Shown here piece after piece: positions 1 to 63,260 of a stretch of 63,260 nt of DNA. This stretch comes from an uncultured Opitutia bacterium. GTDB taxonomy: Bacteria; Verrucomicrobiota; Verrucomicrobiia; Opitutales; Puniceicoccaceae. A model generated the notes under the pieces. It was not told the DNA's origin. It did not search any database and saw only the letters and a program-made list of their open reading frames with translations. A program made the translations under genes and the position numbers. The stretch is taken from positions 1 to 63,260 of the forward strand of contig CAJXLM010000011.1 of assembly GCA_913056175.1 (NCBI GenBank), read 5' to 3'. The first letter of the stretch is position 1, and each line of letters begins with the position of its first letter.

Positions 1-1
1 C

Positions 2-157
2 GCACTCCAGCACATCCACCCCCGAAAACTCCGTCGCCCGCACCGCCAGCCGCATCAGGAACTCCCGCTCCTCCGCCACCAACCGAAACTCCCCCAACAA
101 CTCCCCCCGCAAATAGTAATACCCCTCCCCCCTCAACTTGTACCTCCGCCGTCGCAT
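2..157 (-). CDS. REP-associated tyrosine transposase, N-terminal part (cut by window edge)
   Basis: Reading leftward from the ATG at 157 gives 52 codons that stay open to the window edge. The peptide starts with a run of arginines (MRRRRYKL), followed by a GYYYLRGELLGEF segment and an acidic EEREF/FSGVDVLEC stretch. This layout matches the start of Y1/HUH transposases of the IS200-like RAYT family, in which a YHV-type strand is followed by an E..FL..L helix and a strand ending just before the catalytic HxH motif. The HxH and catalytic Tyr would lie outside the window, so this call rests on the N-terminal pattern only. RAYTs act on REP-type palindromes, and this window is rich in dispersed intergenic repeats. 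Alternative: any short basic hypothetical protein. Confidence 0.55.
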   Translation of the reverse strand, partial: MRRRRYKLRGEGYYYLRGELLGEFRLVAEEREFLMRLAVRATEFSGVDVLEC

Positions 158-950
158 ACACCCCACCCCAACACCACCCACCCTCAAAGTCAAGCGTGTG
201 TAAAGCCTGTCATTATATTCCAGAGAGCGGGCGTCGAGAAGGGGGGTACTGGTGGGGGTTAGGAACGAATCGTGGACGGGGGAGGCGGATGTGTGGCAAG
301 GGGTCGTTGCTGTGGAGCCGATGGGGTTGGAAGGAGATCTGGGGTGGGTGATTGGGGTTGCAGGGGTTTTGCGATCTTTTCGGGCGTTTCCCGGAAGGGA
401 AACGGACGGACCATTCGATTCCGATGGCACGAAGACGATTCCCATGGCGCGACGAGGATGGCCACCCTGCGGCACGGCGCTGGGGAAGGGAGGTCTTTCC
501 TCCCGGGGGTCTGGCGGATTCCCGAGTCGGCTGGGGTTCCTCTGTTGGGGGGAAGCCGCTCCCTTCAGGCAGGACCCGGATCCGCGACGGCGCACGGCGG
601 CCTGGTTCTTCGACAGCCGACGACTCCTCCGGCCGCCGTCCCGATAGGATCGGAAACTCATCCCCTCCATCGGGTCGAAAACTCATCCCTTGATTCCGTT
701 CCCTTCCCGTTGCGGACTCCTTCTTTCCTCCATCGCTGGGCAGGCCTCTCCGTTTGGCCCATTCCCTCCACAACTCCGCTGTCCCCCGAATCGCTCCGCT
801 GGCCCCCGCCCCCCATGCTTTCCCTTGGAAGGACTCCACACCAGCTGCCACCCTACGTTCCCTTTGGTGGAAGCGGGTGGGAAATCAACCGCAAGCTCCC
901 CTCCCCTTCCCTCGATCGCCCGTCTCCTCATCCACACCTCTTCAGGTCCC
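158..950. other. Gap without a convincing gene
   Basis: Reading frames are open on both strands but have no recognisable family, no consistent start context and a composition typical of GC-rich noncoding DNA. Pyrimidine-rich tracts fill 700-940. No tRNA-like fold or clear repeat unit was seen. It lies between the partial transposase and the cupin gene and may include that gene's promoter. Confidence 0.5.
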
Positions 951-1274
951 ATGCCCACTTCCCATCTCTTTGCACCCGTTCCCGGAGACCTCCCGGAGGA
1001 GTGGGTGGAGGTTCTGGAGGCCCGTGCCTCGGTCCGGATCGAGCGAATTGTCTCGCGCGGCCATTCCTCCCCGCCGGGTTTCTGGTACGATCAGGACGAG
1101 CACGAATGGGTCGCCCTTCTTCGAGGGGAGGCCGAGCTCGAGCTGCTCGACCCACCCGAGCGCATCCGCCTGCGGGCCGGCGATTTCCTGCAGATCCCGG
1201 CACACCGCCGGCACCGGATTCTCTGGACGAGTCGGGAGACAGACTGTGTCTGGTTGGCCGTCTTCTACCGTTGA
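951..1274 (+). CDS. Small cupin-domain protein
   Basis: This is a 107-residue single-domain protein with the two short cupin motifs. The first is around residues 49-63 (DEHEW.ALLRGEAEL) and the second around 76-90 (AGDFLQIPAHRRHR), joined by a short loop. Such mini-cupins usually bind one metal and a small ligand or act as sensors. The N-terminal motif has only one clear histidine, so metal binding is not certain. The ATG at 951 was chosen because homology-like sequence begins there and the upstream extension is proline-rich and structureless. The gene stands alone, facing the end of the M19 peptidase gene. Substrate unknown. Confidence 0.75.
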   Translation: MPTSHLFAPVPGDLPEEWVEVLEARASVRIERIVSRGHSSPPGFWYDQDEHEWVALLRGEAELELLDPPERIRLRAGDFLQIPAHRRHRILWTSRETDCVWLAVFYR

Positions 1275-1445
1275 GGCGCTCCCGGGCGGCCCGCCCCTAC
1301 CTCGTTCTTGAGGTGAAGCGTCCCGGTCGGCCCCCGTTCCGGCGACCCTCATGGAGGCGGGGAACGGCCGCACCCGCCGCGCCTCCCCTCCTCCAAGCTT
1401 ACTGCAAACCAGCTCTCCTTCCGTTCCAACCCGACGAACGAAGTC

Positions 1446-2441
1446 CTAACCGGGGAGAGGAGCGTCCTGCGGTGGGAAATTCTCCGCAAAGAAGCAATAC
1501 CAATTGCCCCCGAGAATCCCATCGATCTCGGCGGGGCCCAGCCCGGCCCCGGCCAACCCCTCCGCGAGCCGGGGAAAGTCCCGGTTGTCCCGGAACCACT
1601 CCGGCTGCGGGGGAAAGCCCGGTGCCTCCGCCGAGCCCTCCCCGAAGTCGACCTCCTTCGTCCACCTCCCGGACCGCATCCACTCCACGATCCGGTCGGG
1701 CTGGTCCTGGCAAAGGTCCGAGCCGATCGCGAGGTGCTCCGCTCCGTAGCGCTCCGCTGCCTCCGCGACCATCCGGGAAAAGTCTTCCAGGGAGCAGTCC
1801 GGCCCGCCACGCAGGTGGTGCGGATAGAGGGAAAATCCGACCAGCCCGCCGCTCCCGGTGACCGCCCGGAGGACCGCGTCGCTCTTGTTCCGGCGGGCGG
1901 GGGCCCAGGCCTGCGGGTTCGCGTGGGAGACCACGATGGGTCGCTCGGACAATTCCGCCGCCTCGAGGGTGGACCGCTCGGCGGAGTGGCTCATGTCCAC
2001 GACGAGGCCCACCCGGTTCATTTCGCGGATCACCTCCCGCCCCATCCGGGTGAGGCCCGGATCCTCCGCCTCATAGCACCCGGTCGCCAGCAGCGACTGG
2101 TTGTTGTAACTGAGCTGGAGGAACCGCAGGCCGAGGGTGTGGAGGATTTCCACGAGCCCGATGTCATCCTCGAGCGGACTCGGATTCTGGGCCCCGAAAA
2201 AGATCGCGGTGCGGCCGGTGGCGCGCGCCCGCTCGACATCCCCGGCCCAGCGACCGGGGAAGATGAGATCGGGAAACCTCTCGAACCACCGGTTCCACTG
2301 TTCGAGGACCGCCACCGTCTCCCGGAAATTCTCGTGGTAGGCCACCGTCGCGTGGACGGCGTCCAGCCCACCTTCCCGCATCTGGCGAAAGATCTTCTCC
2401 GACCAGCGCGCGTACTGGAGGCCATCGATGCGGAAGTCCAT
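1446..2441 (-). CDS. M19 (renal dipeptidase) family protein, atypical metal site
   Basis: The 331-residue protein matches the membrane dipeptidase (peptidase M19) TIM barrel: VVDMSH with His152, IVVSHANPQAW with His173, then a RNKSD segment, GFSLYPHHLRGG, and IGSDLCQD near the C-terminus. Classical M19 enzymes bind two zinc ions through an N-terminal HxD pair and a bridging Glu. Here the N-terminus reads RIDGLQ instead of DGHND, and the expected Glu position is Gln85 in FFGAQNPSP. The protein therefore belongs to a divergent subgroup whose metal content or activity may differ. It lies 69 bp downstream of the aldehyde dehydrogenase gene on the same strand, so they are probably co-transcribed and act on linked substrates. 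No signal peptide is visible, so a cytoplasmic place is likely. Confidence 0.85.
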   Translation of the reverse strand: MDFRIDGLQYARWSEKIFRQMREGGLDAVHATVAYHENFRETVAVLEQWNRWFERFPDLIFPGRWAGDVERARATGRTAIFFGAQNPSPLEDDIGLVEILHTLGLRFLQLSYNNQSLLATGCYEAEDPGLTRMGREVIREMNRVGLVVDMSHSAERSTLEAAELSERPIVVSHANPQAWAPARRNKSDAVLRAVTGSGGLVGFSLYPHHLRGGPDCSLEDFSRMVAEAAERYGAEHLAIGSDLCQDQPDRIVEWMRSGRWTKEVDFGEGSAEAPGFPPQPEWFRDNRDFPRLAEGLAGAGLGPAEIDGILGGNWYCFFAENFPPQDAPLPG

Positions 2442-2510
2442 GCGACCGGAGGGGAGTGAGGAAAAGGGATGGCGCGCGCCGCCCGGCAGGGCCTTGTCCG
2501 GGGTCCCGCT

Positions 2511-3962
2511 TCAGGCGGGGTCGCCCGCCGCCGCGTAGACCGTTTTCACCGTGGTGTAGAACTCCGCCGCGTACCGGCCCTGTTCGCGCGGCCCGTAGGA
2601 GGAATCGCCCCGTCCGCCAAACGCTACATGGTAGTCGGTGCCGGCCGTGGGCAGGTTCACCATCACGCACCCGCTCCGGCTGTGCCGCCGGAAGTGGGTG
2701 GCCCGGGCGAGGCTGGTCGTCACTATGCCCGAGGTGAGCCCGTAGGGCGTGGCGTTCGCAGTGGCGAGGGCCTCCTCGTAGCTGCCCACGCGAAGGACCG
2801 CGGTGATCGGCGCAAACATTTCCTCCTGGTTGATCCGCATGCCCATGTCCGTCCCCGCGAAGACGGCCGGGCTGAGGAAATGACCCTCCGTGGCGCACGG
2901 CACACGCTCTCCCCCGCAGAGCAGCTCGGCCCCCTCCGAGCGACCCAGCTCGAGGTAGCGAAGATCCTCCGCGAGCTGGTCGGCGCTCACCACCGGTCCC
3001 ACCTCCGTGCCCTCGGCGAGGGCCGGGCCGACCTTCATCGCCCGGGCCCCGGCGACGAGCCGCTCGACAAAGTCGTCGTGAACCTTCTCGTGGACAATCA
3101 GGCGCGAGGAGGCCGTGCACTTTTGTCCGGTCCCGCTGAAGGCCCCGGCGAGGGCCGCCTTGACCGCCACGTCGAGGTCGGCGTCGTCCATCACCACGAG
3201 CGGGTTCTTCGAACCCATCTCCAGCTGCACCTTCGTCAGGTTCGCCACCGCCGCCGCCGCGATCCGCTTGCCCACCGGCACCGACCCCGTGAAGGAGATG
3301 GCGTCAATGTCCGGGCTCTCCACGAGGCGCTGGCCGACTTCGCTCCCGGGCCCCATGACGAGGTTGAAGGTACCGGCGGGCAGGTCCTGCCGGGAGAGAA
3401 TCTCGGTGAGGGCCACGGCGAGCGCCGGGGTGAGGTTGGCGGGCTTCCAGACGACCGCGTTCCCGTAGGCCAGGGCCGGCGCGATCTTCCAGCTGGCCGT
3501 GGCGACCGGGAAATTCCAGGGCGAGACGACCGCGACCACCCCGACGGGCTCCCGCCGCATGTCGATCTCGATGCCGGGGCGCACGCTGTCCGCGTTCTCC
3601 CCGAGCTGCCGCAGACACTCCGCCGCGTAGTAGGTAAAGAACTGGCCGGCCCGGTAGACCTCCCCCTTTCCCTCCGCGAAAGGCTTGCCCTCCTCGCGGC
3701 TGAGGAGCGTGCCCAGCTCCACCGCGCGGTCCATCAACTCCCGACCGACCGACTCCAGCACCGCCTGGCGCTGTTCCAGTCCCCGGGCCGCCCACTCGGG
3801 CTGGGCCGCCCGGGCCGCCCCGATCGCGCGGTCGAGCTGGCCGGCGTCGGCCTGCGCGTACCATCCGATGACATCCGATCCATCGGAGGGGTTCCGGTTC
3901 TCGATACTCGTCGCGCCGGCCGTCCATTCGCCAGCAATCCAGTTGGAAAAAGATTCGCTCAT
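2511..3962 (-). CDS. NAD(P)+-dependent aldehyde dehydrogenase
   Basis: At 483 residues this has the full ALDH length. The oxyanion Asn150 lies in SPWNFP, the general base Glu248 in LEMGSKNP, and the nucleophile Cys282 in GQKCTASS. The SFTGS cofactor loop is at about 223-227. Overall it resembles the 2,5-dioxovalerate (alpha-ketoglutaric semialdehyde) type of ALDH, but substrate class cannot be fixed from sequence. The start gives MSESFSNWIAGEW, a normal ALDH N-terminus. It is the first gene of a likely two-gene unit with the M19 protein. About 100 bp covering its first roughly 30 codons and 5' flank is repeated with changes near 62.7-62.8 kb. Confidence 0.93.
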   Translation of the reverse strand: MSESFSNWIAGEWTAGATSIENRNPSDGSDVIGWYAQADAGQLDRAIGAARAAQPEWAARGLEQRQAVLESVGRELMDRAVELGTLLSREEGKPFAEGKGEVYRAGQFFTYYAAECLRQLGENADSVRPGIEIDMRREPVGVVAVVSPWNFPVATASWKIAPALAYGNAVVWKPANLTPALAVALTEILSRQDLPAGTFNLVMGPGSEVGQRLVESPDIDAISFTGSVPVGKRIAAAAVANLTKVQLEMGSKNPLVVMDDADLDVAVKAALAGAFSGTGQKCTASSRLIVHEKVHDDFVERLVAGARAMKVGPALAEGTEVGPVVSADQLAEDLRYLELGRSEGAELLCGGERVPCATEGHFLSPAVFAGTDMGMRINQEEMFAPITAVLRVGSYEEALATANATPYGLTSGIVTTSLARATHFRRHSRSGCVMVNLPTAGTDYHVAFGGRGDSSYGPREQGRYAAEFYTTVKTVYAAAGDPA

Positions 3963-4206
3963 AAGGGAGTTCGGAAGGGCTACAGGAATCAGCCGGGGGG
4001 GCTACGGAGAACAACAACGTGCCCGAGATTCAGGAACCCGCCGCTCCACCGCAATCGGAATCCCAGCCCGCCCCTGGCGGAAGGATCGATCCCGTTGGCC
4101 GGTTTCTCCCCGACCCCGTCAAGTCCCCCTTCCTAGCGCGGGGGGCGGCCACGGCCGCCTCGGGCCGGCCGCCGGCACCCATCGACCCCCGCGACTCCCC
4201 CTACCG

Positions 4207-4599
4207 ATGCTCTCCCCACACTTGCCGTTCCCGACCCCCTCCGTTTTCGTGGACCCTGTGGACGCCGACGAACGCGACTATTTCCGCACGGTGATTGAGG
4301 AAAGGCTCGAGGAAAACCGGGCGGAGCTCGCGCGCCTCGCCGACAGCACGGCCCCCATCGAGCCGGATGTGGCCATCGGGCGGCTCTCCCGGCTGGACGC
4401 CATGCAGATGCAGCAGACCGCTCTTGCCCAGCAACGCTCCCTCCAGCAGGACATCCGCAACCTCGAGGCCGCCCTCGAGCGCCTCGCCGCGGACCGCTTT
4501 GGCACCTGTCACCAGTGCCGCCAAGCCATTGCCTTCACCCGCCTGCAGGCCCAGCCCGCCGCCCGGATCTGCGGACACTGCGCTGAACGGATTCGCTGA
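4207..4599 (+). CDS. TraR/DksA-type C4 zinc-finger protein
   Basis: The 130-residue protein has a helical coiled-coil-like N-terminal half (about 20-97) followed by a C-terminal zinc finger with Cys101-x2-Cys104 and Cys122-x2-Cys125. This is the DksA/TraR arrangement, a family that binds the secondary channel of RNA polymerase. The finger contains FGTCHQC and ARICGHC. The acidic coiled-coil tip of true DksA is not clear, so a regulator of unknown effect is the safer call. The start at 4207 is the most upstream ATG; GTG codons at 4249 and 4258 would begin nearer the helix. It diverges from the aldehyde dehydrogenase gene and precedes the S41 protease by 64 bp. Confidence 0.8.
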   Translation: MLSPHLPFPTPSVFVDPVDADERDYFRTVIEERLEENRAELARLADSTAPIEPDVAIGRLSRLDAMQMQQTALAQQRSLQQDIRNLEAALERLAADRFGTCHQCRQAIAFTRLQAQPAARICGHCAERIR

Positions 4600-4663
4600 C
4601 CGCCGGAACCGGGGACCGCTTGCAATGATCCCGACCCTCCGTTGATTCCCTTGTATCCGAACC

Positions 4664-5992
4664 GTGCGCCCCCAGAGATTCCTCCTGATCCTCGTCCTCG
4701 TCTTCCTGGTCGTCCAGGGAGCCGCCCTCCTCGTGCGGGCCCCCCACCTCGACGGACTCTTCTCGCCGCAGTTCTGGACCAACCTCGGCCGCATCGGTCA
4801 GGTCATGCTGATCACCGAGGAGCGGCACGCCTCCGGGCAGACCAGTTTCCGCACCCTCGGCGACGAGGCCCTCCGCGGCATGACCGAGCGCCTCGACCAG
4901 TACTCCTCCTACATGTCGGGGCCTGAGTTCGAGCGCTATTCCCAGCCCACCCGCCAAAGCTACGGCGGCATCGGGGCGGAGGTCCGCGAGCGGGAGGGCA
5001 ATGTCCAGATCACCGGTCTCCATCCCGAGGGAGGCGCCCGGGCGGGCGGACTGGAGGAGGGGGACTGGATCGTCGCGGTGGACGACCAAAGCGTGGAAGG
5101 CGCCGGGCTCCCCGCCGTCGTCCAGGCCCTGCGCGGGGAGCCCGGCACCACCGTCGAGGTCGAAGTTCGGCGGGAGGGTGCGGACGAGCGAGTCCGGCGC
5201 ACGGTGGAGCGCCGCGAGCTGAACATCCGGTCCATCCGCGGGGCCCGTCTCCTCGGGGACGATATCGGCTACCTCCGGCTGAACGCGTTCGGGGTGAAGA
5301 CCGCCCGCGAGCTGGCAGTGGCCCTGGACGAGTTGCGTTCGCAGGGTGCCCGCGCCTGGATTCTCGACCTGCGCGACAACCCGGGCGGTCTCCTCGTCTC
5401 GGCCCGCCAGGTGCTCGATCTCTTCCTGCCCCGCCGCGAGGAATTGCTCACCGTGCGCGGCCGGGACCGCGAGCTCATCGAGCGCTACTTCACCCGGAGC
5501 CGCCCGGCGGTGCCGGAGGACGAGCCGATCGTGGTCCTCCAGAACCGCTTCAGTGCGTCTGCCTCCGAGATTGTTGCCGGGGTCCTGCAAGCCAAGGACC
5601 GTGCCCTCGTGGTCGGCGAGTCCTCTCATGGGAAGGGTTCCGTGCAGAGCGTCTATCCCTTCGGCAAGGGAGAAGGTCTTTCCCTGACCACCGCCCACTA
5701 CGAACTGCCCGGCGGCCAGCGGATCGACGGTGAGGGGGTGACTCCCGACCACACGGTCGATCTCTCCGCCGAGGAAGTGCAGAAGCTCGCTCTGCACGGA
5801 GCCCATGCAGGGAGTTTCTCGGAGCGTTCCTTCGAGGAAAATTTCGGCTACGCCCCACCCGAGGACCGCCCGTTGGAGCTGGCCATCGCCCTCCTCGAGG
5901 ACGAGCAAGCGCCCGCGGCAGCCGAGGGGAAACAAGGAGGGACCGCACCCGCGGCACCCCGGCCGTCCCTCCCCGTCCCCGATCCCTCGTGA
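4664..5992 (+). CDS. S41 carboxy-terminal processing protease (CtpA-like)
   Basis: This 442-residue protein starts with an N-terminal membrane segment (about 6-25), which would place it in the periplasm. A PDZ domain follows at about 100-190 (GGIGAEV.., PEGGARAGGLEEGDWIVAVD), then the S41 catalytic domain. The catalytic Ser301 is in SASASEI and the Lys324 in SHGKGSVQ. LRDNPGG at about 236-242 is the usual S41 core motif. These proteases trim C-termini of envelope proteins. The tail after 425 is rich in Ala, Pro and Gly. The start codon is GTG. Its stop overlaps the GTG start of tsaD (GTGA), so the two are translationally coupled. Confidence 0.93.
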   Translation: MRPQRFLLILVLVFLVVQGAALLVRAPHLDGLFSPQFWTNLGRIGQVMLITEERHASGQTSFRTLGDEALRGMTERLDQYSSYMSGPEFERYSQPTRQSYGGIGAEVREREGNVQITGLHPEGGARAGGLEEGDWIVAVDDQSVEGAGLPAVVQALRGEPGTTVEVEVRREGADERVRRTVERRELNIRSIRGARLLGDDIGYLRLNAFGVKTARELAVALDELRSQGARAWILDLRDNPGGLLVSARQVLDLFLPRREELLTVRGRDRELIERYFTRSRPAVPEDEPIVVLQNRFSASASEIVAGVLQAKDRALVVGESSHGKGSVQSVYPFGKGEGLSLTTAHYELPGGQRIDGEGVTPDHTVDLSAEEVQKLALHGAHAGSFSERSFEENFGYAPPEDRPLELAIALLEDEQAPAAAEGKQGGTAPAAPRPSLPVPDPS

Positions 5993-7077
5993 TCCTCGGC
6001 GTGGAGAGCTCCTGCGACGAGTCCGCCCTGGCGGTCTTCGTCCCGGGAGAAGGACTCCGGCTCTCCCTCGTGCACAGCCAGCTCGACCTGCACCGGGAGT
6101 ACGGGGGCGTCGTCCCCGACCTCGCCGCCCGCGAGCACCTCGCCCGCTTCCCCGTCCTCCTCGAGCGCCTCCTTGCGGAGGTGGACCCGGCCGCCCTCCG
6201 CACGGTCGCGGTCACCTACGGACCCGGCCTCGCCGGCTGCCTTGCCACGGGACTGGCCGTGGCCCAGGGCTGGGCGCTCGCCCGGGGGATTCCGGTCGTC
6301 GGGATCAACCACCTCCGCGCGCACGCCTGGTCCCCCTTCGCGGAGGCCTATGCGGAGAATCCGGCCGAGTGGGAGGAGCGCTCCGCCGCCCTCCTTCCCC
6401 ACCTCGGCCTGCTCGCCAGCGGCGGTAACACCCTCCTCTTCCGCATCGGGGAGGACCGCGCCCTCACCCTCCTCGCCGACACCCGCGACGACGCCGCCGG
6501 GGAGGCCCTCGACAAGGGGGCGAAGCTCCTCGGGCTCCCCTACCCGGGCGGACCCCAGCTGGAAGAGCTCGCCACCTCGGGCGATCCCTCCGCCCACCGT
6601 TTCCCCCGCGCCCTCCCGGAGCCGGAGGTCCGCGCCTTCAGCTTCAGCGGCCTGAAGACCAGCCTGCGCTACCGCCTCGAACGACGAACCTCCCCCCCCG
6701 ACGCCGGCGAGCGGGCCGACCTCGCCGCCTCTTACCAGCAGGCAGTAGTCGATGCCCTCCTCACCAAGGCCACCCAGTGCCTCGACGCGGATCCCTCCCT
6801 GCGCAGCCTCGGGCTCTCCGGCGGGGTTGCGAACAACGGCACCCTCCGCCAGCGGTGGCGGGCCCTCGGAGCGGACCGCGGTCGGCCGGTCCTCCTGGCT
6901 CCCCGCCCGTGGACCGGGGACAACGCCGCCATGATCGCCTTCGCTGCCGCCGTCGACCCGGCCGGCGCCCTGCCGGGCGAGGGACTCGGGTTCGCCCCCA
7001 GCCTCGAGCTCGCCCCCGGAACCCCAGCGAGCGGCCCTCGGGGAACCCGACTTGAGGCTATGCCGCCCGCTCGGTGA
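5989..7077 (+). CDS. tsaD: tRNA N6-adenosine threonylcarbamoyltransferase TsaD
   Basis: TsaD transfers the threonylcarbamoyl group to A37 of ANN-decoding tRNAs. The 362-residue protein begins MILGVESSCDES, with YGGVVPDLAAREH at about 38-50 and the metal pair His108/His112 in NHLRAHA (usually HLEGH). LLASGGNT, a GEALDKGAKLLGLPYPGG segment and LSGGVANN further on complete the ASKHA fold signature. It is slightly longer than the usual ~340 residues because of a C-terminal tail. The GTG start overlaps the preceding stop. The 3' end overlaps the convergent HAD gene by 20 bp. Confidence 0.95.
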   Translation: MILGVESSCDESALAVFVPGEGLRLSLVHSQLDLHREYGGVVPDLAAREHLARFPVLLERLLAEVDPAALRTVAVTYGPGLAGCLATGLAVAQGWALARGIPVVGINHLRAHAWSPFAEAYAENPAEWEERSAALLPHLGLLASGGNTLLFRIGEDRALTLLADTRDDAAGEALDKGAKLLGLPYPGGPQLEELATSGDPSAHRFPRALPEPEVRAFSFSGLKTSLRYRLERRTSPPDAGERADLAASYQQAVVDALLTKATQCLDADPSLRSLGLSGGVANNGTLRQRWRALGADRGRPVLLAPRPWTGDNAAMIAFAAAVDPAGALPGEGLGFAPSLELAPGTPASGPRGTRLEAMPPAR

Positions 7078-7846
7078 GGAAGAACTCCCGCGGAATCTCC
7101 GCGAGGCTCTCGCAGATCAGGTCGGGCCGGAAGGCGAAGAGGTCGGCAGCGGAACGGGTGGTGTGTCCCGAGAGCACGAGCACCGTTCGGTAGCCCATCT
7201 GCACGCCGCCGAGAATATCCGTGTACATGGTGTCGCCCACCATGATTGTCTCGTCCGTCCGGAGCCCCAGCTGGGTCCGGGCCGCCCGCATCATCACGGG
7301 GCTCGGCTTGCCCACCGAGAACGCCCCCCGCTGGGTGGCCCGCTCGATCATGGAGACAATCGCCCCGCAGCCCGGGCGGATCCCAGCCTCGGTCGGACAG
7401 GTGGTGTCCATGTTCGTGGCGATGAGCCGCGCCCCCTTGTCCACCAGCCGGGTCCCCTTCTCCACCATTTCAAAGGTCAGGGTCCGGCCCTCCCCCACGA
7501 CGACGTAGTCCACCTCGTCGTCCGCGATCGTGAAGCCCTCTCCATGCAGGGCGTTCACGAGTCCACTCTCGCCGATCACGTAAGCCGTGCCCCCGGGCTG
7601 CTGGTGCGCGAGGAAGCGGGCCGTGGCCATCGCGCAGGTGAAGACCTCCTCTTCGCGGGCGGGGATGCCGAGCTTGGCCAGCTTGTGCACGACATCCCGC
7701 TGGGTCCGCTGCGAGTTGTTGGTGAGGAACAAATACGGGATGCTCCGCTCCCGCAGCTCCCTCAAAAAGCCCTCGGCCCCGGGGATGACCTCATTGCCCC
7801 GGTAGAGAACCCCGTCCATGTCCAGAAGGAATCCGACTCTCTCCAT
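7058..7846 (-). CDS. HAD-superfamily sugar/nucleotide phosphatase, NagD type
   Basis: The start at 7846 gives 262 residues beginning MERVGFLLDMDGVLYRG, where Asp9 and Asp11 are the HAD nucleophile and acid/base. FLTNNS is motif II, the Lys lies in VGKPSPVMM, and MVGDTMYTDILGG is motif IV. The large C2-type cap between motifs II and III is that of the NagD/4-nitrophenylphosphatase group, which hydrolyses nucleoside and sugar phosphates. The longer frame upstream of 7846 lacks family similarity. It ends inside the last codons of the convergent tsaD, so the two transcripts overlap by 20 bp. Confidence 0.92.
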   Translation of the reverse strand: MERVGFLLDMDGVLYRGNEVIPGAEGFLRELRERSIPYLFLTNNSQRTQRDVVHKLAKLGIPAREEEVFTCAMATARFLAHQQPGGTAYVIGESGLVNALHGEGFTIADDEVDYVVVGEGRTLTFEMVEKGTRLVDKGARLIATNMDTTCPTEAGIRPGCGAIVSMIERATQRGAFSVGKPSPVMMRAARTQLGLRTDETIMVGDTMYTDILGGVQMGYRTVLVLSGHTTRSAADLFAFRPDLICESLAEIPREFFLTERAA

Positions 7847-7889
7847 GCCCGTGGAGAAAGCGTAAAGAATGCCAGTTTGCCCCCCCTCC

Positions 7890-8756
7890 TCAGTCCCCCC
7901 TTCCGGCCCGCTCCGCCATCTCTCCGCGAAGCCAGGCATAGCCCTCGTCGAAGGCCGGGTCTTCCGGCAGGTCGTCGTGGTTGCGCTCCTCCACCACGAG
8001 AAGCCGCTTGTCGGGGTCGGGGATTTCCGCGAAGAGCCGCTCCGCCATCTTCACCGGCGTGATCGGGTCCTCCTCGCCGACCACGAGGAGGACCGGAGCC
8101 TCCCACTCCGAGGCCCGCTCGCGGTTGTCCGCCCGCCCGATGTCCTCGCTGATGTCAAACCCGAGAAGGGGTTGCAGGTACCAGGGGAGGATCGTCTTCG
8201 ACCAGTCTTCCGCGCTGGTCAGGGGACTCTCCAGCACGATCCCGCCCACCGGTTCCTCCGCCGCCACCGCGGCCGCCGGGAAGCTCCCGAGGGAGTGCCC
8301 GTGCACGATGAGCTCCGCCGGTGCCACGCCCTGTTCCTCGCGAAGCCACTGATAGGCGGCCCGCGCATCGGCGAGGAGGTCCTCGACCGACGGCTCCCCC
8401 TCACTCCTCCCGTACCCGCGGTAGTCCCAGAGGAAGGCGTTCAGGTCGTTGCGCAGGAAAAAGTCCAGATACGGCCGGGACTGCACCAGGTAGAACATGT
8501 AGCCCCCCATGAAGAGCACGGTTTGCTCGGCACCTTCCTGCGTGAGGTACCAGCCATTCAGCCGGGTGCCGTCCCCCCCGGCAAAGAAGACCTCCTCCAG
8601 GTCCGCGCCGGGCTCCGCAAAAATCGCCGGGTAGACGGAGTCCTTCGGCTGGAAGACAGTTGCGTCGTTGAGGGGGATGCGCAGGCAGCCGGCCACCAGG
8701 AGGAGCCCGGCGAGGAATCCGCCAAGACAGAGAATGCGAAAAAGCGGTCCGGCCAT
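7890..8756 (-). CDS. Alpha/beta-hydrolase lipoprotein
   Basis: The ATG at 8756 has GGGGAAGGG just upstream and gives 288 residues. The protein opens with a lipoprotein signal peptide ending in LLLVAGC (Cys24), so it is probably anchored in the envelope. The hydrolase fold shows WDYRGYGRSEG, the nucleophile elbow GHSLG, a late VVGEEDPITP acid strand and a catalytic His in NHDDLP. It resembles the YfhR/BEM46-like group of serine hydrolases with unknown substrate. It lies 43 bp upstream of the NagD-like gene on the same strand and could be co-transcribed with it. Confidence 0.88.
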   Translation of the reverse strand: MAGPLFRILCLGGFLAGLLLVAGCLRIPLNDATVFQPKDSVYPAIFAEPGADLEEVFFAGGDGTRLNGWYLTQEGAEQTVLFMGGYMFYLVQSRPYLDFFLRNDLNAFLWDYRGYGRSEGEPSVEDLLADARAAYQWLREEQGVAPAELIVHGHSLGSFPAAAVAAEEPVGGIVLESPLTSAEDWSKTILPWYLQPLLGFDISEDIGRADNRERASEWEAPVLLVVGEEDPITPVKMAERLFAEIPDPDKRLLVVEERNHDDLPEDPAFDEGYAWLRGEMAERAGRGD

Positions 8757-8956
8757 CCCTTCCCCTACGAGCGGAGGGACACGGGTCAACGCAGTGGCCG
8801 GGAATTCGGGCTTGCCAGCCAATTCCGGGCAGGGATACTCCGGCACCCAGTCAAGTCCAGACCTACGGATGCCCGGCCCCGGTCGATCCCACCCCAGCAT
8901 GGGTTCGCCCTCGGGCCCTACCCCTCTCCCCCTTGCCCATTCCCATCCCGTCCGCG

Positions 8957-9733
8957 ATGAGCCAGTACCTCTACCTGTCCCTCAGTCCCGAAGCCCTCAT
9001 GTTCTCCATGCTGCCGCCGGATGAATTCGGGCGCTACCTTGCCATCGGGGACGACCAGACCACCCGCGCGCAGGCGATGTTCATGGAAATCGATCCGGAG
9101 GTGGAGGCGGCCGGCTTGTCCCTCGCCGAGGGCAAGGCGCGCTGCGTACCGCACGAGGACGGTTCCGCGCGCAAGTCGGTCTATGTGGGCATCTACCGCG
9201 TCCTTGAGCAGCTTCCGCCGGACTGCTTCCGGCGGCTCCACCTCGTCACCCAGGACGGGATCGTCCTCTCCCTCGATCCCACCGACCCGCCCACTCCCTC
9301 GGGCCAGAGCCGGCACCTTTACCAGGAGATCTGCCCGGTGACCGCCCGGGTCGCTTCCCTTCTCAGCCCGTCCGAATTCTCCGCCTACGTCACCGATCCC
9401 TCCAACCCGCTCTATCTTCCGCGGGTCTTTTTCTCCGACCTCAAACTGGGAAACCTCGCCGAGAATCCGGACGACCCCGACGCCGCCAACCTCCCCTACG
9501 ACGGCCTGCCCCACGTCCGCAGGGTGCTCGGCCAGATCCGGCCGGGCGGGAGCAAGCGCACCAAGATCGAGCGCCGCATGACCCGGCCGGAGCTCTTCTA
9601 CTACCTTGTGGATTCGGGATTCTACCTCGGCGATGCCACCACCCTGCGCTGCTACCGAATGCCACCTGAGGACCAGCTGATCGGCGAATACCGCCGCTGG
9701 TGGAACTCCGCCAACCGCGCCGAACGCTACTGA
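8957..9733 (+). CDS. Conserved-looking protein of unknown function with internal duplication
   Basis: No family recognised. From the ATG at 8957 the protein has 258 residues (starting at 8933 would add 8). It is soluble, without signal or membrane segments. Two halves resemble each other: LPPDEFGRYL..AQAMFMEIDP followed by a VYVGIYRVLEQL helix, and LSPSEFSAYV..PRVFFSDLK followed by a LPHVRRVLGQI helix. This suggests a duplicated unit of about 100 residues. It is 55 bp upstream of hppA on the same strand, so the two may share a transcript. Confidence 0.75.
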   Translation: MSQYLYLSLSPEALMFSMLPPDEFGRYLAIGDDQTTRAQAMFMEIDPEVEAAGLSLAEGKARCVPHEDGSARKSVYVGIYRVLEQLPPDCFRRLHLVTQDGIVLSLDPTDPPTPSGQSRHLYQEICPVTARVASLLSPSEFSAYVTDPSNPLYLPRVFFSDLKLGNLAENPDDPDAANLPYDGLPHVRRVLGQIRPGGSKRTKIERRMTRPELFYYLVDSGFYLGDATTLRCYRMPPEDQLIGEYRRWWNSANRAERY

Positions 9734-9788
9734 TTCGAGTCCCGACCCCGCCGCCCCCCTGATTTCCCGTACCCCGAACGAATCGATC

Positions 9789-11798
9789 ATGCAGATCCTC
9801 GCTGTCATCATTCCCCTGCTCGGTATCGCCGGCCTGATCTTCGCCGGCTCCATCTTCCGCCGGATCCTCCGACAGTCCGGCGGGGAGGATGAAGTCGCCT
9901 CCATCGCCGACCAGATCCACAAGGGCGCGATGGTCTTCATGCGGCGCGAGCTGCTCCTCATTGCCGCCTTCGCCGTCGTGGTGGGCGGTCTCCTCTTCTG
10001 GAAGGATCCCTACGAGTCCCTCGCCTTCTTCCTCGGTGCGATCGCCTCCTCCTTCGCGGGCTTTGTCGGGATGTACACGGCCACCAAGGCAAATGTCCGC
10101 ACGACCGTCGCCGCCCGCAACGAAGGACCGGCCAGCGCCCTGAAGACAGCTTTTTCCGGGGGCTCCATCATGGGTCTGACGGTGGCCTCCATGGGCCTGC
10201 TCGGCGTAGGCGGGCTCTTCGTCTTCTTTGGCGGCACGGAGAAGGACATCCACATCATCCACGGCTTCGCCATGGGGGGCTCCCTCGTCGCGATTTTCTT
10301 CCGCGTGGGCGGGGGCATCTTCACCAAGGCGGCTGATGTCGGTGCCGACCTCGTCGGCAAGGTCGAATCGGGCATCCCGGAGGACGATCCCCGCAACCCG
10401 GGCGTGATCGCCGACAATGTCGGGGACAATGTCGGGGACGTCGCCGGGATGGGTTCCGATCTCTTCGAGTCCTACTGCAACGCGATGATCGCCACCATGG
10501 CCATTGCCGCCACCATCGCCGTCGATGGCGATGCACTCGCCCTCCTCGGTGGCAACCGTCCGGCGCTCATGTTCCTTCCCCTGGCGCTCGCCGGGCTCGG
10601 CATCCTCTGCTCGGTCGCCGGCATCCGCCTGGTGGAACGCTCGGCCAACCTCGACCCCGCCAAGGCCCTCCGCGTCGGCACGATGGGGGCCGCGGCCCTC
10701 TTTATCATCCTCGCCGCCGCCGTGGTACCCCTCCTCGGGGTTTCCTTCGCCGTCTGGCTCTGCGTGCTCGCGGGCTCGGCCGGCGGGATTCTCATCGGAC
10801 TCTCCACGGAGTTCTACACGGGCGGCGGCCCGATGCGCGGGATCGCCAAATCCGGGGTCACCGGCGTGGCCACGGTGATGATCCGCGGAGTCGCCACGGG
10901 CCTCCAGTCCGTCGCCATTCCGCTGCTGGTCATCGGGGGCGTCATCCTCGCCGCCAGCTTCCTCGGAGGGCTGTACGGGGTGGGGATCGCCGCGGTCGGC
11001 ATGCTTGCGACCATCGGGGTCACCATGAGCATCGACGCCTACGGCCCCGTCGCCGACAACGCCGGCGGGATCGCCGAAATGTCCGGCATGGGCAAGGAGG
11101 TCCGCGAGATCACCGATTCCCTCGACGAGGTGGGCAACACCACCGCGGCGATCGGCAAGGGCTTCGCCATTGGGGCCGCCTCCCTCGCCGCCCTCGCCAT
11201 CATCGCGGCCTTCGTCAATGTGGTTCGGGTGAACAACGAGGGCTTTGTCCTCCTGCTCTCCGATCCCCAGGTGCTTACGGGAATCTTTCTCGGCGGCCTC
11301 TGCCCCTTCCTGGTGGCCTCCATCACCATGAACGCGGTCGGCAACGCCGCCCAGGAGATGATCGAAGAGATCCGCCGGCAGTTCCGGGAAATTCCGGGCC
11401 TGCTCGAGGGGGACGGCAAGCCGGACTCCAACCGCTGCATCGACATCGCCACCAACGCCGCCATCAAGCGGATGTTCCTCCCCGCCGCCATCGCCATCTT
11501 CGCCCCGGTCCTGATCGGCTTCCTCATCGGGCCGGAGGCTCTCGGCGGTGCCCTGATCGGGGCCCTCCTCGCCGGTGTCCTCCTCGCCCTCATGATGGCC
11601 AACAGCGGGGGCGCCTGGGACAACGCCAAGAAGTACGTCGAACAGGGCAACTACGGCGGCAAGAACTCCGAGGCTCACAAGGCCTGCGTGGTCGGGGACA
11701 CGGTGGGCGACCCGTTCAAGGATACCTCCGGACCCTCCATGAACATTCTCATCAATGTCATGGCCATCGTCTCCCTGGTCATCGCTCCCCTCCTCTAG
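9789..11798 (+). CDS. hppA: Membrane-bound ion-translocating pyrophosphatase
   Basis: HppA couples hydrolysis of pyrophosphate to export of H+ or Na+ across the inner membrane. The 669-residue protein has many hydrophobic segments and the full substrate motif [31 protein letters not shown] (roughly residues 180-220). The second acidic cluster [11 protein letters not shown] and the C-terminal [14 protein letters not shown] are also present. In [10 protein letters not shown] the residue after GNTT is Ala. In this family Ala there marks the K+-dependent class and Lys the K+-independent class, so K+ dependence is inferred. Whether it pumps Na+ or H+ is not decided by what I can see. Confidence 0.97.
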
Positions 11799-12621
11799 CC
11801 CCTCCACCACAGGAAAGAGCGTAGCCTTGCCCCGCTTGCGAAGCACTTCGAGCGGGCGCAGCCCTACCCCGTAGCCGTCGAAGGAAGGAGGCCGGCCCGA
11901 ACGCCGGCGACCGAACGCGACCCCCAGAACTGTCTTGTCGCCCCCATCACCCCGCACAGGCCCTCGCCCTCGCACAACCCTTCCCACCCCCGCATCCCAA
12001 CGACTTCACTGGCCTCCACCGACTCCCGTCGCGCCCCCTCCCGACCCCTACCCCCTCCCCGCCTCGCCGAGGGTCTCGTTCCCTCCACCACGACCCAAGG
12101 CACGCCTCCCACGCTCCCGCCGACTCCCCTGCCGACCGCAGGCCTTCCCTGCGTGCGAAGCACCCCCTGCGGGCGCAGCCCCTCCCCGCGGGCGCAGCCC
12201 CTCCCCGCGGGCGCAGCCCCTCCCCGCGGGCGCAGCACTCCGAGCAGGCGCAGCACTCCGAGCAGGCGCAGCACTCCGGGCAGGCGCAGCCCCACCCGGC
12301 ACCCCTCCACCCTTCGCGCACCTTCTCCCGACCTCCGCCCCCTCCCCGCCTCGCCAAGGGTGTCGTTCCCTCCACCACGACCCAAGACACGCCTCCCCTG
12401 CCGCCGAAGGCTCCCCTGCCGGCCGCAGGCCTTCCCTGCGTGCGAAGCCCCCCCTGCGTGCGCAGCCCCTCCCCGCGGCCGCAGGCCCCTCCCCGCGTGC
12501 GCAGCACTCCGAGCGGGCGCAGCCCCTCCCCGCGGGCGAAGCACCTCCCTGCGGCCGCAGGCCTCCCCTGCCCCCTCTCCACAGTTGAGTCCGCCGCCTC
12601 CTCCCCTTTCTCTGGGGGTGA
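11799..12621. repeat. Long GC-rich intergenic repeat region
   Basis: No gene is supported in these 820 bp; long frames exist only because stop codons are rare. Segments recur elsewhere. A GTAGCCG..GAAGGAGGCCGGCCCGA block (about 11870-11905) reappears near 15980-16020. The GTGTCGTTCCCTCCACCA block occurs twice here and again near 27290. The motif GGCCGCAGGC..TCCCCTGCG is scattered through 12060-12570 and at 15850-16110 and 27130-27380. The perfect palindrome CCTGCGGCCGCAGG lies near 12548-12561. Confidence 0.75.
12154..12300. repeat. Tandem 18-19 bp GC-rich units
   Basis: The unit GCAGCCCCTCCCCGCGGGC (19 bp) repeats in tandem and passes into an 18-bp variant GCAGCACTCCGAGCAGGC, also in tandem. 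The repeats lie within the intergenic region upstream of metG and give a six-residue periodic pattern in spurious reading frames. Confidence 0.75.
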
Positions 12622-14145
12622 ATGAAATCCTTCTACGTTACCACGGCGATCGACTATGCCAACGGGTCGCCCCACCTCGGCCATGCCTACGAAAAAGTGC
12701 TCACGGATGTGGTCGCCCGCTCCCGGCGCCAGATGGGCGTCCCGGTCCACTTCCTCACGGGCATGGACGAGCACGGGCAGAAGGTGCAGCAATCCGCCCG
12801 GCGCGAGGGGGTCGAGCCCATCGAGTACACCACCCGGATCGCCGGCCAGTTCCAGCAACTGTGCCGGGACCTGAACATTTCCAACGACGATTTCATTCGC
12901 ACCACCGAGCCCCGCCACCGCGAGGTCGTCCAGTCCCTCCTCCAGCAGCTCTACGACCAGGGGGACATCTACCAGGCGGAGTACTCGGGTTACTACAGCA
13001 CGCGCATCGAGCAGTTCGTCACCGAGCGCGACCAGGTGGACGGCCAGTGGCCCGAGGAGTTCGGGGAGATCCAAGAGATCACCGAGACGAACTACTACTT
13101 CCGGCAGGGCAAGTACCAGGAGTGGCTGGTTGGCATGCTCCGGGACAACGAGGACTTCGTGGTGCCCCGCTTCCGGCAGAAGCAAGTCCTCGAGTTTCTC
13201 AAGGAACCACTCAACGACCTCTGCATTTCCCGCCCGGTCGAGCGCCTCGCCTGGGGCATCCCGCTGCCCTTCGACGAAAACTTCGTCACCTACGTCTGGT
13301 TCGACGCACTCACCAACTACATCTCGGCCGTCGGCTACGGCACGGAGCGCTTCAGCGACTACTGGCCCGTCGACTACCACGTCATCGGGAAGGACATCCT
13401 TCTCCCGCCGCACTCGGTCTACTGGCCGATCATGCTCCACGCCTGCGGGATCGCCCCGCCCCAGCACCTGCTGGTGCACGGTTGGTGGACGATCTCCGGG
13501 GCGAAGATGTCCAAGAGCACGGGGGCGGGGGTCGATCCGCTCGCCATGATCGGCCAGTACGGGGCCGACGCCTTCCGCTACTTTGTCATGCGGGAAATGA
13601 CCGTCGGGCAGGACTCGGAATTCTCCGAGGAGCTCTTCCTCACCCGCTACAACAGCGACCTCGGCAACGACCTCGGCAACCTGCTCAGCCGCCTGCTCAA
13701 CATGGGCAGCCGCTACACGGACAGCCGCGTGCCCGCGGCGGGCGAGCCGGGCGAGCCGGAGCGGCAGGTCCGCGCCCACTGGGCCGAGACCTGGGAGGGC
13801 GCCCTCGAGGACTACCGCGAATTCCTCTTCCACTCCGCCCTTGAGCGTACTTTCGGCTTCATCCGCGGGCTGAATCGCTACGCGGAGACCCGGGCTCCCT
13901 GGAAGCTCGCCAAGTCGGAGGACCCCGCCGACCGGGTCCTCCTGGAAACGTCGCTGGCCACCCTTGCCGAGGGGCTCCGCCTCGCCGGCAACGCCCTCCT
14001 GCCGGTCCTCCCCGAAGTATGCGCCACCCTCCTCGACCGCATCGGTGCGCCTGTGCCCGAGGTCTGGGAGGGTCACATGGAGTGGGGTACCTCGCTGGAG
14101 GGACAAGGCCTCGGCGAGCGCACCATCCTCTTCCCGCGCTCCTAG
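12622..14145 (+). CDS. metG: Methionyl-tRNA synthetase, short form without zinc cysteines
   Basis: The 507-residue class I synthetase has PHLGH (His18-Gly20-His21; HIGH motif) and KMSKS at 295-299. The connective-peptide region that often holds Cys4 zinc knuckles reads YSGYYSTRIEQFVTERD, with no cysteine pairs, so this is the zinc-free form. There is no C-terminal EMAP/tRNA-binding extension. The anticodon-binding helical domain contains ETRAPWKLAK. The ATG at 12622 gives MKSFYVTTAIDYANG, a standard beginning. It follows a long repeat region and is followed by menF after 96 bp. Confidence 0.96.
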   Translation: MKSFYVTTAIDYANGSPHLGHAYEKVLTDVVARSRRQMGVPVHFLTGMDEHGQKVQQSARREGVEPIEYTTRIAGQFQQLCRDLNISNDDFIRTTEPRHREVVQSLLQQLYDQGDIYQAEYSGYYSTRIEQFVTERDQVDGQWPEEFGEIQEITETNYYFRQGKYQEWLVGMLRDNEDFVVPRFRQKQVLEFLKEPLNDLCISRPVERLAWGIPLPFDENFVTYVWFDALTNYISAVGYGTERFSDYWPVDYHVIGKDILLPPHSVYWPIMLHACGIAPPQHLLVHGWWTISGAKMSKSTGAGVDPLAMIGQYGADAFRYFVMREMTVGQDSEFSEELFLTRYNSDLGNDLGNLLSRLLNMGSRYTDSRVPAAGEPGEPERQVRAHWAETWEGALEDYREFLFHSALERTFGFIRGLNRYAETRAPWKLAKSEDPADRVLLETSLATLAEGLRLAGNALLPVLPEVCATLLDRIGAPVPEVWEGHMEWGTSLEGQGLGERTILFPRS

Positions 14146-14241
14146 GCACCCGCGCGCAGGCAAAGCGCGCCCACGCTCCGACCAGGCCGCACCAGCGGCT
14201 CCGTCTCCCGCATTGTAGCCTCCCCTCAGCCTTCCCGCTCC

Positions 14242-15630
14242 ATGGAAATCATCCCCGCCCACCACTTCGGCGCACCGGACGAGCGAGGCCTCGCTGCCTT
14301 CCTCTCCCACTGCCGCGAGCAGGCCCGCGCCGAGGGAGCTCCCCGCCTGGCCAGTATTTCCCTGCGCGTCCCCGACCTCGACCCGCTCGCGGTGCTCCGC
14401 TCGATCCGTGAACCGGACGAGCCCCACCTCTATTTAGAGCGGGGGGATTTCTCGGTGTCCGGGGCCGAGGCGGTCGCCCAGACGACTGCCAGCGGTCCCG
14501 ACCGCTTTGCCCGCATCCGCCAGTTCCGCGAGGAGTGGACGACCCGCATCGTCGCCACCGGCGATCTCGATGGGTGGCTCACCGGTCCGCTCTTCTTCCT
14601 CGCCTTCGCCTTTGCCGACGAGGAAGAACCAGCGGCCCGGGTCTTCGTCCCGAAGTGGCAGGTGGGCCGCTCCGCCGAGGAGTGCATCGCCGTGGCCAAC
14701 CTCCGCGTGGAGCCGGACACCGACCTCGCCGCGGAGGGGGCCCGCATCTGGCGGGCCCACCAGACGTTTTCGCAGCGCGCTTTCCCGGTCCGGGAAGGCG
14801 CCGGCCCGGCCGGAAAGGTCACCGCCCATCCGGAGCCCCCCGAGCTCTTCCGCGACCGCGTCCGGCGGGCCCTCGGCGCCCTCGAGGGCGAGAGCCTCGA
14901 CAAGATTGTGGTCGCCCGCTGGATGGACCTGCAGGCCGAGCACGACTTCGCCCCGCTGGAAACCCTCCGGACGCTCCGCGAGGCCTACCCGGGGTGCTTC
15001 GCCTTCTCCTACGCCCCGGGCGACGGCTCGAGCTGGATCGGGGCCAGCCCGGAGCGTCTGGTGCGCGTGGAGGACGGACGGCTCGAGACCGAAGCCCTTG
15101 CGGGCTCGGCCCCTCGCGGCGAAGACCTCGCCTCCGACGACGCCCACGGCCGCGCCCTTCTGGAAAGCGACAAGGATACCCGCGAGCACGCCTGGGTGGT
15201 CCGCGCCATCGAGCGCCGCCTCCGCGCCCGCGGGATCGAGCCGGAGATTCCCGCCCACCCGGGACTCCTCCGCCTCTCCAATGTCCAGCATCTCCGGACG
15301 CCCATCCGCGCTCCCCGGCCACCCGGGTGCGGACTCTCCGACCTCGCCGAGATCCTCCACCCCACCCCCGCTGTCGGCGGTTCCCCGAGAGAGGTGGCCC
15401 TCCCGCTGCTCGAAGACTTCGAGCCCTTCCCCCGCGGGCTCTACACGGGCTTCCTCGGCTGGGAGAAACCGGGAGGCGAGGGCGAACTGGTCGTCGCCCT
15501 CCGCACCGCCCACCTCCTCCGCAACCACGCCCGCCTCTACGCCGGTGCTGGCATCGTCGAAGGCTCCCAGCCCGATGCCGAACTCCACGAGACCGAGCTG
15601 AAACTCGCCGCCCTCGCCCAGAACCTCTGA
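14242..15630 (+). CDS. menF: Isochorismate synthase (chorismate-binding family)
   Basis: The enzyme converts chorismate to isochorismate, the entry to menaquinone or to catechol siderophores. At 462 residues, the C-terminal chorismate-binding domain shows LDKIVVAR, GSSWIGASPERLV, ETEALAGSAPRG, LSNVQHLRTPI, LHPTPAVGGSP and LYAGAGIVEGSQPDAE, the ordered motifs of MenF/EntC. The AGS in EALAGSAPRG fits isochorismate synthase rather than anthranilate synthase. No other menaquinone or siderophore gene is in the window, so the pathway is not settled. Confidence 0.92.
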   Translation: MEIIPAHHFGAPDERGLAAFLSHCREQARAEGAPRLASISLRVPDLDPLAVLRSIREPDEPHLYLERGDFSVSGAEAVAQTTASGPDRFARIRQFREEWTTRIVATGDLDGWLTGPLFFLAFAFADEEEPAARVFVPKWQVGRSAEECIAVANLRVEPDTDLAAEGARIWRAHQTFSQRAFPVREGAGPAGKVTAHPEPPELFRDRVRRALGALEGESLDKIVVARWMDLQAEHDFAPLETLRTLREAYPGCFAFSYAPGDGSSWIGASPERLVRVEDGRLETEALAGSAPRGEDLASDDAHGRALLESDKDTREHAWVVRAIERRLRARGIEPEIPAHPGLLRLSNVQHLRTPIRAPRPPGCGLSDLAEILHPTPAVGGSPREVALPLLEDFEPFPRGLYTGFLGWEKPGGEGELVVALRTAHLLRNHARLYAGAGIVEGSQPDAELHETELKLAALAQNL

Positions 15631-16188
15631 CCGGAAATCGGGGGTCGGGAGTCGGGGGACAGGAGTCGGAAGTCGGGGGTCGGGAGTCGGGAGTCGGGGG
15701 TCGGTCCGAAAAATACAATCAATCTCGTCAACCACGAGCTCCCCTCCTTTCCAAGGAGGGGGGGACTGCTTTGCGGTGGGGTGGTTGGTCGTCACGCCAC
15801 CCGTCCGACCCTCACCCCCCAACCCCTTGTCACGCCTCCCATTGCCAGCCGCAGGCCTTCCCTGCTGGCCTCCGGCCTCCCCTGCCGTCGGCCCCGCCGA
15901 CTCCCCCGCGGCCGCCGACTCCCCCGAGTGCGAAGCACTCCGAGCGGGCGAAGCCCCCCCTGCGGCCGAAGGCCTCCCCTCCCGTAGCCGCCGACGGAAG
16001 GAGGCCGGCCCGAGCGACCGCGACCCCCCGCACAACCCTTCCCACCCCCCGGCACTCCAGCCGACTCTCCCGCGCCCACCGACTCTCCCGCCCGACCGCA
16101 GGCCTCCCCCTGCGTGCAAAGCTCTCCCCGCGGGCGCGGGTCCCTTTACGCTTCCCTACCCCCGTCGGCCCGCTATGGACTGGAGGCC
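15631..16188. repeat. Dispersed repeat cluster after menF
   Basis: It begins with a short-period run of GGGGGTCGGGAGTCGGGAGTC units (15637-15705). Next comes a segment ending in the hairpin CCCCTCCTT..AAGGAGGGG at 15741-15761 and GCGGTGGGGTGGTT. Both parts recur in the same order at 26950-27085. The rest is made of GC-rich units shared with the region upstream of metG. No gene is supported. Confidence 0.8.
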
Positions 16189-17118
16189 ATGCCCGATCAC
16201 ACCCTCGACCGCTCCGTCACCGTTGACCGCTGGAACCATGCCTACCCTCCCCGTCTCACCGTGGCGCCCGGGGATACCGTGGAGCTGCAGATGCACGACT
16301 CGACTGGCGGCCAGTTCGGCCCCGCCTCGACCACCGAGGACCTCGAACGACTCGACCGGGACCGCATTCACGCACTCACCGGTCCCGTTGCCGTGGAGGG
16401 AGCGGAGCCAGGGGATCGGCTGATCCTCGACATTCTCAGCTACGAGCACGAGGGCTGGGCGTGGACGGGCGTACACCCGGGCCGGGCGCTGCTCCCCAAC
16501 GACTTTTCCGAGCCCTTCCTGCAGGTCTGGGAGCTGGAGGAGACCGTGACCCGCAGTCTGCCGGGCCTCGCCATCCCCCTCGCCCCCTTCTGCGGAATCC
16601 TCGGTGTCCAGCCGGCCGAGCCCGGTGAGCACCGCACGCGCGCACCCGGGGTCCACGGGGGCAACCTCGATGTCCGCCACCTCACCGCCGGCAGCCGCCT
16701 CCACCTCCCGGTCCTCGTCCCCGGGGCCGGCCTCTGTGCCGGCGATGCCCATGCCGCGCAGGGTGACGGTGAGGTCTGCCTGAACGGGATGGAGGCTCCC
16801 ATGACCGTGCGCCTTCGGGTCGACCTCGTGAAAAAGGACCCACTCCCCGGCCCCTTCCTCGAGACCCCGCACCGCTACCACCCTCCCGCCACCGAGGGAG
16901 CCGGCTGGTGGTGCTGGATCGAGTCGGACCCCGATCCCCGCGCCGCCTGCCAACGCGTCGTCCGCCGTGCTATCGACCACCTCACCCGTGTGCCCGGCCT
17001 CTCCCCGGAGCAGGCCTACATCGCCTGCTCCGTCGCCCTCCACCTGAGCATTGCCCAGCTCGTCAACGACCCGGTCACCACGATCACCGGCGCCTGGCCG
17101 CGCGCCCTGCTCACCTAG
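16189..17118 (+). CDS. Acetamidase/formamidase family protein
   Basis: The ATG at 16189 follows a GGAGG Shine-Dalgarno and gives 309 residues. Family signs are WNHAYPPRLTVAPGDTVELQMHD at the start, the PFCGILGVQPAEPGEH stretch, HGGNLDVRHL, LCAGDAHAAQGDGEVC and the C-terminal AYIACSVALHLSIAQLVNDP. These match the FmdA/AmdA fold, which hydrolyses formamide, acetamide or related small amides to release ammonia. Exact substrate unknown. It stands between repeat DNA and the sugar transferase gene. Confidence 0.92.
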   Translation: MPDHTLDRSVTVDRWNHAYPPRLTVAPGDTVELQMHDSTGGQFGPASTTEDLERLDRDRIHALTGPVAVEGAEPGDRLILDILSYEHEGWAWTGVHPGRALLPNDFSEPFLQVWELEETVTRSLPGLAIPLAPFCGILGVQPAEPGEHRTRAPGVHGGNLDVRHLTAGSRLHLPVLVPGAGLCAGDAHAAQGDGEVCLNGMEAPMTVRLRVDLVKKDPLPGPFLETPHRYHPPATEGAGWWCWIESDPDPRAACQRVVRRAIDHLTRVPGLSPEQAYIACSVALHLSIAQLVNDPVTTITGAWPRALLT

Positions 17119-17251
17119 CGGGGAGCGAACCCTTCCGCACTCTTCCCGGCTTGCCTCCTCCCGTTCCCACCCCACCCCGACTCTCCGCCTCCGTACACCA
17201 TTCAACCACCCCCTCCAATCGCTCCGCCCTACCTCCGGCCCGCCACTGCCC

Positions 17252-17851
17252 GTGACTCCCGCCCAGCACTTTCGCAAGCGCGCCTTTGATCTCGCCGCCT
17301 CCGCGCTGGGCCTGCTCGCGCTCGGCCTCCCCCTCCTCGCACTCGCCCTCCTCGCCCGACGCTCCACGGGCGCCAGCGGATTCTTCGTCCAGGAACGAGT
17401 CGGGCGGGGCGGCCGTCTCGTTCCGATTGTCAAGCTGCGCACGATGCGACCCACCTCCAACGGCTCCACGGTGACCACGGCCGGTGATCCCCGCATCACC
17501 CGTTTCGGGGCCTTCCTCCGCCGTACCAAACTTGACGAGCTTCCCCAGCTCTGGTGCGTGCTCCGGGGCCACATGAGTTTTGTCGGGCCGCGACCCGATG
17601 TACCGGGCTACGCCGACCGCCTCCAGGGCGACGACCGCCGGATTCTCGAACTCCGTCCGGGAATCACCGGGCCGGCCACCCTCGCCTTCCGCGACGAGGA
17701 AGAACTCCTCGCCGCCCAGCCCGACCCCCAGCGCTACAACGACGAGGTCCTCTGGCCCGCCAAGGTCCGCCTGAACCGCGAATACCTCGACCACTGGACC
17801 CTCCGTGGCGACCTCGCCTCCATCTGGCAAACCCTGTTCGGGAAACCGTAA
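17252..17851 (+). CDS. Monotopic phosphoglycosyl transferase (bacterial sugar transferase)
   Basis: The GTG at 17252 gives 199 residues, the size of the small PglC-like members; the upstream extension is low-complexity. One N-terminal hydrophobic hairpin (about 13-35) precedes the catalytic domain. That domain holds FVQERVGRGGRLVPIVKLRTM, the TKLDELPQLW motif with the Asp-Glu catalytic pair, SFVGPRPDVPGY and LRPGITGPATL. Such enzymes move a sugar phosphate from a UDP-sugar to undecaprenyl phosphate, the first membrane step in making a surface polysaccharide or O-antigen unit. The nearby dehydratase and dehydrogenase genes fit this role. Confidence 0.93.
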   Translation: MTPAQHFRKRAFDLAASALGLLALGLPLLALALLARRSTGASGFFVQERVGRGGRLVPIVKLRTMRPTSNGSTVTTAGDPRITRFGAFLRRTKLDELPQLWCVLRGHMSFVGPRPDVPGYADRLQGDDRRILELRPGITGPATLAFRDEEELLAAQPDPQRYNDEVLWPAKVRLNREYLDHWTLRGDLASIWQTLFGKP

Positions 17852-18087
17852 GGCTCCGCGAAAGAGCCCCGCGCGTACTATCCCCTCGTAGCGGGGAAAA
17901 CCACCCGTGGCGCAGGACGTGAGTCCATGGCCCCACAGCCCCTCCGCTACCCTCCCGCCTTTACCTTCCCTCCCCGGCCCCCGCCCACGCTCGCACGAGC
18001 GTAGCTACGCGAGGAGTCGCTACGCGTCTTCGGGAGACGGTGGCTACGCCAACGAATCCCCGCGAAACCCCGATCCCCGCGCCTCCC
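17852..18087. repeat. Intergenic repeat, copy 1 of a second family
   Basis: The 43-bp segment at 17967-18009, beginning TCCCTCCCCGGCCC and ending CACGAGCGTAGCTACG, is nearly identical to 21997-22039. Preceding parts (CCACCCGT.GC, GACG.GAGTC, CCCACA.CCCCT) also match in order. It sits between converging genes. No gene is seen. Confidence 0.7.
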
Positions 18088-20085
18088 TCACCCTTTCTCC
18101 CTCTTCTCCAACTCTCCCACCCCGGTCTCCCCGCCCACTCGGTATTCCGGGATCCAGCGCGCCATCTCCCCCTTCAGCTCCTCCACTCCACGCTCGTCGA
18201 GGGAAGCCCGCAGGATTTCCAGTTCCTCGAGGAAACCTTCCCCCGGCACGGGACCGTTCACGAAAAAGGCGATTTGCGGGTGACTGGTAGGCAGGTAGTC
18301 CTCGTCGAAATGGCGCACCTCCTCGTAGCGCTTTTCACCGGGGAGCAGACCCGTGTACTGGATCTCGATGTCCGTGCCGGGTCGCAACCCGCTCAGCTCG
18401 ATCATCTGGCGGGCAAGGTCGGCAATCTTCACGGGACGCCCCATGTTCAGGACAAACACGCCTCCCTGCCCCTCCAGCACGGCCGCCTGCAACACCAGCC
18501 CGACCGCCTCGGCCGCGGTCATGAAATAGCGTGTTACCTCGGGGTCGCGCACCGTCACCGGTCCACCCTCGGCGATCTGCTCGCGGAAGATCGGGATCAC
18601 GCTGCCACTCGACCCCAGCACATTGCCAAAACGCACCGCCCGGAACCGGGTAGCGGGCGCGTCGCGCCCCGGCTCGCTCCTCCCGGTCGGTGCGGTTGTC
18701 GCGCCGTCGACCGCCCGGGCCGCCCGCGCCTGGAGGCACAACTCCGCCAGCCGCTTGGACGCCCCCATGACGCTGGTCGGGTTGATCGCCTTGTCCGTGG
18801 AAATGAGGACAAACTCACGCGCTCCGTACTCCTCAGCCAAGTGGGCGAGCAACAGCGTCCCGAAGGTGTTGTTCTTGAGCGCTTCTCCCGGCTGCTCCTC
18901 CATCAGCCCGACGTGCTTGTGCGCGGCCGCGTGGAAGACGATCTCCGGCCGGTGCCGGGCAAAAAGCGCGCGCATGCGGGGGGCGTCGGTGATGTCCGCG
19001 GTGCGTGGGACGACCTCCGGCGCGGGCTCTCTGGCATCCCGCCGGGCCGCCAGCATCCGGCCCACCTCGAAGAGCTGGATCTCCGCCTGCTCCACGAGCA
19101 CGAGCTCCGCCGGGCCCTTGTCCACGACCTGGCGGACGAGCTCCCGCCCGATGGTACCTCCCGCCCCGGTCACCATCACGCGACGGCCCTCGAGGAGGCC
19201 GGCAATCGCCCCGAAATCGATTGCCACCTCTTCGCGCCCGAGCAGGTCCTCGATCTCCACGGGGCGCAGCCGGGTCACCTTGGCCTTTCCGGTGGTCAGT
19301 TCCGAGAGGGAGGGCACGATCTCGGTCGTCAGGCCGAGTTCCCGCCCGGCCTTCACGATTTCCCCCACCCGCTTGGCCGGGGCCGACGGCATCGCCAGAA
19401 TGAGCTGGCGCACGCCGTATTGGCCGACTCCCTCCGCCACCCGGTCCAAGCCCCCGAGTACGGGAATGTTGTGGATCCGCTTCCCCCACTTCGCCGGGTC
19501 ATCGTCGAGGAACAGCACCGGACGCAACGAGGAGTTCCGGCTCTGCAAGTCCGAGGCCACCAGCGCTCCCACGTCGCCTGCTCCCACGATTGCCACCGCC
19601 GTCCGCGGTCCATTCGAAGTCCCGCGCTCCGCCGAGCGACGCTCGCGGTACACCCGTAATGCGATCCGGAAACCGGTGGTCAGCAACAACGCGAATACGA
19701 AGTCCCCCAGGATCACGCTGCGCGGAGGGACCCACCCCTCCGCTCCGCCGTACCAACCCGCCACCATGAGGAGGGAGGGCAGCAACAGTGCGAGGAAGAG
19801 ACGGTAGAGGTCCGGAAACCGAAAATAGGTCAGGAGGACCGAGAATTGACGAAAGAACAGAAGCGAGAGCAGGCGCAGGGGAACCAGCCAGAGCAAGACC
19901 CGCCCGGCCTCTGCCCACCGCTCCGCGGGCACCACAAAGTCAAAGCGCAGGGCATACCCGGCAAGCAAGCTCCCTCCAGCGATCGCAGCGTAGACCGATC
20001 CCAGGAACGCGAGCCGAAGACTGGAACTGAATTGGAAGGCGGATTTCACGAAAGAGAAGCGAGTGCCACGAACCATGGGCAGCAC
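18088..20085 (-). CDS. Membrane nucleotide-sugar 4,6-dehydratase (CapD/PglF/WbpM family)
   Basis: The 665-residue protein has about four N-terminal transmembrane segments and then two Rossmann domains. The first contains AIVGAGDVGALV (near 175-186). The second contains VTGAGGTIGREL (near 304-315), FHAAAHKHVGLME, and ISTDKAINPTSVMGASKR, where the Met-Gly-Ala-Ser-Lys segment replaces the YxxxK of most SDR enzymes, as usual in this group. Members convert UDP-GlcNAc to a 4-keto-6-deoxy sugar used for QuiNAc, bacillosamine or FucNAc. It lies on the same strand as the nucleotide-sugar dehydrogenase, 382 bp downstream of it. Confidence 0.93.
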   Translation of the reverse strand: MLPMVRGTRFSFVKSAFQFSSSLRLAFLGSVYAAIAGGSLLAGYALRFDFVVPAERWAEAGRVLLWLVPLRLLSLLFFRQFSVLLTYFRFPDLYRLFLALLLPSLLMVAGWYGGAEGWVPPRSVILGDFVFALLLTTGFRIALRVYRERRSAERGTSNGPRTAVAIVGAGDVGALVASDLQSRNSSLRPVLFLDDDPAKWGKRIHNIPVLGGLDRVAEGVGQYGVRQLILAMPSAPAKRVGEIVKAGRELGLTTEIVPSLSELTTGKAKVTRLRPVEIEDLLGREEVAIDFGAIAGLLEGRRVMVTGAGGTIGRELVRQVVDKGPAELVLVEQAEIQLFEVGRMLAARRDAREPAPEVVPRTADITDAPRMRALFARHRPEIVFHAAAHKHVGLMEEQPGEALKNNTFGTLLLAHLAEEYGAREFVLISTDKAINPTSVMGASKRLAELCLQARAARAVDGATTAPTGRSEPGRDAPATRFRAVRFGNVLGSSGSVIPIFREQIAEGGPVTVRDPEVTRYFMTAAEAVGLVLQAAVLEGQGGVFVLNMGRPVKIADLARQMIELSGLRPGTDIEIQYTGLLPGEKRYEEVRHFDEDYLPTSHPQIAFFVNGPVPGEGFLEELEILRASLDERGVEELKGEMARWIPEYRVGGETGVGELEKREKG

Positions 20086-20467
20086 TCATAAAATACCTAG
20101 AAGCAGTGACTTCCAGATTCGACGCTCAGAGCGTGATTTGAGATCTCCAACTCCGCAAACCGATTTTACGCCCACCGCCCCAAAAAATCCTTCCCTCCGA
20201 ATCCCACTGCCTCCTCCCAGGCACTCACGAGCGCCGCTACGAAAGCGGACAATCCGTCGCCAAGCACTTAAGTCCTCGGGAGCACGCTATCCACGGGCAC
20301 CCCCTTCCTCCTTCCCGAACCTCCACCCCTTCCCCGCGTCCCGGCCACCCCTCCTCATTCCTCCGCCGGCCACCGAGGGTGGTGCAACCCACCGGGCGGG
20401 CCAAGTCGCTCCCCGCTGGCGAAGGCCTCCGCGCGGGCGAGGCCCACCCGGGTGCCGCCGGCCATCC
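20086..20467. other. Leader region between the two nucleotide-sugar genes
   Basis: This is the least GC-rich intergenic spot in the polysaccharide area, especially 20080-20190, and probably holds the promoter of the minus-strand dehydratase gene. The part nearer 20460 is GC-rich and repeat-like (GGCGAAGGCC/GCGGGCGAGGCC units). No gene is seen. Confidence 0.5.
20122..20134. promoter_or_regulatory. 13-bp palindrome upstream of the dehydratase gene
   Basis: ACGCTC-A-GAGCGT is a perfect inverted repeat 37-49 bp before the ATG of the minus-strand dehydratase gene, in AT-richer sequence. It could be an operator or the base of a leader hairpin. There is no direct evidence for either. Confidence 0.25.
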
Positions 20468-21778
20468 CTACGCCCGCACCCGCAACCCACCCGGAATCTC
20501 CCGCACATTCCGCGTATCGACCACTTTCACCCCGAGCGTGGCGTAGTCGAGTGTGCGGAAGGCGTCGTGGTGGCAGAGCAGCACGAGCAGGTCATCCTCC
20601 GGGGTCGGCTCGCGCGAGGACTGGCCGGCAAGGTGGGCGTGCTCCCGGCTCGGCCGGATGACGGGGATATGGGGGTCGTAGTACTCCACCTCCGCCCCGA
20701 GCGCAGCCAGCTTATCCCAGACCACGTAGCTCGGCGATTCCCGGTCGTCGTCCACGTTCGGCTTGTAAGCGATCCCGAGGAGGCGAATCCGACTGCCCCG
20801 TACGGCCTTCCCCTCCTCGTTAAGGGCCTCCACGATCTTGCCGATCACGTAGTCGGGCATCGCCGTGTTGATTTCGCCGGCCAGCTCGATGAACCGGGTG
20901 TGCTGACCGTACTCACGGGCCTTCCAAGTGAGGTAGAAGGGGTCGATGGGAATGCAGTGCCCGCCCAGTCCCGGGCCGGGATAAAAGGGAAGATAGCCGA
21001 AGGGCTTGGTCGACGCCGCCGCGATCACCTCCCACACATCGATTCCCATGCGGTCGTAGACCACCTTCAGCTCGTTCACGAGAGCGATGTTCACCGAACG
21101 GAAAATGTTCTCCATCAGCTTGGTCGCCTCCGCCACCCGGCAGGAGTCCACCGGCACGACTTGCTCCACGATCCGCTGGTACAACGCCTCGGCCCGGTCC
21201 CGGCAGCCCGGAGTCAACCCGCCCACCACCTTGGGGATCGTCCCCACCGAATGGGTCGTCCGCCCGGGATCCTCCCGCTCGGGGGAGTACGCCAGGTGGA
21301 ATCCCTCCCCGGCCACCAGCCCGGAGCCCTCCTCCAGCACGGTCCGCAGTTCCCCCTCCGTTGTGCCGGGATAGGTCGTCGACTCCAGCACCACCAACGT
21401 CCCCCTCCTCGGCTGTCCCGGCTCCCCCGTCTCCGGACCCCCGAGATAAGGCGCCACCGACCGCGCCGTGTCCAGCACGTAGCTCAGGTCCGGCTCCCGG
21501 TGCCCGTCCAACGGTGTGGGCACGCAGAGGATGACCGCGTCCACGCCCGCGATCCGCGCGAAGTCCCGGGTCGCCTCCAGGCGCCCCGCCTCCACCACCT
21601 CGGCAATCGAGGACGCGGGGAACTGGCGAAGGTAACTCTCGCCGCGATTGAGCGCTTCCACCTTGGCGGCGTCCACATCCAGCCCGACCACCCCGACCCC
21701 CGCCCGCGCAAAGTGCAGCGCCAGCGGCAAGCCCACATATCCCATCCCCACGACCGCGATTGTCCGCCATTCACTCAT
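20468..21778 (-). CDS. UDP-N-acetyl-hexosamine 6-dehydrogenase (WbpA/WecC type)
   Basis: The ATG at 21778 gives 436 residues starting MSEWRTIAVVGMGYVGLPLA (NAD-binding loop). VPTPLDGHREPDLSYV, LVVLESTTYPGTTE, AYSPEREDPG, KLMENIFRSVNIALVNEL and the catalytic Cys in GLGGHCIPIDPFYL identify the UDP-GlcNAc/ManNAc dehydrogenase subgroup. It oxidises the C6 hydroxyl to a carboxylate, giving a uronic acid for surface polysaccharide. It is upstream of the dehydratase on the same strand, and both fit a capsule or O-antigen pathway ending at the phosphoglycosyl transferase. Confidence 0.94.
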   Translation of the reverse strand: MSEWRTIAVVGMGYVGLPLALHFARAGVGVVGLDVDAAKVEALNRGESYLRQFPASSIAEVVEAGRLEATRDFARIAGVDAVILCVPTPLDGHREPDLSYVLDTARSVAPYLGGPETGEPGQPRRGTLVVLESTTYPGTTEGELRTVLEEGSGLVAGEGFHLAYSPEREDPGRTTHSVGTIPKVVGGLTPGCRDRAEALYQRIVEQVVPVDSCRVAEATKLMENIFRSVNIALVNELKVVYDRMGIDVWEVIAAASTKPFGYLPFYPGPGLGGHCIPIDPFYLTWKAREYGQHTRFIELAGEINTAMPDYVIGKIVEALNEEGKAVRGSRIRLLGIAYKPNVDDDRESPSYVVWDKLAALGAEVEYYDPHIPVIRPSREHAHLAGQSSREPTPEDDLLVLLCHHDAFRTLDYATLGVKVVDTRNVREIPGGLRVRA

Positions 21779-22117
21779 CCCGCGGACGCTAGAAGCTCCG
21801 CCCATCCGCGCAACCGCGAATCCCCTCCCCCTTCCGGGAGCCCGGAACCGGGATGCGGGTTTTCGGCAGCGCGGATCGGGCATCAAGCCCCCAACACCCC
21901 ACGCCCTCGACACCACCCGTAGCCAAGGAAACCGAATGTTGCGAAGGACGGGAGTCTCTGGGTCCCACAACCCCTACGGCACCCCCGTCTCCCCGCTCCC
22001 TCCCCGGCCCCCGCCCACACTCTCACGAGCGCAGCCACGTTCCCCCGAACCCCTAATCCCCCGCCGACTTCCCTTTAGCCACCGGCGCCCATGCTGGCCG
22101 CAAGGCCACCCCTGCCC
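21779..22117. repeat. Intergenic repeat, copy 2 of the second family
   Basis: 21915-22040 matches 17900-18010 in ordered blocks, including the 43-bp near-identical part at 21997-22039. A third, weaker relative with the AAGGAC..GAGTC..CGGGC.CAC..CCCCT blocks is at about 35907-35955. The rest is GC-rich, and no gene is supported. Confidence 0.7.
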
Positions 22118-24289
<2,172 letters not shown>

Positions 24290-24357
24290 CTAAAAGTCAC
24301 GCGTCGATCCCCGATTCCCGGTTGCCGGTCCACGGCGCCCGGCCACCCGTCTCCCCC

Positions 24358-25011
24358 TCACCCGAACATCCTCCCCGCCAGCTCCGCCAGGTCCCCCGCC
24401 ACCCAGTCGGCCCCCGCCTCCACCAGTTCTTCCCGGGTATGGCTGCCCGTGGCCACCGCACCCACCCGCAGGCCGCCCAGCCGGCCCGTCTCGATGTCGA
24501 AGGTGGAGTCCCCGATGAGGAGGGTGCGCTCGCGGTCGAGGCCGAGCTCCCCGAGCATCCACGCGGTCAACTCGGGCTGCGGCTTCCGGTAGGGCGTGTC
24601 CTCCGCGCCCACCGTCCGCTCGAAGCGGGGGCCGAGGGCGAGGTGGTCGAGGATCGCCCGCGCGTTCGTGCCCCGCTTGTTCGTGAGCACCGCCCGGCGG
24701 ATGCCCTCCGTCTCCAGCCGGTCGAGCAAGGCCGGCACGCCCGGGAGGATTTCCACCTCGTCGTACATCACCTCCCGGAAACGCTCGTCAAAGAGGTTCA
24801 TCGCCCGCTCCAGTTCGGCTCCGCTCACCGGCCGCTCGGCGAGCCGCTCGAGGGTCACCGGTACGGATCCGCCGACGGTCCGCCGGACCCGGTCGAGGGT
24901 GACCGGGGGAAAATCGAGATGATCCTGCACATATTGGTAGGCCTGGAAGATCGCCCGGAAGTGGTCGATGAGGGTGCCGTCGAGATCAAAGAGGACCGCT
25001 TCGCAGGGCAT
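24358..25011 (-). CDS. HAD phosphatase, phosphoglycolate-phosphatase-like
   Basis: The ATG at 25011 gives 217 residues. Motif I is LFDLDGTLIDHF, a helical C1 cap follows, motif II is AVLTNK, the Lys lies in YRKPQPE and motif IV is LIGDSTFDIETG. This is the Gph/PgpP subgroup of HAD phosphatases. 2-phosphoglycolate or another small phosphate ester is possible. It is 68 bp upstream of recD2 and 50 bp downstream of proB on the same strand. Confidence 0.9.
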   Translation of the reverse strand: MPCEAVLFDLDGTLIDHFRAIFQAYQYVQDHLDFPPVTLDRVRRTVGGSVPVTLERLAERPVSGAELERAMNLFDERFREVMYDEVEILPGVPALLDRLETEGIRRAVLTNKRGTNARAILDHLALGPRFERTVGAEDTPYRKPQPELTAWMLGELGLDRERTLLIGDSTFDIETGRLGGLRVGAVATGSHTREELVEAGADWVAGDLAELAGRMFG

Positions 25012-25061
25012 GCCACTGGGCCCGCCGCCATCCCCGCCAGTCCCGCGCCCCGCGCCCCCCT

Positions 25062-26225
25062 TCACGACACCGCCCTCCCCAGTGCCACCGCCTCCCGCCC
25101 CGCGTCGTCCCCGCCGCCGAGGAGGACGAGCGAGTCGCGGTGGATCGCCTCGGGATGACGGCGGTCCGGAAAGTGCGCCCGTAGTTCCTCCGTGGTCTGC
25201 CGGCGGCTCGCCTCCAGCTCGTCGCTGCTGTAAGAGGACACCCCCCGCGCGAAGGTGGTGCCGTCGGCCCCGCGCAGGTCGACGAGCGCCCCCGCCGCGA
25301 AAGGCCCGCCCACCGCGGCGATCCCGCGGGCGAGGAGGCTGCAACCGCGCGCCCGCAGGGCTTCCTCCGCCCCGGCGTCCACCTCGATCCAGCCAGCCGG
25401 TCGATCAAAGAAGGCGAGCCAGCGCTTCCGCGCGCTGAGGTTCTCTCCCCCGGGCAGGAACACGGTGCCCGCGGGGGGATCGTCGGCGAGCCGCTCGAGG
25501 AGCCGGGGATCCTCCCCGCTGCCGATGAGCACACCGCAGCCGGAGGAGTTCGCGATGCGGGCGGCCTCCAGCTTGGTCACCATCCCGCCGACCGAGGTCG
25601 TGCTGGTCGTCCCGGTGGCCATGGCCTCGAGGGCCGGGGTGATCCGCTCGACGCGGCGGACGACCTCGCCGGTTGCCGGATCGAGGAGGCCGGGCACGGT
25701 CGAGAGCACGAAGAGGAAGTCGGCCTTCGTCAGGGAGGCCACGAGGGCACTGAGCACGTCGTTGTCCCCAAACCGGATCTCCTGGGTGCTCACGGAGTCG
25801 TTCTCGTTGATCACCGGAACCACCCCCAGGGCGAGGAGACGATCCATGCTGGCGCGCACGGCAAGATGGCGCTCCCGTCCGCGCAGGTCGTCCCGGGTGA
25901 GCAGCATCTGGGCCACGGTCAGCCCGTGCGGGTCCATGCACTCCTGCCAGGTCTGCGTGAGGATGCTCTGCCCGACGGCCGCGCACGACTGCAGGGTGGG
26001 CAGGTCGGTGGGACGCCGCGCAAAGCCGAGGCGCTGCATGCCCAGCCCGATCGCCCCGGAACTGACCACCGCCACCTGCACGCCGCTTGCCCGCACCCGG
26101 GCCACCGACGCCGCCAGCGCGGAGATGCGGGCTCGGTTCACGGCCCCTTCGGCGGTGGTGAGGATTCCGGTACCGAGCTTCACTACCACCCGCTGGAATA
26201 GCCGGGGCGCGAGGGTCGGGGTCAT
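25062..26225 (-). CDS. proB: Glutamate 5-kinase
   Basis: ProB phosphorylates glutamate in the first step of proline synthesis. The 387-residue protein starts with the amino-acid-kinase motif VVVKLGTGILT. It then shows VAVVSSGAIGLG, LPTLQSCAAVGQ, VINENDSVST..FGDNDVLSA and the GGMVTKLEAARIA loop. A C-terminal PUA domain follows from about 285 (GWIEVDAGAEEALRARGCSLL). No proA is in the window. It is co-directional with frr, 61 bp downstream. Confidence 0.96.
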   Translation of the reverse strand: MTPTLAPRLFQRVVVKLGTGILTTAEGAVNRARISALAASVARVRASGVQVAVVSSGAIGLGMQRLGFARRPTDLPTLQSCAAVGQSILTQTWQECMDPHGLTVAQMLLTRDDLRGRERHLAVRASMDRLLALGVVPVINENDSVSTQEIRFGDNDVLSALVASLTKADFLFVLSTVPGLLDPATGEVVRRVERITPALEAMATGTTSTTSVGGMVTKLEAARIANSSGCGVLIGSGEDPRLLERLADDPPAGTVFLPGGENLSARKRWLAFFDRPAGWIEVDAGAEEALRARGCSLLARGIAAVGGPFAAGALVDLRGADGTTFARGVSSYSSDELEASRRQTTEELRAHFPDRRHPEAIHRDSLVLLGGGDDAGREAVALGRAVS

Positions 26226-26286
26226 GGCAGGGAAAAGGGCTGTCGGCCGGCGGCTTCCGGGCAGGCCGCCGACACCGGGAGCGCGC

Positions 26287-26853
26287 TCAGACGCGGAGGA
26301 GATCCTCCTCCTTGTGGGCGAGGGCCTCGTTGATCTTCTCCACGAAGGCGTCCGTCTGCTTCTGCGCCTCCTTCTCGTGACGCTTGATGTCGTCCTCGGG
26401 AAGACCCTCCTCCTTCTCCGCGGTCTTCAGCGCATCGAGGGCCACCCGGCGGGCATGGCGCACGCCCACCCGACCCTCCTCGGCGTGCTTGTGGGCCATT
26501 TTCACGAGCTCCTGCCGGCGCTCCCCGCTGAGCTCGGGAATCTTCAGGCGGATGAGGGTGCCGTCGATGACCGGGTTGATCCCGAGGTTGGCCACCTGCA
26601 GGCCTTTCTCGATGTCCTTGAGGGTGCTCCGGTCCCAGGGCTGCACGGTGATGGTGCGCGCGTCCGGGGTGGTGATCGCAGCGAGGTCCCGCAAGGGCAT
26701 GGACGCCCCGTACGAGCTCACGTCGATGACCACGCTGTCCACCATCGCGGGGGAAGCCTTCCCGGTGTGCAGGGAGTTGAACTCACCCGTGGTGTGGTCC
26801 AGCGCCTTCTGCATCTCCGCTTCCATCTTCGAGAGAATCTCATCCGGTTGCAT
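26287..26853 (-). CDS. frr: Ribosome recycling factor
   Basis: RRF, with EF-G, splits post-termination ribosomes. At 188 residues it has the usual family length, beginning MQPDEILSKMEAEMQKALDHTTGEFNSLHTGKASP. It includes ITVQPWDRSTLKDIEKGLQVANLGINP and RRQELVKMAHKHAEEGRVGVRHAR. The family often sits next to pyrH and tsf. Here the upstream side is repeat DNA, so it starts a new transcript with proB and following genes. Confidence 0.97.
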   Translation of the reverse strand: MQPDEILSKMEAEMQKALDHTTGEFNSLHTGKASPAMVDSVVIDVSSYGASMPLRDLAAITTPDARTITVQPWDRSTLKDIEKGLQVANLGINPVIDGTLIRLKIPELSGERRQELVKMAHKHAEEGRVGVRHARRVALDALKTAEKEEGLPEDDIKRHEKEAQKQTDAFVEKINEALAHKEEDLLRV

Positions 26854-27378
26854 GCCAGAGTCCTACCCCCACCACGAGACTCCTGACCAGTCCAATCTCC
26901 ACCCCACCCATCGCTGCGCTCCGGTCCCTCCTTCCTTGAGGAGGGGAGCCCGTTTCCGGGGGTCGGGAGTCAGGAGTCCGGGGTCGGGAGTCGGGAACCG
27001 ATCCGAAAAATTCAAGCATCCTCGTCAACCAAAAGCTCCCCTCCTTCCCAAGGAGGAGGGGACCGCGCAGCGGTGGGATGGTTCGTAGTCACCACGAATC
27101 TCCCTAAAACCACGAAAGCACCTGTTGTCATCCCCCTGCCAGCCGCAGGCCATCCCATGCCGTCGGCCCCGCCGCCTCCCCTGCCGGCCGCACGCCTCCC
27201 CTGCGGGCGAAGCCCCTCCCCGCGGCCGCAGGCCTCCCCTGCGTGCGAAGCACTCCGAGTGGGCGAAGCCCCTCCCCCCTCGCCGAGGGTGTCGTTCCCT
27301 CCACCACTACCCGAAGCACGCCTCCCCCGCCGCCGGCCTCCGCCGACTCCCCTGCCGGCCGCAGGCCTCCCCTGCCCC
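26854..27378. repeat. Dispersed repeat cluster between frr and the LptF/G gene
   Basis: It contains the same elements, in the same order, as 15637-16170. First is a run of GGGGTCGGGAGTC units (26957-26998), then a CCGAAAAAT.CAA..ATC.TCGTCAACCA segment. The hairpin CCCCTCCTT..AAGGAGG.GGGG follows at 27038-27061, then GCGGTGGG.TGGTT, then scattered GGCCGCAGGC/TCCCCTGCG units. No gene is supported. Confidence 0.8.
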
Positions 27379-28494
27379 TCACGCCCGGCTCGCTCGCACC
27401 ATGAGGACGGTACCGAGGAGGAGGAAGAGGGCATTGGGCAGCCAGACGAGGAAGGGAGCCAGCCAGGGAGGCTCCGCCGGTACCCAGTTGGAAACCGCGG
27501 CGAGGAAATAGTAGAGGAGCCCGAGGGCCAGGGCGATGCCGAGGTTGGCGAGCGTCTCCCGCCGGCCCACCCGCACCCCGAGAGGCAGGGCCACGAGCAC
27601 CAGGGAGACCACCGCCACCGCCAGGGAGAAGTTGCGCTGCACCTGCAGGCGGTAGGGCCGGGCATTGGCGGGGTCGCGCCGGATCTCCGCGCGCAGTTCG
27701 GCGAGGGTGAGGTATTCGGGCCGACGAGTCCGCGCACGGGCGCCGGCCTCGCCGAAGACCGCGGAAAGATCGAGGCGCACCGGAAATTCGCGGAAGGAGA
27801 CGAGGGTACCGGACGCGGGTCGCTCCCGGTAGGAGGGGTCGGGCCGCCGGGTCTCCGCCTCCCCGTCCTCCAGGGTGAGGAGGAGACTGCGCTCCTCCGG
27901 GAGGTAGTCGACGGTGGCCCGCTCCGCCCGCAGGAAGAGGTCGACCCGGCCCTCGGCGTCGTGCTGCCACACCCAGAAACCGCGCAGGGCGTCCCCCTGC
28001 TGTTCCTCGACAAAGATCAGGTAGCCGGGAAAGTCGTCGATGAAGGCCCCGCCCCGGAAGAGCCGCAGGGGATTCTCGGCAAAGGAGCGGGCGATCTTCT
28101 CGCGGAAGGCGGCCCGATCGCGAGGGCCGAGGTCGTTGTTGAACCAGGCGGTGAAAACGGCCCCGGCGACGGCGAGGAGGAGGGCCGGGCGGGCGATGCC
28201 CAGGAAGCTCACGCCCACGGAGCGCAGGGCCACGATCTCCCGGTTCGCGGAGAGCCGCCCGTAGGCGAGGAGGATGCCGGTGAGGAAGCCAAGGGGAAGG
28301 GCGTAGACGGCCGCGAAGGGGAGGATGAGCCGGAGGAGTTCCGCGAATTGCCCGAGGCTTACCTGGCCGGAGGCAAGCCGGTCCCCGATGCCCTGCACGA
28401 CGTTCCCGGCCAGAAACACGAAAAGGAAGACGGCCACGGAGAGGGCGATGGCCCCGGCCACCTCGCGGAGGAGATAGGTCTGGATGCGGCTCAT
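27379..28494 (-). CDS. Lipopolysaccharide export permease of the LptF/LptG (YjgP/YjgQ) family
   Basis: The ATG at 28494 gives 371 residues. Three transmembrane helices come first (about 15-110, with LPLGFLTGILLAYGRLSANREIVALRSVGVS, the family hallmark). A soluble beta-jellyroll-like periplasmic domain and three C-terminal helices (about 290-365, LGVRVGRRETLANLGIALALGLLYYF) follow. These permeases pull LPS from the inner membrane with LptB. Whether it is the F or G subunit is not decided. It is the last gene of the serA operon, 65 bp after thrC. Confidence 0.9.
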   Translation of the reverse strand: MSRIQTYLLREVAGAIALSVAVFLFVFLAGNVVQGIGDRLASGQVSLGQFAELLRLILPFAAVYALPLGFLTGILLAYGRLSANREIVALRSVGVSFLGIARPALLLAVAGAVFTAWFNNDLGPRDRAAFREKIARSFAENPLRLFRGGAFIDDFPGYLIFVEEQQGDALRGFWVWQHDAEGRVDLFLRAERATVDYLPEERSLLLTLEDGEAETRRPDPSYRERPASGTLVSFREFPVRLDLSAVFGEAGARARTRRPEYLTLAELRAEIRRDPANARPYRLQVQRNFSLAVAVVSLVLVALPLGVRVGRRETLANLGIALALGLLYYFLAAVSNWVPAEPPWLAPFLVWLPNALFLLLGTVLMVRASRA

Positions 28495-28559
28495 CGGGGG
28501 AAAGGGAAAAGAAAACGGGGATCGCCGACGGTGCCGCGGCCGGCCGGGGGGCGCGCCGC

Positions 28560-29933
28560 TCAACCGGCCGGCCGCGAGCGATGGCTCCGCACGAAGGCCT
28601 GCACCGCGCCGATCGCCGCGGGCACGGGATACTTGACGAGCTCCCGCTCCCGAAGGGCCTCCAGGGTCGGGTGGATGGGAACCCTGCCGAGAGCCTCCTC
28701 CATGGCAGCGGGAAACTTGGCGGGGTGCGCGGTCGCGAGGTAGACGGTCTCCTCCCCGGCCCGCGGCTCCCAGGCAAACCCGCAGGCGGTGTGCGGGTCG
28801 GCGGTGTACCCGTACCGGCGGTCCACCGCGCGGAGCAGGTCGCCGATCGCGCGGTCGTCGCTGGCCCGGCTGGCCCACTCCTCCCCGGCGATTCCGGGCA
28901 GCTCCACGCGGCCGCTCGCCCGGAAGTCCGCCATCACCGCCCCCACCCGGACGGGATCCTCGCCGACTGCGTAGTAGAGGAAGCGCTCGAAGTTCGAGGC
29001 CACCTGGATGTCCATGGAGGGCGCGAGGCTGGGGGCGACCCCGCCGATCCGGTACTCGCCGGTGCGAAAGAAGCGGTCGAGGATGTCGTTCTGGTTGGTG
29101 GCCACGGTGAACCCGGCCACGGGCACGCCCATCCGCGCGACCATCCACCCCGCGAGCACGTTCCCGAAGTTGCCGGTTGGCACCACGAAGCGGATCCGCC
29201 CGCGCTCGCCGGCGGGGAAGCGAAGGGCCGCCCACAGGTAGTAGACACACTGGGCGAGGATGCGGGCGAGGTTGATCGAGTTCACCGCGGAGAGCCCGAC
29301 CTCCCGCCGGAAGGCCTCGTCCCCAAAGGCCTCCTTCACGATGGCCTGGGCGTCGTCGAAGCTGCCCTCGATGGCGAGGGGAAACACCGCCGGATCCCCG
29401 GTGCAGGCCATCTGCCGCTCCTGCAGCGGGGAGATGCGGCCGTCGGGATAGAGGATGAACAGGGAGACCCCGGGCAGCCCGAGGAGGCCGTGGATGGCGG
29501 CGGCCCCGGTGTCGCCGGAGGTGGCCCCGAGCACGGCCAGCTCCCGTCCCTCCCGCTCGACCTGGCCAGCGTAGAGACGGCCGAGCCACTGCAGTGCGAA
29601 GTCCTTGAAGGCGAGGGTCGGCCCGTGGAAAAGCTCGAGCACGGAGACGCCCTCCCCGAGCCGGACGAGGGGGGCCACTTCGGGATGCCCGAAACGGGCC
29701 AGCGATTCCCGCACGGTCCGCCGGAAGTCCGCCTCGGCCCCCTCATCGGCGAACAGGCCGAGGAAAGCCTCCGCGAGGGCGGGGTAGTCGAGGGCCTCCC
29801 ACTCCGCGAGCCGCGGGCGCAGGTCGGGCAGCTCCGCGGGCACGAAGAGGCCGCCGTCCGGGGCCAGGCCCAGGGCCACGGCCTCGGCGAAGGAGACGGG
29901 CGCGGTGCCCCCCCGCGTGGAGACGAAGTTCAT
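28560..29933 (-). CDS. thrC: Threonine synthase
   Basis: ThrC converts O-phosphohomoserine to threonine with PLP. The 457-residue protein shows FHGPTLAFKDFALQWLG with the PLP lysine, LGATSGDTGAAAIHG, SINLARILAQCVYY, FVVPTGNFGNVLAGW and ASNFERFLYY, the order of the longer (class I) bacterial form. Its start overlaps the lysC stop by 4 bp (ATGA), so thrC is translationally coupled to lysC. Confidence 0.97.
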   Translation of the reverse strand: MNFVSTRGGTAPVSFAEAVALGLAPDGGLFVPAELPDLRPRLAEWEALDYPALAEAFLGLFADEGAEADFRRTVRESLARFGHPEVAPLVRLGEGVSVLELFHGPTLAFKDFALQWLGRLYAGQVEREGRELAVLGATSGDTGAAAIHGLLGLPGVSLFILYPDGRISPLQERQMACTGDPAVFPLAIEGSFDDAQAIVKEAFGDEAFRREVGLSAVNSINLARILAQCVYYLWAALRFPAGERGRIRFVVPTGNFGNVLAGWMVARMGVPVAGFTVATNQNDILDRFFRTGEYRIGGVAPSLAPSMDIQVASNFERFLYYAVGEDPVRVGAVMADFRASGRVELPGIAGEEWASRASDDRAIGDLLRAVDRRYGYTADPHTACGFAWEPRAGEETVYLATAHPAKFPAAMEEALGRVPIHPTLEALRERELVKYPVPAAIGAVQAFVRSHRSRPAG

Positions 29934-31210
29934 GCCTGCGGGGGCTCGGGCTCGCCGGCCGCCGCCTCCGACGCGGTTCCCGCCCCGGCTCCCGGTTCCC
30001 CGCCGAGCCCGAAGGCGCGGTGGACGGTGCGCACGGCCTCGTCGGCCTCCTCGGCCGCCACCACCACGGAGATCTTGATCTCCGAGGTGCTGATCATCTG
30101 CACGTTGATGCGCTCGGCGGCGAGCGCCCCGAAGAAGCGGCCGGCCACCCCGGAGTGCGAACGCATGCCCACGCCCACCACGGAGAGCTTCGCGATCCGG
30201 TCGTAGGTATCCACGCGCATGTCCGGGAAATCGTCCTGCAGGGGACGCACGGCCTTCTCCGCACGGTAGGCATCTTCCTGCGGCACGGTGAAGGTGAGGT
30301 TCGCCCGGCCCTCCCGGCCGAGGTTCTGCACGATCATGTCGACGAGCACGCCGTCCGCGGCGAGGGCTTCGAAGAGGCGGGCGGCCGTCCCGGGACGATC
30401 CGGGATATCGCTCACCACGATCTTTACCTGGTTGCGGTCGAGGGCCACGCCGCTCACCGCCACATCCTCCATGGAAACCACTTCTTCCTGCACCATCGTA
30501 CCGGGTTCGTCGTTGAAACTGCTGCGCACCTCAAAGGGCACACCGTACTTCTGGGCGAACCGCACGGCCCGGGTCTGCATGACCCGCGAGCCGCTGCTCG
30601 CCAGTTCGAGCATTTCCTCGTAGCCGATCGCGTCGATCTTTTTCGCGTCGGGCACGATGCGGGGATCGGCGGTGTAGACACCGTCCACGTCCGTGTAGAT
30701 CTGGCAGACGTCCGCCTCGAGGGCCGCCGCGAGGGCGATCGCGCTGAGGTCCGAACCGCCCCGGCCGAGGGTGGTGGTCTGCCCGTCGAGGTTCGCCCCC
30801 TGGAAGCCGGCCACGATGACGACCTCGCCCCGGCTGAGGGCGTCGCCGATGTCCCCGCCGGAAATCCGCAGGATGCGGGCGCGGGTATGGTCGGGATCGG
30901 TGAGGATGCCGGCCTGCGCGCCGGTCCGGGAAACCGCGGGCACCCCCAGGGCGTGCAGGGCCATGGCCACGAGGGCGATGGTCTCCTGCTCGCCGACGGC
31001 GAGGAGGAGGTCCATCTCCCGCTCGTTGGGCTGGGGATTCAGGGCCTTCGCCCGGGCGAGGAGCTCGTTGGTCACTCCGCCCCGCGCGGAGACGACCACG
31101 ACGACCTCGTGACCCTCCTCCCGCCAGCGGGCCACCCGCGCGGCCACCTTGCGGATGCGCTCAACGTCACCGACGGAGGTGCCGCCGTACTTCTGGACGA
31201 TCCGCGCCAT
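29930..31210 (-). CDS. lysC: Aspartate kinase
   Basis: LysC makes aspartyl phosphate, the first step to lysine, threonine and methionine. At 426 residues it begins VQKYGGTSVGDVERI. FQGANLDGQTTTLGRGGSDLSA and DVCQIYTDVDGVYTADPR form the kinase core, followed by two ACT domains (about 270-400) for allosteric feedback. The C-terminal 25 residues are low-complexity. It lies 3 bp after hom and overlaps thrC. Regulation by threonine or lysine is likely from the ACT domains but the ligand is not visible. Confidence 0.97.
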   Translation of the reverse strand: MARIVQKYGGTSVGDVERIRKVAARVARWREEGHEVVVVVSARGGVTNELLARAKALNPQPNEREMDLLLAVGEQETIALVAMALHALGVPAVSRTGAQAGILTDPDHTRARILRISGGDIGDALSRGEVVIVAGFQGANLDGQTTTLGRGGSDLSAIALAAALEADVCQIYTDVDGVYTADPRIVPDAKKIDAIGYEEMLELASSGSRVMQTRAVRFAQKYGVPFEVRSSFNDEPGTMVQEEVVSMEDVAVSGVALDRNQVKIVVSDIPDRPGTAARLFEALAADGVLVDMIVQNLGREGRANLTFTVPQEDAYRAEKAVRPLQDDFPDMRVDTYDRIAKLSVVGVGMRSHSGVAGRFFGALAAERINVQMISTSEIKISVVVAAEEADEAVRTVHRAFGLGGEPGAGAGTASEAAAGEPEPPQA

Positions 31211-31213
31211 GGC

Positions 31214-32518
31214 TTAGTCGAGGATGGGGCACACGAGGAAGTCGTCGCCGACGGACTCGTCCGCCGCCAGCGCCCGCACGGCCTCGTCGAGGGCGGCCTG
31301 GGTGCAGCGGTGGGTGAGGAGCACGAGGGTGGCCCGGTCGTGTCCACCATGCTCCCGCTGGAGGACGGAGGCGATGCTGATGCCGGCCCGGGAGAGGGAG
31401 CCGGCCACCTCGGAGAGCACGCCAGAGCGGTCCACGACGGTCAGGCGGAGATAGGCGGCGTGCTCCTGCTCCGCGGGGGCGGCGAGCTCGGGTGGATCGG
31501 GAGGGGCAAGGTGCACGGGGAGGGGGGTGGAGGACTCCCACTGGCGGGCGGCTGCCACGAGATCGGCGAGAACGGCGCTGGCGGTGGGATCCTGGCCGGC
31601 CCCGCGCCCGATGAGGTCGAGGGGGCCGGCGAGGTCGGCGTCGATCCGCACGGCGTTGAAGACGCCGTCCACATCGGCGAGGAGGGTGTCGAGGGGCACG
31701 AGGGAGGGCCGCACGGAGAGGGCGAGGCGGCCGGCCGTCCCCACGCGCTCCACGGCCCCGATGAGCTTGATCCGGTAGCCCATCTCCCGGGCGTAGCGGA
31801 GGTCGTCGAGCCGCACCCGCCGGATGCCCTCCACGGTCATGGACCCGGTGGAGACCCAGCGGCCCTGGGTGAGCCAGGCGAGGAGGACGGTCTTGTGGGC
31901 GGCATCCCACCCGTCGAGGTCGAGGGACTCGTCCGCCTCCACAAAGCCATTCGCCCGCGCCGACTCGAGCACTTCCCCGAAGGAGAGGCCGTCCTGCTCC
32001 ATGCGGGTGAGGATGTAGTTCGAGGTGCCGTTGAGGATGCCGAGGATGCGCTCCACACGGTTGGCGGCGAGGCTGTCCCGGAGCACCTCGATCACGGGGA
32101 TGCCCCCGGCCACGCTGGCCTCGAAGAGGATGCGGCCGCCGTGCTCGTGCGCCAGGGCGAAAAGCTCCTCGCCATGGTCACAGAGGAGGGCCTTGTTCGC
32201 GGTGACCACGGTCTTGCCGAGCCGGAGGGCCTCCGCGGTCCACGCGCGGGGATCCTCGGTGCCCCCGGCGAGCTCGCAGAGGAGGGGGAGCCCGGGATCC
32301 CGCACGAGCTTCCACGGGTCCGCGGTGAGGAGGCCGGGGGGGAGGTCCACCGTCCGCCGCCGGGAGAGGTCGCGCACGGCCACGCCGCCGAGGACGAGCC
32401 GGCGCCCGGCCGCCCGGGTGAGCGCGTCCGCGCGCTCCTGCAGGTACTGGCCGACGCCCTGGCCAACAGTGCCAAAGCCGATGAGGCCGATCCGGATTTC
32501 CTCGGGGGATGGGTTCAT
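31214..32518 (-). CDS. hom: Homoserine dehydrogenase
   Basis: The enzyme reduces aspartate semialdehyde to homoserine. The ATG at 32518 gives 434 residues. The NAD(P) loop is IGLIGFGTVGQGV, then VVTANKALL, FEASVAGGIPVI, ILNGTSNYILT and ADESLDLDGWDAAHK carry catalytic residues. A C-terminal ACT domain starts near 350 (LRLTVVDRSGVLSEVAGSLSRAGISI). Its start overlaps the plsY stop (ATGA). The longer frame upstream of 32518 lies inside plsY in another phase. Confidence 0.97.
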   Translation of the reverse strand: MNPSPEEIRIGLIGFGTVGQGVGQYLQERADALTRAAGRRLVLGGVAVRDLSRRRTVDLPPGLLTADPWKLVRDPGLPLLCELAGGTEDPRAWTAEALRLGKTVVTANKALLCDHGEELFALAHEHGGRILFEASVAGGIPVIEVLRDSLAANRVERILGILNGTSNYILTRMEQDGLSFGEVLESARANGFVEADESLDLDGWDAAHKTVLLAWLTQGRWVSTGSMTVEGIRRVRLDDLRYAREMGYRIKLIGAVERVGTAGRLALSVRPSLVPLDTLLADVDGVFNAVRIDADLAGPLDLIGRGAGQDPTASAVLADLVAAARQWESSTPLPVHLAPPDPPELAAPAEQEHAAYLRLTVVDRSGVLSEVAGSLSRAGISIASVLQREHGGHDRATLVLLTHRCTQAALDEAVRALAADESVGDDFLVCPILD

Positions 32519-33171
32519 GAGTCGCGGGGGGGGCGGTGCGGGGACGGGGGCGAAGAGGAGGAGGACCCGCCGCGGGAGCGGAAGGAGGACTCCTCGCCGC
32601 GGAGAAGCCGGCCGATGTTGTCGCGGTGCCGCACGGTGAGGAGCGCGGCCACCGCAAGGGCCACGAGCACCTCCCAACCGGCCACGGGACCGCCGGCGAG
32701 CCATTGCCCGAGGGCCACGAGGAAAAGGACCGCCGCAAAGACGAGGGAGCCCACCGCGACCACGCGGGTGGCATAGTACCCGGCGAGCCAGCCGAGGATG
32801 CCGAGGAGCACCGCCCACGGCAGGAGGATGAGGAGCCCGCCCATGGTCACGGCCACGCCCTTGCCCCCGCGGAAGCCGAGAAAGAGGGGGAAGACATGGC
32901 CGAGGACGGCTCCGGCCGCCCCGAGGAAAATGCCGACCTCCCCGGCGAGCGCACCCCCGAGAAGGGCCGCGAGGAGCCCCTTCCCGAAGTCGAGCCCGAA
33001 GACGAGGTTGCCGGGGCCGCGCCCGAGCACGCGCTTCACGTTGGTCGCCCCGGGATTCCCGCTGCCCACCCGGCGGATGTCCACGCCGTAGGCCGCCGGT
33101 ACCCATGCGCCGAAGGGGAGCGAGCCGAGGAGGTAGCCCGCGAGGAGGGCGGCGAGGAGGGCGATCAGCAC
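32515..33171 (-). CDS. plsY: Acyl-phosphate:glycerol-3-phosphate acyltransferase PlsY
   Basis: PlsY makes lysophosphatidic acid in the inner membrane. The 218-residue protein has about five hydrophobic helices and the three family motifs GSLPFG, VGSGNPGATNVKR and LGFRGGKGVAV..GHVFPLF. A basic, Ser/Pro-rich tail after 195 looks disordered. The GTG at 33171 is the first start. It sits between serA (28 bp upstream) and hom (overlapping), so a phospholipid gene is embedded in an amino-acid operon. Confidence 0.95.
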   Translation of the reverse strand: MLIALLAALLAGYLLGSLPFGAWVPAAYGVDIRRVGSGNPGATNVKRVLGRGPGNLVFGLDFGKGLLAALLGGALAGEVGIFLGAAGAVLGHVFPLFLGFRGGKGVAVTMGGLLILLPWAVLLGILGWLAGYYATRVVAVGSLVFAAVLFLVALGQWLAGGPVAGWEVLVALAVAALLTVRHRDNIGRLLRGEESSFRSRGGSSSSSPPSPHRPPRDS

Positions 33172-33199
33172 GGGGTCTCCGGGGTGGGAAGGGTGCCGC

Positions 33200-34789
33200 T
33201 CAGAGCTGGATCACCCGGAACTTCATGATGCCCTCGTGGTTGCGGATTTGCTCGCGCACGGGTTCGGAGGGCGGGGAATCGAGCTCGTACACGCTCACGG
33301 CGTAGCCGTTCGCGGGGTCGCGGCTCAACGAAAGGTTCGCAATGTTCACGCCGTCCCGGTCGAGGGCGGTCCCGAGGAAGCCGACGATCCCGGGCACATC
33401 CTCGTTCTTCAAAACGAGGAGGGTGCCCGCGGTGTTCACTTCGAGGCCGTGCCCGTCGATGGAGACGATCCGGGGGTGCTGCTTGAGCCCGAAGAGGGAG
33501 CCGTCCACGGTGCGGGTCTTGCCGTTCTCCTCGGTCGCCTGCACGCGGATGAGCTCGGTGAACCCGCTGTCCCGGCTGCTCTTCACGATCTCCACCTCCA
33601 CGCCGAGCCGGGCGAGCTTGCGGGGGGCGTTCACATCGTTGATGTTCCCACCGCTGATCTGCCGGAGGAACCCGCGCTGGATGGCCCGGGAAATGGGCAT
33701 GGCATCGAGGTCCACGATCTTCCCGAAGTAGGTAATCCGCACGCGCTCGACGATCCCGCTGCAGAGCTGCTGCACGAAGGTGCCGAGTTTCTCCCCGAGC
33801 TGGATGTAGGGGCTGAGCACCTTGAGGTCGCGGGGATCGATGGAGGGCATGTTCAGGGCGTTGCGGACCATGCCGCCGCGCAGGGCCTCGAGCATCTGCT
33901 GCACGATCTCGAGGCCAACGTTCTCCTGCGCCTCGCGGGTGGAGGCGCCGAGGTGCGGGGTGAGCACGAGGCCCTCGGTGGTCCGGAGGGGATGATCCGC
34001 GGGGAGGGGCTCGGTCTCGTAGACATCGAGCCCGGCCGCCGCCACCTTGCCGCTCTCGAGGGCTTCCCGCAGGGCCTCCTCCTCCACGATGCCCCCGCGC
34101 GCGCAATTGAGGAGGCGCACGCCGTCCTTCATCCGCGCGATCGCCTCGCGGTTGACGAGATGGCGGGTTTCGTCGGTGAGGGGCATGTGCACGGTGATCA
34201 CGTCCGCCTCCTCGCAGAGGCGCTCCCAGGCCACGTTCTCCACCCCGAGCGAGTCTGCCCGGCTCTGCGTGAGGAAGGGGTCGTAGGCGAGCACGCGCAT
34301 GCCGAAGGCGAGGGCCCGGCGGGCCACTTCGGTACCCACGCGGCCGAGCCCGCACACGCCGAGGACCTTCTCGTGCAGCTCGGCCCCACTGAGCACCTTC
34401 CGGTCCCAGCGGCCTTCCTTCATGGAGAGATCCGCCCGCGGGAGCGGGCGGAAGCTGCAGAGGAGGTGGGAGAAGGTCAGCTCGGCGGTCGCCACGGTGT
34501 TCCCGCCGGGGGTGTTCATCACCACGATGCCGCGCTCCGTGGCGGTCTCGATGTCGATGTTGTCCACGCCGACCCCGGCCCGGCCCACTACCTTCAGGCG
34601 GGGGGCCGCGTCCATGAGCGCAGCGGTCACCTTGGTCTCGGAACGCACGGCGATCCCCTCAGCGTCGGCGAGATGGGGAGCGAGCTCCTCGGGGGAGAGT
34701 CCCACCGCCTCCACGACTTCGCAGTCGGGCTGCTCCTTGAGGAAATCCACCCCGGCAGGGGCAATGCGGTCGGCGATCACGATCTTCAT
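33200..34789 (-). CDS. serA: D-3-phosphoglycerate dehydrogenase, long form with ACT domain
   Basis: SerA starts serine synthesis. The ATG at 34789 has a strong GAAGGAGGA Shine-Dalgarno 8 bp upstream and gives 529 residues. The order is: substrate-binding half, NAD loop in CGLGRVGTEVARRA, the LNCARGGIVEEEAL Arg, the acid in YETEPLP, the catalytic His in LTPHLGAS, then the ASB domain (about 310-450) and a C-terminal ACT domain (LLVLKNEDVPGIVGFLGTAL). The upstream frame to 34918 is discounted. It is the first gene of the operon serA-plsY-hom-lysC-thrC-LptF/G and diverges from the nucleotidyltransferase gene with 118 bp between. Confidence 0.97.
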   Translation of the reverse strand: MKIVIADRIAPAGVDFLKEQPDCEVVEAVGLSPEELAPHLADAEGIAVRSETKVTAALMDAAPRLKVVGRAGVGVDNIDIETATERGIVVMNTPGGNTVATAELTFSHLLCSFRPLPRADLSMKEGRWDRKVLSGAELHEKVLGVCGLGRVGTEVARRALAFGMRVLAYDPFLTQSRADSLGVENVAWERLCEEADVITVHMPLTDETRHLVNREAIARMKDGVRLLNCARGGIVEEEALREALESGKVAAAGLDVYETEPLPADHPLRTTEGLVLTPHLGASTREAQENVGLEIVQQMLEALRGGMVRNALNMPSIDPRDLKVLSPYIQLGEKLGTFVQQLCSGIVERVRITYFGKIVDLDAMPISRAIQRGFLRQISGGNINDVNAPRKLARLGVEVEIVKSSRDSGFTELIRVQATEENGKTRTVDGSLFGLKQHPRIVSIDGHGLEVNTAGTLLVLKNEDVPGIVGFLGTALDRDGVNIANLSLSRDPANGYAVSVYELDSPPSEPVREQIRNHEGIMKFRVIQL

Positions 34790-34907
34790 AAAAAAAGTCC
34801 TCCTTCTACCCGGAGCCACTTCCCGATGCAACGTCGATTGGGTCGGCCCACCGCCTGCGCAATCGGTCCTTGCCAATGCCAGAAGCGGGCACGACGGTCG
34901 CCCTGCC
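34790..34907. promoter_or_regulatory. Divergent promoter region serA / nucleotidyltransferase
   Basis: These 118 bp separate two divergent starts. A seven-base A-run followed by TCCTCCTTC lies next to serA and is its ribosome binding site on the minus strand. No clear -10/-35 boxes were recognised, but both promoters should be here. Confidence 0.5.
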
Positions 34908-35777
34908 ATGGCTCCCACCCTGCTCCTCCTCGCCGCCGGTCTCGGCAGCCGCTATGGCGGCGCCAAGCAGCTGGAGGCGGTTGGCCCGCACGGGGAGCGG
35001 TTGCTCGACTATGCGCTGGCCGACGCCGCCGAGGCAGGATTCGGGCAAGCGGTCCTCGTGGTCCGGCCGGGCATGGAGGACTCCCTTCGCGGGGAGCTGG
35101 CGGGCACCTTCGCCCCGCCCCTGCCGGTCGCCTTCGTCCCGCAGGACCTGCACGACCTGCCGGCGGGACTCGCCCCGCCCCCCGGCCGCACGAAACCCTG
35201 GGGCACGGGCCACGCGGTTCACGCCGCCCGCGGCGTCCTCGACACGCCCTTTGCCGTCGCCAATGCCGACGACTACTACGGGCCGACCGCCTATCGGGTC
35301 ATGGCGGATTGGCTGGACGAAGTCGATCCGGAGCTCCCCGCCGCCAGCCTCGTCACCTACGAACTCCGCCAAACCCTCTCGCCCCACGGCCCGGTCAACC
35401 GCGGGATCTGCACGATCCGCGACGGCCACCTCGCCGCGGTCCGCGAACATCGCAAGGTCGTCGCCGTGCCCGACGGCACCCTCCGGGGGATCGACCCGCG
35501 CGGCCAGACGGTCCCCCTCCCGGCGGACGCCCCCACCTCCCTCAACTTCTGGGGCTTCTCCCCCGCCTTCCTCCCCTTCCTCGAGGCCGAACTGCAGGCC
35601 TTTCTCACGGCCCGCGGTACCGATCCGAGCGCCGAGTGCGAACTGCCTGCCACCGTGGACGCCTGGCTCCACACCACCGGGCTCCGCTGCCCGGCCCTTC
35701 CCTCCCCCGACGCCTGGCTCGGACTCACCCACCCCGAAGACCTCCCCACCGTCCGCCACCACCTCGCGATCCGCTAA
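34908..35777 (+). CDS. Nucleotidyltransferase of the sugar-phosphate type
   Basis: The ATG at 34908 gives 289 residues. The signature is LLAAGLGSRYGGAKQLEAVGPHGERLLDYAL, with the NTP-binding G-x-G-x-R and Lys. GTGHAVHAAR and AVANADDYYGP follow, with the Asp pair for metal, and NFWGFSPAFL later. This group resembles glucose-1-phosphate uridylyl- or thymidylyltransferases but has an unusual C-terminal part, so the sugar is unknown. It could feed surface-polysaccharide or acyl-sugar synthesis elsewhere in this window; that link is inference. Confidence 0.88.
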   Translation: MAPTLLLLAAGLGSRYGGAKQLEAVGPHGERLLDYALADAAEAGFGQAVLVVRPGMEDSLRGELAGTFAPPLPVAFVPQDLHDLPAGLAPPPGRTKPWGTGHAVHAARGVLDTPFAVANADDYYGPTAYRVMADWLDEVDPELPAASLVTYELRQTLSPHGPVNRGICTIRDGHLAAVREHRKVVAVPDGTLRGIDPRGQTVPLPADAPTSLNFWGFSPAFLPFLEAELQAFLTARGTDPSAECELPATVDAWLHTTGLRCPALPSPDAWLGLTHPEDLPTVRHHLAIR

Positions 35778-36245
35778 AGGCGGGGGTCGAAGCTCCAACC
35801 GTGCGGCAACCCCCCCCCGCAGAACCCCCCCCGCAGAACCACCCACCGCAACGAAGGATCCCGATCGTCGCGGAGGACCACCCTCGCAGCAGAGGGAGCC
35901 AAGGCCGGTAAGGACAAGAGTCCCCGGGCGCACGGCCCCTCCGGGCACCCCTTCACCCCCACGCCCCCGGACCCTCAAGCGCCCCCTACCTTCCCCCTCA
36001 TGCTGGGGAGAGTTCCCCGTTTCTGTCCCCGGCCCTTCTTTCCAGTCCCCGCTCTTCCCTAAGCCCCGCTACCTTCCCCTTGGACCGGCCGCAGGCTTCC
36101 CCGGAGTGCCGAGACAGTCCGCCTCCCCCGCCGCAGGCCCTCCCCGCAGCCAAGGGCCTCCGCGCGGTTCAAGCCCGCCCCAGACGGTCCGGGCATCCTT
36201 CCCCACGGCCGCGGGCCTGCCTGCGCGGGCGGAGCGCCTCCCGCC
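35778..36245. repeat. GC-rich intergenic region with repeat relics
   Basis: Contents are CCCCGCAGAACCCCC repeats near 35815-35845, a weak third copy of the 17.9/21.9-kb family at about 35907-35955, and GCCGCAGGC..TCCCC units at 36085-36230 like those upstream of metG. No gene is supported. Confidence 0.6.
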
Positions 36246-37559
36246 CTACCCCTGAATCCACAGGAACCCGATCGCCATTCCCCCGAGGAACAGCAGGCCC
36301 GCGTAGCTGAGCAGGCGGATCCAGCCGTGCGGCCGCTCCTCCTCCGGTACCACATCGTTGTGCATCACCCGGAAATTGATCCAGGCGAGCAGGGGTGAGG
36401 TCAGGAAGGACACATAGGCGGCGAAGCTGAGCATCACGATGAGGTTGTGCACGAAACCCAGCACCACCACCACGGCTCCCAGCCCGACCACCACCATCCA
36501 CCCCTGGTGGATTCGGCGGAACCGGTCCTCCGCCTGCGGGCGGAGCAGGACGGTGCAGGCGGCGAGCGCCCGCGGGTAGCCATCAAGACAGGTCAGCGAG
36601 GTGCTCAGCATGGTGATGAAAGCGGCCACGAGCACCCAGTCGGCCGCCGCCGGCCCGATGCTCGCCGCGTACAGCCCGACGAGCTGCTGCGCGAAGCCGA
36701 TCCCACTCTCCGTGAACTCCGCCCCGCTCCCGAACATCACGAGGGCCCCGAGCGCCAGGAAGCAGACAGCCATGAACAGGGTGGCCCCGTATCCGAGGTA
36801 GAAATCCCAGCGCGCTGCCCGCGTCCCCGCCAGTTGTCCGGTCTCGCGCCCCCGGGAGAACATCCACAGCGAGGACCAGGCCGAGAGGTCGATCGGGGCG
36901 GGCATCCAGCCGAGGAAGAGCACGAGGAAGCCGAAGCCGGAGACGGTCCATACCGCCGGCCCCACGAAGTCCGGGGGCGCCGCCGGACCCTGCCGCAGGG
37001 CGAGGAGGACCGCCACCAAGGTGAGCACCGTCAGGAACGCGATCACCCCCTTCGCCACCCGGTCCAGCCAACGGTAGCGGCCGAACCCGACGAAGAGGGT
37101 CACCACCGCGAGGAGGACCGCGGTCCTCGCGGGCAGGGACCACCAATTTTCGACCCCGCCGGGCACGAGGGCCGCCGCCAACATGGTCACCCCAGCCACG
37201 TTGATGACGCTGGTGAGGAGGTTGATCCCGAGGAAAATCCACACGTACACCACCGACCGTCTCCGGTAGCCGGCCAGCAGCGACTCCCCCGTCGCCGCGG
37301 TGTAGGTTTGCCCGAAGAGGAAGAAGGGCATCTTCACGAGGTTGGCCACGAGGAGCAGGCCGAGCAGGTCCCAGCCAAAGACCGCTCCCGCCCGGGTCGC
37401 CCAGACGAGGTGCGACCCGCCGATGGCCGCGCAGGCCACGAGCAGACCGGGCCCGAGGAAGCGCCACCACGGCAGGGTGCCCTCCTCGCCGCGTGCGCCC
37501 GCCGGCTTCCCCTCGCTCCCCGGCAGCTCCCGCGCCGACCGCTCCGCCTTGCCGTTCAC
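36246..37559 (-). CDS. Nramp-family transporter lacking the canonical metal motif
   Basis: The 437-residue protein has about eleven hydrophobic helices and resembles the Nramp fold: FLGPGLLVACAAIGGSHLVWATRAGAVFGWDLL aligns with helix 1. True Nramp Mn/Fe carriers have DPGN in helix 1 and MPHN in helix 6. Here the helix-1 site reads AIGGSH (45-50) and the helix-6 site GWMPAPID, so the Asp/Asn/Met metal ligands are absent. It belongs to a non-canonical branch whose substrate is unknown. The GTG start overlaps the stop of the cupin gene (GTGA), so translation is coupled. Confidence 0.85.
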   Translation of the reverse strand: MNGKAERSARELPGSEGKPAGARGEEGTLPWWRFLGPGLLVACAAIGGSHLVWATRAGAVFGWDLLGLLLVANLVKMPFFLFGQTYTAATGESLLAGYRRRSVVYVWIFLGINLLTSVINVAGVTMLAAALVPGGVENWWSLPARTAVLLAVVTLFVGFGRYRWLDRVAKGVIAFLTVLTLVAVLLALRQGPAAPPDFVGPAVWTVSGFGFLVLFLGWMPAPIDLSAWSSLWMFSRGRETGQLAGTRAARWDFYLGYGATLFMAVCFLALGALVMFGSGAEFTESGIGFAQQLVGLYAASIGPAAADWVLVAAFITMLSTSLTCLDGYPRALAACTVLLRPQAEDRFRRIHQGWMVVVGLGAVVVVLGFVHNLIVMLSFAAYVSFLTSPLLAWINFRVMHNDVVPEEERPHGWIRLLSYAGLLFLGGMAIGFLWIQG

Positions 37560-38152
37560 GAGCCCGCTACCGGCAGCGGAGGCCCGACCACCTCGATGTC
37601 GTACTTGCGCACCAGCGCCGAGAACTGCTCCACGAAATTGTCCGGCATCCCGCCGTGCCCAATCATGGCGGCCGCCTCCTCAAAGAGCTCCTCGATCCGC
37701 TGGGCCGGCTGGAAGACGATCAACAACTGCCCGGTCTCCTCCCCCACCCTCGCGAAGGCGTGCGGTACCCCTCGGGGTCCCAGCGCCGAATCCCCCGGCC
37801 CCAGGCGCAGCTGTTCCTCCCCGATCTCGAAGAGGAATTCCCCGCGTACCACATAGAACCACTCGTCCTGGTGCGCGTGGACATGACGGCCCGGTCCACC
37901 CCGCTCGAGCCGGAGCGTGTCAAAGACACAGAATTCCCCCCCGGTATCCGCTGCCGACACCTTGCACTCGAAGACCCCGCCGAGATAGCGGTAGACCGGC
38001 CGCCGGGCCTCCTCGTCCCGCAGGAAAAAACCCGGCCCCGTCCCGGCTGCCGCCGACCCCGCCAGGCCCCCACCCGCCAACGCCGAGGCCAATGCCAAGA
38101 ACCGCCGACGCCCGAACCCCCCGGTACTCCCGTCTGCGTCCAGTCCCGCCAT
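37556..38152 (-). CDS. Tat-exported cupin protein
   Basis: The ATG at 38152 gives 198 residues. A twin-arginine signal (GRRRFLALASALAGGGLAG, about 14-35) is followed by a cupin domain with GRHVHAHQDEWFYVVRGEFLFEIGEEQLRLGPGDS and PRGVPHAF. The H-x-H..E..H set would bind one metal, and the domain resembles quercetin dioxygenase-like cupins. It is probably periplasmic. Overlap with the downstream Nramp-like gene suggests joint function, for example an extracytoplasmic partner of the transporter (inference). Confidence 0.85.
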   Translation of the reverse strand: MAGLDADGSTGGFGRRRFLALASALAGGGLAGSAAAGTGPGFFLRDEEARRPVYRYLGGVFECKVSAADTGGEFCVFDTLRLERGGPGRHVHAHQDEWFYVVRGEFLFEIGEEQLRLGPGDSALGPRGVPHAFARVGEETGQLLIVFQPAQRIEELFEEAAAMIGHGGMPDNFVEQFSALVRKYDIEVVGPPLPVAGS

Positions 38153-38725
38153 TGCCTCCTTCCAGATCAAAACCTTTCCACCGTCAACGCCGATTCCTCT
38201 TGGCGGAGTGCCCTGTACAAGGGAGGGAAAGCGGGGCCTCTCCGAGTCGGAGCGGGAAACGGAGCCAAACCCCGGGGATCGATTCCCGCGGACAAGAGTC
38301 GGTGGAGAGCGCCCGCGTCCCCCGCTGAGAAAACCACGAAGCCAAGCGTCAGCCGGGGATAGGACGTTCCTCCGGAATCCGGAATTCAGCGGCTGCCTGA
38401 AGGACAGCGAGAGCCATGAAAAAAGCTCTCCGCCTTCCCGGGGAGGAGGAACAGGGACCACCGGGCATCGCAAGGACACCCCTCGCCGTTCGGAGCTCCT
38501 TCCGTCGCCGGGAACGGGAGTTCCGGGGCGCACCATGCCTCGGAGATCCACCGGCCCGCACGCCCCTTTTCCCGCGTCCTTCCAAGCTCTCCCGAGCGGA
38601 GCGACGGCGGGGGGTCTTCGGGCGTCGCCAAGGAAGCCATGCTCAGGCGCATCGGAGGCCGCAAGCTCCCCTGCTGCCGCCGGCATCCCTGCCGGCCGCG
38701 GGCCTCGCCCGCGTGCCCCGCATAC
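38153..38725. other. Gap with no recognised gene
   Basis: Frames on both strands are open but show no domain, and composition is mixed with no clear tandem unit. It separates the end of the acyl gene cluster from the cupin gene and may hold the promoter of the cupin-Nramp pair and a terminator for the acyl cluster. Neither was recognised. Confidence 0.45.
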
Positions 38726-39406
38726 CTATGGATCGGGAAAGACCACCGGCTCCCGCGTCCCCGTCCGGACCGCGGGCACTCCACTGACCACGGTCCACGG
38801 CGGCACATCGTGGACCACCAACGAGAAGGGGGCCACCACCGCGCCCTCGCCCACCGTGACCCCCGGCAGGACCATGCTGCCGCGGGCGAGGAAGGCATCC
38901 CGGCACACCGTGACTTTTCCCCGGCGCAGCTGGCGCTGCTCCTCCGGGATCATGGGCCCCGCCATGCGGTAGCCCCCCTCATGGGATTCGGTTACGCTCA
39001 ACAGCGACCCCGCGCAGCCGACATAGTCCCCGATCTCCACCCCGGCGTGCCCGAGGATCCAACCGGTCAGGTGGCAGCGCTTGCCCACCGCGACCACCCC
39101 GCCCCCCGTATGGATCTCGCAGCCCCCTCCCAGGTAGGAAAACTCGTCCACCGCGAGCCCGGCCGGTTGCAGCAGGCGCACCCCCGGATCGATCAGCACA
39201 CCCTTCCCCAGCGATCGACAGGCCCGGCCGTACCAGAGCTGGCGCAGGCGAAAGCCGAGCGGGCCCGGCAGCTGGTCGACCACCAGCTTCCACGGGTCCC
39301 GCACCAAGCTGCGGGCCCCCTCGGCGAGCCCGTACCCCAACGGCACCCGACCCGTCCGCAAGAATTGCTCACGGGCCCGTGCTTCCCTCTCGGCCGATCT
39401 CGTCAT
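38726..39406 (-). CDS. Hexapeptide-repeat (LbH) acyltransferase
   Basis: The ATG at 39406 gives 226 residues. The N-terminal 60 residues are helical (RDPWKLVVDQLPGPLGFRLRQLWYGRA). From about 65 the left-handed beta-helix repeats appear: GKGVLIDPGVRL, FSYLGGGCEIHTGGG, HLTGWILGHAGVEIGDYVGCAGSLLSVTESHEGGY, ARGSMVLPGVTVGEGAVVAPFSLVVHDVPPWTVVSGVPA. It should move an acyl group from CoA or ACP to a sugar or similar acceptor. Its start overlaps the KAS III stop (ATGA). As last gene of the acyl cluster it is the likely transfer step. Confidence 0.88.
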   Translation of the reverse strand: MTRSAEREARAREQFLRTGRVPLGYGLAEGARSLVRDPWKLVVDQLPGPLGFRLRQLWYGRACRSLGKGVLIDPGVRLLQPAGLAVDEFSYLGGGCEIHTGGGVVAVGKRCHLTGWILGHAGVEIGDYVGCAGSLLSVTESHEGGYRMAGPMIPEEQRQLRRGKVTVCRDAFLARGSMVLPGVTVGEGAVVAPFSLVVHDVPPWTVVSGVPAVRTGTREPVVFPDP

Positions 39407-40497
39407 CCCCGTTCCCCGCGCGGGCGCCGCCCTGCCCCGCCACTGCCGGCGCCGGCTCCCGTCCCGGCCCCAGGTCCCCCTCGCCCCTCTTCCTCCACCT
39501 CGACCTCGACCACCGCCGCCTCCAGCCCGGAAAGATCGCAGAGCAAGCCCGCCCAGGAGAACCCGACCCCGTAGCCGACCAGCGCGGAGCGCCCGCCGAG
39601 GGGGCCCTGCACCGCGCGGGCCCGGGCCATCGCCAGGGGAATCGAGGCGGAGCCGAGGTTGCCGGTATCGCGGAGGAAAACGGGCACCGACCCCTCCCCG
39701 AGCTGGAGCTTGCGCCGCAGGCAATCCAGCATGTGAGCATTCGCCTGGTGGAAAAAGTAGCGGTCGATCCCGCCCGCCCCCGCCTCCGCCTGCAGTTCCG
39801 CCACCAGTTCCGGGACCCGGCGCAAGGTCGCGCTCATCACCCCGAGCCCGTCCATGCGCAAACGGTCGCCCGGCCCGCTCCCGCAGCACAGCTCGTTCGC
39901 CCGACTCCCCTCGGTTCCAAAGCGGGCCGGGGAGAGCCACGGGCCGCGCCCACCCCTTCGTTCCGCGTCTCCCTCCTCCCCCGCCACGATCACCGTAGCC
40001 GCGACCCCATCCCCGAAGACCATCCGCACCGTGTGGTCCTCCTCCCCGAGCAGCCGGGTGAGCAGGTCGCCAGTGCAGAGGAGAACGGTCCCCGCCGCCC
40101 CGCCCGCCACGAGCAGGCGGGCGTGTTCGAGCCCGTAGACATAGCCGGTGCAACCGTGGTGCAGGTCGAGGCAGGGGATGTCCCGGCGGAGTCCGAGGAC
40201 TTCCTGGAGGCGGCACGCGGTCGGCGGCAGGCGGTCGTCGGGGGTCTGGGTGACCACGAGCACCGCGTCCACCGCCTCCATCGGGCACCCGGCGAGTGCG
40301 AGCGCCCGTCGGCTGGCAGTCGCCGCGTAGTCAACGAGCGAACGCCCCGCCGGCGCCACGCGGACGCGCTCGATCCCGGTGGTCGCGATCGTGGCCGCGA
40401 CGTTCTCCGCCGGCCACCCATTCTCCCACTCCGCCCGACCCTCGCCCCCGGCTGGAAGGGCGGTGGCGGTGCTGCGGATCCGGGCGGAGCCGCTCAT
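39403..40497 (-). CDS. 3-oxoacyl-ACP synthase III-like enzyme
   Basis: The ATG at 40497 gives 364 residues with the complete KAS III triad: Cys116 in LHHGCTGYVYGLE, His250 in YFFHQANAHM and Asn280 in DTGNLGSAS. It should condense an acyl-CoA or acyl-ACP starter with malonyl-ACP. The C-terminal 35 residues (acidic, then Gly/Arg-rich) are extra to the family and look disordered. It overlaps ACP and acyltransferase genes by 4 bp each. Alternative: a chain-transfer KAS III that only acylates. Confidence 0.92.
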   Translation of the reverse strand: MSGSARIRSTATALPAGGEGRAEWENGWPAENVAATIATTGIERVRVAPAGRSLVDYAATASRRALALAGCPMEAVDAVLVVTQTPDDRLPPTACRLQEVLGLRRDIPCLDLHHGCTGYVYGLEHARLLVAGGAAGTVLLCTGDLLTRLLGEEDHTVRMVFGDGVAATVIVAGEEGDAERRGGRGPWLSPARFGTEGSRANELCCGSGPGDRLRMDGLGVMSATLRRVPELVAELQAEAGAGGIDRYFFHQANAHMLDCLRRKLQLGEGSVPVFLRDTGNLGSASIPLAMARARAVQGPLGGRSALVGYGVGFSWAGLLCDLSGLEAAVVEVEVEEEGRGGPGAGTGAGAGSGGAGRRPRGERG

Positions 40498-40730
40498 CGG
40501 GTCCCGGCCGCCTGCTCGTGCTCGATGAGGCGAAGGAGATCGGCCACGGTCTCGCAGCTCCGCAGATCCCTCGCCTGCAGGACGACCCCGAATCGCTCGT
40601 CCACCTCCGAGATCATCCAGAGCTGGTGGAGGGAATCCCAGCGCAGGTCGCGCAGGGCGGTCCTCCCGTCCACCGTCTGCTCGGGGAAGAGGCATCCAAG
40701 AATCTCGAGGAGTTGGTCACTCACCGTCAC
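40494..40730 (-). CDS. Acyl carrier protein, copy 1 of the cluster
   Basis: The GTG at 40730 has GGAGGG 4 bp upstream and gives 78 residues, the normal ACP length; the longer frame to 40784 would overlap the ligase. Ser33 in LRWDSLHQLWMI is the phosphopantetheine site, followed by the helix VDERFGVVLQARDLRSCETVADLLRLI. It lies 13 bp after the AMP-ligase and overlaps KAS III, fitting a role as the ligase's loading partner. Confidence 0.88.
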   Translation of the reverse strand: MTVSDQLLEILGCLFPEQTVDGRTALRDLRWDSLHQLWMISEVDERFGVVLQARDLRSCETVADLLRLIEHEQAAGTR

Positions 40731-40743
40731 TACACCCTCCCAT

Positions 40744-42042
40744 TCAACGGCTCTTTCCGCGATGGCCAACCTCAATTCTGCCAAAGTGCATACGCTGCGG
40801 ACGCTGGTGCGGGGGCAGTACCGCCCGGAGATGCTCCCGCAGCGCCTTGCGGTCCTCCTCTGCCTCCAACGTTCCGGCCACCCTCATCTCCACATGCTGG
40901 CCGGTCAGTGGGTTGGGTCGACCCTCCACCCGCACGCGTTCCACCCCGGGCCAGCGGAGGACCACCGCCTCCACCTCGGCCGGCAGTACCTTCAACCCGC
41001 CCACGTTGATCACCTCATCCCGCCGGCCGAGCACCCGGTAGAAATCGCCCTTCTCCTCGACGAGATCGCCGGTGTCGTACCAGCCCTCCGCGTCGAAGGG
41101 GGAGTCCGCGTTGAGGTAGCCCTGCATGCGGTTGGCCGCCCGGATGCGCAGGGTTCCGTCCTCCACCCGGGTTTCCACGCCCTCGCCGCCCACCCGCATG
41201 AAGAGGCTGTCCCGCGCCTCGGACCGTACGCGCAGAATCCCGAGCTCGGACATCCCGTAGGTCTGCCGAAAGTCGACCTCCGGGAGGAGGTGGCACAGCT
41301 CGCTGAGGGTGGCAGGGTCCATCCGCTCGGTCCCGTAGGTGATCACCCGCAGCGAGGCGGGCACGGCCTCCGGGACGAGCCCGCCGAAGAGGAGCATCCG
41401 CAGGAAGGTCGGGGTGGTCGGGAGCAGCTCCACGGCGTGCGCGCGGCAGGCCTCGAGGATCCCCTCCGCGGTCCGCGATTCCGGGGCCACCACCAACCCG
41501 CCATTGAAGAGGGAATGCAGGAGGGTGTTCAGCCCGCCGATGTGGTCGAAACGGAGAAAGCCGAGGGTCCGCAGGGCCGGCCGGGGGGTCCGGAAACGCC
41601 GCAGGAAGGTCTCGCTCCGGTGGAGGATGGCCTTGGGGCGGCCGGTCGTCCCGCTGGTGAAGAGCACGAGCCCGCCCTGCCCGGTTGCGCGCAACTCTCG
41701 CAGGAGGGGTCCGCGGGGCGGGGGTCCGACCCGGCGCACTTCCCCGCCCTCGATCCACCACTCCACCTCGGCCGCCTCCCGGTAAGCCCGGTGCTGGGAG
41801 CGGGTGTCGGCGGTCAGGGGCACGAGGATCACCCCGCGGTCGAGGAGGAGGAGGAGCCGGGCAAGGGAGCGGCGGTCGAAATCGCCGACAAGCCCGACCA
41901 CATCACCGGGCCGCACGGACCCCAGTTCCGCGGGATCGGCTGCCTCCGCCACTTCGTCCAGGCAGAGGGTATCGGGTCCCCGGGCAAAGAAGGGATCGTC
42001 ACGGTTCCCCCGTCGTCGCTGTAGCTCGTCGCAAAGGCTCAT
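40744..42042 (-). CDS. AMP-forming acyl-CoA/ACP ligase
   Basis: From the ATG at 42042 the protein has 432 residues, rather short for the family. LVLFTSGTTGRPKA (about 125-138) is the P-loop and ITYGTERMDP is the A4/A5 area. RQTYGMSELG, GWYDTGDLV and GRRDEVINVGGLKVLPAEVE follow, and the end HRGKSR carries the A10 catalytic Lys. It should activate a carboxylic acid as adenylate and load it on CoA or one of the two ACPs. The acid is unknown. An upstream ATG at 42093 is possible. Confidence 0.9.
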   Translation of the reverse strand: MSLCDELQRRRGNRDDPFFARGPDTLCLDEVAEAADPAELGSVRPGDVVGLVGDFDRRSLARLLLLLDRGVILVPLTADTRSQHRAYREAAEVEWWIEGGEVRRVGPPPRGPLLRELRATGQGGLVLFTSGTTGRPKAILHRSETFLRRFRTPRPALRTLGFLRFDHIGGLNTLLHSLFNGGLVVAPESRTAEGILEACRAHAVELLPTTPTFLRMLLFGGLVPEAVPASLRVITYGTERMDPATLSELCHLLPEVDFRQTYGMSELGILRVRSEARDSLFMRVGGEGVETRVEDGTLRIRAANRMQGYLNADSPFDAEGWYDTGDLVEEKGDFYRVLGRRDEVINVGGLKVLPAEVEAVVLRWPGVERVRVEGRPNPLTGQHVEMRVAGTLEAEEDRKALREHLRAVLPPHQRPQRMHFGRIEVGHRGKSR

Positions 42043-42154
42043 CCCCACGCCTAGCGGCGAGGATGGCAGGGCCCGGTGGAGCGCGTCAGCCAAAAACGAG
42101 GGAGTCCCCCGGCCCGCTCGCGGCTCCCCGCGAGACCGTGGCCCGACCCGCTCC

Positions 42155-42832
42155 TCAGACGCCTCCCACGGGCAGGACGAGGCCGGAGAGGGCCTGCGAG
42201 CGCTGGGAGAGGAGGTAGGCCACGAGGTCGGCCACCTCCTCCGGGGCGAAGGCCCGGGGAAGGACCTGCCGGGCGATCACCTCCTCGAGGGCTTCCTCGG
42301 GCACCCCGGCGAGCAGGTCCGTCGCCACGGGTCCGGGGGCCACGCAGTTGACCCGTACGCCGAGGCCGCTCACCTCCCGGGCGAACGCGCGGGTGAAGCC
42401 CTCCACCCCGGCCTTCGAGGCCGCATAAACCGATTCCCCCCGCAGTCCAAGGGCCACCGCGATCGTCGAGAAATTCACCACCGCTCCCCCGCCCTGGCGC
42501 ACCATGAGGGGGACGAGTTGCTGGCAGCTGTAGATCGTCCCGAGAAGATTGGTGGCCACGAGTTCCCGCGCCGTCGCCGCCGGCATCATCAGGGCGAGGT
42601 TCATCGAGGCGATCCCGGCGGCGTTGACGAGACCCGTCACGGGGTGCTTCTCCCGGCGGAGGTCGCCGGCGAGCGCCGCCACTTCCTCGGCCCGGCTCAC
42701 GTCACAGCGCCGTAGCCCCGCCGACTCCTCCGCCGGCTGCCGGGACACTCCCAGCACCGCCTCACCATCCGCCCGCAAGCGCTCCACCACCGCCGCGCCG
42801 AGACCCCGGCTCGCCCCGGTCACCACGATCAT
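42155..42832 (-). CDS. Short-chain dehydrogenase/reductase, FabG-like
   Basis: The ATG at 42832 gives 225 residues. VVTGASRGLGAAV is the NADP(H) loop, LVNAAGIA at about 68-75, Asn95, Ser122 in NFSTIAV, and the YAASK pair Tyr136/Lys140. This complete SDR tetrad points to a 3-ketoacyl-ACP reductase that would act after KAS III. Its start overlaps the stop of the upstream ACP gene (ATGA), so the two are coupled. Confidence 0.92.
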   Translation of the reverse strand: MIVVTGASRGLGAAVVERLRADGEAVLGVSRQPAEESAGLRRCDVSRAEEVAALAGDLRREKHPVTGLVNAAGIASMNLALMMPAATARELVATNLLGTIYSCQQLVPLMVRQGGGAVVNFSTIAVALGLRGESVYAASKAGVEGFTRAFAREVSGLGVRVNCVAPGPVATDLLAGVPEEALEEVIARQVLPRAFAPEEVADLVAYLLSQRSQALSGLVLPVGGV

Positions 42833-43140
42833 GAGCCCGCCCCCTGCGCCTGTTGACGCCCGAACTCCTCCACCAGACTTCCCACCGTCCGGTACACCCC
42901 CCGCGACCGCGACATCGCCGCGTCCGAGGTCCAATCGAAGCGCAGACCCGCCCCCTCTGCCGCATCCTCCAGCGCCACGCAGACCTGCACCAGACCCATC
43001 GAGTCGACCACCCCGTCCGCCCCCAGCAAAGGCGTTGACGCCGTTACCACGCCCTCCACGCCGAATTCCCCGAGGACTTCCCCCACCACCGAGAAAGCCA
43101 GGTCGCGCGCCGCCGAACCCCCACACCCATCACTTTCCAT
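42829..43140 (-). CDS. Acyl carrier protein, copy 2 of the cluster
   Basis: The ATG at 43140 gives 103 residues. STPLLGADGVVDSMGLVQVCVALED places the phosphopantetheine Ser47 in a DSMG site. The C-terminal part (DWTSDAAMSRSRGVYRTVGSLVEEF) resembles carrier proteins I recall from polysaccharide and glycan-modification loci rather than fatty-acid AcpP. It is the first gene of the cluster and coupled to the SDR. Having two unlike carriers implies separate loading and elongation roles. Confidence 0.85.
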   Translation of the reverse strand: MESDGCGGSAARDLAFSVVGEVLGEFGVEGVVTASTPLLGADGVVDSMGLVQVCVALEDAAEGAGLRFDWTSDAAMSRSRGVYRTVGSLVEEFGRQQAQGAGS

Positions 43141-43517
43141 CACCCCGCTACCCTGAAGTCCCCGGCTCTCCCTGTCGAGCTGGAGGGCCCGGGGCCGGGG
43201 CTCCGCAGTGAGGGCGCCACTCCCTGCGGAAACCGGACGACCCATCTTCCTCCCATCGCCCGGTTGGCGGAATGGCCCGCGAGCCCGCCCCCACGGCAGC
43301 GAGGGCGGCCATCGGGTCTCGCAAGCGCAGCGACGACCCTCCCCGGCAAGAAACCAACCCGTGGCTCCCCGGACCGGGGGCAGCGGACCACCGGGCGGGG
43401 CGGGGCGGGTGGTTCCGACGAGCTCCGGATTCCGCTTGCTTTCTCGATCCGCCCAAAGGCATCCCGCCACGGCGGCCCGTCCCGGCACCGTTCCCGGGAG
43501 TCCTCGCCGTCCCCGCT
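43141..43517. other. Probable promoter region of the acyl cluster
   Basis: These 377 bp hold no supported gene. They lie upstream of the second ACP gene and downstream of the small zinc-ribbon gene. No convincing -35/-10 pair was seen in this GC-rich DNA. Confidence 0.4.
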
Positions 43518-43727
43518 TCAGAGAGCGGCCACCAGCGCGGCGAGGAGGACCAGTACGGTCATCCCCGCCGCCATCCAATAGAGCGGGCGCATCAGGCGGC
43601 GGTACTCGTCCTCCTTGGCCTCCACGAACTCGCGGGCCTCGCGGCAGTTCTCGCAGAGACCGTTCTCGTCCCTCTCCGTCACCGCCTCGCAGTGGCGACA
43701 GGGACCGATGGAAAAAAGTTCGCCCAT
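43518..43727 (-). CDS. Small zinc-ribbon protein with C-terminal membrane anchor
   Basis: The ATG at 43727 follows GGGGAAGGGG and gives 69 residues (a GTG at 43754 would add 9). Cys10-x2-Cys13 and Cys25-x2-Cys28 form a likely zinc ribbon. A charged helix follows, then one hydrophobic segment (50-69) reaches the very C-terminus, so the ribbon would face the cytoplasm as a tail-anchored protein. No family recognised. It is 100 bp downstream of pdeM on the same strand. Confidence 0.7.
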   Translation of the reverse strand: MGELFSIGPCRHCEAVTERDENGLCENCREAREFVEAKEDEYRRLMRPLYWMAAGMTVLVLLAALVAAL

Positions 43728-43827
43728 CCCCTTCCCCAAGGAATCGGGTTTCACGGTGGGTCAAGAATGGGCGAAGGGCGAACGCCTCCCCGCCCCCCCT
43801 TTCCGTGGACCCTCGATGGACCCTCCC

Positions 43828-44529
43828 CTACACCCGGACGACCCGGTCCCGCCAGAGCAGGGCCGCGCGCGGTGCGGGTCCGAGCAGGCCGACCAGTTCC
43901 GGGTGGCCATGCTCGAGTCCTCCGGTGAGCGCCCCGAAGGCGGGCAGGACCAGCACCTCCTCTGTCCAGAGGAAGGCCGGACGGGAGAGTCGGCGGCGGC
44001 CGAGGATGACCCGCCGTTTCGGATGGAAGTGACCGAAGACCGTCGGCGCCGCGTCCCGGGCGCCGGGTGGGTCCGGCTGGTGCTGGAAGCGTACCCCGCC
44101 CAACCAAAGCTCGTCGGCCACCGTCCCCCGCAGGGGTGCCGGGGGCCGTGGCCCCCGAGGACCGCATTCTCGCCCGGCCCGCCGCAGACCCCGGCCGTCG
44201 TGGTTGCCTGTGATCCACGTCCAGTCCCGCCCGTCGGCCATGGCGGCGAGCCGTCGGCCCTGGTCCCGCGGGAGGGCCTGAACCCCGTCGCCGTCGTGGA
44301 AGGCATCGCCCAGGCAAACCACTCGCCGCGGGTCCTTCGCGGCCATTTCCCGCTCCAACCGGGCGAGGGTTTCCGCGGAGGCGTGCGGCGGGAGGACATA
44401 GCCCTCGGCGGCGAGCGACTCCGCCTTGCCGAGGTGGAGGTCGGCCACCACCAGCGCTCTCCCCGCCGGCCACCAGAGCGCGCCCGAGGACCGCAGCTCC
44501 CATTCCGCGCCCCCGAAACCAATTTTCAC
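43828..44529 (-). CDS. pdeM: Ligase-associated DNA damage response endonuclease PdeM
   Basis: The GTG at 44529 overlaps the helicase stop (GTGA) and gives 233 residues. Metallophosphoesterase motifs appear in order: ALVVADLHLGK (Asp30, His32), VVCLGDAFHDG, TWITGNHDG and TVFGHFHPKR. Together with the adjacent Lhr-like helicase this matches the ligase-associated repair set usually made of ATP-dependent ligase, exonuclease, DExH helicase and PdeM. The ligase and exonuclease are not in this window. The longer frame upstream lies inside the helicase gene. Confidence 0.9.
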   Translation of the reverse strand: MKIGFGGAEWELRSSGALWWPAGRALVVADLHLGKAESLAAEGYVLPPHASAETLARLEREMAAKDPRRVVCLGDAFHDGDGVQALPRDQGRRLAAMADGRDWTWITGNHDGRGLRRAGRECGPRGPRPPAPLRGTVADELWLGGVRFQHQPDPPGARDAAPTVFGHFHPKRRVILGRRRLSRPAFLWTEEVLVLPAFGALTGGLEHGHPELVGLLGPAPRAALLWRDRVVRV

Positions 44530-47036
44530 GCAGCCGGTCCCTCGGTGAGGCCGGCCTCCGCGAGCACCTCTTCCTCGCGGAGATCCAGCAAACGATCCAG
44601 CGCACTCCCGTCGACCGGCTCCTGCCCCACCTCGAGGACCGGGGCCACCGCGAAGGGGGAGACCCGGTCGAGCCGTTGCAGGCGGTAGCGGTTGTCCACC
44701 GCGCGCAATTCCTCCGCCAGCCGATCCCAGGCCACCAGCCCCCGGCGGGCCTCCCGCTCGGTGGTGCGGAGGAGGAAGTGGTGAGGCTCGTAGCGGCGGA
44801 GCACCTCGTAGATCAGGTCGGAGCTGAAGGTGACCTGCCGGCCCGTCTTTTTCCGGCCCGGGTAGGTCCGATCGATCAAGCCGGAGACCAGGGCGACCTC
44901 GCGAAAGGTTCGTTTCAACAGGTAGGAGTCGGCCATCCACTCCTCGACCTCGGCCTCGAGGATGTCCGGGGAGAGGAGCGTCGAGGGGTCCTCCGTCGGC
45001 AGCGGATCCTGGAGGGATTGCACGGCGACCGCGTAATCATTGGCCACGAAGGCCGTCGGCTCGGCCCCGAGGGATTCCAGTCGCCGGCTGAGGAGTAGAC
45101 CGAGGGTCTGGTGGGCGGCGCGGCCGGCGAAGGGGTGGATCACGAGGTAGTAGCGCCCCGCCCGCGGAAAGGTCTCCACCAACCACTCGTCCCACCCGGG
45201 CACCGCCGAGCGCTCCGCCTGCTTCCGAAGCCAGCGCTCGACCTGGGCGGGCAGGGAGTCCCAGCGGGCGCGGTCCGCGAGAATCGCCCGCACCTCCCGG
45301 GCGAGCGAAGCCGAGAGCGGCAGGCGGCCCCCGGCGAAGGCCGGGATGACCGCGGCGGTGCTCCGGGCCGGGGAAGTTTTCACGGTCCCGTCGCGGATCC
45401 CCTCGAACCGGAGGACCCGGCCCGCAAAGCGGAAGCACTGGCCGGGGCGGAGCTGCTGGACAAAGCGCTCCTCGACCTCGCCGATCCCCTTTCCCCGGCC
45501 GACCTGCACCCGGAGCAGCGGGTAACCGACAATCGTGCCGATATTCATGCGGTGCTGGCGGGCGACCCGCGCATCCCGCAGGGAAAGGCACCCCTCCTCA
45601 TCCTCGCGGATCCGCTGGAAATCCGGGTAGGCCCCGAGGGCGTAGCCCCCGTCCCGGCTAAAGGCGAGCACCTCGGCGAAGTCCTCCCGGGTGAGGGCCG
45701 CGTAGGGACCGGCCGAGGTCACTTCCTCCCAGAGCTCCGCCCGGGTGGCGGGAGCGGAGGCGAGCCGGCCGATGAGGAATTGCACGAGCACATCGAGGGA
45801 TCCCTCGCGGCGCAGGTCGTTGTCCGGCTGGTGGGCGCGGACCTTCGCGATGGCCGCCACGGCTTCGACGGCCTCCATGGCCTGGGCCGGAATGACCAGT
45901 GCCTGCGAGGCCTCCTCGAGCCGGTGCCGGGAGCGGCCCAGCCGCTGGAGCAGCCGGGCGACTCCCTTGGGCGGGCCTGCCTGGATCACCAGGTCCACCT
46001 CCCCCCAGTCGATCCCGAGGTCCAGCGAGGAGGTGGCCACGAGGGCCCGCCACTCGCCCCGCGCCATGGCTGCTTCCGCGCGGAGCCGATCCTCCTTTTC
46101 GAGGCTCCCGTGGTGCAGTCCGATGGGGGGCGGGTCCGGTGCGGAGGCGAGCTCCTCCACCAGTTGCTGGTAGAGTCGTTCGGCCTGGCCGCGCGTGTTC
46201 ACGAAAACAAGCGTCGACCGGTGGGCGCGGATGCGAGCGGCGATCGCGGGCACCGCGTGGGTCGCGCCATGGCCCGCCCAGGGGAGTCGGTCCTCCGGAC
46301 AGTACAGCTCGATCCGGGGCGGCCGGAAGCGAACGCCGTAGCGCTCCGCGTCGATCACCGCCACCGCGTCCGGATCCTCCGGTCGCAGCCATTGCTGGAG
46401 CTGGGCCGGATCGGCCACCGTGGCGGAGAGGCCGATCACCCGCAGCTCCGGTCGCAGCCGGCGGAGGCGGGCCACCTGCAGGGCGAGGAGGTCGCCCCGC
46501 TTGTTGTCGGCGAGGGCGTGAATCTCGTCGAGGATGAGGTAGCGGAGCCGCCCGAAGGTCCGGGAAGCGTCGGCATGGCTGAGAAGGAGGGCGAGCGACT
46601 CGGGCGTGCTCAATAGGAGGTGCGGGGGCCGCTCGCGCTGGGCCCGCCGGCGATGGGCACTGGTATCGCCAGTGCGGACCTCGCAGCGGACCGAGGAACC
46701 GATTTCCTCGAGGGGGCCGAGGAGGTTGCGGTGCACATCGGCGGTGAGGGCCTTCAGGGGGGAAAGGTAGAGGGCCTGCAAGCCCGGGACCGGGTCGGCA
46801 TGGTCGAGCTCGGCGAGCACTGGCAGGAATCCGCAAAGGGTCTTCCCTCCTCCCGTGGGGGCCACCACCACGCAGGAACGATCCCGGGCGATCCGGAGGA
46901 CCTCGCGCTGGTGGGGAAAGAGCTGCCAGCCCCGCGCCCGCAACCAGGGTTCGAGACCGTGGGCGTGTTCGTGGGCGTCGGCGGTGGCTCCGCGGGACGC
47001 GTCCGCTGCCGCTCCATCCTCGCCACGTCTCTCCAC
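44526..47036 (-). CDS. Ligase-associated Lhr-like DExH-box helicase
   Basis: The GTG at 47036 gives 836 residues. The start is uncertain, because the frame stays open through the att copy to 47213, and a TTG nearer the domain is also possible. The helicase core shows PTGGGKTL (motif I), LSTPESLALLLS, LDEIHALADNKRGD (DEIH box), VIGLSATVADP, FVNTRGQAERLYQQL and LGIDWGEVDLVIQ..GVARLLQRLGRSRH (motifs IV-VI). A large C-terminal Lhr-core and winged-helix part follows. It acts with pdeM in DNA repair. The insertion of the integrative element has replaced its native upstream DNA. Confidence 0.9.
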   Translation of the reverse strand: MERRGEDGAAADASRGATADAHEHAHGLEPWLRARGWQLFPHQREVLRIARDRSCVVVAPTGGGKTLCGFLPVLAELDHADPVPGLQALYLSPLKALTADVHRNLLGPLEEIGSSVRCEVRTGDTSAHRRRAQRERPPHLLLSTPESLALLLSHADASRTFGRLRYLILDEIHALADNKRGDLLALQVARLRRLRPELRVIGLSATVADPAQLQQWLRPEDPDAVAVIDAERYGVRFRPPRIELYCPEDRLPWAGHGATHAVPAIAARIRAHRSTLVFVNTRGQAERLYQQLVEELASAPDPPPIGLHHGSLEKEDRLRAEAAMARGEWRALVATSSLDLGIDWGEVDLVIQAGPPKGVARLLQRLGRSRHRLEEASQALVIPAQAMEAVEAVAAIAKVRAHQPDNDLRREGSLDVLVQFLIGRLASAPATRAELWEEVTSAGPYAALTREDFAEVLAFSRDGGYALGAYPDFQRIREDEEGCLSLRDARVARQHRMNIGTIVGYPLLRVQVGRGKGIGEVEERFVQQLRPGQCFRFAGRVLRFEGIRDGTVKTSPARSTAAVIPAFAGGRLPLSASLAREVRAILADRARWDSLPAQVERWLRKQAERSAVPGWDEWLVETFPRAGRYYLVIHPFAGRAAHQTLGLLLSRRLESLGAEPTAFVANDYAVAVQSLQDPLPTEDPSTLLSPDILEAEVEEWMADSYLLKRTFREVALVSGLIDRTYPGRKKTGRQVTFSSDLIYEVLRRYEPHHFLLRTTEREARRGLVAWDRLAEELRAVDNRYRLQRLDRVSPFAVAPVLEVGQEPVDGSALDRLLDLREEEVLAEAGLTEGPAA

Positions 47037-47140
47037 ACCGCCAAGCTGGATGGGAACGCCCCCGCGCGCAACCACGCGAGCTGCCGGGCAAGCGTAGAGA
47101 TCTCCACGAACTCCGCCACGCGCGGAGCCCACCGTTGCAA

Positions 47141-47191
47141 GAATGGAGCCGGAAATCGGATTCGAACCGACGACCCACGCATTACGAATGC
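47141..47191. repeat. Left att copy: 51-bp duplicate of the tRNA-Thr 3' end
   Basis: These 51 bp are identical to 51960-52010 and correspond to the 3' part of tRNA-Thr, from the CCA end through the T-arm and variable loop to the 3' side of the anticodon stem and most of its loop. After 47191 the sequences diverge, so this is the outer border of the integrated element. The fragment cannot form a tRNA. Confidence 0.93.
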
Positions 47192-47257
47192 TACGCCAGA
47201 AAATGGCTTCCATTGATTTTCAATGACTTGCGAAGCACCCAAGAGCAGCAAAAGGCA

Positions 47258-47290
47258 CCAAGTCACGTTTTTAACGTGACAATACGTGAC
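47258..47290. promoter_or_regulatory. Left-end ACGTGAC repeats (putative arm-type integrase sites)
   Basis: CCAAGTCACGT (47258-47268) is followed by AACGTGAC (47273-47280) and ACGTGAC (47284-47290). The first and second form a hairpin-like inverted pair. The 11-bp CCAAGTCACGT is exactly the inverse of ACGTGACTTGG at 51896-51906 at the other end of the element. Arm-type sites of tyrosine recombinases have this kind of layout; binding is inferred. Confidence 0.6.
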
Positions 47291-47312
47291 CGGAGCGGTA
47301 GGAACTCCCCCC

Positions 47313-48503
47313 ATGAGGCCGGCCAGAATTCCAATCCGCAAGACCCCCTCGGGCCAATTCTCGTTCGACGTCCCGCCTCGCCTGTCGCCCACCGGCAAGC
47401 GCCAGCGCCGGACATTCTCGACCAAGCGCGAGGCCGAGCTCCGCCGCCGTCAGACCCTCGAGGCTTCCCGACTCTACGGGGAGACCAGCCGCCAGTTGAC
47501 CGCCGCCGAGGCCGAGGACGCCGGGAAGGCCCTCGAGCTCCTCGCAGGGGAGGCAACCCTCCTCGAGGCCGCCCAAGCCCTCGTGGCCAGCCGGGACCGT
47601 CGAGCGCGTTCGGTTCCGCTCTCCCAGCTCCGCAGCGCCTACCTCACTTCGCGGGAGGGGAGCGACTACTCGGACTACTACCGCCGCGACATCCGCCGCG
47701 CCTTCGCAGTCCTGCTCGAGCAACTTGGCGATCCGCTCGTCGCCGACATCACCCAGGGGCAGCTCAAGGAGGCCCTCCACCGGGCCACCGCCAACAAGCG
47801 CCTGCGCAACGACACTCTCCGCCGCCTCTCCCCCGCTTGGAAATTCGCGGTGGAGCATGGATGGGCCGACGCCAACGTGCCCGGGAGCGTGAGCCGCGAG
47901 CGAGTCACCATGCGCACCCCCCGCATCCTCACCTCCGCCGAGGCCGAGCGCCTCCTCGCAGCCTGCACCGACCACCGCGGCAACGAGACTCTGCCCGACA
48001 ACCTCCGCGTGGATTGCCGCGATGCTGTCGCCGCGTTCGCCCTCATGTTGTTCGCTGGCGTCCGCCCCGAGGAGGTTGCCCGCCTCGAGTGGAGGAGCCT
48101 CTCACTCGCCGACGGCACCGTCCGCATCCCGGCCGAGGCCAGCAAGGTACGCACCCCCCGCTCGTTTGAAGCGCCGCCCGTCCTCCTCGCTTGGCTCGAG
48201 ACCGTCCCGCGGCCGCGCCGGACCGGACCGGTTGTCCCCCGTGATTGGGAGCGGAAGAAGAAGGCCGTGCGGGCCGCGTTCGGATTCACCCGCCGCGACG
48301 CCGACGTGCTCCGCAAGACCTTCGCCTCCCATCACCTCGCCTGCTTCGGAGACGTCAACCTCACCCGCGCCATCATGGGCCACGAAACGCCCGACGTCCT
48401 CTTCCGGCACTACGCCGGCCACGTCGAGAAGGCCGACGCCCTCCGCTTCTTCCACCTCTTCCCGCCCGGCCATGAGCACCGCAAGCTCCGCGCCGCCAGT
48501 TGA
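47313..48503 (+). CDS. Tyrosine recombinase (integrase)
   Basis: The ATG at 47313 gives 396 residues; a GTG at 47286 overlapping the ACGTGAC repeat would add 9. An N-terminal arm-binding/core-binding part (to about 195) precedes the catalytic domain. ALMLFAGVRPEEVARLEW holds the box I Arg, DADVLRKTFASHH the box II Arg with Asp where a His is common, and IMGHETPDVLFRHYAG the late His and the nucleophile Tyr. It would integrate and excise the element at the tRNA-Thr att site. Composition is similar to the host, so transfer is not recent or is from a similar-GC genome. Confidence 0.93.
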   Translation: MRPARIPIRKTPSGQFSFDVPPRLSPTGKRQRRTFSTKREAELRRRQTLEASRLYGETSRQLTAAEAEDAGKALELLAGEATLLEAAQALVASRDRRARSVPLSQLRSAYLTSREGSDYSDYYRRDIRRAFAVLLEQLGDPLVADITQGQLKEALHRATANKRLRNDTLRRLSPAWKFAVEHGWADANVPGSVSRERVTMRTPRILTSAEAERLLAACTDHRGNETLPDNLRVDCRDAVAAFALMLFAGVRPEEVARLEWRSLSLADGTVRIPAEASKVRTPRSFEAPPVLLAWLETVPRPRRTGPVVPRDWERKKKAVRAAFGFTRRDADVLRKTFASHHLACFGDVNLTRAIMGHETPDVLFRHYAGHVEKADALRFFHLFPPGHEHRKLRAAS

Positions 48504-48526
48504 GAACCCACCACCCCCCGCCTGCC

Positions 48527-48772
48527 ATGACACGACACGTCGCCCGACTCCTCGACCGCTACCTCGCCGGCGGCCAGCGCCCCATGCTCCGTGCCCAGCG
48601 CGACGACGGCACCACCCTCGACGTTCGCGTCCGCGAGGAGGACGTGGAGAAAGCCGCCGCTCTTTGGGGAGGCAGCTACTTCTCGTTCACGTACCGCGGA
48701 GGCCGCGCCTTCTTCGTCCCCCGGCCGTACCGCCGGAGGACTGACCCGCAACCCCCACCGCTACGACCATGA
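48527..48772 (+). CDS. Small hypothetical protein of the element
   Basis: The ATG at 48527 gives 81 residues starting MTRHVARLLDRYLAGGQ. A mid part VRVREEDVEKAAALWGGSYFSFTYRGGRAFFVP suggests a small alpha/beta fold. No family recognised. It follows the integrase by 23 bp and overlaps the start of the next gene by a few bases, so it belongs to the same transcript. Confidence 0.55.
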   Translation: MTRHVARLLDRYLAGGQRPMLRAQRDDGTTLDVRVREEDVEKAAALWGGSYFSFTYRGGRAFFVPRPYRRRTDPQPPPLRP

Positions 48773-49035
48773 GCCACCCACCAGCCCACCCGCACAGCGA
48801 CCTCCCCGTGATGACCGAGGCCGAGGTTGACGACCCCAATTGCGTCCACCTCGACCTCCGCAACCTCTCGCCCCGCGCCCTGCGAGGCCTGCAATGGTAC
48901 GCCGAGCACACCGGCAACTCGCTCGCCGGAGCCACCATCCTCGTCCTGAACGAGAACGAGGCTCCCGACGAGCCGCCGTGGACCCGCGACGGGCCGGACC
49001 ACCAGCTCCGTTTCCCCGACCGCGACGACGGATGA
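48769..49035 (+). CDS. Small acidic hypothetical protein of the element
   Basis: These 88 residues read MSHPPAHPHSDLPVMTEAEVDDPN.. with an amphipathic central helix LSPRALRGLQWYAEHTGNSL. No known domain. The ATGA overlap with the previous gene and the ATGA overlap with the following one point to a coupled cassette. Function unknown. Confidence 0.55.
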   Translation: MSHPPAHPHSDLPVMTEAEVDDPNCVHLDLRNLSPRALRGLQWYAEHTGNSLAGATILVLNENEAPDEPPWTRDGPDHQLRFPDRDDG

Positions 49036-49544
49036 ACCTCCACGCCCCCGACCCCATGCCCGAGCCGACCCCACCCGAGCCGACCCGGCACAGCGAAGCC
49101 CAAGCGCTCGCCAAGCTCCGGACCATTCACCACAGCATCCTCGCCCTCGACGCCTTGGAGGCCGGAGCCCGCCGGGCCGAGGCAGGCGGAGAGACCTTCG
49201 AGGACGCCGACGAGATCCTCGAGCGCCTGCACGAGATCCCGCTCTCCGCGGAGTACCGCACCGATTGGTACGCCCTCGACGAGGAACCCGATGAGCTTTA
49301 CGAGCGCCTTGTGGAACCGACGGAGGCGAGACTCCTCCTCTGCGCCGGCGGGCCGGCCGTCCAACTCCATTGCCGCCTCCACGACGACGGATCCCGGGAG
49401 CCGACACTCCAGCACCGCGACTGGTTCGAAGCATGGGAAGACCTCACCGCCGCGGCCATCGTCGCCGCCAGCCTCGACCCCGTCGCCTGCCAGCGGAGCC
49501 TCATCCGGTTCACCCAGTTGATTAGCGTTTTCGCCAACGACTGA
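49032..49544 (+). CDS. Element-borne protein resembling plasmid/phage accessory proteins
   Basis: Starting at the ATG at 49032 (MNLHAPDPMPEP) gives 170 residues. The central segment AEYRTDWYALDEEPDELYE..ARLLLCAGGPAVQLHCRLHDDGSREPTLQHRDWFEAWEDL looks like a small protein type I recall from plasmids and integrative elements (pattern LLCTGGPAV.. followed by a Q-DWF motif). Its function is not known to me. It overlaps the preceding gene by 4 bp and ends 148 bp before the ribbon-helix-helix gene. Confidence 0.65.
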   Translation: MNLHAPDPMPEPTPPEPTRHSEAQALAKLRTIHHSILALDALEAGARRAEAGGETFEDADEILERLHEIPLSAEYRTDWYALDEEPDELYERLVEPTEARLLLCAGGPAVQLHCRLHDDGSREPTLQHRDWFEAWEDLTAAAIVAASLDPVACQRSLIRFTQLISVFAND

Positions 49545-49692
49545 CGGAGGCACCAGCCGCCAGAATTCGCCCGAGAGGCCGCCGCAACCGCCTCCCGAGG
49601 GTCAACACCCCTGTCGAGCGCTCCGCGGCGCTTCTCGGGCCACACAGCCGCTTGCAAGCCCGCCCCCCGGGGGCAAGCCTAAAGCGCCCCCC

Positions 49693-49896
49693 CTACAGGC
49701 CAGCGGAAGGCCCCCCGTCGTCGTAGTCCCGGAGCAGCTCCGCCACCGCCTCGTCGAGCGCGATCCCCGCCTCCACCGCCGCCTCGACCAGCTCCTCCCG
49801 CGTTCGGTCCGTCCCGGCCGCCAGCGCCTCGACGCGGAGGACCAGCGACAGGGGGAGCTCCACCGCCACCCGCTCCTCTTCTCCGGATCCGCTCAC
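49693..49896 (-). CDS. Ribbon-helix-helix-like small regulator
   Basis: From the GTG at 49896 (TTG at 49908 would add 4) it has 67 residues. RVAVELPLSLVLRVEALAAGTDRTREELVEAAVEAGI fits a beta-strand followed by two helices as in CopG/Arc-type proteins. The acidic C-terminus (LLRDYDDGG) is short. It is the only minus-strand gene in the element, facing the integrase operon end, and may control the divergent HTH-gene promoter (inference). Confidence 0.6.
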   Translation of the reverse strand: MSGSGEEERVAVELPLSLVLRVEALAAGTDRTREELVEAAVEAGIALDEAVAELLRDYDDGGPSAGL

Positions 49897-50114
49897 GCCT
49901 TCAGCCAATCGGCAGCACCGCGAGCCTGCAACCGCCTTCCACCCGACGCCCGACAGGCCGCCGCCACCCCGGCACCCCCCCCAGGGGGAGGGGAGGGGGA
50001 AAACCTACCGGACCCCGTACCCACCTACCGCGTCGTTACCGAAAAATTTCCGGTCGCGAAATCCATCCATTTCGCGCCGGCGGCCAACGCCCCCTCGCCG
50101 CTGGTGCGACCGCC

Positions 50115-50187
50115 TCCCGCAGATTGCAACAACTTTGTTCGCGAGATTCGTTGTTTTTCTTGACATCGATGCAGCAGGATACCCGCC
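50115..50187 (+). promoter_or_regulatory. AT-richer promoter/operator region before the HTH gene
   Basis: This is the most AT-rich stretch of the element. It has AACAA..TTGTTCG..TTCGTTGTT repeats in inverted and direct form, and TTGACA at 50160-50165. No good -10 box sits at the usual 17-bp spacing. AGGA 8 bp before the ATG at 50188 is the likely ribosome binding site. Confidence 0.4.
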
Positions 50188-50415
50188 ATGACAACTCGAC
50201 GCAATCCATCCGCCGCCTCCACACCCGTCGTTATCACCCGCCGCGAGGCCGCCGAGCGCTACAAGTTAAGCTTGCGGCAGGTCGATCATTTCCTCCGCGC
50301 CGACATTCTCCCGCAGCTCCGCATCGGCCGCAGCGTGCGAATCCCCGTCGAGCAGGCCGACGAAGCGATCATGAGCTTTGCCGTGGGCCGGGCCGCCGAC
50401 CAAAGCAAGCGATGA
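50188..50415 (+). CDS. Excisionase/AlpA-like helix-turn-helix protein
   Basis: The 75-residue protein has VVITRREAAERYKLSLRQVDHFLRADILPQLRIGRSVRIPVEQADEAI, the HTH_17/MerR-like winged helix used by excisionases and AlpA regulators. In a mobile element with a tyrosine recombinase it is the best candidate for the directionality factor. The start ATG has AGGA upstream. The stop overlaps the next start (ATGA). Confidence 0.8.
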   Translation: MTTRRNPSAASTPVVITRREAAERYKLSLRQVDHFLRADILPQLRIGRSVRIPVEQADEAIMSFAVGRAADQSKR

Positions 50416-50546
50416 GCCGCGACCGCCCCGCCAACCGGGCCGCGGCCAAAGGCCGTTTCTCCGGCAGCACCCTCCGCGTCTTTGAGCGCGTCGCTCGAGG
50501 CGATCCCAAGCCGTCCCGGCGGAAGGGAGGGAGCCGCCGTGCCTGA
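50412..50546 (+). CDS. Very short basic protein between the HTH and putative Rep genes
   Basis: The ATG at 50412 overlaps the previous stop (ATGA) and gives 44 residues, MSRDRPANRAAAKGRFSGS.., with about a quarter Arg/Lys. Its stop overlaps the GTG start of the next gene. The tight couplings on both sides suggest it is translated. It could be a nucleic-acid-binding peptide. Unknown. Confidence 0.45.
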   Translation: MSRDRPANRAAAKGRFSGSTLRVFERVARGDPKPSRRKGGSRRA

Positions 50547-51486
50547 TGAACCCAGCCTCCCGCAGCCCTCCCTCGCCGAGCCGGACGACGATGCGCTTGC
50601 AATCCTCGCCGAGATCCTGCCCGCCGACGATGACGAAAGGCACTACCGCGTCCCCTGCCCGACCCGGTTCCTCCGCCTCCCGCCCTTGGAATTCCTCCCG
50701 AAGGAGGACCAGCCGGTCTCGTGGCGCTTGCGATGGGCCGTCAACTACGCCGACCGGTACGGACAAGAAGTGGTCAATGGAGTAGAGCAAGGCCGACCCG
50801 ACTTCTTCGACGAAAGGCGCGAGGACCACCCTTGGGACGTCCTCGCCGGGCCGTTGAAGGTAGACGATCCGCTCGCCGAGGAACTCGCCGACCAGCTCGA
50901 ACTTATGCAGGAGGCAACCGACGGGACCGACGACGACGAGACCCTCCCCGACGACCTCGACACCGCGTGGCACCTCGCCATCTCCATCGGTCGCCGCCAC
51001 GTATGGTTTCCCCCCGATTGGCTCCCGGACCTCGTCAGGGGCACCCGCGACCAGCGCGACGAGGAGCTCGAAAAGCCCTTCGGCAAAGTCTCCCGCCACC
51101 ACCTCCGCACCCTCTCCGAGCGCAACCTCCGTGTGCTGGTCGCCCTCCGCAGCATCCTCCAAGGGTCGCAAGTCCAGACTGTCCCGCTCCGCCTGATTCG
51201 GGACCGCCTCGAAGGCACCTTGTCCGAGCGCCAAGTCCGCCGCGCCCGGGACCATTTCGTGATTCCCCGCCTCGAAGAGCTTTGTTTTCACGCCCACCTC
51301 GACCGCGCCTCCAACTTCCGAATGGCTCAGGCCGGGAGCGGGGAGCCGGGCAGCCGGGGAATCACCGCCGAGCGCTTCCTGCAGATCGTTGAGGAGCAAA
51401 TCCGCGAGGCACAGGCGAAGGCGAAGCGCGGCCGAGGACTGTTGATCCAATTCCCCAGCCAAAAGCGAGCGGGGGGCAGCGTTTAA
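50539..51486 (+). CDS. Unknown element protein, possible replication or regulatory protein
   Basis: The GTG at 50539 follows GGAGGGAG and gives 315 residues. The N-terminal half is acidic. From about 195 there is a helical part, FGKVSRHHLRTLSERNLRVLVALRSIL..VPLRLIRDRLEGTLSERQVRRARDHFVIPRLEEL, that may form a winged helix. A basic C-terminus KAKRGRGLL follows. No Walker, HUH or relaxase motifs are seen. Being the largest non-integrase gene and ending inside a G-tract repeat array, it could be an initiator binding those repeats; this is speculation. Confidence 0.6.
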   Translation: MPDEPSLPQPSLAEPDDDALAILAEILPADDDERHYRVPCPTRFLRLPPLEFLPKEDQPVSWRLRWAVNYADRYGQEVVNGVEQGRPDFFDERREDHPWDVLAGPLKVDDPLAEELADQLELMQEATDGTDDDETLPDDLDTAWHLAISIGRRHVWFPPDWLPDLVRGTRDQRDEELEKPFGKVSRHHLRTLSERNLRVLVALRSILQGSQVQTVPLRLIRDRLEGTLSERQVRRARDHFVIPRLEELCFHAHLDRASNFRMAQAGSGEPGSRGITAERFLQIVEEQIREAQAKAKRGRGLLIQFPSQKRAGGSV

Positions 51487-51559
51487 AGAGCTTGCCACGG
51501 GGGGCAGCGGGGGGGGGCAGCCATAGGGGGCAGCGGGGGGGGGCAGCGGGGGGGGCAGC
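51471..51559 (+). repeat. Six G-tract/CAGC repeats
   Basis: Runs of five to nine G are each followed by CAGC: 51471-51480, 51499-51508, 51509-51521, 51526-51534, 51535-51547 and 51548-51559. The first overlaps the final codons of the 315-residue gene. The strand has high G-quadruplex potential and is followed by AT-rich CTAAAAGGGTTATCTAAAAGAG. The pattern resembles iterons beside an AT-rich melting region. Confidence 0.85.
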
Positions 51560-51959
51560 CCTAAAAGGGTTATCTAAAAGAGTAATAGTAAAGAGGGACA
51601 AAGAGCACAACGCCGGCCGCGTTGTGGGAACAGCCTCGAGCTCGCTTCAGAGAACCAAGGCAGGCCGATGCCACCCACAGGCCGACGCCAGCGCCACCGT
51701 CCCCACCCCACCCCGCCACAGCGCCGGATCCTTCCCGCCGCCACCTCCCGGCCGCCAGCCCCCACCGGACGACCGCCAGCGCCACCTCCCGGCAACCCGC
51801 CCGAGCAGCGAAATTTTCGCACCCCGCCCGCACCCCACCGACCGCCACCCCGCAGCGCCCCTCGGCCGCCTTCCCGCGATCATAACGTGACTTTGACGTG
51901 ACTTGGCTTCCGCCTGACCCCTCCCCTCGCCGCTGGTTGTTTCGTAAGTCCCTGAGGGA
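51560..51959. other. Right end of the element, no gene recognised
   Basis: An AT-rich start (51560-51600) passes into GC-rich sequence without a supported gene. Near the border are AACGTGAC (51884-51891) and ACGTGACTTGG (51896-51906), matching the left-end repeats. Frames here on both strands are probably spurious. Confidence 0.5.
51884..51906. promoter_or_regulatory. Right-end ACGTGAC repeats (putative arm-type integrase sites)
   Basis: AACGTGAC and ACGTGACTTGG lie 12 bp apart centre to centre, 54-76 bp inside the right border. The second is the exact inverse of CCAAGTCACGT at the left end. Both ends therefore carry the same motif, as expected of recombinase or Xis arm sites. Confidence 0.6.
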
Positions 51960-52010
51960 GAATGGAGCCGGAAATCGGATTCGAACCGACGACCCACGCA
52001 TTACGAATGC
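51960..52010. repeat. Right att copy within tRNA-Thr
   Basis: Identical to 47141-47191. It spans the 3' part of the intact tRNA gene, so integration kept the tRNA whole on this side. Confidence 0.93.
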
Positions 52011-52038
52011 GTTGCTCTACCAGCTGAGCTATTCCGGC
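51963..52038 (-). tRNA. tRNA-Thr, anticodon CGU
   Basis: Read on the minus strand it folds as a complete cloverleaf of 76 bases with encoded CCA. The acceptor is GCCGGAA/TTCCGGC, the D-arm GCTC/GAGC, the anticodon stem ACGCA/TGCGT with loop TTCGTAA (anticodon CGT, reading ACG), and the T-arm GTCGG/CCGAT with TTCGAAT. It is the attachment site of the neighbouring element and lies between uvrA and, before insertion, the Lhr-like helicase gene. Confidence 0.97.
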
Positions 52039-52095
52039 ATCCGGTGGAGAGACTGACGATCTCCCGCCCCTCGCGCAAGCGGAAAGCGGCCGCCC

Positions 52096-54936
52096 TTAGC
52101 CCGTGGGGGAGTCGGCCAGCGCCTTCCGGGTGGGGGTCGGTCCCGCCTCGGCCCAATCCTCGGGCCGACCGGCGAAGAGCAGGTGGCCCCCCTCGGTCCC
52201 CCCGCCCGGGCCCAGCTCGACCACCCAATCGGCAAGGGAAACGAGGTCGAGGTGGTGCTCGACGAGGAGGATGGTGTTACCGGCGTCGCGGAGCCGGTAG
52301 AGGATCTGGACGAGTCGCTGGAGGTCGTCCCAGTGCAGCCCCGTGCTGGGTTCATCGAGGAGATAGAGAGAGCGACCCTGTTGCCGGCGGGAAAGCTCGT
52401 CGGCCAGTTTCAGCCGCTGCGCCTCTCCCCCGGAAAGGGTGGTCGCGGACTGGCCCAGCTTCACGTAGCCGAGCCCGACCTCGTGGAGAAGGTCGAGCTT
52501 GGCGCGGAGGTGCGGGGCCCGCTGGAAGATTTCCCGGGCGTCCTCGACGGTGAGCTCGAGGACCTCGGCGATGTTGTGACCCCGGTAGCGCACCTCGAGG
52601 GTTTCCCGGTTGTAGCGCTGGCCGCGGCAGCTCGGGCACTCCACGAAGACATCGCTCATGAACTGCATGTCGAGAGCGATGACCCCGTCTCCCTTGCAGT
52701 GCTCGCAGCGTCCTCCGGCCACGTTGAAACTGAACCGGCTCGGGCCGTAGCCACGGATGCGGGCGAGGGGCACCTTGGCAAAGAGCTGGCGGAGGGAGGT
52801 GAAGAGGCCGGTGAAGGTGGCGGGGTTGGAACGCGGGCTGCGCCCGATCGGGGACTGGTCGACCTCGACGACCTTCTCGAAATGCTCCAGCCCGCGCAGC
52901 CCGTCATGGGCGGCGGGCCAACGGTCCGCGCCGTTCAGGCGGCGGGCCGCCTCCGCCGCGAGGATGTCGTGCACCAGGGTGCTCTTTCCCGAACCGGACA
53001 CCCCGCAGACCACGGAGAGCAGGCCCACCGGAAAGGCCACGTCGACATTGCGGAGGTTGTGGGCACGGGCGCCCTGCACGGTCAGCCAGTCGCCGCCCGG
53101 CGGTCGCGGACGGCGGAGGGCCCGGAGGCTCTCGCGGCCGTCGAGGTAGGCCCCGGTGCGGGACGCCGGCTCCGCCCCCGCCCCTGCGGGAGGACCCTCG
53201 TAAATGACGGCCCCACCCTCCCGGCCGGCTCCCGGACCCAGCTCGACGAGGTGGTCGGCCGCCCGCATCATATCCCCATCGTGCTCGACGACCACCACCG
53301 TGTTCCCGCGGTCGCGGAGGGCGGCGAGGTTGCGCAGGAGCCGGTCGTTGTCGACTGGGTGCAGGCCGATGCTCGGCTCGTCGAGCACGTAGATCACCCC
53401 GACCAGGCCCATTCCCAGTTGGGTGGCCAGCCGGGTCCGCTGGGCCTCTCCCCCCGAGAGCGTGGCGAAGGAGCGGTCCAGGGTGAGGTAGCCGAGCCCC
53501 ACCTCGCCGAGGAAGCGAAGCCGGTGGGCGAGCCCGTCGACTGCGTCGGGGGCCAGCGGGCCCGCCTCCGGGCGGAGGTCGGCCTGGGTCCACCGGATGG
53601 CCTCCTCGACGGGGGACCGGAGAAAGTCCGGAAAGGAACGGCCGGCGAGGAGAACATGGCGGGGGTAGGCTCCGAGCCGGGCTCCCCCGCAGTCGGGGCA
53701 GGGCAGCTTGCGCTGGAAGGTGAGCATGCGGGCCCGCCAGCCCTCGCTACGGGTGGTGCGGAGGGACTCCTCGAGATCGGGAAGCACCCCGGGGAAGGGC
53801 TTCTCCTCCGGAGCCCGGTTCCCCGGGCCCGTCTTGAAGGCAAAGGTGCGCTCGCCGGAACCGTGGAGGAGGATCCGCTGCACTTCCCCGGGAAGCTCCG
53901 CCCAGGGAAGGGTCGGATCGAAGGGGAGCTGCTCGGCGAGCTGGCGAAGGAGGGCGTTGCGCTCGATGATCCGCTTGCGCGGACCGAGCCGCCAGGGCTT
54001 GAGGGCCCCCTTGCGAACCGGGAGGGAGGGGTCCGGCACGAGGAGCTCGGGGTCGAAGCGGAACACCTCGCCCACCCCCCCGCACTGCGGACAGGCACCC
54101 TCCGGACGGTTCCAGGAGAAGAGGCGGGGGGACGGGGCGGGGTACACCGTGCCGCACTGCGTGCAGGCGTGCGCCCGACTCAGCGAGAATTCCCGCCACG
54201 GGCCGTCCCGCGCTTCCTGGACGAGCACGAGGGCCCTCTCGCTCCCTTCGGCAAACGCCAACTCGAGCGAATCCGCCAACCGGCCGCGCTGGTCCGGGCG
54301 GAGAACAATGCGATCGACGACCAGCTCGAGGACCTGCTCCGGACGCGAGCGGTCGACGAGGTCATTTTCCTCGAGGCGGGCAACCCTTCCGTCGATGCGC
54401 ACGCGGGAGTATCCCTTCTGCTGGAGCGTGCCGAGCTCCTCGCGGATGAGGGAGGGCTTGCCGACGAGGCGCGGGGCGAGGATCTGGACCCGGCTCCCCT
54501 CCGGCTCCGCCAAGACCCGCTCGACGCAGTCGTCGATTGACCGCTGGCGAACGGGGGCCCCGTCCAGCGGGCAATGCGGCTGGCCGGCGGCCGCCCAGAG
54601 GACGCGGGCGTAGTCGGCGATCTCGGTGAGCGAGGCCACCGTGCTGCGGGGATTCGCCCCGCGGGCGCTGTGCTGCTCGACCGCGATCACCGGGGAGAGC
54701 CCCTCAATGAAGTCGACCTCGGGCCGCTCCAACTGGTCGAGGACTTGGCGGGCCCGGGTGGAGAGGCTCTCCATGTACTTCCGGTAGCCCTCCGCATAGA
54801 GGGTGTCGAGGGCGAGGGAGGACTTGCCGGAGCCACTCACCCCGGTAATCACCGTCCAGCGGTCGCGTGGGAGGCGCAGGTCCAGGTTGCGCAGGTTGTG
54901 CTGCCGGGCCCCGCGGATCCGGATCGATTTTTGCAT
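52096..54936 (-). CDS. uvrA: Excinuclease ABC subunit A
   Basis: UvrA finds bulky DNA lesions for nucleotide-excision repair. The ATG at 54936 gives 946 residues, the family norm. It has two ABC modules: Walker [24 protein letters not shown] near 33 and [15 protein letters not shown] in the second half. Signatures [16 protein letters not shown] and [15 protein letters not shown] are both present. Zinc fingers are [13 protein letters not shown] and [18 protein letters not shown]. The frame upstream of 54936 overlaps the promoter side and is not used. It diverges from the glutaredoxin gene. No clear LexA box was seen. Confidence 0.97.
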
Positions 54937-55081
54937 TTCCCTCCCCGCTTCCGCTGGTAGGGTCCTGATCGCCGTTTCTTCCATATTTGAGCGCGAGGGC
55001 AGGCGGGGGATGCTCCCCGACCGCTGGTCATTCTCGTGGGAGACTCCCGGCAAGGCAAGAAACCCGAACGCAATCGACCGC
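54937..55081. promoter_or_regulatory. Divergent promoter region uvrA / glutaredoxin
   Basis: These 145 bp separate two divergent start codons. The middle (CGTTTCTTCCATATTTGAG) is AT-richer than its surroundings and probably carries a core promoter. No SOS-type inverted repeat was recognised. Confidence 0.45.
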
Positions 55082-55360
55082 ATGACCTCTCCGATTCTCT
55101 ACATCAAATCCGGCTGTCCCTGGTGCCAGGAGGCGGAGATCTTCTTCCAGAAACACGGGGTGGCCCTCGAAATCCGGGACGTGAACCGCGATGCCGAAGC
55201 GATGAACCGCATGGTGGAGGTGAGCGGGCAGACCCTCACGCCCACCTTCGAGTACGAGGATTTCGTGGTGGCCGATTTCAGCGTGGATGAATTTCTCGCG
55301 GCGCTCCGCGAAGTCCCCGAAGTCCAGGCCGCCCTTGGGCTGGGGGCAAACGAGGAATGA
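55082..55360 (+). CDS. Glutaredoxin-family protein
   Basis: The ATG at 55082 gives 92 residues with the thioredoxin-fold motif Cys12-Pro-Trp-Cys15 ([11 protein letters not shown]) and the cis-Pro loop in [12 protein letters not shown]. This is a small dithiol glutaredoxin-like protein, possibly using glutathione or another low-mass thiol. Upstream in-frame codons belong to the divergent promoter region. Its stop overlaps the next gene's ATG. Confidence 0.9.
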
Positions 55361-56142
55361 GGCGGCTGGCACTGGCGCTCGCCTGCGGGGCACTCGGCGG
55401 ATGGCTCGGCCCGGTCGCGCCCTTGGCCGCCCAAGGCCTCGACCTGGAGGATATCTCGCTCACGATCCACGCGGGTCAGGAATTTCCCGTGCTCGGGGAG
55501 CTTACCCAGAGTGCCTCGACCCCGGCCTTCACCGAGACGATCACGGATGACGACGGAAACGAGGTCGAGACCGAGACCTTCCGCGCGGCCGAGTTCCAGT
55601 CGCTCGACTGGGGGGACGCCTTCGAGAATTTCCGGACTCTCGGAGCTGAGCTCGACTTCTGGGAGGATTCCCGGCGCAGCCTCTACCTTGGCGCTTCGTT
55701 CACGCGGGCAAAGGGACAGAACGCCAGCCTCGGGACCTACGACGGGGCGGACCTGCGGGCCGATTTCTCCGACTACAAGGATACCTCGTTCTACGCGGGC
55801 TTCCGCTGGGGCGAGTCCTTCCACTCCCTTTTCAAGAGCCTGCTCTCCCTCCAGGTCGGGGCGACCGTGGTCGACGACATCAGCGCCGAGGTCGACAACA
55901 TCCCAGAGCTGAATAGCCTCACCTTCTACGAGCGGTCGACCGTGTTTGAGGTCGGGGGCCTCGTCTCGTTCCTCCTCACCCCCACGGACTTCCTCGAAGC
56001 TGGGGTGCAGACCGGGTTGACGTACCAGACCGCGGTCTCGGGCGATGACCAGCAACTCTCGGAACTGAACCTGTCCGCCGCCAACGGGGCCGGCGCCCTC
56101 GGCTTCGTCCCCGTGCGCGCCCTTGTGCGCATCCGCTACTGA
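55357..56142 (+). CDS. Probable outer-membrane protein of unknown role
   Basis: The 261-residue protein starts with a signal peptide ([27 protein letters not shown], cleavage near 26). The rest has alternating strands such as [46 protein letters not shown] and [13 protein letters not shown]. It ends ALVRIRY with a terminal aromatic residue, the pattern of a beta-barrel of about ten strands. ATGA overlap couples it to the glutaredoxin gene. The 3' end overlaps the convergent phosphoesterase gene by 7 bp. Confidence 0.75.
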
Positions 56143-57206
56143 AAGCCGGGCCGTCCTTCCCGGAGGGATCCCGGCCCCGAGGATCCCGGCCGGGCGGGCG
56201 TCGCCAGCCCGGTGGCTCCGGCGGGAGCGGTCGCGCCCTTTTCCGGGGCGGGCGAACGCAGTTGGTGCACGACCACCTCGGCGGGGGCGTTCAACCGGTA
56301 GGGCAGCTTGCACCCGCCACAGCCATTGCTCGTGTATCCCTGCATCCGCCGCCATCGCCACGGGCCGCTTCGCCGCGCGACCGAGAGCCCCCCTCCGGGA
56401 CCGGGCATCCACGGCCACGGCGGGGCCATTTGGCCGCCGTGGGTGTGGCCGCACAGGTAAAGATCGACGCCGGCCCGGGCGGCCTGCCCATAGCGGTGGG
56501 GGGAGTGGCTGAGGAGCACGCAGGGCTGGCTGGGGGCGCGTTGGTCCAGCGCCGACGCGAGGGAATCCGTAGCGAAGGTCCTCGCGTCATCGATCCCGGC
56601 CACCCACAGCGACTGGCGGGCCCCGGTCCCCGCCGGGAGCTCGACCCCTTCGTTCATCAGCACCTGCACCCCGAGCGATTCGAGCAGGTCGCCCACCGCG
56701 AGGATGTCATGGTTGCCGAGCACCGCGAAGCGCGGCGCCGGGAAGACCTCGACGAGGGCCCGGAGAAGCCCTCGGTCCAGCCGATCCTCCCGGAAGACGA
56801 GGTCGAAGAAATCCCCGGTGAGGACCGCGGCATCCACCGGTCCCGTTTCCCGGGTGCGGGCCGCCAGGCGATCCGGCAGGTCCGGGCGGAAGTCGAGGTG
56901 AAAGTCGGAGGCGTGGAGCAGTCTCCACGAGGACTCCCCCGCCGCCGGGGGGCCCTTCGCCCCGAGCTCCCAGGCGCGTTCGCGTGCATGGATCCGCTCG
57001 AAATTCCGTTGGGCCCGCTCCTCGAGGGCGAGGCTCCACAGGATTCGGCGGACGACCCGGGCGAAGGGGCTCCGGAAGGGTTCTCCCGGGACCCGGTCGC
57101 GGTGGAGCTGGCGAATCCGCGCCTCCTGTTCCTCCCGCTGCCGCCGGGCCGCCTCGCCCAACCGCCGCGCCGGTGGGTTCGCTCTCCCTCGCCCTTCCCC
57201 ACTCAC
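56136..57206 (-). CDS. Calcineurin-like metallophosphoesterase (YaeI-like)
   Basis: The GTG at 57206 gives 356 residues. After a basic helical N-terminal region (to about 90) come the phosphoesterase motifs LHASDFHLDF, VLTGDFFDLV, AVLGNHDI, VLLSHSPHR and LCGHTHGGQM. This order matches the YaeI/YkuE group thought to act on membrane-linked phosphates. The C-terminal 35 residues are Ala/Gly/Pro-rich. No transmembrane helix is clear. It is convergent with the preceding outer-membrane gene. Confidence 0.85.
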   Translation of the reverse strand: MSGEGRGRANPPARRLGEAARRQREEQEARIRQLHRDRVPGEPFRSPFARVVRRILWSLALEERAQRNFERIHARERAWELGAKGPPAAGESSWRLLHASDFHLDFRPDLPDRLAARTRETGPVDAAVLTGDFFDLVFREDRLDRGLLRALVEVFPAPRFAVLGNHDILAVGDLLESLGVQVLMNEGVELPAGTGARQSLWVAGIDDARTFATDSLASALDQRAPSQPCVLLSHSPHRYGQAARAGVDLYLCGHTHGGQMAPPWPWMPGPGGGLSVARRSGPWRWRRMQGYTSNGCGGCKLPYRLNAPAEVVVHQLRSPAPEKGATAPAGATGLATPARPGSSGPGSLREGRPGFQ

Positions 57207-57477
57207 GAAATTTGCCGAATTGGATGGACAGGGTTATCCGTTTGCTCAAGGCGATAGTCCCAGCGATGCGCTACCATTTCTCCCAGATCCCGACTCTGGC
57301 CCTCGCCCGGGGCGAGGCGAGCCCCGATGGCGGGGGTCGGTGCGCTGGCCAATTTTTCCGGCCACGGGAGGCTGGCCCGATCCCGGATGGAACCTCGGGA
57401 ACCTCTCCGCGGCACTCCGGCACCCTCCAGACCTGTCCGGCCCGGAATCACCTCTCGTTTTCAGACCGCAACCTCTT

Positions 57478-58590
57478 ATGAGTTCACCACCCCGTCTCTA
57501 CATTCCCGGCCCGGTCCAGGTCTCCGCCAAGACCTACGAGGCGATGACCCGGCCGGTGGTCGGCCACCGCAGCCCGGATTTCGTCGAGCTGTACCGCTCG
57601 GTCCAACCCGGCCTGCAAACGCTCTTCGGTACCGCCGACCCGGTCTTCCTGAGCACCAGCAGCGCCTGGGGCGTCATGGAAGGGGCCGTGCGCAACCTCA
57701 CGCAGAAGAAAGTGCTCAACTGCATGTGTGGAGCCTTCTCCGACAAGTGGTACGATGTCACCCTGCGCTGCGGTCTCCCCGCCACGGATCTCCGCTTTGA
57801 ATGGGGCAGCCATGTCGAGCCGGAGGCCCTCCGCAGGGAACTCGCCACCGGCGACTACGACGTCGTCACTCTTGTCCACAACGAGACCTCCTGCGGGATG
57901 ATGAACCCGCTCGCCGAGCTGATGGCGGTAATCCGGGAGTTCCCGGAGGTGATCTCAGTGGTGGACACGGTCTCGTCGTTCAGCGTGGTCCCCGTTCCCA
58001 AGGACGAGCTGGGAATCGACGTCATGCTGACCGGCTCGCAGAAGGCCCTCGCCCTGCCCCCCGGCCTTTCCCTGCTCAGCGTTTCCCCCCGGGCGATGGA
58101 ACGGGCCGGAAAGGTGGAGGGCCGCGGCTACTACTTCGATTTCCTCGAGTTCGCCAAGAACCACGAGAAGGGCATGACCCCGAGCACCCCGGTGATCCCT
58201 CTCATTTACGCCCTCGCCTCCAAGCTCGAGGACATCGAGGCGGAAGGGCTCGGGGAACGCTACGCGCGCCACGCCCGCCTCAATGACAAGGTCCGCGCCT
58301 GGGGCCGGGAGCGCGGGTTCACTCTCCTGCCCGAGGAACAGTACGGCTCCCGCTCGCTCAACTGCTTCCGCAACACCCGGGAGATCGACCTTGCCGAGCT
58401 CAACCGACTCCTCCGCGCCGAGCACGGCATGATCATCGACACGGGGTACGGCAAGCTGAAGGGCAAGACCTTCCGGATTTCCAACATGGGGGACGAGACG
58501 GAGGAGAGCATGGACGCGCTCCTCACGGCCCTCGACTCCCTCCTCGAGCGCGTCTCCGGGGATTCCCCGGCAACCCCGCACCCCGCGTGA
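57478..58590 (+). CDS. Class V aminotransferase (serine/alanine-glyoxylate type)
   Basis: The ATG at 57478 gives 370 residues. The protein begins PRLYIPGPVQVS, then GHRSPDFVELYRSVQPGLQTLFGT, FLSTSSAWGVMEGAVRNL, VHNETSCGMMNPL, VVDTVSSFSVVPV and the PLP Lys189 in TGSQKALALPPG. This is the alanine-glyoxylate/serine-pyruvate aminotransferase fold. A role in phosphoserine or glycine-serine exchange is possible, but the substrate is not fixed. The stop overlaps the topoisomerase GTG start (GTGA). Confidence 0.92.
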   Translation: MSSPPRLYIPGPVQVSAKTYEAMTRPVVGHRSPDFVELYRSVQPGLQTLFGTADPVFLSTSSAWGVMEGAVRNLTQKKVLNCMCGAFSDKWYDVTLRCGLPATDLRFEWGSHVEPEALRRELATGDYDVVTLVHNETSCGMMNPLAELMAVIREFPEVISVVDTVSSFSVVPVPKDELGIDVMLTGSQKALALPPGLSLLSVSPRAMERAGKVEGRGYYFDFLEFAKNHEKGMTPSTPVIPLIYALASKLEDIEAEGLGERYARHARLNDKVRAWGRERGFTLLPEEQYGSRSLNCFRNTREIDLAELNRLLRAEHGMIIDTGYGKLKGKTFRISNMGDETEESMDALLTALDSLLERVSGDSPATPHPA

Positions 58591-61130
58591 AGAAACTCGT
58601 CATCGCGGAGAAGCCCTCCGTCGCCGGAGACCTCGCCCGCGTCCTCGGCAAGGTTCCGCAGAAGGGAGAGTTCTACGAGAATGAGGAGTGGGTCATCGGG
58701 AGCGCCCTCGGCCACCTCGTCGAATTGCTCCTCCCGCAGGAGATCGACGAAGCCTACAAGAAATGGTCCCTCGACAACCTGCCGATCCTGCCCGACCGCT
58801 TCCGGACCAAGCCCGTCGCGAAGACCAAGGACCGCCTCCGCGAGCTGAAGAAGGCCATCCAGCGGGAGGATGTCGGCGAGGTGATCAACGCCTGTGACGC
58901 CGGCCGCGAAGGGGAGCTCATCTTCACGCACATCCTCGAACAGGCGAAGACCGACAAGCCCGTCCGCCGCCTCTGGATGCTCTCGATGACCCCCGGCGGC
59001 ATCCGGGAAGCCTTCGAGCACCTCCGCGACGCCGAGGAGATGCGGCCCCTCGAGGACGCCGCCCGCAGCCGCCAGGAGGCCGACTGGCTCATCGGCATGA
59101 ACGCCAGCCGCGGGGCCACCGCCACCTTCGGGCGCCGCGGCGGCAACGCGGCCAACGTCGGCCGCGTGCAAACCCCCACCCTCGCCATGGTCTGCGAGCG
59201 CGAGGAGGAAATCCGCAACTTCGTCCCCCAGTCCTACTGGCAGATCGCGGCGACCTTCGAGCTGGAGACGGGCACCTACGAGGGTCTCTACCAACGGCCG
59301 GACTTCCGCAAGGACGAGACCCGCCCCCACGACCGGGCGAATCGCGTGTGGGATCAGGCCGAAGCCGAGCGCATCCTCGCGGAGGCGGAGGCCGCCGCAC
59401 CCGCGCAGGTGACCGAGAAGAAGAAGCGCACGCGCCAGTCCTCCCCCCGCCTCTACGACCTCACCTCCCTGCAGAGGGAGGCGAACTCCCGCTTCGGCTT
59501 CTCCGCCCGCAACACTCTCTCCATCGCCCAGGCCCTCTACGAGAAGCATAAGATGCTCACCTACCCCCGGACGGACTCGCGGGCCCTCCCCGAGGACTAC
59601 CCCGAGACCGTGCGGAAGGCCCTCGCGAATCTCCCGGGGGCCTACCAGGCGCACGCTCGGCGCGTCCTCGACCACGGCTGGATCAACCCAAAGGACCGCC
59701 GCGTCTTCAACAACCAACAGGTCAGCGACCACTTCGCGATCATCCCGACCGACGCCACCGCCAAGAAACTGAGCGAGGCCGAGCAGAAGATCTACGACAT
59801 GGTCGTGCGGCGCACCCTCGCGATCTTTCACCCGCCGGCCGAGTACGACGTGACCACCCGCACCTCCCTCCTCGGCGAGCACGCCTTCCTCACCGAGGGA
59901 AAGGTCCTCGCCGTCCCCGGCTGGTTGGAAGTCTACGAGCGCGAGCAGACGGGGGCCGACACCCTCCCGCCCCTGCCGGAGAACGAGGCACCGCCCGTCC
60001 CCGCCGAACTCGCCTCGATCGAGCTGCGCGAGGACGCCACCCGTCCCCCACCCCGCTACACCGAATCCACCCTCCTCTCCGCCATGGAGAACGCCGGCAA
60101 GCAGGTGGAGGACGAGGAGCTCGCCAGCGCCATGCGCGAGCGCGGCCTCGGCACCCCGGCAACCCGGGCCTCCATCCTCGAGAACCTCGTCTACCACAAG
60201 TACCTCGAGCGCGAAGGGAAGGAGTTGCTCCCCACCCCGAAGGGCGAGGCCCTCGTCCAGTTCCTGCGCGCCTACGGGATTGAGATGCTCACCAGCCCGG
60301 CCCTCACCGGCGAGTGGGAGTACCAGCTCAAGCAGATGGAGGAGGGCGAGCTGGAGCGGCCCGTTTTCATGAACCGCATCCGCGAGGCGACCCGGAACAT
60401 CACCGACCGCTTCCGCTCGCCCCCGCCGGCGGAAACCTCTGCGCTGACCTCCTTCACCGACGGCCAGCCCCTTCTGCGCAACTACAAGGCCTACTATTCG
60501 CAGGACACCTACCACGTAAAGGGACGGGACATTCCCATGGTCCAGGTCAACCGGGTCATCGGCAACCGGCCCCTCGAGGAGGAGGAGATCGCCGAACTGC
60601 TCGAAAAGAAGGAAATCGGACCCCTCAGCGGCTTCCGCTCCCAGCGGGGAAAACCCTTCGAGGCGAAGGTCGTCCTCGCGCAGAAGGACAACGGCACTTG
60701 GCGGGCCGAACTCGACTTCGGCCAGGGCCGTGACGGGGAGGAGGGCGGCGGCAGCATCGACGTGAGCGAAGCCCCGGTCATCGGCACCTGCCCGCTCTGC
60801 GGCGAGCCTGTCCACGAAGTGCCCAACGCTTACCTCTGCGCGGCGCGCGCCCGCGATCGTTCCCACTGCGAGTTCCAGATCAGCAAGAATATCCTCGGCA
60901 GGGAAATCACCCCGGACACCGTCCGGCAGCTCCTCGAGAACCGCCGCACCGAGCTACTCAAGGGCTTCCGCTCGAAGAAGAACAACCGCACCTTCGACGC
61001 CTTCCTCACCCTCAAGGAAGGCGGCAAGCTCGGCTTCGAATTCCCCGAACGCCCCAAGAAGGCCGCCAAGAAGACGGCCAAGAAAGCCACGAAAAAGACC
61101 GCGAAGAAGGCCGCCCGGAAGCGGAGCTGA
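58587..61130 (+). CDS. topB: Type IA DNA topoisomerase (topoisomerase III-like) with lysine-rich tail
   Basis: The 847-residue enzyme has an N-terminal Toprim domain (KLVIAEKPSVAGDLARVL, INACDAGREGELIF), GRVQTPTLAMV, and the active-site Tyr326 in LTYPRTDSRALPED. LSDHFAIIPT-like and RGLGTPATRASILENL motifs follow, as in TopB. The C-terminal region holds two repeats similar to each other (LEKKEIGPLSGFRSQRGKPFEAKV and LENRRTELLKGFRSKKNNRTFDAF) and one zinc-like CPLCGEPV. A basic AKKTAKK tail for DNA binding ends the protein. The GTG start is coupled to the aminotransferase stop. Confidence 0.95.
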   Translation: MKKLVIAEKPSVAGDLARVLGKVPQKGEFYENEEWVIGSALGHLVELLLPQEIDEAYKKWSLDNLPILPDRFRTKPVAKTKDRLRELKKAIQREDVGEVINACDAGREGELIFTHILEQAKTDKPVRRLWMLSMTPGGIREAFEHLRDAEEMRPLEDAARSRQEADWLIGMNASRGATATFGRRGGNAANVGRVQTPTLAMVCEREEEIRNFVPQSYWQIAATFELETGTYEGLYQRPDFRKDETRPHDRANRVWDQAEAERILAEAEAAAPAQVTEKKKRTRQSSPRLYDLTSLQREANSRFGFSARNTLSIAQALYEKHKMLTYPRTDSRALPEDYPETVRKALANLPGAYQAHARRVLDHGWINPKDRRVFNNQQVSDHFAIIPTDATAKKLSEAEQKIYDMVVRRTLAIFHPPAEYDVTTRTSLLGEHAFLTEGKVLAVPGWLEVYEREQTGADTLPPLPENEAPPVPAELASIELREDATRPPPRYTESTLLSAMENAGKQVEDEELASAMRERGLGTPATRASILENLVYHKYLEREGKELLPTPKGEALVQFLRAYGIEMLTSPALTGEWEYQLKQMEEGELERPVFMNRIREATRNITDRFRSPPPAETSALTSFTDGQPLLRNYKAYYSQDTYHVKGRDIPMVQVNRVIGNRPLEEEEIAELLEKKEIGPLSGFRSQRGKPFEAKVVLAQKDNGTWRAELDFGQGRDGEEGGGSIDVSEAPVIGTCPLCGEPVHEVPNAYLCAARARDRSHCEFQISKNILGREITPDTVRQLLENRRTELLKGFRSKKNNRTFDAFLTLKEGGKLGFEFPERPKKAAKKTAKKATKKTAKKAARKRS

Positions 61131-61151
61131 GCCCGCTCGCCCGCCTGCCGG

Positions 61152-61877
61152 CTACCGACCGCCCGCCGACGGGTGGGGGCCGGAGTCCCCGGTCGGCTCC
61201 GACCCGGGCTCCGCCCGGTGGGGAGGAAAGAAGGCCTGCCGGTGCTGGATGGCCCGTTGCAGGATCTCGGACCCACTAGTGCCCAGTTTCCGGGCGATTC
61301 GCTTGCGATGAGTTTGTACGGTGTGCTCGGAGAGGTGCAGTCGCCCGGCAATCTCCTTGGTGAGATAACCCTCGCCGATCAGGGCAAAAATTTCCGCCTC
61401 CCTCGCCGAGAGAGCCTTGCAGCGGAAGGGCTCCGAATCCGTCCGGTAATCGTCCGGGAAGAGATGGTCGAGTTCCTCGCGCAGGGAACGGAAGGAGTCG
61501 TTCTTGCTGATGACGCAATGAAGATTGCCGAGAAGCCACGGTGGACAGACGAACTCACTTGCGTGGCCCGAGATCACGATCACCTGCGCCTCCGGAACGA
61601 GATGCAACAGGTGGGAGGCCACCTCCAGCCCATGGCCGTCCGGCAAATCGAGGTCCAACAACAGCAACTGCGGCCGGTGAAGCTCGCAGACCTGTCGGCC
61701 GGAGTGCACGTGCGTTGCCGTTCCCACGATGGAGAGACCCGCCTGCATCGAAAGCATTCCCCGGAGCAATTCCTGAAAAAGGGCTTGGTCCTCCACGATC
61801 ACGCAGGGCAGTGGGGCGTCGCGCCTGTCCGGTCTCGGGCTCATCCCCGAAGAACATCCTCCCTCCGCGCTCAACAT
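61152..61877 (-). CDS. LuxR-family (NarL-like) response regulator
   Basis: The ATG at 61877, with GTGGGG 5 bp upstream, gives 241 residues; an ATG at 61844 would remove 11. The receiver domain has VIVEDQALFQELL (acidic pocket), the phospho-acceptor Asp in LLLLDLDLPDGHG and VIVISGHAS. A C-terminal HTH follows: ALSAREAEIFALIGEGYLTKEIAGRLHLSEHTVQTHRKRIARKLG. No histidine kinase is next to it, so it is an orphan regulator in this window. It converges on topB. Confidence 0.92.
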   Translation of the reverse strand: MLSAEGGCSSGMSPRPDRRDAPLPCVIVEDQALFQELLRGMLSMQAGLSIVGTATHVHSGRQVCELHRPQLLLLDLDLPDGHGLEVASHLLHLVPEAQVIVISGHASEFVCPPWLLGNLHCVISKNDSFRSLREELDHLFPDDYRTDSEPFRCKALSAREAEIFALIGEGYLTKEIAGRLHLSEHTVQTHRKRIARKLGTSGSEILQRAIQHRQAFFPPHRAEPGSEPTGDSGPHPSAGGR

Positions 61878-62620
61878 ACAAGCCCCACCCTGCGCTCCGC
61901 GTACCCTTGATTGGGTAAGGCGCGGGAAATCGGTTTCGACTGCCGCACCCTCGAAGGAATCCTCGGGAACAGTCGGCGATGCAGCGGGGTGAACGGACGA
62001 CCGATCTGTGAGAGGAACGCCAGCGGTGTCTCATCCCCGGAACGCGAAGACATCCGCGAACCCAATGCAGCGAGAACTCGGCAGCGAAAGAACGGTGGAC
62101 TTCCCTCGCCGCTCAAACGGGGACAGGGATTTTTGAAGACACCTCGATCTTGCCCAGTCACTGGGCGGGCAATGGCCGTCGACCGCCCAGCGGCGACAAG
62201 ATCTTCGGAGGCCCTCGCTCCAGCCTTCGGTCCGGGAGCTCGCGGAGGAAAACGGTAAGGGCAGCCGAGGGGGCCGCCACTCCAGGGGGCGGAGCCCATC
62301 GAGGAAACCGCTTGCCGTTTCCTCTTTTACCACAAACGAGGTCAGAGCCCCTGCCACCCCAAGCCCCTCCACGGGGAAAATCCACTCCACAACCACTGCA
62401 TCCACTCCTTCCGACACGACACCGACCGGCCCGTTCTGATGGTGCGCCCACCGCATCGAGACTCACGAGGAGTCGACCGCGGTGAGTCGCTCCGGAAACC
62501 GAACCCTCCCGCCCGATCCCGCCAACAGACTTGCCGACCCCGCTGCCGCGCCAAGGAATCGACTCCCCCACCCGTCCACCAGCACTTCGCCCTCTCTTCA
62601 GGTGCGTGCAACCTCTGATC
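61878..62620. other. Gap without a supported gene
   Basis: Frames exist on both strands but none has a recognisable domain or good start context. The sequence is less GC-biased than most gaps. The promoter of the response regulator should lie at its left end. Confidence 0.5.
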
Positions 62621-62624
62621 AGGG

Positions 62625-63080
62625 AACTGCACAAAAGCAAATTTCCTGTCACTTCGCAAAGGGAAGTGGCCTGGAACCGCGCGAAAGTACATTTCCCGTC
62701 ACTCCGTAAAATCGGAGGCGCTCCGATTCTCGATACTCGTCGCGCCGGCTGTCCATCCGCCAGCAATCCAATTGGAAAAAAATTCGCCCATAAGGGAGTT
62801 CGGAAGGAGTCGATGTCCGGGAACTCCGTAGAAGGACGTGTCCCGTCACTCCGTAGTAGCACGCGTCCTGTTGTTCCGGGAAGGGTCCCATCACTCCGTG
62901 AAAGCACGCGTCCTGTAGTTCCGGGAAGGGTCCCGTCACTCCGTGAAAGCACGCGTCCTGTAGTTCCGGGAAGTGTCCCATCACTCGGTGAAAGCACGCG
63001 TCCTGTAGTTCCGTAGAAGTACGCATCCCGTCACTCGGTAATAGCACGCTTCCTATCACTCCGGAAAAGTACGCGTCCAT
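62625..63080. repeat. Tandem repeat array, 45-bp unit built from two related half-units
   Basis: The clearest copies run from about 62836 to 63020. A GTCCCATCACTCCGTGAAAGC half is followed by a CACGCGTCCTGTAGTTCCGGGAAGG half, together 45 bp. Diverged half-units continue to 63080 and also occur at 62625-62715, left of an inserted-looking segment. 45 bp is 15 codons, which makes spurious 15-residue repeats in reading frames on both strands. There are no unique spacers. Confidence 0.88.
62716..62815 (-). pseudogene. Copy of the 5' end of the aldehyde dehydrogenase gene
   Basis: About 100 bp here match 3880-3980 with roughly 10-15% differences. Read on the minus strand from the ATG at 62792 it gives MGEFFSNWIAGGWTAGATSIENR, almost the N-terminus of the dehydrogenase at 2511-3962 (MSESFSNWIAGEWTAGATSIENR), then departs into repeat sequence. 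The 5' flank (CTTCCGAACTCCCTTAT) is also kept. The piece lies inside the tandem repeat array. It cannot encode an enzyme. Confidence 0.85.
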
Positions 63081-63260
63081 TGACCTAGCTGCAGCCCCCC
63101 ACGCAGACAGCTCCCACTACCGAAAGCCCCCGCCTCCCCCCGCCCCATTCCACCCCACCCACCAACCCTCGACGACCCCCTTCCAAAACCCCACGCCCCC
63201 CGCCCGTCGAAGAAAATGACCACCCTCTCCTCCCCACCAACCCCCCCCCACCCAACACCA
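63081..63260. other. Window end, pyrimidine-rich sequence
   Basis: C-rich DNA with short CCCACC runs. Nothing recognisable. Confidence 0.4.

Follow-up and report, generated by a model that had tools for sequence, protein, structure and literature searches.

A compact integrative element in a tRNA-Thr(CGT) gene, possibly of the minimal phage-satellite type

The window (the whole stretch of DNA analysed, 63,260 bp) contains a block of 4.8 kb that is flanked by uvrA and by a helicase gene of the lhr type. This block is a real integrative element and looks intact; as a single explanation of its nature, a minimal phage-satellite-like element fits best, with about an even chance of being correct. 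There is strong support for the proposal of an earlier sequence-only reading that the element is compact, integrates site-specifically and has fixed borders: the att repeats are exact, the integrase gene is intact, arm-type repeats lie within each end, and the same tRNA gene of another genome hosts a sibling.

The block is bordered by a 52-bp direct repeat, identical at 52 of 52 positions, with a spacing of 4,819 bp (Table 1); an exact repeat of this length is far too unlikely to have arisen by chance in 63 kb. At one copy, both ARAGORN and Rfam identified a single intact tRNA-Thr gene with the anticodon CGT. The repeat covers positions 29–76 of this tRNA plus 4 bp downstream, which is the usual attB type for integrases using the 3' end of a tRNA gene. 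The sequence-only reading had described identical att copies of 51 bp, one within an intact tRNA gene, that fix both borders; identity, location and borders were confirmed, and the length was corrected to 52 bp. As in tRNA-targeted integrative elements, one of the border repeats rebuilds the tRNA 3' end, and an intact tyrosine recombinase gene with its catalytic residues is found beside att. Two genomes of the same family (G001 and G002) possess one tRNA-Thr(CGT) gene each; the 48-nt att sequence is not repeated in them, and the gene has flanks other than lhr and uvrA; in a third genome of the family (G003) a different element occupies tRNA-Thr(CGT).

Five of the six occurrences of ACGTGAC in the 63-kb window fall into two clusters, of 29 and 18 bp, a short way inside the two ends of the element. 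These clusters are placed as arm-type integrase sites would be, and their Poisson probability (~5e-11) applies to a motif chosen after the ends had been inspected. The G003 element has the same layout with another motif, AGTGCCTAT, near both ends; a 6.25-kb element in tRNA-Thr(TGT) of genome G110 has a 25-mer, TTTGGGTGTCACTTGGGCGTCACGC, common to both end regions, and AGGCA- or AAGGGCAG-type repeats are located on either side of the cores in the viral contig L090. The att-side motif TTGATTTTCAATGACTT occurs in G003 with two mismatches.

Eight ORFs occupy most of the block. Seven of them form two runs, int-A81-B88-C170 and HTH-D44-E315, in which the genes overlap or follow one another closely, and the RHH gene stands between the runs in divergent orientation. 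All eight have coding-type GC content by codon position (GC3 0.78–0.89), the 44-aa ORF being the least clear. The alignment showed that the integrase has kept its catalytic residues (R251, K278, D331xxR334, H357 and Y367); the H of the HxxR box is replaced by D in all five aligned sequences. The integrase, excisionase-like HTH protein and RHH protein named in the sequence-only reading are all present, the HTH assignment resting on two models below their curated cutoffs (Table 1), and homologues of the HTH protein adjoin related integrases in G003, L090, L150, G024 and contig 54 of the host's own genome. The same reading had considered the remaining genes to be of unknown family and the element to be devoid of recognisable replication, conjugation or packaging genes, and both points were borne out: E315 and the four small ORFs had no match in Pfam, NCBIfam or PADLOC, the PHROG search with these five gave one match of chance level (to the 44-aa ORF), and no gene of the three functions was recognised by family searches. 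Scans of viral contigs and of 131 further genomes from the order gave no match to C170, and its AlphaFold model, made without an alignment, reached a pLDDT of 44. Outside G003, D44 had weak matches, the best of which (G421) lacks integrase or HTH neighbours. Scans for promoters and terminators gave no excess over shuffled sequences.

Table 1. Features of the element and of its integration site in the window
Feature	Position	Strand	Remarks
attL	47140–47191		Distal border, upstream of lhr; duplicates the tRNA-Thr 3' half over 52 bp; 52/52 identical with 51959–52010
att-side motif TTGATTTTCAATGACTT	47213–47229	+	21 bp past the core; L090 unit 1 and L150 have the identical 17-mer, also between core and int
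Left arm-type sites, predicted	47262–47290		ACGTGAC x3, one inverted
Tyrosine integrase, 396 aa	47313–48503	+	PF00589 9.6e-9, phrog_1 2.2e-29; alignment, tree
A81, 81 aa	48527–48772	+	No family match; none in the genomes of 51 relatives
B88, 88 aa	48769–49035	+	ATGA overlap with A81; no family match; none in the genomes of 51 relatives
C170, 170 aa	49032–49544	+	ATGA overlap with B88; no family match
RHH (CopG-type) regulator, 71 aa	49693–49908	-	PF01402 1.9e-4, above gathering cutoff; divergent from the HTH operon
Excisionase-like HTH, 75 aa	50188–50415	+	TIGR01764 4.7e-4, HTH_17 2.4e-3, both below curated cutoffs
D44, 44 aa	50412–50546	+	ATGA overlap with the HTH gene; core KGRFSGSTLR-FERV; 69%-identical homologue in the same position in G003
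E315, 315 aa, orphan	50539–51486	+	GTG start overlaps D44 stop; no family or sequence relative found
G-rich repeats GGGGGGCAGC	51471–51559	+	5 exact copies, at and past the E315 stop; 0/100 shuffles reach 5
Right arm-type sites, predicted	51885–51902		ACGTGAC x2
attR	51959–52010		52-bp core, nearly whole within the intact tRNA gene
tRNA-Thr(CGT), integration site, intact	51963–52038	-	ARAGORN and Rfam RF00005, 70 bits (cutoff 29)

The sibling in G003 (G003:C75) likewise occupies tRNA-Thr(CGT); it is 13.3 kb long and has a 47-bp att. It shares with the window element a related integrase (33% identity), the HTH protein (44%) and D44 (69%), as well as equal gene junctions, namely the ATGA overlap of the HTH and D44 genes and a GTG start overlapping the D44 stop. 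Unlike the window element, it possesses a primase/helicase, a tape measure and a tail-like protein: D44 is followed by a 106-aa ORF, the primase/helicase (phrog_239), the tape-measure protein (phrog_9483 3e-25, PF10145) and the tail-like protein of 317 aa. Homologues of E315, A81, B88 and C170 were not found in this element, nor was a capsid or terminase match among its proteins scanned, and it could itself be a prophage remnant. A seemingly truncated version in genome G024 consists of the integrase and HTH genes, with one att copy found.

Among viral sequences, the scan of IMG/VR with the integrase alignment gave L090 (3300023236_000782; integrase identity 37% for the closer L090 sequence) as the best match by far, and L150 (3300022866_000615) was found by a scan with the L090 HTH protein. 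L090 consists of two head-to-tail units, each encoding an integrase, an ORF of ~180 aa, the HTH protein, a helicase/primase, a terminase small subunit (TerS) and a major capsid protein (MCP), while L150 contains the first unit and a part of another; the units are ~8 kb long, with TerS belonging to phrog_141 and MCP to phrog_617 and PF05065. Like the window element, they have related integrases, an HTH homologue and tRNA-fragment cores, and unit 1 has the identical 17-nt att motif; unlike it, they are arranged in tandem, carry helicase/primase, TerS and MCP genes and have cores derived from tRNA-Leu and tRNA-Arg. No relative was retrieved from viral contigs with D44, the G003 primase, the G003 tape measure, C170 or the window integrase alone, or from genome contigs with D44. 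In the integrase tree, the sequences from the window, G003, G024 and both L090 units formed one group with a support of 91/89, which is moderate and below the program's starred level; a quick tree recovered the same group with an SH-aLRT of 93. By its integrase, HTH protein and att motif, the window element falls into a group of satellite-like elements that includes bearers of a tape measure or of MCP.

E315 occupies the slot in which the siblings carry primase/helicase (replication) genes after the HTH gene. No relatives of it were detected in viral contigs, genome contigs (84,980 species), plasmids, phages, or 387 genomes of the phylum and 372 of the order, so that the search for the pair of integrase and 315-residue protein elsewhere, suggested by the sequence-only reading, did not recover the 315-aa gene a second time. 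Weak matches in G238, G577 and G688 were rejected as chance, as all three cross stop codons, and the one in G688 is located in a protein of very different character. A reading of E315 as an HUH-type replication initiator, based on an HAH motif, was likewise rejected, as no tyrosine follows the motif. The AlphaFold model made without an alignment (pLDDT 36) was unusable. Judged from gene position, by analogy with the siblings, E315 would probably initiate the replication of the excised circle or recruit it. The G-rich repeats GGGGGGCAGC may be iterons and, as such, a candidate origin.

Taken as a minimal phage-satellite-like element, the block would function as follows. The integrase would recombine attP, composed of the right arms, the tRNA core, TTGATTTTCAATGACTT and the left arms, with the 3' half of tRNA-Thr(CGT), and in doing so would restore the tRNA. 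The HTH protein may act as an excisionase, as an activator of its own operon HTH-D44-E315, or both, and the divergent RHH protein would be a repressor opposing this activation. E315, in place of the siblings' primase/helicase, would probably serve the replication of the excised circle, perhaps from the G-rich repeats. As the element lacks packaging genes, the circle would depend on a helper phage for packaging and spread. The proposal of a minimal satellite-type element in the sequence-only reading was upheld in part: integrase, HTH protein and att anatomy place the element with others that carry tail or TerS/capsid genes, and the host genome holds two further integrase elements with primase/helicase-type genes, one on contig 12 (6.6 kb, tRNA-Ser(CGA), 63-bp att, an 819-aa BT4734/DUF5906 protein) and one at the end of contig 54 (integrase, HTH protein and a 769-aa DUF5906 protein). 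The lack of any phage-derived structural or packaging gene in the element speaks against the satellite reading, as do the orphan status of E315, the moderate support of the integrase group and the absence of terminase (PF03237) and HK97 capsid (PF05065) matches from the host genome. We use the term satellite with reserve: the element has no phage hallmark gene, and a helper phage and movement are predicted features.

It is possible, though we put this forward tentatively, that these elements represent a new family of tRNA-integrated satellites with one int/att/HTH chassis and swapped downstream modules, in which the window element has a new type of replication protein, E315. The exchange would, with the same low confidence, involve capsid and TerS genes in the viral units, a tail tape measure in G003 and no packaging gene in the window. 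If this is true, the window element is among the smallest satellites known. If the satellite reading is true, one integration and regulation chassis pairs with capsid genes, tail genes or no structural genes at all, E315 becomes a candidate replication protein of a kind not yet recognised, and minimal phage satellites extend to a bacterial group for which a search of open-access papers gave no described case; for the phylum deduced from gene content, Verrucomicrobiota, it gave passing mentions only.

An alternative, somewhat doubtful in our view, is that the element is not a satellite but, once excised, travels between cells through transformation, generalized transduction or vesicles, with E315 and the small ORFs as cargo for host interaction or defence. 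The fact that structural, packaging, relaxase and replication genes are all unrecognised in the element is in keeping with this, as is the orphan status of E315 and of the 81-, 88- and 170-aa ORFs, which is frequent for cargo. No helper prophage was revealed by two models either, since the host genome had no match to terminase (PF03237) or HK97 capsid (PF05065) profiles. However, an effector in the E315 slot would break the pattern seen in G003, where HTH and D44 genes are followed by the 106-aa ORF and then the primase/helicase, and in the viral units, where the HTH gene sits ahead of helicase or primase genes. The reading as a defence island was rejected, and this alternative weakened, by the absence of any PADLOC match.

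It is unlikely that the element is what remains, in reduced and immobile form, of a satellite or island once larger and similar to that of G003, with the stretch past E315 marking lost genes. The same-site sibling is indeed larger and richer in genes, ~470 bp between E315 and attR are devoid of a convincing gene, and the version in G024 appears truncated. Nevertheless, all eight ORFs are intact and coding-like and the integrase residues are kept; moreover, the two att copies do not differ and each end has its arm sites, whereas the non-tRNA copy of a long-dead element would have drifted. An assembly artefact, in which the repeat and the orphan block result from mis-joining in a draft genome of 84 contigs, is very improbable: mis-joins can arise at att-like repeats, but the GC content of the element genes (0.65–0.74) is similar to that of the flanks, and the consistent anatomy of att, arms and integrase recurs in independent genomes and viral contigs.

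In the comparison with known classes of elements, failing the definition of a class lowers the claim that the element is one of its members, not the claim that it works like one. The element contains no terminase, portal, capsid or tail gene of a prophage; with regard to integrative conjugative or mobilisable elements (ICE/IME), no relaxase or conjugation family was found in Pfam or NCBIfam, and no similar plasmid record. PICIs, including the capsid-forming ones (cfPICIs), are integrated islands with an integrase, small regulators and a replication module. The window element is likewise an integrated island with integrase and small regulators, but no packaging or capsid gene and no primase or replication module was recognised in its eight ORFs. 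The definition of the phage-inducible chromosomal minimalist islands (PICMIs) of Vibrionaceae requires int, alpA and prim at fis; single small genes often separate alpA from prim. PICMIs are satellites that depend on a helper and carry no capsid genes, and they illustrate that integrase, regulator and replication gene can be enough for a satellite (PMC10803314). The window element differs from these in its integration site (tRNA-Thr(CGT), not fis), in its bacterial group and in having no recognised primase and no AlpA match, its HTH protein being HTH_17/excise-like below cutoff. It resembles them in its very small size, overlapping genes and absence of capsid or packaging genes, and the PICMI order of int followed by alpA-up1-prim is paralleled by HTH-D44-E315, i.e. 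an HTH-type regulator, a small gene and the slot of a replication gene. In our best reading, the window element would work like a PICMI, although it is not a PICMI.

The second compact integrative element of the window's genome, on contig 12, encodes an integrase and an 819-aa BT4734/DUF5906 protein; the third, on contig 54, encodes an integrase, an excisionase-like HTH protein and a 769-aa DUF5906 protein. Contig 54 also carries two Nif11-type precursor-like peptides, with a third related repeat possible near 12993, and a seven-copy array of an approximately 210-nt repeat, and a gene for a 1562-aa autotransporter is flanked on either side by these peptide or repeat-array features.

The element of the same-family genome G003 encodes a primase/helicase together with tape-measure and tail-like proteins, and no capsid or terminase match was found among the G003 proteins scanned; it is a candidate tail-gene-bearing satellite or else a candidate prophage remnant. 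Related integrases and primase- or helicase-like genes are present in the L044 and L041 elements.

Compact elements, satellite-like units and accompanying features
Feature	Locus	Coordinates	Site or content
Second element of the window's genome, 6.6 kb	L042 (contig 12)	3504-10193	tRNA-Ser(CGA), 63-bp att
Third element of the window's genome, at contig end	L043 (contig 54)	11-4725	
Nif11-type precursor-like peptides and repeat array	L043	5572-6159 and 11250-13139	PF07862 (peptides)
13.3-kb element	L059 (G003:C75)	4407-17800	tRNA-Thr(CGT), same tRNA as window element
6.25-kb compact element	L044	4294-10615	tRNA-Thr(TGT), 50-bp att
5.4-kb compact element	L041	6892-12339	tRNA-Arg(CCT), 21-bp att
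Tandem ~8-kb satellite-like units	L090; L150 (IMG/VR viral contigs)	1-16096; 1-12492	integrase, HTH, helicase, TerS, major capsid protein

In the viral contig L090, a tRNA fragment (Leu, Arg) adjoins each integrase gene and arm repeats flank on both sides, a layout that resembles an excised or concatemeric form.
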